Shown one piece after another: positions 1 through 64,000 of a DNA stretch of 64,000 nt; positions within the stretch are counted from its first letter, which is position 1; each line of letters starts with the position of its first letter. Origin of the DNA: Xestospongia bergquistia. Its lineage: Eukaryota; Porifera; Demospongiae; Haplosclerida; Petrosiidae. Below the pieces are notes generated by a model that saw only the letters and a list, made by a program, of their open reading frames with translations, did no database searches and was not told where the DNA came from. The stretch spans positions 250,501-314,500 of the forward strand of contig OZ014411.1 in NCBI GenBank assembly GCA_963965975.1, given 5' to 3'. A program made the translations under genes and the position numbers.

Positions 1-152
1 ATTTAGTGCTATATGCAGTTGAAAGGTAGTATTACAGATGCTTTCAAACATATCATAAAGGTGTATGCAGTAGACTATAATCAAGATTGTTTATTAATAT
101 ATATATATAATGCTGTACTTTATGCTTTTCTTATGAGACATTCTTCTCTTAG

Positions 153-3100
153 TTGCTTCAATTTGAGTCCCAGGTTCAACCTTTTAATTCTTGGGTGAAC
201 AAAGTCCTTTTAACTTTGGATGACTCAGAGCCAATATATGGTGATGTATCCATTGTCAATGAAAGAATGGATAATCATAAGGTATAGCTATTGTAAAATG
301 TATATGATACTAGAATGAATGTGTTTGCATGAAATATATTTATCTTTAAACTACAACTGACTTGATACTGTCTTGAAAATCTTGAATATATCTAGGACAT
401 TGAATTGAAATAGTTGTTGTATTTGCATGTCTTTGATACAGTCTTTAATTAAAGTAGTGTCAAATCCTTCCTTACAACTTTATTCTTTTTACAATGTTTG
501 TTGTTTTAGGCTTTTCAGGAAGATCTTGAATCTCATCAGAAAAGTATTGATGCCATAAATGCATCAGGAAGAAATATAATGGAAAATGTACTTGATAATT
601 CATCAGCCATTAAGGATGAATTAGATGAACTTAATACAATGTGGGAAGATGTCTGTAATAAATCTACTCTGAAACTTGCCAGACTTATGGAAGCAATGAA
701 AGTGAGTGTTCAATCTCCACATAACCAAAGTATATTTCTGAATTTGGGGGCCATATTTTCTTAATATGAAACTTTGCCTGTTACTTAGATAATATACAGT
801 TTTGAAAGAGATTGTAATATCATGTATTCACTGATCTATTCATTCATATATCTTCTCTATCTATATATATATACACATTAAAGAAAGCCACTGACTTTAG
901 TCAAGGTGTTCAAGACATATTAGATTGGGTAAAAGAGATGGAGACATCACTGGAAATGATGGCTCCACCAACCTTTAATATGACAGAATCTCAAGAACAG
1001 AATAAAGAACAAGATGTAAGCTTTAACTTTTATATTTTTAGGTTTTGGTTTGAGCACAATGAGAAATAATAACAACTTCTACAACTTAAATTTTAAATTT
1101 TAAATTGTTATGTGTTAAACGTTTATGACTTATACAATTTTGTCGATGAAATTAATGACATTAATCCACTAATATCTTGACAACTTTCTATCTTATAGAC
1201 TTTAAAGAAAAAGATGTTAGAAAAACAATTACAATATGAAGAAGTCTTACAAGCAGGCTTAAGTCTGAGTCAACTGGCTCAACCTCAAGCAGACACAATT
1301 TTTCAGCAATTAGAGCAACTAAAACAAAATTGGGCAGAGCTTAAGGCTAAAATGAATGCTCGCAGTGAACAGCTGGCATCTATTATGTTGGAAATTCATG
1401 GATTACAAGATATATTAAAACCATTCTCTTTGTGGTTGTGTGAGGCAGAAGAGACAATGACCTATGCTGAGAGTATTCCTATTGGAAATGACTTGAAGAT
1501 GGTAGATCAACAATTAGCTAAACACAAAGTACGTAATAAGGAGTGCTTTGTCAAATTTGACCTTGAGATGGACATCATGACAAGCCTTGAATGTTAAATT
1601 AGTACTTTAGTCAAAATATTGTCTTAAAACTATTTGAAGCATATTACATGCAATTGTCAATCAATGATTTTTTATACATTTTCATATTTCTTTTTTAAAT
1701 ATTAGTCATTTCAAGAGGAAATAGCTACACATCAGCCTAATATGGATGCCCTTAAGCAACGAAGATCAAGTGTGTCATCTCAGACCAACACAACAGATGT
1801 AAGTGGTACAATTGATCAGCTATATAAGCGATGGCAAAGCCTTCAAAAGAGATCATCTGAGTATTATAAACAACTACAAAAGGAACATGAAAGACTGGAA
1901 TTTATTACTGTTGAAAGGTTTGTAAAATATTCTATCATTTGAATTAATGTTAGAGTAAAGTGTGTATATTGTAATTATAAAACTATTATCACTGTGGTAA
2001 ATGATATTTTATAAAAACTTGTAAATGCATAGTTGAGAATTTATTCAGAACAGACAAGATTCCTACACAAACACTATTTTATTTATTACATACATAAATA
2101 AAATTAATGGACATTCATAAATAAATATATTAATTTTTCTCTCATTTCATAAACAGTTCTTTCAATTACCAAATTTGGTGTAAACATTTTTTTGCTTGGA
2201 TGAAGGAACGAAAATTAAATGCAATTACTCTTTTCCGTCGTTTTGATACTAATGATGACAAAAGGTTGACAAAAGAAGAGTTTATGAAAGGACTAAAAAA
2301 AGATGGTTAGAAATAAAAATTTAAAAATTTATAAAAATTGTGTTGTATGGTGAATAAATGGTGGATGGGTAGAAGGAATGTAATATAGTAAAATACAGTC
2401 TGTATATATAATTATATTATTTATAAAACTATAGGATTTACTAGTAATCCCATTGAGCTAAAGATAATAGCTGATCATAGTGATCGAAATAAAAGTGGAT
2501 ACATTGATCTCTCTGATATAAATGCCTTGATTAAGGAGCAACAATCATGGAAAAAGCCTGCTAGACATCTCAGTGAAGCTGAAAAAATTGCTGAAGAGGT
2601 ATATGTATATTAAGGTTTAAGTGATTGTGAATTATGTGATATGTTCTTATAGGTCACTCTTCAAAAATCAAAATGTAAATGTTGCCCCAAGTTTAAAGCT
2701 GAGAGAGTGGGTGGAACAAATTACAAGGTAAATACAGCTTGTCTGTAATATCCTGAATAATTATTATTTATGTCTTTTTAGTTTGGTGATTCACATATTG
2801 TCAGACACTTAAGTATGCCAGGCCATACTGTCATTGTTCGTATGGGTGGTGGGCACTAGACATTGGAGAAGTTCTTGAAGACTCAAGATCCTTGCAGAGG
2901 TAAGATATCAATTATTTTAAAGTATTTAATATGTAGTTATAGAACCAGAGACCCAAACAGTTACTGAAATCATAGATATAAAACATGCAGCTAACTCACA
3001 ACAAGTAATACTTGTATCATGAAAGTTTTGTCTATGATATCTTTTATAAATTAATCAGATTGACAAGAGTAAAACAGATCAGTGCAGTAATTCAAAGGTG

Positions 3101-3267
3101 AGTCCTGTCTAAATACTCATCTCTTAATTTTTTAACATTTTTTGTATACACTTTAGACCAAAATTCCAAAGTACTTTGGAACAATCCCTGAACATTTTGT
3201 TTCATACCAGGGTATAAGCAAAATTCCACAACCTCATACTAAGATTAAAATGCCTTCAGGTCGTTAA
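153..3267 (+). CDS. 3' end of a spectraplakin-tail paralogue, partial, with premature stop
   Basis: These are the last 12 coding exons of a gene that begins left of the window: 153-281, 510-701, 884-1015, 1199-1528, 1706-1917, 2157-2305, 2435-2598, 2653-2727, 2782-2899, 2943-3004, 3059-3097, 3157-3267. All have GT-AG borders and compatible phases. The first five encode spectrin-like helices with the usual tryptophans (LNTMWEDV, LKQNWAEL). The next two carry EF-hand loops DTNDDKRLTKEE and DHSDRNKSGYID. Then comes a GAS2 domain (CKCC cysteines, VIVRMGGGH, DPCR), which in spectraplakins binds microtubules, and a tail with SKIP. The region is nearly identical to 54057-57188. The codon at 2857-2859 is TAG where the other copy has CAG (Gln), which would remove the end of GAS2 and the whole tail. 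Downstream exons are otherwise open. Either a recent loss-of-function allele or paralogue, or a sequence error. Confidence 0.88.
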
Positions 3268-3272
3268 TGAAG

Positions 3273-3321
3273 GTAAGATACTATTAATTTAATATAATTC
3301 ATCTCTATTTCTCTTATTTAG
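3273..3321 (+). other. Intron in the 3' untranslated region of the tail paralogue
   Basis: A GTAAGA donor lies six bases after the TAA stop that ends at 3267, and a TTTAG acceptor ends at 3321. The same donor and acceptor are kept in the second copy (after 57188). Splicing here would lie too close to the stop to act as a classical nonsense-mediated-decay trigger. Inferred from sequence signals only. Confidence 0.5.
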
Positions 3322-3620
3322 AGTTCTGACATAACTTATTACCAAATAATAATATTAATTTTAAGAATGTAATATTTTTTATATCTGATTATTACTTAAA
3401 AGTAGTTGTTAGAGTATTTTTATTTTAAAGAAACTTTTACCTTTTATTATTGTTTGAACTGTTTTCCCTTATAATTACATATTTTAGCTCTAACATGTTT
3501 AAAAATTAAAATGCAATCAATATATATACAAATTGAAAAGCATTTCTATATTTCCACTGTTCAAATGGTTCGAGCAAAAAACTGATACATTTTGGTGTAA
3601 CAATAAATTTTCACTTGGTT

Positions 3621-3866
3621 ATTCTCTTTACAAAATTTTAGAAGCAAAGAATGGGCTTTGATTACTTGTGCCTTAGTTCCACACATTTGACAAAGTAATT
3701 CACAAGCATCAACAAACAATGACCAACATTTAAAGTGTCTTTGTGGTAATACACCATAGAGAGCATAGAGTGAATAGATTAAAATCCAGTGTTTCCACTG
3801 GTCAGCTGTAAATGTTGCAAATCCAGATTCTATTTTTCTTAGAAGTCTACCAACGTAAAGAGTTCC
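3621..3866 (-). mobile_element. Transposase-protein fragment, inverted segment
   Basis: The minus strand encodes a stretch with FTADQWKHW, LIYSLYALYGVLP, CWSLFVDACELLC and AHSLLLKFC. This pattern is familiar from transposon proteins with a tnp2/DUF4218-like region (EnSpm/CACTA-like; family assignment from memory, unverified). In such proteins this stretch directly precedes an LYG...CTPNM...H motif. Here that motif lies immediately adjacent but on the plus strand, so this piece was inverted. The open frame extends beyond the domain on both sides (3561-3986), but only 3621-3866 looks like transposase. Dead element. Confidence 0.65.
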
Positions 3867-4815
3867 ATCATTTGTATGGAGCTGAAAAATGTACACCAAA
3901 TATGGACATGGTTTGTCACTTGAAAGAATGTATTTTTGATTATGGCCCTTTCCCTGCTTTTTGGTGTTCTCCTTTGAAAGATACAATGGAATAATAGAGG
4001 GATGTCATTATCATGGCTTGGCCCTGAAAAACAAATCTTTCTAAGTTTAATAACTTACAATATATTTTGGACACTCTAGAGCGTACTGGTAGAGATTGTA
4101 ATAGTGACTTTTTTGATGTAGCATCTATGTGTGTTCGTCAATTTCAAGCAACTGATATTCATAGTTCTGTTGACCAGACTGCCACTGAAGGAATTGCTAT
4201 TTTGAAGTAAACTAGTTACCACACCTGTCCAGTTTCAATGCTTGACTGCACGGTGAAAAGCTACTACAAACTTGTTAATCCATTAGTTGAAAGAGTTTTT
4301 GATGATACTGGATTTAAGTATCTAAAAATATGATTAATTGTCTATATTCCTCAGAAGAATATGACATTCAACCTTCTCGTTTTTACTTAGAATGTAAACA
4401 AGTATTTGTTAATGGAGAGCTTTTTCTCAGTAGCAAATCACGCTCACAAAAGTCAAATGCAATTGTTGCGTACTGGTTGAATATGTCAGGTATTGATACA
4501 AGTGGTGAGACACCTCTCAGAGTTGGAATTGTCAGTTACTTTCTTTGACATGAATTAAAGGTAATATCAAAGTCAAGTGCAAGTACAATGACAAATGCTC
4601 ATGTCAAATGGTTTGAAGATCACCCATATAAAGATAAATATATTCCCACATTGTTTGTTTCTGCGACAACTTTTGTGCAGGAGAGTTGTGTTAGTTTCAT
4701 CCCTATTTCTAGAATAGCAAGACATTGTGCAGTAATTGAAACTTGTGTAAAATTTCATTATGGAGATGACAAAGTGATTGTCTGTATTCCTTTATTTAAA
4801 AATTTACTTGTTTAG
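3867..4815 (+). mobile_element. Transposase-protein fragment, plus-strand part
   Basis: This continues the same transposon protein in the plus orientation: LYGAEKCTPNMDM, HLKECIFDYGPFPAFW, then after a frame change GIIEGCHYHGLALKNKSF. Further on, 4342-4548 and 4558-4815 encode a C-terminal portion with FYLECKQVFVNGELF, LRVGIVSYFL, HVKWFEDHP, FIPISRIARHCA and VIVCIPL. Stops and frame changes (near 3990, 4045, 4210 and 4549) show that it is not functional. No terminal inverted repeats or target duplications could be assigned. Confidence 0.6.
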
Positions 4816-5940
4816 TATTCCACACTTTAAAATGGAAATGTTACATTATTTAAAATAAAACAAGCAAAACAAATAATTGTCTCACATTGTCATTCAGTTT
4901 CAAAGTATAGAATGTTCTTGGATTGATTTGTTTTTCTCTTTACTTTATAATTAATAATTATTGCTTATCCTGAAGAGTGTAAGTTAACACTTGTGGTGTT
5001 CAAGTAACATTACAGTGCAACATCAATTTAATAATAGTCATCTGTAATAAGCATATGTTTATTTCTTTAGTTTATGTTAATATAAGACAGTCTATAACAA
5101 AGTAAGTAATAAGTATGTTGTATAACATTCTTATATACAGCTTTAGTATCAGTACTGCTTATAACAAACTCATACTAGTGTTATAACATTAGGTTTATAA
5201 TGAACTATTCTAAAGAATTTACACAGTGCACATTATGAAAAATTACTCTATTAGTGATAACACCAGTTGACCACAACTTTTAATTAACTTTAACATTAAT
5301 GACTTTAAGTTCAGGGACACTTCAAAATATTGGATGGAGCTATTCTTTCACGTGTTGATTTGTTAAGTATAATAATATATAATATAACAATATATGAAAT
5401 GTGGTAGGAGCTCCATATTACAGTTATGATTTGAGAATCCAGTACTAATAAAGCTGGACTTCTTGACATTGATACAGGAACTGTTCCTATTTGTAATTAA
5501 CTGGGCTAACTGATGAGTAACGAGAGATATTGTAGATTAGGTACATAAGAGATTTCAAGGAAGAACATATGAAAAGAACTAGTTATATTTGCTGTTGATT
5601 TTGATGACAAATATTTGGCTTTTCTAAGGAGCCATGAAGAGGATTTGAGTTTCATATTTTGTAGTTAACTTGTTGCCCATGTATATCAAGAACATAATCT
5701 CATTGGTGAGAACAGTACAATTGTAAAAAGTTAGTAAAGAATTAGATTAATGACACACAGAGAGATAACACAACAAAATTACATATAATACAATGTTCTT
5801 CATTATCCAGGAGTTAAAACATAACATGACTATATATTCTACTACATTAACAACTGTGAACTTGAAATAATCAACTTTGTAAAGTAGATTGACAGAAATT
5901 CAATCTTTCTTCAATTTTTACTGCATCAATGCCTGTAATT
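4816..5940. other. Gene-free AT-rich spacer
   Basis: No coding potential, RNA gene or clear repeat was seen. Short words such as TATAACA and TTAATAAT recur, but not in a regular array. Confidence 0.6.
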
Positions 5941-5944
5941 TAGT

Positions 5945-6342
5945 ATTATGGCGTATGTGTTCACGTAAAGTATAGTATACTGACTTTGTATACTACAGGT
6001 CATAGTTATACTGAATATGTGCACTACGTCACTGTGACAGACAAACTGTCTACAGCTAACAACCGGAAACAATCACAGAAAGCTGGAGCTAGCAGATCAA
6101 ATCAGAAAGAATTCTGCAAATATTTGATTGGTCAACTTCAGTGTGATCCAACGAATTTGATTGGTCGACCAGAAGAGATCCTCTAGAAGTGATCCAGAGA
6201 AGAAACTATTTAATAACTCCAATATATTCATAATAATTAGAAGGTTTGGTTATTCCTCCCTATCATTATTATTGTTATTATATTAAAAGAGTATTTTTAA
6301 CCCGAGACGGGTATAACTTGTGCGTAGCGATTACCTGTAACA
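5945..6342 (+). repeat. Putative 5' LTR of a decayed retrotransposon (boundaries approximate)
   Basis: This segment lies directly upstream of a possible primer binding site and a gag-like frame, where a 5' LTR would sit. It ends in ...TAACA at 6342. I could not find a matching 3' LTR downstream, so the left edge is a guess and the call rests on position alone. Confidence 0.35.
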
Positions 6343-6346
6343 AGTT

Positions 6347-6364
6347 TGGTGGCTGGGGTGGGAT
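6347..6364 (+). promoter_or_regulatory. Candidate primer binding site (PBS)
   Basis: TGGTGGCTGGGGTGGGAT starts with TGG, complementary to a tRNA CCA end, and lies about 200 bases upstream of the gag start. It is also much more GC-rich than its surroundings. The tRNA was not identified. Confidence 0.35.
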
Positions 6365-6560
6365 TTTTCGGAAAGCAGTTGTACGAAGAACCCACCTTAA
6401 CGACTGAAACACATCAAGGAACTGGCTGCGCCTTGTTGGATTCAAGCAAACACAGATTTCACATCGAAATCAGAGCGAAGACAAAGTAAAAGGATACGAC
6501 AGTTACCTCCTTTGAACTATAATTCTGAAAGTAAGAAAAAGACAAAGTGTGATTTTAAAA

Positions 6561-7690
6561 ATGGAACGTACAATGGAAATGATGGTCCAGTTAGAACAAC
6601 AGATGGCCACAATTCTTCAGCAACAACAAGGTCCTAGAATGACAGTAGCCAATTATCAAGAGGGTGAGGATATCCAAGACTCTCTGACCACTTTTGAATG
6701 AACTATGGCACGACATGACATATATGAACAAGAGTGGGTTAATCGGCTTATACCCTTGTTGACTGGTAAAGATAGAGCTGCTTGCAATGAAGTGAATGCT
6801 CAAGCTGATTATTATCCACTAAAGAAGCCCTATTGGAGAAATTTGAAGTTACTCCTCAAGCTAGCAAAGTGAGAATTAGACAGATGAAGTTTCATCCAAA
6901 AAAGATGTTGGGGAACACATAGCTCAACTAGAGACTTTAGCCAAATCAGGGTTTCATTTAGGGGGGGGGCGGGAGGGGCATTTCCCCCCCCCCTTTCCAG
7001 AGTCTTGCTGTCCCTTGGACATTAGATTAGCCGGTTTTTTTTCAAGGGGTAATTGGATGTAGTGAATACAGAACTGAAACTCAACACAAGAAATATATAG
7101 CATAAGATAACCTTAGGCTAAACACAAGAAGAATGTACAGTTTTTAACCTAAACAGCTATTCTTCTACTCTTTCTATTCCATGTCATTTGAAAACCACAA
7201 ATGGTCTGAAAATGTGCCAGAAGCAATCTCAGAGGGTCTAAAATTCAAAAATTTTCTGGGGCACATGCCTCCAGACTCCCCTAGAGGGCACACTGTCGCA
7301 CACAGTTCCTTCGCCCCCCTAAATTTTTTCTAAGTATTATTTTGCCCCTCCTTGTCCATTTTTCTAAATGAAACCCTGCAAATGACGGTTGATCCCTCTA
7401 TCAAAATCTGACATGAGTGAACGATTGGAAGAAGTGGAACGACATGTGATTCAGGAGCTCGTAATGGAACAGATGAGAGCAGGATTACCCCAGGATCTGC
7501 TACGACACTTGGATGCACGTGGCCCTACTACTGTGGACCAAATGCGACAGTGTATTTGTGATTATCAGCTACAACACTTAGTCAAGGAAGAAGGCCAACG
7601 AAGATTGTATCAACCGGTTAGCTACCATGGACGACAAGAAACATCCAAGGCAGGACGTGAACGGACCTCCAACATTTCTCAAGACTGAAC
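6561..7690 (+). pseudogene. Retrotransposon gag remnant, interrupted by a nested element
   Basis: The frame opens with ATG at 6561 (MERTMEMMVQLEQQMAT), includes an in-frame TGA near 6700, and is cut at 6946 by a 432-bp insertion. It resumes after 7383 with MSERLEEVERHVIQELVMEQ and a helical region up to 7688. Removing the insertion plus one CAAAT copy brings both halves into one frame, apart from a TGA at the joint. Gag would have formed the particle; this copy is dead. Confidence 0.72.
6947..7378. mobile_element. Small TIR element (MITE-like) nested in gag
   Basis: The 432-bp unit has perfect 15-bp terminal inverted repeats: CAGGGTTTCATTTAG at 6947-6961 and its reverse complement at 7364-7378. 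It is flanked by direct repeats CAAAT (6942-6946 and 7379-7383), a likely target duplication. The left end carries a run of nine G facing a run of ten C. It encodes no transposase. The CAGGG terminus recalls hAT-type ends, but 5 bp is short for hAT (usually 8 bp), so the superfamily is open. Confidence 0.75.
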
Positions 7691-7727
7691 ACAAGCAAGA
7701 CGGCCTAACCAGAACTCACCAGAGACA

Positions 7728-8150
7728 GCAGTAAAGAAGGAGCTGGTGACCTGTTTCAAGTGTGGGAAACAAGGCCATTATGCTAAAGAGTGTCCAGAAG
7801 ATCAGGTGGTGCTAATGGAATAATTAGTAAAAGAATATTATTGGATACTGGAAGTTCTAAAACTTTAGTTCACACTACATTTGTAGCTGAAGGCATGAAA
7901 ACGGGCAAAAGTGCAATATTGTAGAGTGCCAACAGACAGAGATCATCTTATCCATTTGCTAAAGTCACCATCGAATTGGATGGAGAATTTTACGAATGAG
8001 AAGTGGCAGTGGCCGTTGACCTACCTGAAGAGGTATTACTTGGAGTAGACATGCCTCTGATGAAACACATAGTGAGACGCTTGGGGAGAAATGAACAAAC
8101 GGAGTTACTAGAAGTATTGCAATCACAACAACAACAAGAAAAAAGTCATT
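7728..8150 (+). pseudogene. Retrotransposon nucleocapsid CCHC knuckle and aspartic protease remnant
   Basis: A CCHC zinc knuckle, CFKCGKQGHYAKEC, is encoded at 7752-7793. Next is a retropepsin-like stretch with the active-site motif LLDTGSS (LDTGSS at 7841-7858), followed by VTIELDGEF and EVLLGVDMP. Stops interrupt the frame. The order gag, CCHC, protease fits an LTR retrotransposon, probably Ty3/gypsy-like (inference). No reverse transcriptase or RNase H was seen, so an internal deletion is likely. Confidence 0.72.
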
Positions 8151-8463
8151 AGCAGTAGTGACCCGATCTCAAGCGAGAAAGAAAGATGAGACGAGAGACA
8201 ACCAATCAACAAAGATGAATGATGTTACCCCAATATAGGACAATTCATCCAAGCCAGATGAACAAGAACCTCCACTCAACAATTAACCAATCTTAGAACT
8301 TGATTTTCATACAGATGAACACAGCATTCCAACTGAGAATGCAGAGCTAGCTCAGCTATTTCCTTTTGAGGAGGGAGTAATCAAAGAGCTAGGACGATCA
8401 TGACAACGATTAACCCGTGAAGCCAGAAGACAACAAAATCAAAACGACTACACAAAAAGAAGT

Positions 8464-8650
8464 TAATGACAAGAAGTCAACTTATTGAAGCTGAGAACAA
8501 CGATCCAGACATACAACAGTGGAAAACTAAAGAGAAGCCAAGTTTCCAAGGAAAAATTGCTGGAGTATTGTGTCGGAGGTGGATTCCTCGCAATCAACCA
8601 GCTGAGATGTGTGATCAGGTGGTGCTACCCCGGTCACTATGGACCAATTA
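8464..8650 (+). pseudogene. Remnant of the region preceding retrotransposon integrase
   Basis: Short frame with LIEAENNDPDIQQWK, GVLCRRWIPRN and DQVVLPRSL. This resembles the stretch that precedes the integrase zinc-binding domain in Ty3/gypsy polyproteins. It stops before any HHCC motif. Its nearness to the protease remnant implies that the reverse transcriptase part has been lost. Confidence 0.5.
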
Positions 8651-8699
8651 ATAGATTATCAAGTATGTTTATAGGCAATATGCTATGTTACGCTGTCTA

Positions 8700-9900
8700 T
8701 TAAATAAACCAAAGTTAATGTATTTCTTTAACAGGTTGCTTTAGCAATGTTGCTATCAGGATACTTCCAAGACTGAGGGAGATATTGGAAGCAACTCAAT
8801 GGATTCTTGGTGAGTCCTCAAATACGTTGGGCAATTCATTGAGTGTTAGCGTGTTTCCTCATGTCACACTGGATCAGATAATAGTGGACATTCTGCTAGT
8901 CTCTCATCTAGTAGACCAGGATCAAAAAGACTATTCACCAACTATGGTAGTTCTATTAGGGGGGATCCAAGTGGCCAAGACATGACGTCGATAGATGAGG
9001 AACTCCCAGCAGTAATGCCAACATTGGCAGCAATAGTGATGGGCCAAGCAATAGTGCTGATGGAGGTGTTAGAACTGGGAACATCGTTACTAGTTTGATT
9101 GGTAGCACTGTGATTGCAGCTGCTCTGTGCAGTACCAAATCTTCTGCCATCACTGGCATTATAAGTGGTTCCATAAACATGCTCACAGTCAAAGAGGCAT
9201 AGATACCTGAATAAAATCGTCCTCAAAGAGAGTGCTGCATGTTTTTCCATCACCTTGCTCACATCTCATGAGATGTTATCTTTCAAATGTTGGCTTGCCA
9301 CCTCAATAACTAAAAAAAGGAAGAAATGCTGAATATTCTCAATTGCTGTGGCTGTCAAAGGTGCAAATGTGGTTGGTCTGACAGGTCATCATCACTCACA
9401 AAAGATAAATTTGAGATTAACAATGACCACGCCAGTGCTGCCAGTCGATATGCATTGATGGTTGTTGCCAAAAAATACTCAAACACTGGCAAAACCTCCT
9501 TGACAACAGTCACGCATTTATGAAAAATTGCCCCTCCTCTGTTTCCAAGGGCCAAGATTGTGTTGCTCTCTCAGGGCCTCTTGTAGTTTCTGGTCTTTTC
9601 AACAACTTCATTTGCCATTCTAATCTGAGCAGTTTAATTCCCCCACACGAAGCAAGTGAGTTCGTTCACTTTGTCAACTGAGGTGTGGCTGTTCTGAGAG
9701 TCACTGTGTTGGTGACCAGGTGGAGGAAGAGGGTGATGCTCATCAATTGGAAGAGGGTTGGTTAAGGTTCCTTTTACGTGAAAGTGAAGAAAAGCAACCT
9801 CCACCAATCCACGCTGTTTGTTGACGAGTGCCTCATTGCCGATGCAGGTCAAGGATTTTCTCTGAAACTGGACCAGCATTGCATTTTTTACAGGAAGAAC
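8700..9900. other. Unassigned, relatively GC-rich stretch
   Basis: Several overlapping open frames of 65-106 codons occur on both strands (for example 8785-8985 plus and 8942-9262 minus), but none matches a family I recognise. Base composition differs from the AT-rich neighbours and resembles the retrotransposon region, so this is probably more transposon debris. No function assigned. Confidence 0.4.
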
Positions 9901-11279
9901 ACTGATGTGTTTCTACAGCAGGGTACCTCTTTCTAACGAGGAGGTTCTGCAACTGCCCTCCTTTAACTACTTGATGAAAGTCGGTTATGACATTGTTCAA
10001 TATTGGTTGAATTATTTGTCTAGCCTGAACAATAGTCTTGGCGATCCAGACAACATAGAAAATGAATTGATTTGCATGATTAGATGGATTGTGGCAGAGT
10101 TCTGTTATTCTTTGCTGTTGTTATTTTATTAGTCTGTCATACTTTGCTATAAAAGACATTTTCCTGTTTCTAAATATTATTACAGTATCAAGTGAAGACT
10201 TGTTTTAGCATTTGTTAACTATATGCAAATTTTGTGGTGGACTGCACTCTTTCTATATAGTATTTTTATTTTATTTCATAATTAAAAAGGTAGTGTTCTA
10301 GGTTTTACATATTTTAAATGAAGTTACAAAATATATTGAATGATACAAACTATATAGTGAATAACATATTTCGAGGTTGTCATGTAACACTTGTTAGGGG
10401 TCAAACTCAAATTGGACAGAGTAATGATACTTCTGACATTAACAAAGGCAATAAATAGCAGAATGAGTATGTAGTATAACCCTATAACATAGAGTATTAT
10501 CTGTAATAACAAACAGTACTATCTACACATATAATGAACATATACTTTATGTGGTAATGTGGGATAACTTTGAACATGAGGCAACTTGGAATGAAATATA
10601 TTTGCACTGTTAAAGTGACCAATAGAAACAAAGTGTTGTGTGTTATTGAAGGATAAGTTAGTACACATTTATACTATGGTTTACAGAGATGCTGAGTCTA
10701 GCTATATAATGGTTATTAAAAAGTTTATGTTGCATCATGCAATCAAATATAACATTTCCACTTTGTTATAACTCTGTTAATGAGAGTGATCAAGTTATTA
10801 TAATAAGGGCCTCAGTCTATTATAACTTTCTAGTACAAGCAGACATAAAGAAGGATTTTAAATTTTCCCACCCACTAAATTATTATTGTTTTTAAAGTTA
10901 TATATTACTACAAACTATATTCTCTTACTAAATGTGATATAAACATTGAAAAACGTCTTATAATTATGTCATTATGGATTTGTAGTATAATATTACTGAT
11001 TAGCAGAAACTAAAATGTGAATTTTATTTTTAATTATCCTTACTAGATGTTTACTCCATATATCATGTACCTACATTGTATACTGAAATTACATTAATAT
11101 AATGTAATCTACTAGTTTTAGTATATGAGATAGACTCTTTGTATTCACATATTCCTACTAGTAGTATAGTAGATTGTCACTATAGACAACGTCTATTTTA
11201 TATTAACTTTTCACTATTTTGTTCTATCAAAATTATCTGCTCTATAATTGAACATAGTTTCACTGTAATAAGTTTACTT
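9901..11279. other. Gene-free AT-rich spacer
   Basis: I see no supported gene or structured element. Short open frames (9905-10132 plus, 10324-10512 minus) have no recognisable protein character. Confidence 0.5.
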
Positions 11280-11780
11280 TATAATACATGTCATTATAAC
11301 AACAGTATCACTGAAGAAAACTCTACTATATTAGTTTGTAGTTTTACATGTACTACTTGTTGTCAAATGATTACTGTATAGTACACATTTTAAAATTCTC
11401 TTATAATGTTCTCCTTCAGATTATCCATCTCTCATATCATCATCTCTGTCCACCTTCTTATATCTTTCCAGTTTGTCAGCTAAACTTAAGATAAGAGGGT
11501 AGATACACCCACTAACAAACCAAATATGTCTACTGACACACCCACCACAACAAAGGAAGGCCCGGCAATAAGACATTATTTTAATAAGGAAGTATTATCA
11601 AGAAGTCAGTTAGTACATGTATATGTCAATAAACAAATACAATATTAAGGTGTATACCAGTTGTAAGTGTGTTGTATAAAGTATTTAAAAAATATTTTTC
11701 ATATCTTGTATTAACATTGAGTGGCTATGAACTAATAATGTCATTGATGTCCTAAGCTTTGATCCACACTCTTTTCCAGT
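11280..11780 (+). repeat. Dispersed repeat R2, copy 1
   Basis: First of three diverged direct copies (with 12430-12985 and 13160-13690). Shared landmarks are a segment near TTCTCTTATAATGTTCTC, the phrase ACACACCCA, AATATTAAGGTGTATACC, and the ending CTTTGATCCACACTCTTT. Non-coding. Confidence 0.6.
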
Positions 11781-12400
11781 ATGTTCCAGTAATCTCTGGA
11801 TACTTTGTATTAGGGGAAATGGATACTCTTCTATACCCTACAAACCATTTCAAAATATACCAAATATTCTAAGTTATTTATACTAGAGACTTTATAAGAT
11901 TATCTTAAAATAGACAAGACAAGTGACAGTACTGGACATCACTTGTGATTTAACTTATTGTATTTAGTGTTGATAATTATCAATACCAGTCACTTACAAG
12001 ACACACTACTAATTTATCAAGTAGTATAGTACAGTATTAATATTAAACTAGGTCTAATATGAGAAACCATTACTAGTCCACCTAATTCTACAGTGTTAGG
12101 AGGAAACGAGTATTCTAACATCAATGTCTTTGTAGTGTTTATATAACATTGAACTTGGTTTGTCTTCTAAAAATTAATTAAACACATTCTTTGTCTAATT
12201 ATTACATGACCTAATCCAGTACATGTATTACATGTACATGTTATACATATATTGATTAATATAACATATAGTATTACTGTTTAGTATGAGACTTTTGTCT
12301 TTAACATTTGTATCTAGATATAATACTGATCTCTCTCCTTAAACTAGAGAATACATTGTAATTCAATATTATATCATGACAATAGTATGTCATATCTCTA
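11757..12400 (+). repeat. Dispersed repeat R1, copy near gene A
   Basis: Belongs to a family also present at 26950-27900, 33240-34190 and, partially, 21290-21500 on this strand, and at 61245-61700 and 62028-62470 on the opposite strand. Landmarks are GAGAAACCATTACTAGTCC, AGTGTTAGGAGGAAAC, ACATGTTATACAT and a closing segment ending CTCTCTCCTTA.ACTAGAGA. No coding capacity. Confidence 0.6.
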
Positions 12401-12429
12401 ACTTACTAATTAAGATATATATATATATA

Positions 12430-12985
12430 TATATGAGGTCATTATAACAGTAGTATCACTGAAGATAAGTCTATTATTATTAGTTTGTATTTATATATGT
12501 AATATACATGTATACTAGTTGATAAATAGTTGCTACAGTTTAATGTTCTCTTATATTGTTCTTCAGATCATCCATCTTTCATCTCATCATCATCTCTATC
12601 CATCCACTCATACGTCTCTCAGTCTGAGGATGGACACACCCACTAACAGACAAGGTATGTCTACTAACACATCAACCACAACAAAGGTAGGTCTGACAAT
12701 GAAACATTGTTTTAAAACAGAAGTGTTATCAATGAAGGTCAGTTATTAGTAACTTATTACATTTAGTATGACATTGAAAAGTACAATATTTGGAGGTATA
12801 TCTGTTGTAACTCTGTTATATTTAGTGTTTAATAGCTCTTTTCATAACTTATATCAACAGGGAGTGGCTATAAAGTAATGATATCCTTGATATACTTTGA
12901 TCCACACTCTTTTCATTCTAACACATGTAACTTACATAAACACAGTGTATTTTTTATTACTAATTGATTGACTAAGTCACTAGTC
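12430..12985 (+). repeat. Dispersed repeat R2, copy 2
   Basis: Second R2 copy, sharing the ATTATAACAGTAGTATCACTGAAG start, ACACACCCACTAACA and CTTTGATCCACACTCTTTTC. A (TA)n tract at about 12413-12434 precedes it. Confidence 0.6.
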
Positions 12986-13159
12986 TAATATTATATTGGA
13001 CTTCCTGTCATAGCTGCTATGAGTAAATTACCAACCACAGCTATGACACTCCCTCATAGATAATAGTGTATGGTATGAAGTGTTGTGTTAATAATACTAG
13101 ACTCACTTTATTAGCATCAGCTTCTTGTAGCTGTTTCCTTGTGATATATTACTCATGAC

Positions 13160-13690
13160 AGCTATGACATTAACTGTAACTGTTAGTTTGTATTTATACA
13201 TGTAATATACATATATACTAGATGACATATAATTAATTAATTTGGTGTAATGGGTGTGTCAGTGGAGACGATGATATGAGAGATGAATGAGAACAACATA
13301 AGAGAACATTAACTATAATTACTACAATTAATGTTCTCTTATGTTGTCCTCATTCATCTCTCATATCATCGTCTCCACTGACACACCCATTACACCAAAT
13401 GAAGGTCTCACAATAGTATTCTTTTGCAACAGAACTATTAACAGTGAAGGTCAGTTATTACATGTTGTATGACATACAACAGTACAATATTTAGAGGTAT
13501 ACCTGTTGTAAGTCTGTTGTATAAAGTATTTAATAGCTCTTTTTATAACTTGTATAAACATGGAGGAATTGTAGAGTAATAATGTCCTTGATGCACTAAG
13601 CTTTGATCCACACTCTTTACATACTAACACATGTAAGTTAAATGAACTCAGTGTATCTTTTATTACTGACTAAGTCACTAAGCTAGTCTC
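13160..13690 (+). repeat. Dispersed repeat R2, copy 3
   Basis: Third R2 copy. Its left portion is involved in the inverted repeat at 13240-13400; the remainder follows the other copies through CTTTGATCCACACTCTTT to a GACTAAGTCACTA end. Confidence 0.6.
13240..13400. repeat. Near-perfect inverted repeat, 73-bp arms, 15-base loop
   Basis: The left arm 13240-13312 pairs with 13328-13400 with a single mismatch seen by eye; the loop is 13313-13327. Transcribed from either strand it would fold into a long hairpin. The right arm is the R2 repeat sequence, so it may have arisen by inverted duplication of that repeat. It could equally be a foldback element. Confidence 0.85.
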
Positions 13691-13869
13691 GTCCCCAGAC
13701 CTACTAGCAAGCTACAGTAGGTGTGGTCACACGAGTTGACTTCGAGTAAGGAATTTGGCGCGGGTGTTGGTATGCAATTAGAGGTAGTGTGAAATATGAA
13801 TATCATTAAATTGAAGTAGGTGTGGGAGTGTATGCTGGCTACTCTTCAAGAAACTCAGGGCTATGCTTT

Positions 13870-14146
13870 TAATTATGAGTGGGTGGAGTGGCTGCGTCAA
13901 CACTACTATTAAATTAATGAGTTTCGATTTTTTTAGTCGGCCAGCTCTTTTAAACTTCAGCTAAATACTTGTGTTGGACTTCGTTTGAATTTGAAAGTGA
14001 CAAAGATTTTGTTCACAGCACATAGCACATAGCAAAGTTTGTTAGCAGTAATGTATGAGCTGATATATATTTAGCGTCAATATATTTTTATAGCTACATA
14101 AATAAGAAGAGAAGAAGTCGTTCATCTGGTTTAATTTGGAGAAGTC
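13870..14146 (+). promoter_or_regulatory. Promoter-proximal/5' UTR block of gene A
   Basis: Contains GAGTGGGTGGAGTGG at 13877-13891, followed by TTAGTCGGCC, GTGTTGGACTTCGTTTGAA, AGTGACAAAG and TAGCTACATAAATAAGAAG just before the ATG. The same landmarks in the same order precede gene C (36828-37088), so this block was duplicated with the gene and kept. The transcription start is not determined. Confidence 0.55.
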
Positions 14147-17100
14147 ATGTCTTCTAAAAAGGACCTTGTGAGTTGTTGATAATCCCACTTTGAGTTTTAT
14201 TATTTCTTTGTTATTCACAAAAGAATGTCACTGTCTTTTCAAACTGTAGCATGAATATCTCTACAAGAAACTTAACTTGATCACATGATTTGCAAGAAGG
14301 GATTATTTATTTTAAAACCATTGAAAGCATATAGCATACAGTTGTTAATCAATGATTCTACCTGTGGCTCTCACAAGGAATATGGTGTTGATGAAAATAT
14401 GTGTTTTTATCAATACTTTGCCTATGAGTTGAAAATTTAGGTTGTCAATGATATTTTAATTAATAAGCAGTTTTCAAATTTCCTGTTACCTACCTGTTAT
14501 TGATATTGTTTAGTAATTAATATTAGAAAATAATGTTTGTATTAGTGACTTCAATTGTTTTTGTACTTTTCACTAGAATGAAGAATTAATTCTTGCTGTC
14601 CGATCTGGAGATGTTGGTGGAGTTGTACATGCACTTAAGAAAGGTGCCGATTTATATACTCAAGACAATGTATGTTATATTTAATTATGTATTATGCACT
14701 TCAAATATTTATCATTATTAAATCAATGTAATATCACATTTATGTTATTTTTCATGCTGTCCTTGTAGGGAAACTATAACATGACTCCTTTACATTTAGC
14801 AACATATAAAGGTCATTATGACATTGTGACATTCTTATATGAGAAATATAATGCAAATATTGAGTGTATTGATAAAGTAAGTTGTAGTCATTGGATTATA
14901 TATTATAATAATGTACAAATAAATAATTTATAATTTCTACATACAGCGTGGTGATACTCCATTGCATGATGCCTGCAGAAATGGCTTTGTAAATATCATA
15001 TATTATCTACTCTCTAAAAATGTTGACACGACTATTGAAAACAATAAGGGGAAAAGTCCACTAGATGTCCTTAAGTGTGACATTGACGACAGGGACAAGA
15101 TATTGGGACTTCTAAGGAATGATCTAGGACCAGGTGGATGTTTATTACATAGTCATTTTTGTATATACATGAATTTATAGTTTCTACTATTTTTCTGCCT
15201 GCCACACTGCTCAGTCCTATGTCATGGTTTTAAGCCATGCATTATGTTCAAAATAAAAAGCAAAAGTTACTCGCAGAAGAAACATACTGTTAGTTCTATA
15301 ACAATGGGCGTGGCTGATTAAGATTACAGTTTATCCATCTAGTATTGTAGTTTCTACTGCTCTATAATATTCAAAACCCAACTTTACTTTAAATTCACAT
15401 CATCAAAGCTATTATAACATCCATTTTTTACTTTATTTTTGTTCAGGTAAAAGATGTGAACCTTATTTTGATGAAGTGAGCTATGCACTTTTTTCTAGAG
15501 AAAAAAATTAAACACATAATACATTACCAACAAAGTCATTTATGTATGATGACTGGAGTAATGTCTTATATAAACCTGTATATTTAACTTGTCAACACAT
15601 CACACAAAAATGTTTATATTTTAAATACTTTACTAGAATGAAAAATTACTTACAGCTGCTTGGAATGGAGACATAAATGGAGTGAAATTAGCACTTGAAA
15701 ATGGAGCCAATGTAGAATTCTCTAATGAAGTGATTGATCTGTTAATTCATGATAGTGTTAATATTAACTTTAGGATGAGATGACAGCTTTGCATATTGCT
15801 GCAAGTGAAGGCCATTCAGAGATAGTCAATATGCTCCTACAATTTGATGCAAACACTGATATCATTGATAAGGTAGTATGTTCTTTATGTTTGTTTATCA
15901 GATTTCTTAATATTACTATAAGCCTGTAATAGTGCATACATACAATTCTTTTTTTTACTTAGAATCAGAAGACAGCTTTACATGTTGCCTCAGCTAAAGG
16001 TCATTGTGAAATTATCCAATCACTTTTACAATTTAGTGCAAATCCAAATGTGTGTGATGAGGTCAGTATGATTGCTTCTGTTTGTCAAATATATATTATA
16101 CAAGTATTAGTCTGTTATGGGTCCATAGTATCTAATAAGGGTCTTAGTATTTTGATTAATAGCTACTGCTGTACTTACAAGTACATGGCATATATATATT
16201 CTACATTTTTTAAAATCTGAAAAATAGTATTTCACTTGCTTTCATTTGGTTTGATAGTTTAACTTAACAGAGTAAAAAACACAAAGTTAAAACTACCTGC
16301 AATGGTTGTATCAACTACAATACAAATTGGTTATATTAACCTACATGTAATTGAAGTGACACTCCTGGGTAACTTTAACTAAAATGGGTTAATGTAACTA
16401 AGTTGGTTGAAGCTACCATGTTGACTGACTGTTACTATAACTAGGTTAGGTAGTTTAACACTAAAATAACAATGTAATCAAGTTATTAAAACAAATTGGT
16501 AAAAGGAGAAAAAGCAATATTAGTTTACATAACATAGTGTTTTAGATAAATATAAGTCAAACCATCTGTTAGTTTATGATCATGATAAACATTATAATCA
16601 AATAAATCAGATATTAATGACTGGTGTGAAGAAACAGAAATGACATAGGAATAATATTGCACTTTAAATAGAATTTTGTGATTTCAATCATTGTCCTCGT
16701 TAACACAATCTCATCAAGTTGATATAAGCCCAATAATGAGTTACCATAAAGCCAAAAACTGGTCTAACTTAACATGTGAAAAGCCAACTAGAAGCAAAAA
16801 GTACTCTTTGTAGTTTATGTCCAATAACTGAAATTATGAGGAAGAGGTAGATACTGTTTCAAAATAAGTTAATTAAGTTGAAATAGTATCTGCTTATAGC
16901 TTCAATTGAAGCCATGATTCGACTACTATAGCAAAGTGGGTGTAAAAGCAATGTGGTTGTAGATGCAACTAGTTCGCTTCATGCTTATTGAATTACACTT
17001 GTATTGGGCTTGTAGCAACTTTGAATTGGGCTTACATCATATTGATGTAACTGTAGTTGAAATGACAACATGCTTATTTTCAGTGTGGCTATCAAAATAA

Positions 17101-20100
17101 AGTACATTACATGATGAAACCAAACAAAGAAGCATGTCACCACTAATGATTTACATTAGTTATAACAACCTATTTCATTAACTGCAACATATTTTAGAAT
17201 CAAACCTACTAAGTGTTACAGTAACCACAGTGCACGAAGTTAAAGTAACAGCAATTGTTACCTCAACTACTACATCAGATGTTACTTTAACTATAGGTGT
17301 GGGTTATAATCACCAATACATTTGACAGTTGCTTTAACAATTATTTTCATTGGATTATTTTAACCCAAGACATGGGTTACCTGAGTTGCAGGTGTTTCGA
17401 GCTTTTTTAGTGTCATGCTTTGGTTTCTTGTCTCCTTGGTTACCATCACCATAGCATTTGAATCATATCTATTTGTGTTTTAGTTTGTTTCATTTAAATG
17501 ATTTATTTTCTGTTGAGCTATCCCACAAGCACTGGAATATGTCTTGTTTGTATATGTTCTAGTCATTCAAATCACTCTATTCAACAAAATGTTTCTCTTT
17601 CAGGAATACTCTTTTCTATACTATGTTTGCAATGCTATATTGTGTATATGGTGTTGTCATTGAATTTTTGGATACATTATAAACTAATGAAATCATTCAT
17701 TACTGTAATGTCACATTAAATACCAGCTAATGATAACTAGTTCAGGGCTAATAGAAAGGAAATGTAAAAAAAATATTTGGTTTGTATCATTGACGATATA
17801 ATCTTTAGGATATAGTAACATTTCATAGTAGCCTCACCAGTAGAACAAACAAGAAAGCCATTGAAAAACATTATATAGGTAATATTTGTTGACACATTCT
17901 TGTCAACTGTGTTAATAATAAATTTGTGGTTATAATTAATATTTTTATCTTAAACAGGATGGGAATACACCATTGCATTTTGCCTGCATAGAAGGAGATC
18001 TTAATATTGTACGCTACTTACTGTCTCGTGGTGCAGACACCACTATCAAGAATAAAAATGGTAAAAGTCCTTTGGACGAATGTCAAAATGAAAACAAAAA
18101 TGACATTGAGAACCTTTTTGCAGAGTATAATCCTGAACGAGGTTAGAATCTGCTTAATGTTACAGTATATGCAGTTACAAAAGTCATGTGGAGATTTACT
18201 TTTTTCTAGTTTTGGAGAATGTTTCTGAGTGGAGTATTGAAAACTTTGAAGAAGAACAGGTCTTCGAAAAAATGGGTTATGGTATTAAGGTAGTTATACC
18301 ACAATCTTCTGTAGAAAAAGGCAAAGAAGTCAAGGCTGAAGTTAAAGTAGTTGCACCAGCAAAAGCTACTATTGAATTACCTCCTAATGTTGAGCCTGTG
18401 AGCTGTTTCTATGAGATAAAAACAACAGGAGAATTTAAGCAACCAATTAAGCTTTGTCTTCAACATAATGTTGAGCTTAATTCACAAAAAGATTGCAAGC
18501 AGCTTGCCTTCATCAAAGCTAAAGGACCACCACCATACAAATTTGAAGTTGTGCCTGTTCACACAACAAACCAAGAGTTTAACGTTAATGACAACTCTGG
18601 TGCTATAAAAATCTCAGATTTTTCTATACTGGCTATCGTTTGGCAAAAGATAATAGACCCTCTAGTTGGAATAATTAAACAACCTCCTTGCAGTTACATT
18701 ATAGCAGTCTTTGTCAAGCTGATGGAAAAATCATGTTGGGAAATACAGGCTGTGGTAACAAGAGACCTTCAACCTTATCTTGAAGTAAGTAGTCCCAGTA
18801 CAAGAGATCATATAACAAAAATTTATTTGTTGTGTGTTAGAGAGTTAACACTGAACCTTGTTATAAAGATTGGAAACGTTTAGAACCAGTGAAGTTCTAC
18901 TTTAATGAAGATCAAAATGAATTGACAGTTGATGTACCAAATAATGAAGTTTATGACATCAAGGTTCTTAAGAAGCCATGTCTAGTAAGATATTATTAGT
19001 CTGATGACTCATTCATTGTTTTTATTATCATATATAGGTTAAAAGAGAAGACGTTGATCAAAGTCAACCAGACACTACATTGCTTTGCTTAAAGTTTAAA
19101 GCAACACTCAAAGTTGACAAAGAGGTTAATGACTTAGAACTCACTTTTAAGGGAACAAAAGAAGAAGAGAGTTCATTGATCATTGCAAATTATGAACTAA
19201 AGGATATAAGTGGTATGTTGTATGTTATTACTAAACAAATTGTCAATTTATCCAAACAAATTCACTAAGAGTACTAATTTAATTTTTTTGCAGATCAACT
19301 TACTACGTTCAGTACTTCTGACAGAGAAATTTCACTATTCGAAAAAGTACCTGTAGAGCTATTAAGTGAGTTAACATACAAATATATATATATTCTTGAT
19401 TGTTAAATCAACATTAGCGAAAGAACCAGAAAAACGTGACCTCTTGATTGTACTGGACCCTGTAAAATATGAGTGGAGAAGTATTGGTGAAATGCTAAAA
19501 GTAGGGTATGGTGACATAAAATCTGAAGAATACAGTGTATCACATGATAATAAAACAAGACTGTCAGAAGTTTTACAGCTCTGGATAAATCAGAGAAAGT
19601 GTGAGGTGTGCTGGAAAACAATTATCACTGTCATAAAGGATCCACCTTTAAACAATGTGAATGTAGCAAATGAAATTTGTCGTTTTTTACTGAATGAGAT
19701 TAATTCTAGTCAGCAAGGTATTAACTTGTAATAGAGGTCATATAACATTATATCCTCTTTTTATTAAAGGTCAATCTTTCAGTTCACCATCTCTAGTTCC
19801 ACCTAAAAGAGCTACAATAGTTGATCATCCACCTAACAACAACAGTGAGTATATGATGTGTGCAATGTATTCTTCACATGAAAGTTCAGTGTGTGACTTT
19901 GTGTTGTTACAAAGATTATGCTAATTATCTATTAGAAAATATTCAGACTCTATTGGTTGAATTGACAACAATAATAATTATTTAACATGAATACATTTAG
20001 TGATGTGGATGTATTATATTGCTGTTTATATTTTCTGTAGACAAGATTTGGAGTTCAAGGTTCAAGTTTAATTTTATTTTGATCTTAGGAGCTATATGTG

Positions 20101-20135
20101 TTGCAGTGCTGGCTTATTTTATGTATACTTCATAA
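14147..20135 (+). CDS. Gene A: ankyrin-repeat/ZU5-like/death-domain protein with C-terminal membrane anchor
   Basis: Sixteen exons, phases consistent, 2349 bases, 782 aa: 14147-14167, 14577-14669, 14769-14876, 14947-15133, 15447-15475, 15637-15729, 15774-15872, 15963-16061, 17958-18141, 18210-18784, 18841-18984, 19038-19212, 19294-19365, 19418-19717, 19770-19844, 20041-20135. Residues 8-300 hold about seven ankyrin repeats, mostly one per exon (TPLHLA, TALHIAASEGH, TALHVASAKGH, TPLHFACIEG). A ZU5-like domain spans about 305-465, a UPA-position domain about 470-602 and a death domain about 627-726 (YEWRSIGEML, LSEVLQLWI, CWKTIITVI). The last exon encodes a hydrophobic segment (about 761-780) ending two residues before the stop. 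The head probably faces the cytosol, tail-anchored (inference). Closest relative in the window is the N-terminal part of gene C. The short first exon (7 codons) was chosen because gene C begins the same way. Confidence 0.85.
16062..17957 (+). other. Large intron of gene A (1.9 kb)
   Basis: Much longer than the other introns of this gene. Between about 16270 and 17340 short words such as GTTACTATAACTA, GTTACTTTAACTA and GTAACTTTAACTA recur on both strands. This suggests a decayed repeat, but I could not define its ends. No coding exon supported. Confidence 0.45.
20041..20135 (+). other. Terminal exon of gene A encoding the membrane anchor
   Basis: Reads NKIWSSRFKFNFI then LILGAICVAVLAYFMYTS and stop. 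A basic patch (R758, K760) precedes about 20 hydrophobic residues, and only two residues follow. This is the pattern of a tail anchor inserted after translation. Gene C splices to spectrin-encoding exons at the equivalent point. Confidence 0.7.
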
Positions 20136-21887
20136 CATTATATCATAAATGATGACATGCAAAATTTTATCTTTTTTCTTAGTGTTTTTTGACACATTTA
20201 ATTACCATAGCAAACATACAAACAATGTAAACTGACATACAGCTTAAGAATAATTTTCAAACAAAAGAAAGTTTACATTTGATATGTTCCTGTAGGTGAG
20301 TAATTATATGGATATTACAATTCAGCAGGTATAGCTGCCAGAGCCCATAAATACAATGTCATGTACTGTATAAATTAACTGTATGCTTGTATGTGAAAGT
20401 CATTTAGCACTTAGACCGTGTCAGTTAAGAGTTTTTTACACTATTAGTATTGATAACTACCAAACAAATGGTTTTATTGGATGGAGAGGAACAGCAATAA
20501 ATGTACTAAGTATATATTATTATCAGTGACATAGGTACCATACATCTCTTCTACCCAAAGATAAGAACATTTGTCATTTTAGGTCCATTTTCTAAATCTC
20601 TTATCTCTCTGACTGTTGAGACTTACATGAGAGAAATAGTGTAACATATAATTACACAAGTCAAATAAGTTTGTTTATCATTTATATTTGAACGTATTGT
20701 TGCTCATAGCTAGTAATAAAAAATAGACTGGCCCAAATGGAATTAACTATTAGAGTAAAATATATTATTATCCAATACAACCACATTAATATGACTAATG
20801 ACACACATGATTCATTGTATATCATATTGGTGTTTGTAGAATATATGGCTCAATAATTAGTACCTTTAGAACAAGTAACAATGATGATAATTTGCTACTT
20901 GCGCAATATACATTTACAAATTAGTAGTCAATAAATTTTATTAGTCAATCAGTGGTTTTGTTGACTTGTTTCTACATCATACTATCAATGATTATCACAA
21001 CTCACACATTTGTGAGATGATAGTTGTAAAATTACTAAAGCTTGTTTACACAAACTTATGTTGAAATACATACTCTTTGACATTCTATCTCTGAAGCAGC
21101 TGAGTGTTGTACTCAAGGTCTGAAAGTGTCTTCCCATAAAAAGTCTACTTTGTTAACTGATAACCCAATTCTATGTGATCACTACCTTATTAGATAATCC
21201 ATATATTCATTAATTAATTCAATTATTCTTTCACAATTGTATAAGTATGTTGGGTAGTTAGACATCCAGTGTACTTGAATATTATTGTTATTGTTTATAT
21301 TTCTATTCTATTTCTATTCTAACCTAATTTTCATACATTTAGTGATACATACCATTTTGCATTTATAATTGCATATATAGCATGACTTCTCAGTATAAGA
21401 TTTTGTCTTAGTTTTTGAAACTAGATAATAATAGTACTGAGTGACCTCTCTCCTTATACTAAAGATGACATTTCAACCCACTATTAATTATTGTTTTATT
21501 AGAATGCTTAATTTTGCATTCAAGTAATCTATTGCTTTTATACTGAGATATGATTTATATTGAAAAAGTATGGTTGTGTACACAACAACTGCATGTATAC
21601 AACTATTATATATTACACTTTTTAACAAATGTGGTCTCTTTTTTTTTTTCAGGTTACATATTTCTAGGACAAACGCAACTTTGTAACATATTATTGGCTG
21701 TGGTCAACTTGAAAACTTACTTGGTGTCATACTTTAACTTGTTGTGATAAGGAGTAACATTTATATTAAATTACACAATGCAGTAAATAAAACAATGAAA
21801 CATTTGAATAAAATAATTGTTAAAACAGTACAAGTTTGTTACTATACAACTATTATATATTAGACATGACAAACAACATAACATTAT
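20136..21887. other. Spacer between gene A and the pseudogene, with a partial R1 repeat
   Basis: No gene seen. At about 21290-21500 is the closing part of repeat R1 (ATTTTGCATTT..., ACTGAGTGACCTCTCTCCTTA). The open frame 21550-21747 has no recognisable protein character. Confidence 0.5.
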
Positions 21888-23026
21888 CATCTTGGGAAAT
21901 ACAGGCCGTCGTCACAAAAGACCTTCAACCATATCTTGAGGTAGATAGTCATAGTACAAATATCATATAAATAACAATAATTTATTTGTTGTGTGTTAGA
22001 GAGTGAGTACTGACCCATGTTATAAAGATTGGAAAAGTATAAAACCAGTGAAGTTCTATTTTAATGAAGATCAAAATGAATTGACAGTTGACATATCAAA
22101 TAATGACATTTATGATATCAAGGTGCTTAAGAAGCCATGTCTAGTAAGATATTATTAGTCTGATGACTTATTGATTGGTTTTATTATTATAGGTTAAAAG
22201 AGAAGATGTTGATCAAAGTCAACCAAACACTACATTACTTTGTTTGAGATTTAAAGCAACACTCAAAGTTAATAAGGAAGTTGATAATTTGGAACTCAAT
22301 TTTAAGGGAACCTGATAAGAGTAGAGTTTAGTAATAATTACAAATTATGAACTACAGGACACAAGAGGTTTGTTGTATGTTATTACTCAAACATAGTTGT
22401 CCATTTATCCAAGTAATTCACTAAGATTATCATCATAATTGTTTGGCAGGTCAACTTACTAATTCCAATACTTCTGACAGAATGATTTCACCATATGAAG
22501 AAGTTTCTTCAGAGCTATTAAGTGAGTCAGCATACCAATATATAATTATATGTTTGATTTTTCTTATCTGAAATTAATATTAGTGCAAGAACCTGAAAAA
22601 AGTCATCTCTTGATTGTACTGGACCCAATAAAATATGAGTGGAGAAGTATTGGTGAACAACTTTATGTAGAGTATGGTGACATAAAATCTGAGGAATATA
22701 GTGTATTACATGATAATAAAGCAAGACTCTCAGAAGTTTTACAGCTCTGGATAAATCAGAGAAAGCGTGAGGTGTGCTGGAAGACAATTATCACTGTCAT
22801 AAGGGATCCACCTTTAAACAACGTGAATGTAGCAAACGAAATATGTCGTTTTTTACTGAATAAGTACAATTCAGGCCAGCAAGGTATTAATTTGCAATAA
22901 ACATTCACATAATATTATTCTCCTTTTTTACTAAAGGTCAGTCTTTCAATTCACCAGCACTAGCTTTACCTAAAGCTGAAAGAAAGTGTACAAGCAGTCT
23001 TACAGAACCTTCAGCTAACAACAATA
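21888..23026 (+). pseudogene. Broken partial copy of gene A (end of ZU5 exon to post-death-domain linker)
   Basis: Six segments match gene A exons 10 (only its end) to 15: 21888-21940, 22000-22143, 22193-22367, 22450-22521, 22584-22883, 22937-23026. The four complete exons in the middle have exactly the lengths of their gene A partners and splice sites are kept. The 22193-22367 exon carries three in-frame stops close together (TGA 22313, TAA 22316, TAG 22322). The death-domain exon is fully open (YEWRSIGEQLYVEYGDIK, LSEVLQLWI, CWKTIITVI). No ankyrin repeats, start codon or membrane-anchor exon found nearby. Probably a duplicated fragment, not a gene. Confidence 0.82.
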
Positions 23027-24855
23027 GTATGTATGTATATTTGTATGTAGTGCATGTTTGTACATACAAATGTGGTTTATGTTTCTGTGTGCTACATTGC
23101 TTATACTGACTATTTACTGAGAAGTATTTATTATTTATTCCTATCATATGTAATATAGTAAATGTATTTACTATACCTCAATATCACTCAAGGGTATCTT
23201 CATTACTTTGTCATGTCTTAAATGTCTTCTTACAAATCTTTATTCTGTTTCCTTTTTAGATCATTACTTTGTCTGTTGATAAACATGTCTTCTTCAATAC
23301 AGAGAAGTACTGTGATGACATATTCAAGGCTCTTATTGACAGTTAAGGTAACCTGTGTTGTATTTAATGTTATCATGTAAGCTGTATAATAGTTGACAAT
23401 TTATATTTATGTTATGCTTATGTCAACCTTTTAACACATGTTAGTATCAATGTCTTCATGTTAGTATATTTGAAATACATGTCAATTTTTATGTATTTAT
23501 ATAACAAAAACTTCAACATCATTAGTCAAAGATATTGTAAAAATTAACATTTAAGACATCAATTGTTATGTTTAATAGAACTGAGTGTCCAGTTGTTCAA
23601 GTACAGGTATAAACATTAGATAAGATGTATATAGCTAATATATACATCTGTATATTAACACTGTATGTATGTTTATTTGTATCACATTCAGAAAACTACA
23701 TTAAAAGTAGGCAGTGCTATTTATAAACATGTGGGGATAGTGAAATATCAGAATAAATACTACTCTTCATTATATGCTCCACAGTAAACAATACTTAATG
23801 GTTCTATATCAGCAACACTAATGTATGTGCAAAATTCTATTTTGTACAATCAATCACCTGTAACATTGGCTATTCCTGTTAATATAGTAAAATCATTCAA
23901 CAAGATCCATTCATATTTTTCTATCAATCAGATGAAGGTACATGTACTTTTCATATAGAAAATGTAAATTCCAGGCAATAGAAATAACCACTGTTTATGT
24001 CATCTATTATATGTCTCACTACAATGGACTACATAACAGATGAGGTAAATACTATGTGAATACTATATGGTCAGTCTGAAGAAAATGATTTCAGGTCATT
24101 CCAGTGTATATATATATATTATAATACCTGACCACTAATATAGATTTTATTTTATTTTTTGAAAGCAATTAATATTATTTACATTTCTTATGTGTTTAGG
24201 TAGCTTTCAATGAAACACCATACTTTAATGTGAAATCAATAACAGTGTTTTTTGTGTTACTTTTTATTCATGAAATAAATACATTTACATGTATTTGCTG
24301 TTCATTTTTTGCTGGTCAAGTTTGGAAAAAGATTATAAGAAAAAAGTACAAATTTCTTCTCTTAACACTATGATATTACAATGTCATGTACCAGATTAAG
24401 AGGTAATAGATATAAACATGTACATGTACATTGCCATCAGTAACAGTTGCATACTTCCACCTGCTCACAAAGACATTTAATCATAAAGTTCTGTGTAGAC
24501 AGAGACAGACAAATAGTGCTGACAGTCTAGAGAGTGTCATCCGAGATGACTTTTATTTAAGAAATCTTATGACAGTTTAAGTAATGGTTTGAAACAACCT
24601 ATGACCAAAAGTACTATTATTTAATTAATGTTCATAATTAGCATTACTCTGTACAACATTCATACCTCAGGAGAGAGACAAATAGACAGAAACATCTGCT
24701 GAGTAAGTATGTGGAGATTTTTGAGATGTACTCTTAACTATGATAGCACATGATACAGTAAATGACATAGTACAATAAATTGGAGACAGGTTACTGAAAG
24801 ATATACTTTGTAAAGAGACTGCAAATGAAGGATGTAGTAAGAGGTATGTCTGACA

Positions 24856-25113
24856 GTGAAGAAAGCTGAATACTCATCTGTTGATGGTAAAACATACATT
24901 GTTGAATTGAGATTGATACCAAGTAAGTTGCAACTCTCTGAGAATTTTGGGAGCTTTTCTAATATCGTGTATCATCTAGAAGGAGGAGGTTTGTGTATTA
25001 GAAATGGACAAAGATACCAATACACAAATACTACAACAGGAGGATGTGGTGTTACCTCAACATTCACTGGTGTCACAGCAGAAGCAAGTAGTATTCCTTC
25101 ATCAAAACATTAA
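24856..25113 (+). pseudogene. Relic open frame of unknown family
   Basis: About 85 codons containing VDGKTYIVELRLIPSK, IVYHLEGGGLCIRNGQRY and GGCGVTSTFTGVTAEAS, protein-like but unrecognised. The partner copy (31170-31429) has a 2-base length change after the LIPSK codons and is frameshifted. No start codon in good context (begins GTG). Probably an exon fragment of a lost gene. Confidence 0.35.
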
Positions 25114-25689
25114 ACAACATTTACACTTCAACAAATACATTAATTGGCAAACTCTATTATGACATGTAATTATTTGTTAGATCAATAGATGTACTTGGCT
25201 AACATTGTCCCCAAACCACAGCTAGACTGATTGCTTTATGTTACAATGCAAAGAATGGATGATCAAAATGGTAATAAATATAATGATTCATAATTATAGT
25301 TGATACAGAAATATATTTGTAGGTGTGACTGTGCCTATGATCAAGCACACGTTCATAATTGCATACTAGTCTGCTTGATTGACATCACCATTATGTAAGT
25401 GAGTGATTATTTACTTTAAGAAAATTAACAGAAAATCTGAACTAAACTAACCTTGATGCATACACTGATAGATAAGTAATTTAGAGTAACAATGACTCTT
25501 TGTACACATTACATTCATGTCAAATATAGCATGTGGATAGACTAGAATAATAAAGGGGCATTATTATAAATTAAGACAACATTAATTGGAATAATAATTA
25601 CTTAAAAGTAGTTATAACTGCATTCTGTTAAAATGTTAATGTAACATGTTTGATCTTAAAAAATCATAAAGTCACACTAACGTTGCAAT

Positions 25690-25990
25690 AACAGTTGTTG
25701 CTATAGTGATATATATGCTGTTACTATGGTGATGTAGTCACCAAGGTAATTGTTTTTGCTGTGATCAAGATATATATATAAATAGTGCTAGCTACAGCAG
25801 TGTTGCTATAGTAATTGTTGCTATGGTTATTCATACTTCTAATATGTCATTGCTATGGTAATGCTACCTAATAATTGTTACCATCATAAATGTTGCTATG
25901 TAACACACATATGTAGTAGCTATAGTAAGATGAAACATATGTTGCTATTATGGTTGTGATTTCATAGTAACTGTTACTACAGTAATCTTT
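25690..25990. repeat. Cluster of GTTGCTATGG-like words, copy 1
   Basis: Repeated near-palindromic words such as GTTGCTATGGTTAT, ATTGCTATGGTAATG and GTTACTATGGTGAT occur every 20-60 bases. Repeated at about 31990-32300. Either a decayed short repeat or a cluster of X-box-like sites. Confidence 0.5.
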
Positions 25991-26949
25991 GAATATTTCT
26001 GTGATGAACATGCATAGTAAGAGTAGGCAACAATGTTCATATAGTCATTAATGACTACATTTTATGATGTAAACTTTATAACTACAACAGATATCATATT
26101 TCCTCAAGTTATTGCTGCATTTGAATAGTAGCCAAGATGCTTGAAGATATTGTAATAATATAATCACAAAAATAATACATTTTAATGTAGAAAGGTCATT
26201 GGCAATACAACATTTTGATAAATTTTCATTTTCATAAAGAAAAGTCATTCTACAACTGTATTCAGTAATGGAAAAAAATCAAATGTACAATCATCACCAC
26301 AATAGTTAATAAGTGGAGCTAGTCAATATAAACCCATTATAGTAAAATATCTGGTCTAAGTATTTATTAGGTAAATGAATCACATACTATACAAAATGAA
26401 TCAATTCAGCAATAACAAACAATGGTGTTGACAGATACTGTTAACAATGCAATAAATATTATGCTATAAAAAAATTCCCACTATTATTACCTTTATTAAA
26501 ACCACTCTGAGAGTTTATTGTGTTGACCTGTAAAATATGAATAATTATATTAGATAACTGAAAACACCTTAGACAACAAGTTTAATTTAATTTTTGAGCT
26601 ATTACTATTCGACAAGCAATACTATACCTATTGTATACCTATTATCAAGAAACAAGTGGAAACAGCACAGTGGAATGGACAGTGGAATAATGCTAGGTTG
26701 TGATAAAATGAAATCCACTAAACTGTTTAACTTGTCCCACTGTACAGTGAGATAGAGGTAACTAGTCTATTGTACTATGGGAGTGTCTAGTATTTCTAGT
26801 GGAAATTGTAACATTGTTGTAATGGACTGTCATACTTATCCCAATGTGAATTTAAGTGATACATAGAGGTTTTAGCAATAGGATTCCTTAAACCTGTCTA
26901 TTGTTCTCTGGGACTCCTAATTGTCTTCATAAACTCTGTAAGACAGGAT

Positions 26950-27900
26950 AGGAATTGCAAAGTATTTTAATGGCAAACTTGGAGTTCTCTCTGTGCATGT
27001 CCACATTTCGTTGTAGGACATCCTGATTATAGGATGACATACGTGCATGCTGAGGACCACCCCAATATATTCCAGTAATTGACAAATACTCTGTATTAGG
27101 GAATATAGATGCTTTCCTTTAAAGATAAACATTTCCAATATACCAATGTTCTAGGTTACTTATACTAGAGGCTTTAGGATTGTCTTTTAATACATAAGAA
27201 AAGTTGTGACAATACTGTACATCACTTATGTTTTAGCTTATATTCAATTTTCAGTGATATTCAAGTGCTAAACATAAAGTAGTGTAATACAATATTAATG
27301 TTCAACTATGTCCAAAGTGAGAAACCATTACTAGTCCTCTTAATTACTATAGTGTTAGGAGGAAACTAGTACTGTTGTGTATATCAATGTTTTTAACATC
27401 TTTACACAACATTGAACTTGTTATGTCTTCTAAACTAAATTAATTTGTTATATAAATATATATCTTGATGTATTAAATGTATTACAAATGTTACACATAC
27501 ATGTTATACATGTACTTCATTTTAATTGTATGTGACCATAAATGTTAAAACAAGACATGTCATGATCTCTTGTATTTTTCAACACAAGCCAAAAACCAGA
27601 CAAGTTCATTGCTTTGTATAATTATATATTTTCTGAAATTATAGTGAGTGTAATTTGAAATGATATATCTGTTTTAATCATTCAAAAAATAAAACACACC
27701 CTCCTAAAGATTTTTTGGAAATTGTATAACCTAATTTTTGATACTTTTAATGACATGTACTGTTTTTGCATTTGTGATCACAATATGTAGTATAACTTTT
27801 GAGTATGACAATTTTTCTTTACTTTTGGATCTAGATAATTGTAGTATTGAGTGACCTCTCTCCTTAGACTAGAGAAGATATTACACCTCAATATTATATT
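26950..27900 (+). repeat. Dispersed repeat R1 inside tandem copy 1
   Basis: Full-length-looking R1 copy, beginning with one degenerate unit of the minisatellite motif seen at 62.5-63.2 kb (GAGGACCACCCCAATATATT, ACTCTGTATTAGGGAATA) and ending in CTCTCTCCTTAGACTAGAGA. Confidence 0.6.
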
Positions 27901-28429
27901 ACAATATGGGAAAATTAAACAGCATAAATAATAGTTAGAACTCTCATCTAAATTATTGATCTCTATAGGACTAACTTACCCAGAATTTATGAGAACATAT
28001 GAGGGTATTATCTCTAGTACCTTTGAGTGGTTCATGATTGAATAAGTCTGTTTAGATGTCAATAACAGACATTAGAACATGTCAAACAAGAGCTGGAACA
28101 TGCATTACATATAATGTCATAAGGTCATATATACTACAAACTATAATTGCTTATTTGTTCTCACTGATATAATAGCAACTATGATTTTGTCTGGACTGTT
28201 ATGATACACTTATTCTGAGGAGAAAAGGTCTGGTGACACTCAATAGAAATGTTTGCACAAGACATAGGAATTCCTAAGTCCCAATCAAAGATTGTATTAT
28301 TGTCCTGCCCCTCCTTATACATGATGTTCTCTAAAACTAGTAAAATGTGAAATAATTAGAATTTTTGTGTCTAATAAAATGATATTTAGACAAATACAAG
28401 ACAGACACAAGATATTTGATTATTTTTAC

Positions 28430-29050
28430 AATGTAATACAAGTGTTCTAATAATAACATCTTAGTTTATATTGTTTACATAGCTTAATTTGTGATGTGAT
28501 ATCTTCAATGACTTAAAATATACAAGTTTTATTTTTGTTTGTCATGGAACACTTTCTTCTTGAATGAGTTTGGTATGTAAGACTACATTTTGTCTATTCT
28601 AGTAATTTTGTCTATTTTAACAGCCCATTAGTAAATTGTTATTTTTACTATTGTAGAAGTACATATATGGACATAAGAATGTAATTTTTTGATTTTTCAG
28701 TTAAGGTCCATTAGATATTGTACAGGTCAATAGTGTTATGTAAAGTGTTGATGTTACTAATTTAATGGCAAAATGATAAAAATGTGAATAATAAATTTAT
28801 GAATTATTAATTAACTGAGTAAAGTTGTTATTGTTTGCTATAGTTTCTAGAAGTATTAATCACTGATACTCTTTATCATTCTATTACCATAAGAGTTATG
28901 TACCTACATTCAAATTATATAGCAATCAATATCATGTTTTTATGAACAAGCAAATGAATGAGAACTAAATACTTCCTTATCAACTATGTTACTAGATTAT
29001 GATCTTTGTTCATACACTCAGTGGTTATAAAGTTTTGATACTGGGGAGAC
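28430..29050 (+). repeat. Internal sub-repeat S1
   Basis: Diverged relative of 29270-29633 and of 35565-36240. Shared landmarks are ACAATGTAATACAAGT, TTGTTTACATA, AGCCCATTAG/AAATGAATTGTTAT and TTCAGTTAAGGTCCATTAG. It shows an older duplication underlying the 6.3-kb unit. Confidence 0.55.
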
Positions 29051-29633
29051 AATGTCAGTATTGTACAATGATTAGCAATTTAGATGTGTTTTATCCATTG
29101 TATTTACATGTAGTAAAGTAACTTATTTTAAACACACCATAAAACCACTAACATATAAACAGATGCTTATAAAGTAATTTATATAATAGAGTACATATAC
29201 ATGTTATGATAGATACATGTACAATAAGATTGTCATAATGTCTTATGCTCTATACATAATATTTACATAAAACAGGATAGACACAAGCTGTTACGTTATT
29301 TCTACAATGTAATGCAAGTCTTCTGATAACAACATGTTAGTTTGTTATTATTACATTGTTTACATAACTTATGTTATCATGTATTATATATCTTCAGATG
29401 TACAAGCTTTATGGTATTGTTCATCACTGAATTCTTTCTCCTTAGAATGATGACACGTAAGACTAGATTTTGTCCATTCTAGCAATTTTCTCTTGTTTAG
29501 CAGCCCATAAATGAATTGTTATGTAATATTATACAATTGTAATTATGACATGAAAAATGTATTTTCCAGATTCTTCAGTTAAGGTCCATTAGTAACTACA
29601 TCACTATAACATTTAGGAGTACTAGATATTGTA

Positions 29634-32600
29634 CTGCGATGACATACTCAAGGCTCTTATTGACAGTTAAGGTAACCTGTGTTGTATTTAATGTTATCAT
29701 GAAAGCTGTATAATAGTTGATAATTTATATTTATGTTATGCTTATGTCAACCTTTTAACACATGTATTAGTATCAATGTCTTCATGTTAGTATATTTGAA
29801 ATACATGTCAACCTTTATGTATTTATATAACAAAAACTTCAACATCATTAGTCAAAGATATCGTAAAAATTAACATTTAAGACATCAATTGTTATGTTTA
29901 ATAGAACTGAGTGTCCAGTTGTTCAAGTACTGGTATAAACATTAGATAAGATGTATATATACATCTGTATATTAACACTGTATGTATGTTTATTTGTATC
30001 ACATTCAGAAAACTACATTAAAAGTAGGCATTGCTATTTATAAACATGTGGGGATAATGAAATATCAGAATAGATACTACTCTTCATTATATGCTCCACA
30101 GTAAACAATACTTAATGGTTCTATATCAGCAACACTAATGTATATGCAAAATTCTATTTTGTACAATCAATCACCTGTAACATTGGCTATTCCTGTTAAT
30201 ATAGTAAAATCATTCAACAAGATCCATTCATATTTTTCTATCAATCAGATGAAGGTACATGTACTTTTCATATAGAAAATGTAAATTCCAGGCAATAGAA
30301 ATAACCACTGTTTATGTCATCTATTATATGTCTCACTACAATGGACTACATAACAGATGAGGTAAATACTATGTGAATACTATATGGTCAGTCTGAAGAA
30401 AATGATTTCAGATCATTCCAGTGTATATGGACATTATAATACCTGACCACTAATATAGATTTTATTTTATTTTTTGAAAGCAATTAATATTATTTACATT
30501 ACTTATGTGTTTAGGTAGCTTTCAATGAAACACCATATTTTAATGTGAAATCAATAACAGTGTTTTTTGTGTTACTTTTTATTCATGAAATAAATACATT
30601 TACATGTATTTGCTGTTCATTTTTTGCTGGTCAAGTTTGGAAAAAGATTATAAGAAAAAAGTACAAATTTCTTCTCTTAACACTATGATATTACAATGTC
30701 ATGTACCAGATTAAGAGGTAATAGATATAAACATGTACATGTACATTGCCATCAGTAACAGTTGCATACTTCCACCTGCTCACAAAAACATTTAATCATA
30801 AAGTTCTGTGTAGACAGAGACAGACAAATAGTGCTGACAGTCTAGAGAGTGCATCCGAGATGACTTTTATTTAAGAAATCTTATGACAGTTTAAGTAATG
30901 GTATGAAACAACCTATGACCAAAAGTACTATTATTTAATTAATGTTCATAATTAGCATTACTCTGTACAACAGTCATACCTCAGGAGAGAGACAAATAGA
31001 CAGAAACATCTGCTGAGTAAGTATGTGGAGATTTTTGAGATGTATTCTTAACTATGATAGCACATGATACAGTAAATGACATAGTACAATAGATTGGAGA
31101 CAGGTTACTGAAAGATATACTTTGTAAAGAGACTGCAAATGAAGGATGTAGTAAGAGGTATGTCTGACAGTGAAGAAAGCTGAATACTCATCTGTTGATG
31201 GTAAAACATACATTGTTGAATTGAGATTGATACCAAGTAAGCTGCCACTCTTTCTGAGAATTTTGGGAGCTTTTCTAATATCGTGTATCATCTAGAAGGA
31301 GGAGGTCTGTGTATTAGAAATGGACAAAGATATCAATACACAAATACTACAACAGGAGGATGTGGTGTTACCTCAACATTCACTGGTGTCACAGCAGAAG
31401 CAAGTAGTATTCCTTCATCAAAACATTAAACAACATTTACACTTCAACAAATACATTAATTGGCAAACTCTATTATGACAAGTAATTATTTGTTAGATCA
31501 ATAGATGTACTTGGCTAACATTGTCCCCAAACCACAGCTAGACTGATTGCTCTATATTGCAATGCAAACAATGGATGATCAAAATGGTAATAAAAATAAT
31601 GATTCATTATTATAGTTGATACACAAATATATTTGTGGGTGTGACTGTGTCTGTGATCAAGCACACGTTCATAATTGCATACTAGTCTGAGTGATTGACA
31701 TCATCATTATGTAAGTGAGTGATTATTTACTTTAAGAAAATTAACAGATAATCTGAACTAAACAAACCTTGATGCATATAATGATAGATAAGTAATTTAG
31801 AGTAACAATGACTCTTTGTACACATTACATTCATGTCAAATATAGCATGTGGATAGACTAGAATAATAAAGGGATAAATTAAGACAACATTAATTGGAAT
31901 AATAATTACTTAAAAGTAGTTATAACTACATTCTGTTAAAATGTTATTGTAATATGGTTGATCAGATCTTAAAAAATCATAAAGTCACATCTAACGTTGC
32001 AATAGCAATTGTTGCTATGGTGATATATATGCTGTTACTATGGTGATGTAGTCACCAAGTTAATTGTTTTTATTGTGATCAAGATATATATATAAATAGT
32101 GCTAGCTACAGCAGTGTTGCTATAGTATTTGTTGCTATGGTTATTCATACTTCTAATATGTCATTGCTATGGTAATGCTACCTAATAATTGTTACCATCA
32201 TAAATGTTGCTATGTAACACACATATGTAGTAGCTATAGTAAGATGAAAGATATGTTGCTGTTATGGTTGGGATTCCATAGTAATTGTTACTACAGTAAT
32301 CTTTGAATATTTCTGATGGACATGCATAGTAAGATAATGACCACATTTTATGATGTAAACTTTATAACTACAGCAGATGTCATATTTCCTCAAGTTATTG
32401 CTGCATTTGAATAGTAGCCAAGATGCTTGAAGATATTGTAATGATATAATCACAAAAATAATACATTTTAATGTAGAAGTGCATTGGCAATACAAGATTT
32501 TGATAAGTTTTTTCATTTTCATCAAGAAAAGTCATTCTACAACTGTATTCAGTAATGGAAAAAAATCAAATATACAATCATCACCACAATAGTTAATAAG

Positions 32601-35600
32601 TGGAGCTAGTCAATATAAACCATTATAGTAAAATATCTGGTCTAAGTATTTATTAGGTAAATGAATCACATACTATACAAAATGAATCAATTCAGCAATA
32701 ACAAACAATGATGTTGACAGATACTGTTAACAATGCAATAAATATTATGCTATAAAAAAATTCCTACTATTATTACCTTTATTAAAACCACTCTGAGAGT
32801 TTATTGTGTTGACCTGTAAAAAATGAATAATTATATTAGATAACTGAAATCACCTTAGACAACAAGTTTAATTTCATTTTTGAGCTATTACTATTCGACA
32901 AGCAATACTATACCTATTGTATACCTATTATCAAGAAACAAGTGGAAACAGTACAGTGGAATGGACAGTGGAATAATGCTAGGTTGTGATAAAATGAAAT
33001 CCACTAAACTGTTTAACTTGTCCCACTGTACAGTGGAATAGAGGTAACTAGTCTATTGTACTATGGGACAGTCTAGTATTTCTAGTGGAAATTGTAACAT
33101 TGTTGTAATGGACTGTCATACTTATCTCAATGTGAATTTAAGTGATACATAGAGATTTTAGCAATAGGATTCCTTAAACCTGTCTATTGTTCTCTGGGAC
33201 TCCTAATTGTCTTCGTAAACTCTGTAAGACAGGATAGGAATTGCAAAGTATTTTAATGGCAAACTTGGAGTTCCCTCTGTGCATGTCTGGTACTGCCACA
33301 TTTCATTGTAGGACATCCTGATAATAGGATGACATACGTGCACGCTGAGGACCACCCCAATATATTCCAGTAATTGACAAATACTCTGTATTAGGGAATA
33401 TAGATGCTTTCCTTTAAAGATAAACATTTCCAATATACCAATGTTCTAGGTTACTTATATTAGAGGCTTTAGGATTGTCTTTTAATATATGAGACAAGTT
33501 GTGACAATACTGTATATCATTTGTGTTTTAACTAATATTCAATTTTCAGTGATATTCAAGTGCTAAACACTAAAGTAGTGTAATACAATATTAATGTTCA
33601 ACTATGTCCAAAGTGAGAAACCATTACTAGTCCTCTTAATTACTATAGTGTTAGGAGGAAACTAGTACTGTTGTGTATATCAATGTTTTTAACATCTTTA
33701 CACAACATTGAACTTGTTATGTCTTCTAAACTAAATTAGTTTGTTATATAAATATATATCTTGATGTATTAAATGTATCACATATGTTACACATACATGT
33801 TATACATGTACTTCATTTTAATTGTATGTGACCATAAATGTAAAAATAAGACATGTCATGTTCTCTTGTATTTTTCAACATAAGCCAAAAACCATACAAG
33901 TTCATTGCTTTGTATAATTATATATTTTCTGAAATTATAGTGAGTGTAATTTGAAATGATATATCTGTTTTAATGATTCAAAAAATAAAACACACTTTCC
34001 TAAAGATTTTTTAGAAATTGTATAACCTAATTTTTGATACTTTTAATGACATGTACTGTTTTGCATTTGTGATCACAATATGTAATATAACTTTTGAGTA
34101 TGACAATTTTTCTTTACTTTTGGATCTAGATAATTGTAGTATTGAGTGACCTCTCTCCTTAGACTAGAGAAGATATTACACCTCAATATTATATTACAAT
34201 ATGGGAAAATTAAACAGCATAAATAATAGTTAGAACTCTCATCTAAATTATTGATCTCTATAGGACTAACTTACCCAGAATTTATGAGAACATATGAGGG
34301 TATTATCTCTAGTACCTTTGAGTGGTTCATGATTGAATAAGTCTGTTTAGATGTCAATAACAGACATTAGAACATGTCAAACAAGAGCTGGAACATGCAT
34401 TACATATAATGTCATAAGGTCATATATACTACAAACTATAATTGCTTATTTGTTCTCACTGATATAATAGCAACTATGATTTTGTCTGGACTGTTATGAT
34501 ACACTTATTCTGAGGAGAAAAGGTCTGGTGACACTCAATAGAAATGTTTGCACAAGACATAGGAATTCCTAAGTCCCAATCAAAGATTGTATTATTGTCC
34601 TGCCCCTCCTTATACATGATGTTCTCTAAAACTAGTAAAATGTGAAATAATTAGAATTTTTGTGTCTAATAAAATGATATTTAGACAAATACAAGACAGA
34701 CACAAGATATTTGATTATTTTTACAATGTAATACAAGTGTTCTAATAATAACATCTTAGTTTATATTGTTTACATAGCTTAATTTGTGATGTGATATCTT
34801 CAATGACTTAAAATATACAAGTTTTATTTTTGTTTGTCATGGAACACTTTCTTCTTGAATGAGTTTGGTATGTAAGACTACATTTTGTCTATTCTAGTAA
34901 TTTTGTCTATTTTAACAGCCCATTAGTAAATTGTTATTTTTACTATTGTAGAAGTACATATATGGACATAAGAATGTAATTTTTTGATTTTTCAGTTAAG
35001 GTCCATTAGATATTGTACAGGTCAATAGTGTTATGTAAAGTGTTGATGTTACTAATTTAATGGCAAAATGATAAAAATGTGAATAATAAATTTATGAATT
35101 ATTAATTAACTGAGTAAAGTTGTTATTGTTTGCTATAGTTTCTAGAAGTATTAATCACTGATACTCTTTATCATTCTATTACCATAAGAGTTATGTACCT
35201 ACATTCAAATTATATAGCAATCAATATCATGTTTTTATGAACAAGCAAATGAATGAGAACTAAATACTTCCTTATCAACTATGTTACTAGATTATGATCT
35301 TTGTTCATACACTCAGTGGTTATAAAGTTTTGATACTGGGGAGACAATGTCAGTATTGTACAATGATTAGCAATTTAGATGTGTTTTATCCATTGTATTT
35401 ACATGTAGTAAAGTAACTTATTTTAAACACACCATAAAACCACTAACATATAAACAGATGCTTATAAAGTAATTTATATAATAGAGTACATATACATGTT
35501 ATGATAGATACATGTACAATAAGATTGTCATAATGTCTTATGCTCTATACATAATATTTACATAAAACAGGATAGACACAAGCTGTTACGTTATTTCTAC

Positions 35601-35932
35601 AATGTAATGCAAGTCTTCTGATAACAACATGTTAGTTTGTTATTATTACATTGTTTACATAACTTATGTTATCATGTATTATATATCTTCAGATGTACAA
35701 GCTTTATGGTATTGTTCATCACTGAATTCTTTCTCCTTAGAATGATTGTGACACGTAAGACTAGATTTTGTCCATTCTAGCAATTTTCTCTTGTTTAGCA
35801 GCCCATAAATGAATTGTTATGTCATATTTTACAATTGTAATTATGACATGAAAAATGTATTTTCCAGATTCTTCAGTTAAGGTCCATTAGTAACTACATC
35901 ACTATAACATTTAGGAGTAGTAGATATTGTAC
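29634..35932 (+). repeat. Tandem segmental duplication, copy 2 (about 6.3 kb)
   Basis: Second copy of 23305-29633. Comparison by eye shows scattered substitutions over most of its length but no difference between 34085-35740 and 27791-29446. Its right end runs on into the rest of sub-repeat S2 (to about 36240), which copy 1 lacks, so copy 1's right end is the duplication breakpoint. Contains R1 at about 33240-34190, the GTTGCTATGG cluster at 31990-32300 and the frameshifted relic frame at 31170-31429. Confidence 0.88.
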
Positions 35933-36780
35933 AGGTCAGGTATAGTGGAATGTGTTGATGTTACTGATTTGAATAATTAAGTTAATGAATTATTCTGAGC
36001 AAAAGTCACTATAGATTCCATAACTATAGTTGTTGACTTATCATTCCATTACATCAGTAATGTACTTATATGCAAATGATATAATAGTGAAGGTCATATT
36101 TTTATGGACAAACAAACAAACAAAAGGAACTGTATTAGTAGACAAGATCCTTTTTCATACACTCATTGATTATAATTTTCTTTATCATGATGAGACTATA
36201 ACATTCTTTCTTGTGAATGTTGGGATGTGTGGATGTATAAGTCCTGAATTAATAGTAACAGGGATACAAAAGTTAATGTTACACTTAATGCACCTGAACA
36301 AATAACTAATGTATGATGTAAGAGCTTTTTATATCAAGTAAAATCCACTACTACTACTATTACTGAAGGAAATATTATAATAGAAACTAGTGGACACTTC
36401 ATTTGAAAGGATCAACACTGACTGTGAATGTTACATTGCTATCTTGTCCTCTTGGTCTTGAAATAGACAAACCATTAGTAATATGTGTATGTAGTGACAT
36501 TATCAATGCTGTTAACCACAATGTAAAGTGTCTTTGATGACATATCCTATTTAATGATCTGGAAATGACTGGTTTAATAATCTGTTGTTGATATGCTAGA
36601 AGATTGTCTCATTTGTGTGGCAATAATATACCTGTTCGGTTAACACTAATATAAAATTACTCATTCTAACCTTTTAATTACCATTAAATATGGCATTATG
36701 TTAAGTAGAGTCTAATGTGAACATAGTTATGGTTGTGAGTTGAGAATATCTTGACTATTATCACTACTTTGTACGTACGG
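35933..36780. other. Spacer upstream of gene C with sub-repeat remainder and coding relic
   Basis: 35933-36240 completes sub-repeat S2. Around 36420-36535 the plus strand reads LTVNVTLLSCPLGLEI and then VICVCSDIINAV. This faintly recalls repetitive extracellular proteins of sponges and cnidarians (weak inference). No gene supported; the 36030-36305 open frame lies mostly in the repeat. Confidence 0.4.
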
Positions 36781-36827
36781 TCTTGAAAAATTTACGATGT
36801 ATTTTTATTGTTAATACCTGCACTTAC

Positions 36828-37088
36828 GAGTGGGTGGAGTGGGCTGGGTTTTCGGAGCAATTCTTATATAAGTTCCAATTTTTTTTGTCGGACACCATTT
36901 TTGACTTCAAGAGAATTATTTGTTGGACTTCATTTGAACTTGTGAGTGACAAAGTTTTTACTTCACAATAATGTATAGTAGAGTTTGTTACATGTACTTA
37001 GATTATTAGATAGTTATTATCAATTTCTTTTTTGTAGCTACATAAATGAGAAGAGTTAGTCGTTCATCTTGCATAATTTTGAGCAGTC
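36828..37088 (+). promoter_or_regulatory. Promoter-proximal/5' UTR block of gene C
   Basis: GAGTGGGTGGAGTGG (36828-36842) is followed by a TATA-like TATATAAG (36865-36872), then TTTTGTCGGAC, TTGTTGGACTTCATTTGAA, GTGAGTGACAAAG and TAGCTACATAAATGAGAAG before the ATG at 37089. The same series precedes gene A without the TATA word. Function as promoter is inferred from position and conservation. Confidence 0.58.
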
Positions 37089-40000
37089 ATGGCTTCTAAA
37101 CAGGAGCTTGTGAGTTGTTGATCTTTCTAATTTAATTTAATTTGTCAGTTTATACTTTTGGTTGTTATACTCTGTGCTACCTTATCATGCAGAATTTAGT
37201 CAACACACCACTGACCAAGCTTCTTTTGAATGAAATTTAGACAGACAAATGGACAAATATACAGTACACACACACTCACACACACAAGCACACCATGTCT
37301 GCCTACTGCTGGAAGTATTGTCAAACTGCTTATGAACAAAATACTTCTCTTTTCTACACATTCATTATTTCTACAAACTAAGAATTTGCTGAAGTATACT
37401 ATTGTTATTAACAAATGTGTAGGTAAATAAAAAAAAACAATTTGAAACCATACATCCTTCTCTTTCTTGTTGATCTTTTATCTAATTTCAGAATACAGAC
37501 TGTTATTATTCAGTTGTTTGTAGGATTCTGTGATTTAGTGTTGTCTTTCATGATTTTGCATATTATATAAAATAAATCTGTATTGCAGAGCTGTGTTGTA
37601 GCAGTATTAAATGTCTCTGGGAGAATGTAACAGTCCATTTTTCTGATTTAGTTGCTTATAATAATAGACCTAGTATCAAGATAACTTTATTTCAGACAGA
37701 CTCCACTTATAATAAATATACAGAAAAATTAATTTTATAAATTTTTTTTCTATAAGAATGAAGCACTGCTCACTGCTGTTAAGAATGGAGATGTACATGG
37801 AGTGAAAGCTTCTCTAGACAAGGGAGCAGATGTAAAAATGCATGATAATGAGGTTAGTGCTCTAGATATGCTCTAAGAAATCAACATTTAATTAATGTTA
37901 TCATTACATTCAATTTACTTCCTTAGATCCAATTGACACCTTTGCATTGGGCTGCTGAAAAAGGTGCAACAGAAATTGGAAAATTGTTATTACAGAAAAG
38001 AGCTAATCCAAATGCTTCAGAAAATAAGGTAAGATTTTGAAAGTAGAAGATTCATATTTTATTAAGGCTACTAATGTGTGCATAATCATATTGCAAGCAA
38101 ATAGAAATTCAATAATATGTTTATAATAGACATTTATAGACATTTCACGTAACATGTATGCAACTTATAGCAACATATTAGAGGTAGAAAGGCTAGCTGC
38201 TATATCAGCAAGTGTATCATTGAGGAATATACTGTGACATAGACATAAGCATGATATTGTAATGATCCATGAAAACAGTATCATTATTTCTAATTGCATG
38301 ATAATTTCTTATTATATATATGTACTATGTATAATTATGAAAATAAAGTGAAGAAAATGATCACAGTAGCAATATATTCTGGTTTAGCAGCCATTTGATT
38401 TCAAGTACCAGAAAAAATGTTGACTTAGTTGTCAACAACTGTTTGTGTTACTGATAATTATGAGTAGTAGTGTTGGTATACTTAGGTCAGTATTAATAGC
38501 TATTTAGATCATGTACAAATGTAATTCATGAATTGAACCTCATTTTTTAAGATAGCAAATTCTTTACTATAAAGAAGTAAATTACCAAACTTTAATTATG
38601 ATTTGAACAATACTTTCAATTTTTTGCTCTTACATAATATTATATACAGGCTAGACATTTTTTTTCAATATTATTGATTGTAGTACAATGTTATTTCATA
38701 AAAATGTTTATTTAGTTCAAGGTATCTCCACTTCATTTGGCAGCTGCTAAGGGTGATTCAAAAATGGTAGAATTATTGCTTGAGTATATGGCAGATCCAA
38801 ATGCTACAGATGATAAAGTAAGTATATTGAAATTACAAGCAATATTTTGCTATTTAAATTACAACAAATGATAAGAGACAACATGCAGCACCTCTTCAAT
38901 ACTAGCAAATATATTGTATACAAAATAGAATCTTCAATAATACAGTTTATCCTTTTATAAATAGACTAAAACTGCAACATAAGTATGCTTTGAAATATTG
39001 TTAGGCTTCAAAAGACAAATAAATTATTGATAACTTCCAAGTTCACTACATTCAAGACAATGCTAAATAAAGAGATAGAGAGATTTACTTGCTTATGGGT
39101 TTGACTTGAACAATGAAAAGATTGATAATCAGACTGAGGCACCAAATGTGACTGAAATGAATGTGAACACCACAGACAGAATAACAATTGAGCCTATAGG
39201 AAAATAGATTGTAGATATAGATGACTATCATAGTCATCTTGTATTTTGATACTAGGCAGAGAAATATCTGGAAAAGCTGAAGATGATCCATTATTTCCTT
39301 TGCTATAGTGACGTCATGATCCCGTATACATAAACATTAGTTTCTGATTTGAATCAAGCTGCCAACATACAGCATTATGACAGTTACATTGACAGTCTAA
39401 TAAGAAATTTAGTAAAAAGTGAACATTGCCTACTATTTTTAGTAATAGCTCATCTCCATATGCAATGTTATGTGTTCGTCAACTTAATAATTAAACAAAT
39501 ATTAAATAAATTATAAATTATTAAAGAATAAAGTCAAACTTTGTTATCTATGTGGATGCATTGAATAAAATTGCTAGATCTTTATTATGATTAAAATCAA
39601 CACCATTTCATGACTATGTTTTTACTCTCACTTTTAAAATTACTTAGGGAAGAAATTCCTTACATTTTGCCACATCCAAAGGTAATGCTATACTTTTTCT
39701 ACCTGCTGAAAGAGAAAGAATTGACTATGTAAGTTACCTAATTCACAAATAGAACATGTTATATTACATTTAATTATGTCTTCAATTTTTTTATAGTTTG
39801 AGAAAATTAAAGTATTTTTTCGGCGGGCATATCAACGAGTGGCTGGAGTACGTCAAATCTATTCAGATAATACTATTTCATATTTAATGTTTTGGTCTCA
39901 TTACACTACTATTGTTTAATGTACTTGTATATCAGAGAAGTAGTAGGATAATATAAACTACTAACTAGTATTAAATTTATATCAACAATCAGATCAAATA

Positions 40001-43000
40001 TATATCTTTGAAATATTATATGTAACTATACAATAAAGTTAAAGTAGATTTTGTTTTTAAAATAATCTTTTCAGCTTCTGCTTAATGTCAATACCTCATC
40101 AGTCATCAAAGCTTTTACTACAAAATATTCTGTATTTAGTTCATTGTGGCAATGTCCTACTGTATTTGAGTTTATTATTGCAATGTTCAGCACATAAGAC
40201 AATATGCTAATCGCTGCTTGTATAGCATACACTGTAAAAATTAATATGTCATTTTAACAACTAATTTGTAGTTTACATAGATGGATTACTATGGAATATA
40301 GAATTTATGTGAATTACTCATTGTATACTTTTTTGGTATGTAAACATACAACATACCAACAAATTACATAGTGAGCAATTCTCAAGAATTCTAAATTCCA
40401 TAGTAATCCATCCATGTAAACTACAAATTAGTTGTTAAAATGACATATTAATTTTACAGTGTACTCATATGTGAATGTTTAAAAATGAGTTCTGTTTTTT
40501 ATAGCTCCAGGAACCACCATTACAGACTGAAGAATCAAATGAAAGCACTCCAACAGTGAAATTGTTACTTCAGTATGGAGCTAATCCAAATGAAGTGGAC
40601 CATGTTAGTGCAAATTTACTATTTGCATGAAAGTACTTATTTTTACTCAGGTGGGTAATACAGCTTTGCATTATGCTTGTATAGAAGGAAATGTTGACAT
40701 CATCCAATACCTTCTTGCTCAAGGAGCAGATGCTTCAATTGTAAATGCTGATGGTAAAAGTCCCTTGGATTCATGCCAAGATGCAAACAGAGATGTCATT
40801 ATTAATCTCTTTGTTGAGTACAATCCAAGGAAAGGTACTTAATTTAAAGTAACATCTCACTCTAGCTTGAATAAACAATTTAAATTATGCAAATTTTCTT
40901 GTGTTTGTATAATTAGTTCTTGAAAAAGTTTTTGGTTGGGCTGTTGAAAATTTTGATGATGAACAAGTCTTCGAGAAAACTGATTATGGTTTCCAGGTAA
41001 TGATTCCATCATCATCAGTCAAAGAGGGAAAGGAAGTCGATATGAAAGTACGGGTTGCTTTACCAGAGAAGTCTGATATCACAATTCCGGAAAATATTAA
41101 TCTTGTCAGTTGTTTCTATAATGTCGAAACTAGTGAAACATTTACCAATCCTATTAATTTTTGTCTCCAACATAATGTTGAGATCAAGTCACAAAAAGAT
41201 TCTGAACAATTGGTCTTTCTAAGAGCTGTTGGTCCTCCTCCATACAATTTTGAGGAGGTGGGAGATCAAGTATTTAAACCAAATGACAACTCTGGTGTAG
41301 TACCAATCACTGATTCTTCTGTTTTGGTGGCCATAGGATCTCGTTCACCTGAACTAGTTTGCAGTTTTCGGTATACAATGACACTGTTTTTCAAAGTAAT
41401 GAAGGAGTCATTATGGCAAGTTAAGGCAGTCATAACAAAAGATCTTGGACCTTTTAATGAGGTATGTAACAAAATTATTTAAATAGTAATAATTTTAACA
41501 ATTCCAATTACTTATATTGCAAAGGTGATATGTATAAAAAAGTATGATTATGGAGAAAGCATAATTTGACTGAAATTTCATCATCATTTTATTAGAGAGT
41601 GAAAATGGAAAAATGCTTCAATGATTGGAATAAGAGGGAGCCAGTCTCTTTCTACTTCAACCCAGATGTCAAAGAAATAACAATGTTAATTGCTAATGAA
41701 TTTTATATTATTAAACCACTGGGACGACTTCGGGTACAATCAATTTTTTTTTAAAAAAGGTTCATTTTTATTCATAGGTTACTAAAGAAGACATTGATGA
41801 TAGTGTTCCAGATTCTGCACTACTTTATTTACATTTTAACATCAAACTCAATGTCACTACTCAAGAACTTCCTGACTTAGAGCTCACGTTTAATGGCATG
41901 AGAGATGAGAAGACTATAGTAATTGCCAGCTATGAATTAGAAAACAAAAGAGGTATGGTTGGGGATTGTTGCTAGAATCTGACTTTTTATTTTATTGTAG
42001 GTCAAAGTTTTAAGCCTCCTGGTATGGAATCCACTTCACCTGAAATTTCCAGTGAATTATTATGTGAGTAAAAAAGATGTTAAGTTGAACAGTAAAATGT
42101 GTAAGGAAAAGAGAAATCTTTCATAGTTTGTCCTTGTATATAACAATTGTTTACAGTAGTTTATATCACCATAAATGACCAAAACACTACTTTTATAGGT
42201 AGCTCATATGATTGGTTTTGTAGTTGCTTTAACTGTTGATTAAGATGCCATTTGTTTTCTATTTGCTTAATTTATCTATGTTGAATTAAAAGTAATATAT
42301 ATGTGAAACACTTCATTTGTTATTAGGTAAAGCACCTAAGATGAATCATCTTATGACTTTACTGAGCAAAATTAGATTCAAATGGGAAGAGATTGGTGGA
42401 CAACTTGAAATTAGTGAACACGAGTTAGAAAATGCAAAAATGGAGAATGGGCTACAAAACAACACTCAAAAGCTTGCATATATGTTACGAAAGTGGAATG
42501 ATACTAAGTCTTGTGAATATTCTTGGAGAAAGATTATCTCTGTTGTAGAGGAGCCACCAGTTGAAAACAAAAATATAGCAGATGAGATACGTCAGTTTTT
42601 AGCAAGGCCTATTACTCAGCACGAGTACATTCCACAAGACACAAGTGGTAAATAAATACTGCATTTATAATTAACTTTCTTGTTGGAATCCCCAGGTACT
42701 TCTCCAACAACATTTATTATTCCACAGCCAGTTCCACCAAAACAAGCTACAGAAAAACAGTAAGTACAACACTTTTATGCTGAATAATAATTATTTGCAT
42801 GTATTTGTGAAACAGTTAATAAAATATATGAACAATGTGAAATCAGTGTGTGTGCTTACATTAACCTGTTCTAATACATTATACTAATTTAGAATTACAT
42901 GTTATTTTTTGACAAGACTACCAACAATAAAATTATTGATAAATGTCAAATACCAGTAATCAACAAACATCTGTTCATTATGTATGTGCAATATTAATTT

Positions 43001-46000
43001 CTATAGAAAAGAAGAGTTTGAGTCTGTTTATTCCTCTTTCTTTAGTTGTCAAGAAGAAAGAATCCAATGTCAGGACAAACTCAAGTTAGAAGTCAATGAT
43101 CACACGAATGGACATCAACACCTCAAAGTAAGCTTCAGAAACTAATGAATGAATTAATAATAATATTTAGTAATATTTAAAGTATTGTATAGTCGAGTCT
43201 TAATTTCTGACACAACATTAATGACACAAATCAACTAAATAATATTATAGTATTGTATTTTAACAATTACATTGACATTTAGAAAATTTTACCTATCAAA
43301 TTCATCTAAATTTGATTGGAAGTAATAGTGCTCATTATTAATATGAACGTTTTCTACTTCATATATCAGAGTTGCCATTGAAGTGTATGTACACCTATTC
43401 ATCTAAGTTAAAGTAAAATATCCTTGTCAAAGAGATGTTAATCATCCCGTGGATAAATATTTCTGTTTCATCACTACAGTCTATATCCTCTGAGATACCA
43501 GCTCATGTGGAACATTGTCAAAATGAACAGTCTAATACCATAAAGAAAACAGAGGAGAAGGAAGAAATGAAGGAGAAATTTGAGAAATTAAAAAAACACT
43601 GGGAGGACTTACAGGTTTACAATATATTTAAAATTTGTGTATTTAGAATTTTGCTTATTTTCAGAATGCTCCAATGAATGTAGAGGTCATTACTGATATT
43701 GTTGATAACTTAAAGTTGTTCTATATATCCTATGATCAGCTGGTAACAAAAACAAACACATTGCTGAAAAAACTTCAAGAGTATTCTTCATCAACTACCA
43801 CCATAGAAGGGTCAAAGGAAAAAAGGGTGGAGCTTGAGGTTGGTGTAATCCTATCTAACTAGATAGGTATAATAAAATTATTAAACATTTGTGACACATT
43901 TTTAAAATATTGTTATTGATTGTGTATTATTGATACATTTTTTAATTAGAGTCTAGTTCAAGAGCAAAGATCCCTACAATCTCAGTCTGATGCTTTAATA
44001 TCAGATTATGATCATTTATTGGAATATGATTTACTCTCTGACAAGACTCATTTTCAAAGTGATATTGACTTTTTGAGAGATCAGTTAAAGAATTGTAAGC
44101 TTCTAAAGGACAAGAAAAGCAAGGATTTGATGGTGAGTGTCCCTTTGCTATAATATGTGGTTGCTACATTAACATTTTGCCTCTTTTTGTGTGATTTGTA
44201 ATCTCAATACCTGTATTGTCATATCTCTAAATGTAACAGAAGTGAAAACTACTAGGAAAGTTTATCTAATATTTAATTCTTCCTGTGTTAGTAAATTTCT
44301 AATCCTTAATCTCTATAATTATGGTATATGCAGTACTCTATTAGCATAATTAAAATTTTTGTAGCTTATAATGAGAAACAGATAGAGCTGATCTGTGATA
44401 ACAACTTCAATTTTCTCTTTATAGCATATCACTAACCGACTTCAGACACTAGAACTGAGCAAGAGTGACTTTGAGATTTGGTTAACTTCCACAGAAAATA
44501 AAGAAAAAAATTTAAGTAGTTCTCTTGTGAAAAATGGAATCAAAATGACTGAAATGTTGAAGGTGCAGGCTCTGGTAAGAATTTGTTGATGCATGATTTA
44601 ATGTGTAAAAATAAGATTGATGTATGGCAAAATAAAACACAAGACAGATGAAGAAAAGTTTGATAGATAAATGTACTGGACTAATCACTAAATAAAATTT
44701 TGCAATATTATAACTGAGATGTACAAAACTATCATTTTACATTTGTATAGAAAGTGAAGGAAGATATCACAGAACACAAGACTTCTCTCGACTTAATTGG
44801 AAACTTTGTCGTTTCTCTTTCAATTTACATCAATGAATCTCACTCACAAGAACTAGAAGCACATTTTGCTATCATGAAGTTTCGTTATCACGTTGTAGAT
44901 TTCACTGTTCAAGCATACGTTATGGAGGTTCAACTTAAAAGTAGAGCTGGAGATTTACATTCATTGCAAGGGGCAGCTGTCCAAAAATTACCATTAGTTA
45001 ATCAAATTAATAGCACTAATAAGATTCATGACCAGTTAGATTGTTATCAGAGTTTCATAGAAGAACTAAAGTCTCATTTTGTTTTCAGACAACATGCTGG
45101 TCGATCAGATGCTAATTTTTCAAGAGCTAAAATGAGCATGATTTCACAGGACTACTCTAAGTTAAAATCTCTCACAAAGATGCGGTTGGTAAAGTTGAAG
45201 CTATTTCTACAGAGAGTTGAATCATTTGAATGTTCTCTTGAAAAATTAGAAGAGAATATTTCTAAATGGGAGGTATTACAACATTCATTAGATCCTCCTA
45301 CACCTTCACCTTCACTTCTTCAATCTCAAATTGTTAACATTGAGGTAATGTATTCAATTTGACTTTAATAATGTTACTATAGAAGTCACTTCACTTTATT
45401 GCTTGACATTTTATGTGTGAAAAAAGAATAACATTATTAGACTCTTAACTTAGTTTTATAACAATCTTAATATTACCTTAAATACTGAAGTGTTTATTTG
45501 TGTAGACCATTCAGTCTATGATTTCCAATCACAAACCAGACTTTCAGACACTTGTTGTAGAGTGTCAGGATATCTGCTCAGGACCAGAAGATGAAGAGAC
45601 ATACTTAGATGAATTGAAAAAACTGGTTATAACATCTAGTTGTTTAATAGAGGAGGAAACAAGACAAGGTATTAATTTTATACTTGGTAGTAGACTTAGG
45701 ACATTGCAGAAATGTGTGCAAATAATAGTATCAGCTATTTTATTTAATACATTCATCAACCTAGTAAATAATACTACAAACTGCAACCAATGAATTGTTA
45801 TTGTAAGTCCTTTCTTTTGATTGCTCATGCAATACATTGATGTAGATTTAAAGTTTAAATTCTAGTAAATAGTAGTTTTATCTTGAGCATTTATTTTAAA
45901 AATTAATAGCACAGGAATACTTTTATTAACCTTTTGATAACATTAATTATTATCAAAGAAAAGAAGGACTCTAGTGCTTGTTTCCTTTTCATATCTTGTT

Positions 46001-49000
46001 TCAACAAATGAAATGATGTTTTCATTCTAATTCATTGATAAGTCTATTGCTTAAATATAAAAATATTGATTAATTTATTTTATGAATTTTACTAGGTCAA
46101 CCTGAACTACAATGTAGACTAGATAAAAATAAAAAACGTCTACAGAAATTGAGTCAATTCTTTTCTGAGAGATTGTTAAAAGTTACAGCTCTTTGTGATA
46201 ATTTGAAGAAGTTTGTTGGTCTCACTGATGAGTTGGAGACATGGTTACATGAACAAAGATGTGCAGTAGCTGACTTGTCAATTAAAGACCCTACTTGCAA
46301 AGTTTTACAGGAAAAATTAGCGACTTTTCAAGTAATTTATTTATTTGTTCTTGATAAAAGTACAATGCACTAGGCTTTAAAAGTATCTGTCTATGCTTGG
46401 CTAGTACATTATTTTATTTTCATTCAATTTAGTCATTACAAAATGATGTCAAGCAGAATACTTTCAAGACAAATCTACTTGCAAAATTGTATCAAACTAT
46501 TGCTTCTGATATCTCATCTGATGATACAGAGTTATCAGTTTTGAAAATAAAATTGGAAGAGGTACAGAGAAAGTGGTCTGACCTGTCTGCCCAAATAGCA
46601 TCTGCTCCAGCAACTTTAAAACCTTCTATAAAGTTTGCAATGTCATATGAAAATGGAAAAAAAGAACTGACATCATGGATGGAAGAGGCTCTTGATGATC
46701 TTACCAGTCTTGAATCCATTCCATGTCAGCCTGAGGCTATACTGGAACAGAAGATGAAACTTGAGGTATGATATGTTATTAGATAGAAAGGATGTATTGC
46801 ACAAAGGAAAGATGGGTGGTGGATGTGTACTAACCATCTAACACATATATCTTTTACTTTAAACAGAATACAAAGACAAAATATAATGATTTAGCAGCTG
46901 TTTTAGCTCAATGTAACAAAGACGGATTCCAGTTAGCCAAATTTATACAAGACTGCACTTATAGAGATCATTTGACTGCTGATATTGTTGACCTTCATAA
47001 GAAATGGGATGATATTGGTAAGGTTTTCTGTTTTTCCATTGCTATATTAATTGTATAATCAGTTCCTAATTGCTAAATTATTTTAGCATACCTATAATAA
47101 AGCAGTAAAATACAATTTATAAACTTATGTGATGTTCCTTATCCATTTCAGGTAACAAGCTAAGTGAAAACTTTGAAAAAATAAACTCTAGTCTAATGCA
47201 AACACAAGAATTTCAACAAGTGGCTACCAGTATTGAAGGATGGGTTAATACCACACAGAATACTTTAAAGCATTTACAACCCATAGCTGCCCGTGTAGGA
47301 CTGATAGAATCACAACTTGAAGGACTTAAGGTCAGGACACATCCAAGTAGTCTTAGTCAGATTACTAGATTACTAAATTATAATGTACATGTTCAAATTT
47401 GACTAATTTAACAAACCAGCAATTAATTCAAAGGAAACACCAAAACGTTTTTTGTTTAGAAAATGAATTACTATTAATAAAGCTAAGCATAATTACAAAT
47501 TTTAATTTTTTAAAAATTACTATTGTCTAGCCAATACAAGAGGACATTAAACTGAACTATACTTCATTTGAACAAGCTAAAGAATTGGGAAAGAAAGTAG
47601 CATTTAAGGCTACTACTGAAGAGAAATCTAAAATTGAAGCAAGACTGCATGCCTTGGAGTTAAATTTTATAGAAGTCAACAAATCCTGTGAAAACAGAAT
47701 GAAGAATTTACAGGTTAATAAATGAATTGTTTGATAGATGAAACAACAGATGCATGTATAATATTGACTTGCATTAAAATTTTAAATCAAAATATTCATG
47801 TTTACAAAATTCTTAGAGTACACTTAGATCAGCTACAGACTATGAGGATAAGTCTTCACATCTTTTTGAGTGGTTAAAGAAAATGGATGAAAATCTTTTA
47901 TCTTGGCCAGCCAAACAAATTTCATCAAAAGAATTGAAGGATTTAGAAAAAAGGGCTGAGGTAAAATGACATTGATGAATTGATTTATCATGAATGATAA
48001 TCTACATGTACATAAATAAGATATCTGATGTGATTACTTATCTTAATATAATATTAACACACAGGATTTCAATCAGTTGGTTCTGTCTTATCAACACAAA
48101 ATTGAAGAAATGTCAACAAGTGAATCAACTCTCTTCAGTGTTGACATTTCTGTACTACTTGATTACAAGATTTCTTCACCTAAACCACAACGGAAGGGAT
48201 CTCAACGATATAAAGAAAATGTTTTACAAGGATCTTCATCTTCTCAGCACTCACATTTAGATCCTACAATGAGTTCTGTGATTCATGGGCAGGTTTTAAT
48301 TAGGCCTGGATCAGAAGAAGCTATCAAAATTGGTACAAAGATACGGCAACGTTATGAGAAGTTGAAAACTGATGCTAAGTGCATGCAAGATGATGTAGTG
48401 GTACAGTTAGAGACAGTTTTGACTTATGAATCTAGTTATTATGACTGTTTTGAATGGCTGGAAGAAACATTGTCTAAATTTAAAGAAATTGGTCCACTTC
48501 AACCATCTTATATTGTACTAAAAACTCAACAAGATGTGGTGGAGGTGAGTTATTAACAAATGTATGGTCTCAAGGTTATATAATGTTACCAAAGTCAAAC
48601 TTATGCAGCTATTATAATAAAGGTTTTCCTTATATAAACAACATATAATAACAGTTTTCATACAAAATCACTAACAATGTGTATTTCTAAAATTCCTTAT
48701 TTATTACAGAGACTTCAAGTTGAATTGCAGAACAAGCAGTCTACTTTAGATTCAATTACTGTAAAAGGAAAATCCCTCATGGATAGTTGCTGTCACAATG
48801 AATCACATGATGAAGTGAAGAAAGCTCTAGAACAATTAAATTACAAGTGGAAAGATCTGTTAAGAAAGCTTAGTGAAAAGTCAGATCAATTAGCACAAGG
48901 AGTGAAACTCTCAATGAAGTATGAAGCTCAGGAAAGTGACTTCAATTCATGGTTAATGAGCTGTAAAGAGAATCATGTTTTAAAATGTGATTTGACTAGT

Positions 49001-50647
49001 GATTTTGAGCAAATCCTTCAAGATCTCACTGTATGTTATACTTTATTACAATCGTACATATTATCTATGAATAATATAGAACTTTGAGGCTGAGGTTTCT
49101 TCTAAGAAACAGCATTTAGATACCACAATCAAGTATGGACAGGATTTGGAATCATTTGTGTCCTGTAATAATCTGGAGACTATAGCATCTGCCACGGTAG
49201 GCTATGCTAAATTACAGGACTGCTACGATGACTTAGTTAAACAACTTGACAACAAGAAAAGTGAACTTGAACAGAACATATCTAAAGTTAAAGATTTGCG
49301 GTTAGTGAAATTGCTCTAAATTCTCAAATATGCAATATCAGATATTTTATGATGTACTGTTTTATATATCAGCATACTACTGTAAGTCTATTATTCCATT
49401 TAGAAAGCAGATAAAAAGTCAAGTAGATAAACTAGAGCATTTAAAGTGTCTTCTTGATAACCATGAACCTCCACATCTTTCACCTGAACAAGTAAAATGG
49501 CAGTTGCAGCATCTTGAGGTTAACTTATCATTTAACAAAATGATATACTTACTTATACTGTAACAATAGATTCACTTAATCTTTTTATGTAGAAAACCTC
49601 ATCTGAGTGGGTTGAGTTGCAGTCTCCTCTAGAAAAGCTTTTAAAATCTGTTGAAGACTTTGCAAACCATGGTACCCACAAAAATATTTATTATAATAAA
49701 ATATAGTAATAATGTCTTTTAAATTCACTATGTTCATTTCTCCAATCCTCTTCCTATTTTTAGGTAATGACATTGAAATAAAAGCATGTGAACTTTCTAG
49801 CTGCAATAAAACTGTCAAGACTCTCCTAGATCTTTGGATGGATAAGTTACAAGCTGTACTGAAAGCAGCTACTCAGTTTAATGAAGACTATGAAAAATTT
49901 AGTCAATGGATAACGGGGACGCAGCTAAAGTTAAATGCATTAGAAGATGTAGTAGCTTCAGTAGATGGAGTGAAGAAACAGATAATGGAAACTGAGGTAT
50001 GTACGTGTCTGCATTGTTATATATATTTGTGTGTGTGGTATTTGATTACTGCAATTTGCTGATTAAGTTATTAACAGAGATTGTTCTATGCTTTGTTACT
50101 TAAATATCTCTGCTTCTTTTTCTTTTGTCAGGCTTTGAAAAGTGAAATAATTCAACATCACCAATCACTTCAACAGTTACTGAAGCATGGACGAGAGATG
50201 ATGAGTGAAGCTTCACCAGAGGATCATGCCAAAACAAGTGATTGTTTAGCAAATGCGCAAATAAATTATGATATTATGAAGAAACAAGTCTCTAGTCACA
50301 TGAAGACACTAAATAATGGGCTAAAAAGTGTAAGTGTAATATTACTTACATTGATATTATTTCAAGTCATTAAAAGTAGTGCTTACTGTTATGCTACTTT
50401 TGGTAGTGATAATTTCTTTGCCTTAAATTTAAGGCTCAACCAATCTATGGCAATATACATTTAAGTAAAACCTCTGCAACATGGTCAAATCACAGTTATT
50501 GTACATTAATCAGGTGTATTAAGATTTACAATGTCTGAAGAAAGCTTTGAAATAACTCCCACTTCCTTCTCTTTCTGTCATTTATTCCAATATTATGTCC
50601 TACTTCCCTATACCTGTCTTTCCATATATTATATGTGTATGTTTATA

Positions 50648-50679
<32 letters not shown>

Positions 50680-53600
50680 ATGCATGTATGAATTTCTGTG
50701 TGTATGGATGGATGTACATATTCATGTACGTATGCATGTAACATGAATTTTATCTCATTCCAAATTTCAATGTATTAAAAGTTAGAAGCCACATTTTCAA
50801 AATACATATGTTGACTATAAATTAACATACTTCTTATGATGATGATGCTTATCTTTACAATAAAGAGACTATGTGTTAAGCAGGATTTACTCCATAAGTT
50901 GTTTTCTCTTTAATTAGTCTGAAGACTTTTTGAAATCATATAATGAAGCCATTCAGAAGATTGAGGTATTTTCAACTGATATAGACACAATTCCAGCTAC
51001 AGGAACAAATATCGAGACTGTTAAAAGGCAACTTGAACATTTAAAGGTAATGATGTATTTATGTTAACAAATTATTTAGTATATATCTTAAGTGATGAGT
51101 CCTTTTTGTACTAAACCTATTATATTTTTTTATTAAAATCATTGATGTTGAATTTGTATTAACAGAAATTTGAGACTGAGCTGCAGAAAATTAAGCCAAT
51201 AATAACTGCCTGTAACACAAAAGGGAAACACCTCAAAGAATCTTGTCATCGAGATCCTTGGGTGGATACAAAAATAGTTGAAGTGGATACAAAATGGAAG
51301 AAGCTCCAATCATTTTGTGATTCAAGGAAGCATGAGTTGGAGATTGCTCTTCTGCAAGTAGGACAGTTCCAAGAGGCTCTTGCTGAACTATCAGAGTGGA
51401 TAGATGAGATTATGAATGTTTGGAGAGAGAAAGAGACATCTGTTGTTTCTTTAGAAGACTTAGAAAGTTTGCAAAATGAATTAGAGGTATGTTGCATAAT
51501 GAAAAAAATAAATAATGAATGATAGCTAGAGAATAAATTTGAATTTGTTGTTATAAAATTACCAATTGAAATTTTTGTATAAAATAATGTACTAATTTTA
51601 GAATTAATGAAATCTTTTATGTAATTGATAGGCTTTGCAAATAGAGATTGTCAAGAAAGGTCTCAGTGTTCAGTCATTACAAAAAATGGATATCGCTGGT
51701 AGCAACGATGGTTCTAGTTCAGAGATCTCTAAAAAGCTCAAGGAATTCAATGAGAAGTGAGTACATCTGTCCAGTGATCCAAGCAATTTTTTGATAGTTT
51801 GCTATAAATGTATTAATTGTTATCACCTTACAGATGGGAATCTCTTAATGACCTCACAAATGAAAAACAAAACACCCTTTCAACTGCAATTAAACAAGCC
51901 CGTACTTTCCATGCCAAATTGAAAAGAATAGTGGATCAATTAAACAAATCAGAAGAGCAATCCATTCAGGACTGGACACCACATGGTCTTCCAGAGACTT
52001 GTCAAGTCGATTTAGAAGAACACAAAAAAATGATGGATGAAGTATTAATGAAAGAATTAATGGAGGAATTGAAAACAGAGGCAGAGGCTCTTAAAAGTCA
52101 GGGCAGTGCCAGTGATCAAGAAATCGTAGGTAGTTTGATTTTGGAAGTTGAAAATAGAATGACTGATATCATTGCAAATATGGAAGAGAAACAGGTTTGA
52201 TTCAGAAGAATGCACAGTTATTGAAGTGATAGTCATTGTTCATCTAAAGTTTTTAATTTAATCAAGTTAACAAATAAAGTCACCCTCCACTGCAACTATG
52301 TGATAATAATTAACAACTTTGCTTACTAAAACATTTAAAACTTAACCTATGTATATCTCATACATAAAGTGCTTATCATTATTCTGTTTAATATCCTTAT
52401 TTTGTCTTTAGACTCAACTAGAGAAAGCTAAAGTAGATGCTGATGAGTTTGACAAATGTCATAATACCATATCAGACCAGTTACAACAGTTAGATAAACA
52501 ATTTCACGATCATTCAGTGATTCAAACAGATTTTGAATCTGTTAAACTTCAACTCCAAAGTTACACAGTAAGTCTACATAAACAGACTGAAAGGAAAACA
52601 ATAGAGAGAACAATATTTTATTTGTAGTTTGTTTTGTCTTAGACTTTAATGAAACAGTTAGATGAGTTAAAGCCTCGTGTTAAGGTTGTAGAAGCCAGAG
52701 GAATGTATCTAGTAGAGAACTGCACTAAGGAAGATGGAGATAATATAAAGGCAAAATTGATGGATTTCAGGTAAATATGGCTACAATAATGTTCAGACAA
52801 AAAGGTTGTTAGATAGATATGTGGATGGCTATATGGATTGATAATATATAAATTGACCGTGATCATCTATTTGATCATTCTTAGGGCTTATTATGATGTA
52901 CTACACAGCAATTCTCTCTCTCAATTGTCTAATATTAAGGAGGCTTTGTTAACTCATGGACAATTTGAACATGCATATAATGATCTAAATGGATCATTAT
53001 CCAAACTTTGGGTCCAATTGCAGAATCCAGAACCTATTACTGGACAGTTGGATCATATCACTGATTTACTTGACAAACATCAAGTTAGTAGGAACTTATA
53101 ATCATGCTCTCTATTCATCCATTATCTAATATCATTATGTTTACAATGAATGATATCAATGCTGGATAGACTAGAATGACAAGGAATTGGTAAAAGCTCT
53201 TTACAGAGCTACCTTTTCTTTTAAAGTTGTAGATGGAGATATTTTCTTTCATTTTCATTATAAAAATCTAAACTATTGGTAATAGTAATTGCTTTGTGTT
53301 TAGTTCAATGTCATAGGTGCTTTTTCTTATCCTGGCAATGCTTCCATAACTTTTAAGGTAGTGTCTTAAAATTGTGTTTGTCACCCTATCATCATGATTT
53401 ATACCCAGTTGTCAATATCCTAAGCAATACCATAGAGTTCCAAATTAAGAGACTCATAATTTTAGACTAGAAATGACCTATAATTAAAGCAATAGACTTT
53501 TTGATTAAGTGCCATACATTACCACATCATCTCTCTCTCACACTCTCTCTCTCTCTACATATATATATGGACTACCATCAAATTTAGTGTTGTTCTTATT

Positions 53601-56600
53601 GATCATTAAGCAAAGTTAGTTGCTTTGTTTGTTTACTCAATTTAGACTCTGAGAAAGGAAATCAGTGCTTTTATTATCAACTATGAATCATTGACAAAGG
53701 TTGGTAGAAAACTAATGGAGTCAGATGTAGAAGACAAAAAAGACCTTGAAAGGAAATTAACAGATCTTCATCAAGAAAAGGAAAGTGTGGAGAAGATGTC
53801 AAATGATTTACAAAAAAAACTTGAAGAAGCTAAAAAGAAGGTATATAATAATTCTTAATGCTAAATAGTGTAGCCGTAGTCAATACATTTAAGAATGTAT
53901 TTGCTAATTTAGTGCTATATGCAGTTGAAAGGTAATATTACAGATGCTTTCAAACATACCATAAAGGTGTATGCAGTAGACTATAATCAAGATTGTTTAT
54001 AAATATATATATAATGCTGTACTTTATGCTTTTCTTATGAGACATTCTTCTCGTAGTTGCTTCAATTTGAGTCCCAGGTTCAACCTTTTAAGTCTTGGGT
54101 GAACAAAGTCCTTTTAACTTTGGATGACTCAGAGCCAATATATGGTGATGTATCCATTGTCAATGAAAGAATGGATAATCATAAGGTATATCTATTGTAA
54201 AATGTATACGATACTAGAATGTATGTGTTTGCATGAAATATATTTATCTTTAAATTACAACTGACTTGATACTGTCTTGAAAATCTTGAATATATCTAGC
54301 ACATTGAATTGAAATAGTTGTTGTATTTGCATGTCTTTGATACAGTCTTTAATTAAAGTAGTGTCAAATCCTTACAACTTTATTCTTTTTACAATGTTTA
54401 TTGTTTTAGGCTTTTCAGGAAGATCTTGAATCTCATCAGAAAAGTATTGATGCCATAAATGCATCAGGAAGAAATATAATGGAAAATGTACTTGATAATC
54501 CATCAGCCATTAAGGATGAATTAGATGAACTTAATACAATGTGGGAAGATGTCTGTAATAAATCTACTCTGAAACTTGCCAGACTTATGGAAGCAATGAA
54601 AGTGAGTGTTCAATCTCCACATAACCAAAGTATATTTCTGAATTTGGGGTCCATATTTTCTTAATATGAAACTTTGCCTGTTACTTTGATAATATACAGT
54701 TGTGAAAGAGATTGTAATACCATGTATTCACTGATCTATTCATTCATATATCCTCTCTCTCTCTATATATATATACACATTAAAGAAAGCCACTGACTTT
54801 AGTCAAGGTGTTCAAGACATATTAGATTGGGTAAAAGAGATGGAGACATCACTGGAAATGATGGCTCCACCAACCTTTAATATGACAGAATCTCAAGAAC
54901 AGAATAAAGAACAAGATGTAAGCTTTAACTTTTATATTTTTATGTTTTAGTTTGAGCACAATGAGAAATAATAACAACTTCTACATCTTAAATTTTAAAT
55001 TGTTATGTGTTAAACGTTTATGACTTATACAATGTTGTTGATGAAATTAATGACATTAATCCACTAATATCTTGACAACTTTCTATCTTATAGACTTTAA
55101 AGAAGAAAATGTTAGAAAAACAATTACAATATGAAGAAGTCTTACAAGCAGGCTTAAGTCTGAGTCAACTGGCTCAACCTCAAGCAGACACAATTTTTCA
55201 GCAATTAGAGCAACTAAAACAAAATTGGGCAGAGCTTAAGGCTAAAATGAATGCTCGCAGTGAACAGCTGGCATCTATTATGTTGGAAATTCATGGATTA
55301 CAAGATATATTAAAACCATTGTCTTTGTGGCTGTGTGAGGCAGATGGGACAATGACCTCTGCTGAGAGTATTCCTATCGGAAATGACTTGAAGATGGTAG
55401 ATCAACAATTAGCTAAACACAAAGTATGTAATAAGGAGTGCTTTGTCAAATTTGACCTTGAAATGGACATCATGACTAGCCTTGAATGTTAAATTAATAC
55501 TTTAGTCAAAAACATTGTCTTAAAACTATTTTAAGTATATTACATGTAATTGTTAATCAATGATTTTTTATACATTTTCATATTTCTTTTTTAAATATTA
55601 GTCATTTCAAGAGGAAATAGCTACACATCAGCCTAATATAGATGCCCTTAAGCAACGAAGATCAAGTGTGTCATCTCAGACCGACACAACAGATGTAACT
55701 GGTACAATTGATCAGGTCCATAAGCAATGGCAAAGCCTTCAAAAGAGATCATCTGAGCATTATAAACGACTTCAAAAGGAACACGAAAGACTGGAATTTA
55801 TTGCTGTTGAAAGGTTTGTGAAATATTCTATCATTTGAATTAATGTTAGAGTATAGTGTGTATATTGTAATTATAAAACTGTTATCACTGTAGTAAATGA
55901 TATTTTATAAAAACTTGTAAATGCATAGTTGAGAATTTATTCAGAACAGACAAGATTCCTACACAAACACTATTTTATTTATTACATACATAAATAAAAT
56001 TAATGGACATTCATAAGTAAATATATTAATTTTTCTCTCATTTCATAAACAGTTCTTTCAATTACCAAATTTGGTGTAAACATTTTTTTGCTTGGATGAA
56101 TGAACGAAAATTAAATGCAATTACTCTTTTCCGTCGTTTTGATACTAATGATGACAAAAGGTTGACAAAAGAAGAGTTTATGAAAGGACTAAAAAAAGAT
56201 GGTTAGAAATAACAATTTAAAAATTTATAAAAATTGTATGGTATGGTAAATAAATGGTGGATGGATAGAAGGAATGTAGCATAGTAAAGTACAGTCTGTA
56301 TATATAATTATATCATTTATAAAACTATAGGATTTACTAGTAATCCCATTGAGCTAAAGATAATAGCTGATCGTAGTGATCGAAATAAAAGTGGATACAT
56401 TGATCTTTCTGATATAAATGCCTTGATTAAGGAGCAACAATCATGGAAAAAACCTGCTAGACATCTTAGTGAAGCTGAAAAAATTGCAGAAGAGGTATAT
56501 GTATATTAAGATATAAGTGATAGTTAATTCTTTAATATGTTCTTAGGTCACTCTTCAAAAATCAAAATGTAAATGTTGCCCCAAGTTTAAAGCTGAGAGA

Positions 56601-57188
56601 GTGGTTGGAACAAATTACAAGGTAAATACAGCTTGTCTGTAATATCCTGAATAATTTTTATTTATGTCTTTTTAGTTTGGTGATTCACATATTGTCAGAC
56701 ACTTAAGTATGCCAGGCCGTACTGTCATTGTTCGTATGGGTGGTGGCCACCAGACATTGGAGAAGTTCTTGACGTCTCAAGATCCTTGCAGAGGTAACAA
56801 ATCTAATATATTTAAAGTATTTAATATGAAGTTATAGAACCAGAGGCCCAAACAGTTACTAAAAGTATAGATATAAAACAGGTAGCTAACTCACAACAAG
56901 TAATACTTGAATCATGAATATTGTATCTATGATATCTTTTATAAATTATTCAGATTGACAAGAGCAAAACAGATCAATGCAGTACTTCAAACGTGAGTCC
57001 TGTCTCTATTATCTTACTGAAAACCCAGTTCAAATTACTTATTTCTTAATCTTTTAACATTTATATATCCACTTTAGACCAAAATTCCAAGGTATATTGC
57101 AATAATCCCTGAAAGTTTTGTTTCATACCAGGATAAAAGCAAAATTCCACAACCTAGTACTAAGATTAAAATGCCTTCAGGTCGTTAA
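37089..57188 (+). CDS. Gene C: ankyrin-repeat/ZU5-like/death-domain protein fused to a spectraplakin-type tail
   Basis: I follow 54 exons with compatible phases, 9723 bases, 3240 aa. Early exons: 37089-37109, 37757-37852, 37927-38028, 38716-38817, 39648-39728, 39797-39847, 40505-40603, 40651-40834, 40917-41461, 41596-41733, 41778-41952, 42001-42063, 42327-42647, 42696-42759, 43046-43127. The rod and tail exons are listed with those modules. Order: ankyrin repeats (8-245), ZU5-like plus UPA-position region (246-531), death domain (553-659), linker, spectrin-like helices (709-3001), EF-hands (3002-3106), GAS2 (3107-3170), tail with SKIP (3225-3228). It is probably a cytoplasmic scaffold joining death-domain or ankyrin partners to actin/spectrin and microtubules (inference). 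The start matches gene A's. Automatic pipelines might split it near 43.1-43.5 kb, but the 352-bp intron there is in frame and leaves little room for another promoter. Confidence 0.83.
37757..40834 (+). other. Gene C ankyrin-repeat module
   Basis: Exons of 96-102 bases in phase 0 each encode about one repeat: ALLTAVKNGDVHGVKASL, LTPLHWAAEKGATEIGKLL, VSPLHLAAAKGDSKMVELLL, then an abnormal repeat, then TALHYACIEGNVDIIQYLL. The abnormal one begins SLHFATSKGNAILF (39648-39728), is broken by a 17-codon basic exon (39797-39847) and resumes as VKLLLQYGANPNEVDH (40505-40603). Ankyrin repeats bind protein partners; the partner here is unknown. Confidence 0.82.
40230..40461. mobile_element. Tc1/mariner-like MITE in an intron of gene C
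   Basis: 232-bp element with inverted repeats of about 75 bp: CACTGTAAAA at 40230 and TTTTACAGTG ending at 40461. It is flanked by TA on both sides (40228-40229 and 40462-40463), the target duplication typical of Tc1/mariner. No coding capacity. It sits between the exons at 39797-39847 and 40505-40603. Confidence 0.85.
40917..41952 (+). other. Gene C ZU5-like and UPA-position domains
   Basis: Residues 246-531. ZU5-like hallmarks are VMIPSSSVKEGKEVDMKVRV, LVSCFYNVETSETFTNPI, CLQHNVEI and SSVLVAIGS. The following β-rich part includes VKAVITKDLGPF, PVSFYFNPDVKEITM and LYLHFNIKL. Gene A has the same exon structure and sequence pattern. ZU5-UPA-death supramodules are known from UNC5, PIDD and ankyrins; in ankyrins ZU5 contacts spectrin. 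The UPA label is by position and general pattern. Confidence 0.68.
42327..42647 (+). other. Gene C death domain
   Basis: One exon, residues 553-659. Six-helix death-fold pattern: HLMTLLSKI, FKWEEIGGQLEI, LAYMLRKWNDT, YSWRKIISVVEEPPV and NIADEIRQFL. The central tryptophan and spacing match the gene A and pseudogene death domains. Death domains form homotypic complexes in cell-death and immune signalling; the partners are not deducible here. Confidence 0.8.
43480..53840 (+). other. Gene C spectrin-like rod, unduplicated part
   Basis: Exons 43480-43614, 43665-43838, 43950-44132, 44425-44574, 44751-45344, 45506-45668, 46096-46331, 46433-46765, 46867-47017, 47152-47330, 47531-47713, 47817-47960, 48065-48544, 48710-49030, 49080-49300, 49404-49518, 49593-49671, 49764-49996, 50132-50329, 50918-51046, 51166-51486, 51632-51756, 51834-52194, 52412-52567, 52643-52770, 52885-53083, 53646-53840. 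The sequence is almost wholly helical, with recurrent tryptophans as in spectrin repeats: LKKHWEDLQ, VQRKWSDLSAQI, HKKWDDIGNKLS, NYKWKDLLRKLS, DTKWKKLQSF, NEKWESLNDLT. An unusual Ser/Pro-rich insert (KISSPKPQRKGSQ) lies in 48065-48544. About 20 repeats estimated from length. Confidence 0.82.
50640..50760. repeat. (TA)n(TG)n microsatellite in an intron
   Basis: About 16 bases of TA followed by a TG run, then degenerate ATG-rich sequence, in the intron between 50329 and 50918. Confidence 0.8.
54057..57188 (+). other. Gene C tail: last spectrin repeats, EF-hands, GAS2 and SxIP
   Basis: Exons 54057-54185, 54410-54601, 54786-54917, 55094-55423, 55602-55813, 56053-56201, 56331-56494, 56547-56621, 56676-56793, 56838-56899, 56954-56992, 57078-57188. 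EF loop 1 is DTNDDKRLTKEE (3032-3043), with Lys/Arg/Leu at late positions but acidic 1, 5 and 12. EF loop 2 is DRSDRNKSGYID (3065-3076). GAS2 has CKCCPKFKAE, FGDSHIVRHL, TVIVRMGGGHQTLEKFL and DPCR. The tail ends QDKSKIPQPSTKIKMPSGR. In vertebrate and fly spectraplakins this EF-GAS2-tail unit binds microtubules, and SxIP recruits EB1. Confidence 0.87.
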
Positions 57189-57266
57189 TGAAGGTAAGAT
57201 ACTATTAATTTAATGTAATTTATCTGTATTTCTCTTATTTAGAATTCTGACATAAACATATCACCA

Positions 57267-57272
57267 AATAAA
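57267..57272 (+). terminator. Candidate polyadenylation signal of gene C
   Basis: AATAAA about 80 bases after the stop, beyond the 3' UTR intron. Copy 1 has AATAAT at the equivalent place. Confidence 0.45.
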
Positions 57273-57542
57273 AGTATTAAGTATAAGAACATTAATTTTT
57301 TTATCTGGCTATTATTTAAAAGCAGTTGTTAGAGTATTTTAATTTTAAAGTGTCTTTCACCTTTTATTATTGTTTGAATTGTTTTTCCCTTATAATTACA
57401 TATTTTAGCTCCAACATGTTTAAAAATTGAAATGCAATCAATATATATACAAATTGAAAAGCAATTCTATATTTCCAACTGTTCAAATGGTTCAAGCAAA
57501 AAACTGATACATTTTGGTGTAACAATTCATTTTCACTTGGTT

Positions 57543-59579
57543 ATTACCTAACTGGTGTAGAACTATGCACATCAAGGCAAACATAATGCATTTGATGATA
57601 CATCCCATAACAATACATATGCTACAAGAAACTTTATTGTTGATTATTATATAATATATTTATATGTACTAATGTTGATTTAGTGTCTGAAGTATCTAAA
57701 TGTGCATTATGTTATACCAAGTATACACTCTATTAGACTGTTAATGAGTCATTCAATTTCTGTTTCACTGTATTAAAAAAAGTAATTCCTATTATGGATT
57801 CTGTATTGAAATGTTATATTTTCATCAATTTATAGGTGTTTCTTTTATAAGGAAACTTAGAGATTTCTTATTATTGGAAATATTGTACACAGCATAGTTC
57901 CATTTAATGGAAACTTATGATGAAATTTGAAAATTCAACAATGTTTCTATAACTGTATATTTCATGTATACAATATGTAAATTTATTTGAATTATCAACA
58001 TTCCAAAGATTTCAATTATTGAAATAAAATGTGAAAACTATAGATACAATAATAATAGGTAAATAATTATGATCATGGTTTTGTGAGAAGTGATATAGAA
58101 AATAAATAATATAAACACAAATGTAACAGTATCAATGATAACTAGTCTCACTTTAGTTCATTTCATTCAATTGAATGCTCATGTTGGCAGTCTTGTTTTC
58201 TGGACAATGTCGATCAGATGGTAGTCCAATAAGACGTTAAGTGAAGGCGTTTCTTTGTCCATGCTCATAAAAAGTGATGTCACCTCACTCCTCCAAGACA
58301 ATAGTCTGACTCTGATCTTTGAAGCTTTTCCACCTTATCTATCTCAGTTTCACTAATATCCAGGGGGTAGCTTTAAAATAACTATCTTTGATAATTAATA
58401 GTTTCACATACTCTAACACAATGATTTTATATATTTTTATCTAGTCAATAATTCAAAATATTCAATAGTACCATTAACCAGGAATTATACTCAATACTTC
58501 TAGAATTAATGAAAATGAACAAGATTAAATCCATAAAAAACTTATACAACTTTTACTTATTATTATTTTCACAATTAGTACTTATTACTATAACGTATAA
58601 TACTAACAAGAACATTAATTTTTAATGATTTCAAATTTGTACCATGATGATGACTGTCATTTATACAAGTTTCCTAGTAACCCAATTTAGAGTGTATGTA
58701 GTTGTATTTGATAAAGAAAGTCTCAGAAATCACACTCTTATAATTTTTAATGTCAAGGACAAGTTTGATTTTACTGTAAACAAGTTATTAATATTCAACA
58801 TAAAATTCATAGATCATATGACTTGTAATAAATATATGTGAACTACAATGGACTATGAATATAAAACAATGTATAAATAGCATATAACTGTTACTGTCAA
58901 CATATTGATTGGCTGTATAAAAAAACTGTTTATTGTCATTATTGTTTCATCACAACAATGAATTAAAAGTGCTAACGTTATATTATTGTGTAACTTACTA
59001 TATAGTTTATTTAATTATTTTAAAGTTGTTGTTGGAAAATATAGACCTCAAATAGCATGCAAAGTACTTGGTTTACTACAAACAATTAACAAGTGATTGA
59101 AATTCTAAACAGCTTTTTCATCTTTGAAGTAAAGTGAAGCAGTTATAGCTTCATTTGGTAATACAATAAAGTATTATAATCAATGTTTCCAATGAGATTC
59201 ACTACCTATATAGGTATAATTAATATTCTGATGTTACTGGACACCCATAGCTTACTTGTAGTTCCAGAAACATGTTGAAAATTCATGAATCATGTGATGA
59301 TTAGGAAAGGAAATTCAAAGAATCATGATTGTTAGTTTTTTTGAAATCCAGCATATGTCACATGAGAATGTTAATTATACCTATATTCAGGGAAGACTAC
59401 TATACCACCCACATAGCCTTCAATATACAAAGGAAAAATAAGATTTCATTTCACAAGACTAGCAAGAGCAATATGCTGTCTTTTGTGACATTAATGCATT
59501 CTTTGCATTTAGTGCAGGTAAGTGAATAAAGCAAAATTTGTAGATTGTCATATGATCTATTCATCATAATTTGGCACAG
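57543..59579. other. Gene-free spacer with repeat R3
   Basis: No gene supported. 58370-58880 matches 63185-63630 (repeat R3): landmarks ATCTAGTCAATAATT, CACAATTAGTACTTATTAC and GTTTGATTTTACT.TAAACAAG. The open frame 58644-58841 is part of R3. Confidence 0.5.
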
Positions 59580-61123
59580 ATTCTGAATCCTGTAATTCTC
59601 AAGGAGCTGTTCGTTTAGTTTGGGGCTCTGGAGACTGGGAGGGTAATCTCCAAATCTGTATTAACGATACCTGGGGATGGGTCTGTAATAACAATTTTGA
59701 TACTGTTGCTGCTCAGGTTGTTTGCAGTCAGTTAGGATACACAACACCAGGTAATTATTAATAACAATTATATATTATGTTCACTTTCAAATGAAAGCAA
59801 ATGTGACTATTTTTACATGAATATGTGTGATGATAACTTTAAAGTTCCGAGGCTCAATTTGGTATACATACCTTAAGCCTAATATTAATTTATGTAGTAA
59901 TTACTACTACTACTGTAATAAAGGTGTCTAATGAAATAATTGCTAAAAAGAGAACATGTTAACTATTTACTTCACAAATGAAAGTTTAAGTTAAGTCGAC
60001 GTGACTCCAAAGATTCGCAAAATGAACATGCTAAATTTTTACTCCACAAATGCAATTATTTTTAAGTGAATCAGCGTGTCTCCAAAGAATCACAAAATTA
60101 ATACATGCTTCAGTTTAGATAACGAGCAAAGAAATTACAGATTTGTTTTAAAACTAAGTTGTGTATAGGCAGTCAACACTGGCAACAAATTTATTCGCCT
60201 TGGGTACCCAGCAAATGATTTTTTGGTAAAAAAGCAATAAGAGAAACTGTTTCTTAAAGTCTAGCCCTAATCCAACTCGTGCTCTATTGGTATATATGAT
60301 ATTGCTTTGTTCATGTTTTTCATGTGACATTGATATTTCAAATGTGTTGAATATTACTAGCATAAGCTACAGTCAATATGTATAGGCAATTAAGCATTTT
60401 ACCATTTTTGTAAGACATTTTTACATACCTTTGTATTGTAAAAGTGTTAAAGAAGTGTAATACTTACTATATTTAATTGTTATCATTGCATGAATCGGAA
60501 AATCTTCAAAAAGCTAGTTCAATTAATTTTAAGACTTAGGATATAATAATATAACTTTTACAGGAGCTACAACATTTAGTGGATCTTTCTATGGTTGAGG
60601 TAATGGCACTATATGGATGGACTATGTCAGCTGTACTGGAACAGAGACAACTTTATATAACTGTGGCTATTCATCTCCAAATAACACCTACTGCAGTTAC
60701 AATAACTTAGCTAATGTTATATGCCGAAGTAAGTTTCTATATATGTAAATCATACTATTTATTCCTTGTTCATAGGTGGTGGTACATGTACTAATCAGGA
60801 CATACGATTGCTGCCATATTATTATGATAGGTCATTAGGAGTTATAGAAGTATGTATTAACAATCAATGGGGCACTGTGTGTGATAATGGTTGGGGTGAT
60901 TGGGATGCTGCAAGAGCAGCTTGTAAACAATTGGGATTTTATCGAGCATGTAAGTTTAAATTAATGTTAAATATAAAAGATGGACATTATAATGATAGAT
61001 ACATACTGGTGTTGTGGTGGCCTTGGACAAGGTTTTGGCGCTATTAACATGAGAGATGTTAGCTGCCCATCAAATAGTCTTAGTCTTTTCTCCTGCAGTT
61101 ATAATTCCACTCAAAAGTACTAG
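59580..61123 (+). pseudogene. SRCR-domain relic with in-frame stop
   Basis: Four exon-like blocks with consistent phase-1 borders: 59580-59750, 60564-60728, 60776-60949, 60999-61123. Together they encode two scavenger receptor cysteine-rich domains: GAVRLVWGSGDWEGN, WGWVCNNNFDTVAAQVVCSQ, IWMDYVSCTG and TLYNCGYSS; then GVIEVCINNQWGTVCDNGW, DAARAACKQLGF, GAINMRDVSC and SLFSCSYN. SRCR domains are extracellular ligand-binding modules, abundant in sponges. A TGA at 60596-60598 falls where the family usually has G-x-G before the IW motif, and TAG at 61121 ends the second domain. No signal-peptide exon with fitting phase found upstream. Confidence 0.75.
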
Positions 61124-61244
61124 GGTTAATGATATCATAATTTTACTCAAGTATTGTGGGCAACTTAGTCCTGCAGAGGACAATAATAATGTAAATCATT
61201 TACTTTTCCTATAACACAAATATAATATATAGTTATAATATACT

Positions 61245-62470
61245 GTCTAGTCTGATGAGTGGTCACTCAGTACTATTACTAGATCCAAAAGGTTAAAACG
61301 AAAGTCTTATACTCAAAAGTCATACTATATATTATTGTTATCAAGTATATCTATAACAGGTAAATGTAATACATGTAAAAATGTATTAGTATAAGGTAAT
61401 ATTACAAAGTAATAACTATACAATGCATGTCTGTAATTACTTAAGAACATATTACAAATCCAACGTTATACAACACTACAAAGGCAGATATAATAGCAAC
61501 TTTAATCTACACCTATCACTGTAGTAATTAGAAGGACTATTCGTGGCTTCTCATTTTACATCTAGTTGTGGTATTAATATTGTATTTGCTAAATTAGAAG
61601 TGTGTCAGTATTTGCCTGTCATTGAAAATTAGCAACAACAAATATACATTAAAAGATATGTGATATCTAATAGTGCCTCATACTCTCCCCTCTATTTCAA
61701 GATCAGATATTTGGTACTTCCTTCCTTAAAAAGTCTTTAGTGTAGAATGGAACATCCAATCCTGGATACTTAACCTTAGTACATTTAATGATAGTCATCA
61801 AAGTACTATGAAGCTTTTAGTGTAAATAACCTAGGATATTTAACAACTAAAACCCCATACCACCACCCTAACTGGAAACATGTCACTTTGTTCCATTCTA
61901 AGAGACAGCTTGCAATGCTCGCACTCCGTGCTTCACTTAGAGCCGGAATTGAAGTTTTTTAAGAAAACTTCAAATAGAATATGAAATTACAAAGTAGAAT
62001 TGCATGTTCACCTTCGGCTTACATAATATCTAGATCCAAAAGTAAAGACAAAAGTGTTATACTCAAAAGTCATACCATATGTTATTGATATCGAGTATAT
62101 GTGTAACATGTACATGTAATACATGTACTGGAATAAGGTCATACTACAAAGTAATCCTTACATGAAGTATGTCTTTAATTAATTTAGAACACATCACAAG
62201 TTCAATGTTATATAAACATTACAAAGACATAAATAATATACATACTGTTCTAATCTCCCCTTCTTCACATTAAAGCATTTAAGGAAGACTAATAATGGTT
62301 TCTCATATTAGACCTGGCTGAATAATGATATTGTACTATATTACTTTGCTGAATTAGTAGTGTGTTTTGTAGGTGACTGTTTTTGATAATTGGTAACACT
62401 AAAATAGATTAAATCATAAGTGATGTCCAGTACTGCTGCATCTTGTCCCGTCTTTTTTAAGGCAATCCTT
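61245..62470 (-). repeat. Two reverse-orientation copies of repeat R1
   Basis: 61245-61700 and 62028-62470 resemble each other (TAGATCCAAAAG, ACTCAAAAGTCATAC, AATACATGTA) and are reverse complements of R1 at 11.8-12.4 kb and 27 kb. Between them, 61700-62028 also shows minisatellite-like words. Non-coding. Confidence 0.6.
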
Positions 62471-62504
62471 AATACAAAGTAGATAAGATACTAGGTGCTT
62501 TTTT

Positions 62505-63175
62505 AGATGGTCTTCAGGGTAACATGGATCACTCAATCCCAAATGCTTAACATTGGTACATTCAGAGATGGTCTTAAAAGTATAAACAACTTAGTGGAAT
62601 ACACTTGTTTCCCACACAAGATGGTTCTAAGGGTATTTTGTATTATAACATGCTTGCAGCAGATTGGAGTGGTCCTTAGGGTGCAACAGAGCATCCACAT
62701 CCTTTAATACAGAGTATCCTAGGATGCCTGGGACGTACTGGGATGGTCCTTAGGGTGCCATAGATAGATGTATATCGCCTAATAAAAAGTATGCTGGGAT
62801 TCTTAGTACATCCTGTGATATGCACTGTCCTAATGGTATCATGGAAGCTTTATATTTTTCGAAGAAAAAGTATCCTAAAATGCCTGGGACATACTGCAAT
62901 GGTCCTCATTATTATTGCAAAGATCCATACAACTTAATATGAAATATCCTGGAATGTCTGGGATGGTCCTCAGGGTGCCATGGAAAGATACAGATTACTA
63001 ATACAAGGTATTGATCTTGGAATGCATATTTAGATGGTCAATAGCGTGCCATAAAGAATACACATCACCAAAATAAACAGGATCCCTTGGATATATTTTG
63101 TCCTCAAGGTACCATAGAAGGTCTGATCCCATAATAAAAAGCATTCTCTGATGACTGGTACATGTATACCTGGGA
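62505..63175 (+). repeat. Degenerate minisatellite, unit about 70 bp
   Basis: About nine irregular units, each containing a version of GGATGGTCCTCAGGGTGCCAT followed by AATACAAAGTATCCTGGGATG and CTGGGACATACTG. Unit lengths vary from about 55 to 80. Single reverse-complement units occur in R1 at 11.78 kb, 27.05 kb and 33.35 kb, so the array is an expansion of part of R1. Confidence 0.7.
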
Positions 63176-63184
63176 GTAACTTTA

Positions 63185-63630
63185 AGATAAGTATATCTAA
63201 TAACTATAACTTAATTCTTTCATATATTTATTGATATATGTGTATCTAGTCAATAATTGATAATACCCAGTATCCAGGAATTATACTCAATAGCTATAGA
63301 TATAATGAAACTGATTATGATCAAATCCATAAAATAGCTTTTACAATTTTTACTTATTAATATTTTCACAATTAGTACTTATTACTATAATGTATAATGC
63401 TAACAAGAAGATTCATTTTTAAACATTTTGTATTTGTACTATGATGATGGTTGTCATTATACAAGTTTGCTAGTAACTCAATTTAGACTGCATGGAAGAC
63501 TTAATGTCAAAGACAAGTTTGATTTTACTATAAACAAGTTATTAATATCAATATAATATTCATAGATCTTGTGACTAGTAATAAACATATGTGAACTATA
63601 ATGACTATGAACATATAATAATATACATGA
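63185..63630 (+). repeat. Dispersed repeat R3, second copy
   Basis: Diverged copy of 58370-58880. From here to the window end no gene was seen. Confidence 0.6.
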
Positions 63631-64000
63631 TACAATAAACAGACCAGATATTGTAATATGGACACCCTCATTCACTATGAATATGTACTAAGATCAATGA
63701 TGGGATAAGCAATATATAACTTTTACTAGTACTTTTATATTTAGAATAGACAATAAAGTATAATATATCGTAATGTGTGTTATAAATCATTAACATTAAT
63801 ACTACATGTAATAAGTGACCATTTATAATACGTCTATATTGAAAATATATCACATTGACAGACCTTCCTTTGTTGTGATGGTGTCAGTGCACATATTAGC
63901 GGGTTTTGTCTACTCTATTAACTCAATAGCCTTAGCTGACTGACTAACAGAATTAAATAATGAGTGGATAAATAGAGACAATAAGATATGAGATCTAAAG

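Follow-up and report, generated by a model that had tools for sequence, protein, structure and literature searches.

The window analysed here is a stretch of 64,000 nucleotides from the sponge Xestospongia bergquistia. It contains one long gene and, at its upstream edge, the 3' end of a tandem copy of that gene (Table 1). The long gene is real: in a hand-curated spliced model it has 54 GT-AG exons and encodes 3227 amino acids, arranged as ankyrin repeats, ZU5, death domain, linker, spectrin-repeat rod, EF-hands, GAS2 and a SKIP motif. The model was derived from a Viterbi model whose start was fixed at 37089 and whose end was left free, and which reached a stop at 57188. In its raw form it contained 59 exons and 3252 codons including the stop. 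Hand curation replaced weak exons of the ankyrin region with one ankyrin exon, removed two doubtful small exons and joined one split exon, giving 54 GT-AG exons, 3214 amino acids and no internal stops. When the tandem copy was aligned, exon 15 proved to begin at 43007 and not at 43046, in the same frame, which lengthened the protein from 3214 to 3227 amino acids. An earlier model with weak intron penalties had 137 exons, many of them absurdly small, and was discarded. An earlier note on this DNA had placed 54 exons in one frame, with joins at 42759/43046 (phase 2) and 43127/43480 (phase 0). The single frame and the second join stand, and the first join becomes 42759/43007 (phase 2).

Table 1. 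Features of the chimeric gene and its tandem copy in the window. Values written with e are E-values.
Feature	Positions	Strand	Evidence
Exons 1-8, start codon and ankyrin repeats (aa 1-243)	37089..40834	+	Ank_2 5.6e-37; tandem copy aligned full length
Exon 9, ZU5 (aa 244-425)	40917..41461	+	Pfam ZU5 13.5 bits (cut-off 21); family heads; genome matches
Exons 10-12, region separating ZU5 from the death domain, the usual place of UPA, unassigned in the searches	41596..42063	+	Kept in tandem copy; UPA without Pfam match
Exon 13, death domain (aa 551-657)	42327..42647	+	Pfam Death 21.1 bits (cut-off 22.6); FADD profile match
Exon 14, linker, final head exon	42696..42759	+	Length and phase as in tandem copy; C5 linker similar
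Intron 14, fusion breakpoint between head and spectraplakin	42760..43006	+	Exon 15 matches C6 exon 29
Exon 15, first spectraplakin-derived exon, first spectrin repeat begins	43007..43127	+	Tandem exon 15 and C6 exon 29, all entered in phase 2
Exons 16-47, spectrin-repeat rod	43480..55813	+	Pfam Spectrin 6.7e-22 and 2.6e-77; C6 phases
Exons 48-49, EF-hand pair	56053..56494	+	EF-hand_6 4.4e-7; MACF1 EF-hands 5ve9_A 2.2e-14
Exons 50-51, GAS2	56547..56793	+	Pfam 2.1e-17; MACF1 5x57_A 1.1e-16
Exons 52-54, C-terminal tail with SKIP (SxIP) and stop codon	56838..57188	+	Motif script
Upstream tandem copy, 3' end	1..3267	+	GAS2 match 2773-2898; tblastn; gene model; remainder at C1:233012-250500, outside the window

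A Pfam scan of the window protein, run in three pieces, recovered the ankyrin repeats, spectrin repeats, EF-hands and GAS2 that the earlier note had read from the sequence, with ZU5 and Death scoring under their curated cut-offs. The EF-hands and GAS2 matched MACF1 in the PDB, and a script placed SKIP, which fits the SxIP pattern, at amino acid 3212. EF-GAS2 modules of the MACF1 type bind microtubules, and SxIP motifs bind EB1. No CH model was found in any of the three pieces, nor any plakin-related model in the window protein, at E-values up to 1. The protein therefore has the spectrin-repeat rod followed by EF-hands and GAS2 that is typical of spectraplakins, without the tandem N-terminal CH domain or the plakin domain. 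Considering that the CH pair is missing here and is carried by a paralogue on contig C6, we regard the window gene as a spectraplakin-derived chimera and not as a canonical member.

Ankyrins consist of 24 ankyrin repeats, a ZU5-ZU5-UPA module and a death domain, and the head of the window protein shares the order of ankyrin repeats, ZU5 and death domain with them. It differs in several respects, besides its long spectraplakin tail. The roughly 243 amino acids that precede ZU5 leave space for about seven repeats of 33 amino acids, as opposed to 24. Each of the heads scanned in detail had a single ZU5 match region, though a degenerate second ZU5 may be present, and UPA had no Pfam match in the window protein or the family heads. 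A profile of nine heads retrieved no ankyrin or UNC5 chain from the PDB at E-values up to 1, its best matches being FADD death domains (E-value 0.014). The accessible part of PMC5135030 reports that nine sponge species have no gene combining ankyrin repeats with ZU5-ZU5-UPA. From the repeat number, the PDB profile search and that report, we rejected the reading of the head as a true ankyrin.

The ZU5 and death-domain exons are instead homologous to a local ANK-ZU5-death family, with which the window gene shares its head sequence and the layout of these exons. By this homology, the head is a member of that large family. Both ZU5 and Death were matched in all nine family heads scanned with Pfam at E-values up to 1. 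The ZU5 exon as query hit at least 126 places in the genome at E-values up to 1e-5, at least 66 of them with 114 bits or more, and these counts are lower bounds from the 150 scored among 267 candidates. The only ZU5 genes found joined to spectraplakin sequence were two on C1, the contig that carries the window, and one on contig C5. A search for relatives of the head alignment in GTDB genomes and viral contigs gave 64 and 37 pattern matches, none of them confirmed; these collections do not include sponges as such and are little informative.

We traced the rod and tail to a second spectraplakin gene. GAS2 matched seven places genome-wide, which led to a long gene model at C6:8.16-8.19 Mb. A Pfam scan of its amino acids 1-1561 and a short C-terminal piece found two CH domains in amino acids 1-1561 (E-value 5.2e-47) and, in the same part, no plakin model at E-values up to 0.05. 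MACF1 was the best PDB match of the CH pair (220.8 bits), with beta-spectrin (217.0) and plectin (215.2) close, and was also the best match of the EF-GAS2 part. Amino acids 679-3181 of the window protein align continuously with amino acids 1456-3964 of the C6 protein at 49.8% identity. Window exons 15-49 pair with C6 exons 29-63; 20 of the 35 pairs are equal in length and all 35 agree in phase, which on these exon models is beyond chance. The first 1455 amino acids of the C6 protein had no convincing match in the 134 kb around the window gene (C1:200501-334500, best E-value 0.028); a spectraplakin front belonging to the tail is thus missing from this region. Because exon 15 matches C6 exon 29 and the preceding C6 sequence is unmatched nearby, the breakpoint, as placed by these alignments, is the intron preceding exon 15.

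The earlier note had proposed that an ankyrin-type head replaces the start of a spectraplakin. The replacement of a CH-bearing front agrees with the C6 comparison, but the ankyrin identity was lost with the short repeat array, the PDB search and the accessible part of PMC5135030. Its further suggestion of a single chain built from ankyrin and spectrin, which normally bind each other as separate proteins, is not supported, since the head is not an ankyrin and the rod comes from a spectraplakin and not from beta-spectrin.

The tandem copy begins 54.6 kb upstream of the window gene (C1:233012-253767) and has an identical domain order, junction exons included. Modelled with neither end fixed, it formed one gene that starts with MASKQEL and ends with KMPSGR, and its exons 14, 15 and 16 have the same phases as those of the window gene. 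This free model had 55 exons. Manual harmonisation at five places, which removed one exon and lengthened another through an in-frame stop, brought both copies to 54 exons that pair one to one. Exon length differs in five pairs, always by a multiple of three, a pattern owed in part to how the models were built. Of the 53 introns, 42 differ in length, 10 of these by multiples of three. The two proteins are 82.3% identical from end to end. An SxIP-type SKIP motif is also present in the tandem copy and on C5, and absent from the C6 model.

The diverged locus on C5 carries an ANK-ZU5-death head followed by spectraplakin rod, EF-hands and GAS2; neither ZU5 nor Death was listed in a Pfam scan of the whole C5 protein at E-values up to 0.05. 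In searches with two rod queries, spectraplakin sequence was confined to C1 (the two copies plus an EF-GAS2 fragment at 28.138 Mb), C6 and C5, the last detected by one of the two queries. An assembly or annotation mis-join was judged unlikely, given that a join of this kind also occurs in the tandem copy and on C5. The C5 locus keeps C6-like exons from about amino acid 931 of the C6 protein and lacks most of the middle rod, while the C1 genes begin at C6 exon 29. Either one fusion was followed by different deletions, or the C1 lineage and C5 fused independently, which we consider quite possible, with somewhat less than an even chance. In a tree of 22 heads taken from the larger family, the C5 head, the two C1 heads and a head at C1:27.239 Mb (L035) formed one clade against the 18 others (support 83/99). 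L035 lies inside this clade of fused heads yet has no rod, which favours two fusions, as does the phase in which the linker exons end (2 in window exon 14, 1 in C5 exon 47). Conversely, constraining the three fused heads to one clade was not rejected (p-AU 0.209), and the C1 and C5 linkers are alike.

We then considered how the two C1 copies have evolved. Their overall dN/dS is 0.43 over 3221 codons, rising to 0.89 in exons 14-15 and 0.93 in exons 13-17, where sites are few; the junction exons seem to be only weakly constrained by purifying selection. In the tandem copy, a premature stop interrupts the GAS2 exon, so that the predicted tail of this copy may be non-functional. This stop, the EF-GAS2 fragment at C1:28.138 Mb and an overall dN/dS that is loose for a cytoskeletal protein would fit a drifting or decaying duplicate family, transcribed as a single unit and without a cellular role in the known pathway of either half. 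Such decay is unlikely, considering that all 3227 codons of the window copy are intact and that dN/dS is well under 1 across the 3221 compared.

As to whether the head and the tail form one gene, the one-gene Viterbi model also chained evidently adjacent genes, at C5 genes that we take to be small-GTPase-like and at L035 one that is presumably glutamate-cysteine-ligase-like. Because it chains neighbours, the model alone does not show a single transcript, and comparative evidence by homology carries that point. The locus could hold two adjacent genes, one with the ANK-ZU5-death domains that stops after exon 13 and, beginning near 43.0 or 43.4 kb, a spectraplakin tail without a head. Translation continued past exon 13 runs into a stop (SGK*) in the window, but this stop is absent from the tandem copy. 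In-frame ATGs precede exons 15 and 16 in both copies (in the window near 42984 and 43435) and leave room for a separate tail transcript, but their positions do not match between the copies. Headless spectraplakin homologues have also been reported in Amphimedon and Trichoplax, according to the accessible part of PMC9145010. Against two genes, the counterpart of exon 15 is internal in the C6 gene and entered in phase 2, an entry that persists here; exon 14 has one length and phase in both C1 copies; and the juxtaposition recurs on C5 with different rod exons. We therefore consider two adjacent genes quite improbable. The earlier claim that the ANK-ZU5-death head and the spectraplakin rod and tail share one reading frame and a conserved exon series holds in the comparisons with the tandem copy, C5 and C6. 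At the sequence level, the domain order, frame, breakpoint and paralogues are demonstrated, and the window gene is very probably one chimeric transcription unit.

We propose that a spectraplakin copy, represented by its 3' two thirds (corresponding to the C6 gene from exon 29 on), lost the front that carried the CH domains and came to lie behind the front of a gene of the local ANK-ZU5-death family, comprising ankyrin repeats, ZU5 and death domain. The chimera would afterwards have been tandemly duplicated, with a related but different fusion on C5. Its product would be a single long protein. The EF-GAS2-SxIP tail would bind microtubules and their plus ends marked by EB1, the rod would serve as a long spacer, and the head would bind partners through the ankyrin repeats and be able to assemble death-domain complexes. 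With the CH domains lost, no actin binding of the canonical type would be expected, leaving the protein uncoupled from actin. As a whole, a chimeric gene coding for a microtubule-tethered death-domain scaffold is the probable explanation. The scaffold role in itself, predicted only from the domains, is tentative and has close to an even chance. By analogy with the 'integrated decoy' of plants, a member of the tandemly expanded and possibly immune death-domain family could carry the duplicated host cytoskeletal piece as a bait or a sensor of tension, and damage to the microtubule-linked spectraplakin would then trigger death-domain signalling; this reading, based only on the size and clustering of the family and on the origin of the fused part as a duplicate of a host protein, is very unlikely.

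Like spectraplakins (MACF1/dystonin and the C6 gene), the window protein has a spectrin-repeat rod, an EF-hand pair, GAS2 and a basic SxIP tail, and it shares their rod intron phases. Unlike them, it has no CH domain and no plakin match, and has an ANK-ZU5-death head instead. That known spectraplakins start with CH and plakin domains, as the earlier note had it, is too strict: the accessible part of PMC9145010 describes homologues from Amphimedon (A0A1X7V918) and Trichoplax (B3S1H0) that lack both, as does the window gene, and that group with spectraplakins. That part mentions no ANK-ZU5-death head on them, a comparison by description only. Headless homologues were thus already known from this source, and no description of an ANK-ZU5-death head on a spectraplakin was found in the open-licence literature. 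The Amphimedon protein might be the same fusion.

If our explanation is true, this is a gene fusion, present in at least two forms, for which one genome allows both the source gene and the breakpoint to be followed exon by exon. It would place a signalling head on a giant microtubule linker, and the placement of death-domain complexes on microtubules would become testable. It would also be testable whether the CH-less sponge homologues in the accessible part of PMC9145010 are perhaps such chimeras, with a CH-bearing spectraplakin elsewhere in the genome.

The two tandem copies of the gene that joins an ANK-ZU5-death head to a spectraplakin tail have not diverged evenly. Exons 42-46 and introns 41-48 match much more closely between the copies than the remainder: exon dS is 0.028 in exons 42-46 vs 0.243 in exons 16-41, and introns 41-48 are 93-98% alike. 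From the sequences, this pattern resembles the outcome of gene conversion. Between the two copies, window 14577-22855 holds at least one additional ANK-ZU5-death gene and a partial second one.

Relatives are also found close to the opposite end of C1, the contig bearing the window (far end at 28166986), where a ZU5 gene closely related to the window's ZU5 gene lies together with a piece of the fused gene comprising EF-GAS2 (C1:28127400-28138609). In the tree of heads, this ZU5 gene pairs with win268k (100/100). The arrangement resembles an exchange between chromosome ends.

On C6, the contig with the CH-bearing spectraplakin, a Pfam scan of aa 1-1561 of that protein matched no plakin model. 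Its domain order is near to CH-SR-EF-GAS2, an ancestor on which PMC9145010 speculates. A cluster of at least 18 ZU5 exons (C6:8382538-8641352) lies roughly 190 kb from this gene, and the fused heads have closer relatives in the tree than the two cluster members included there.

Features of the window and of C6
Feature	Coordinates	Details
High-similarity stretch of the tandem pair	window 53646-55813 vs C1:250240-252417	exons 42-46, introns 41-48
ZU5 exon of additional ANK-ZU5-death gene	window 18212-18784	
Exon with SRCR domain	window 60733-61044	E 1.5e-9; directly downstream of fused gene
CH-bearing spectraplakin	C6:8191468-8163047	minus strand; gene is long and encodes two CH domains plus rod, EF and GAS2

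Elsewhere in the window (30% G+C), a 4-kb block at 41-42% G+C (6001-10000) contained no ORF of 130 aa, and neither tandem nor long repeats were found in it.

In the tandem copy that lies upstream, the exon for GAS2 (window 2782-2899; C1:253282-253399) carries a single in-frame TAG, which would cost that copy its GAS2 end and SxIP tail.
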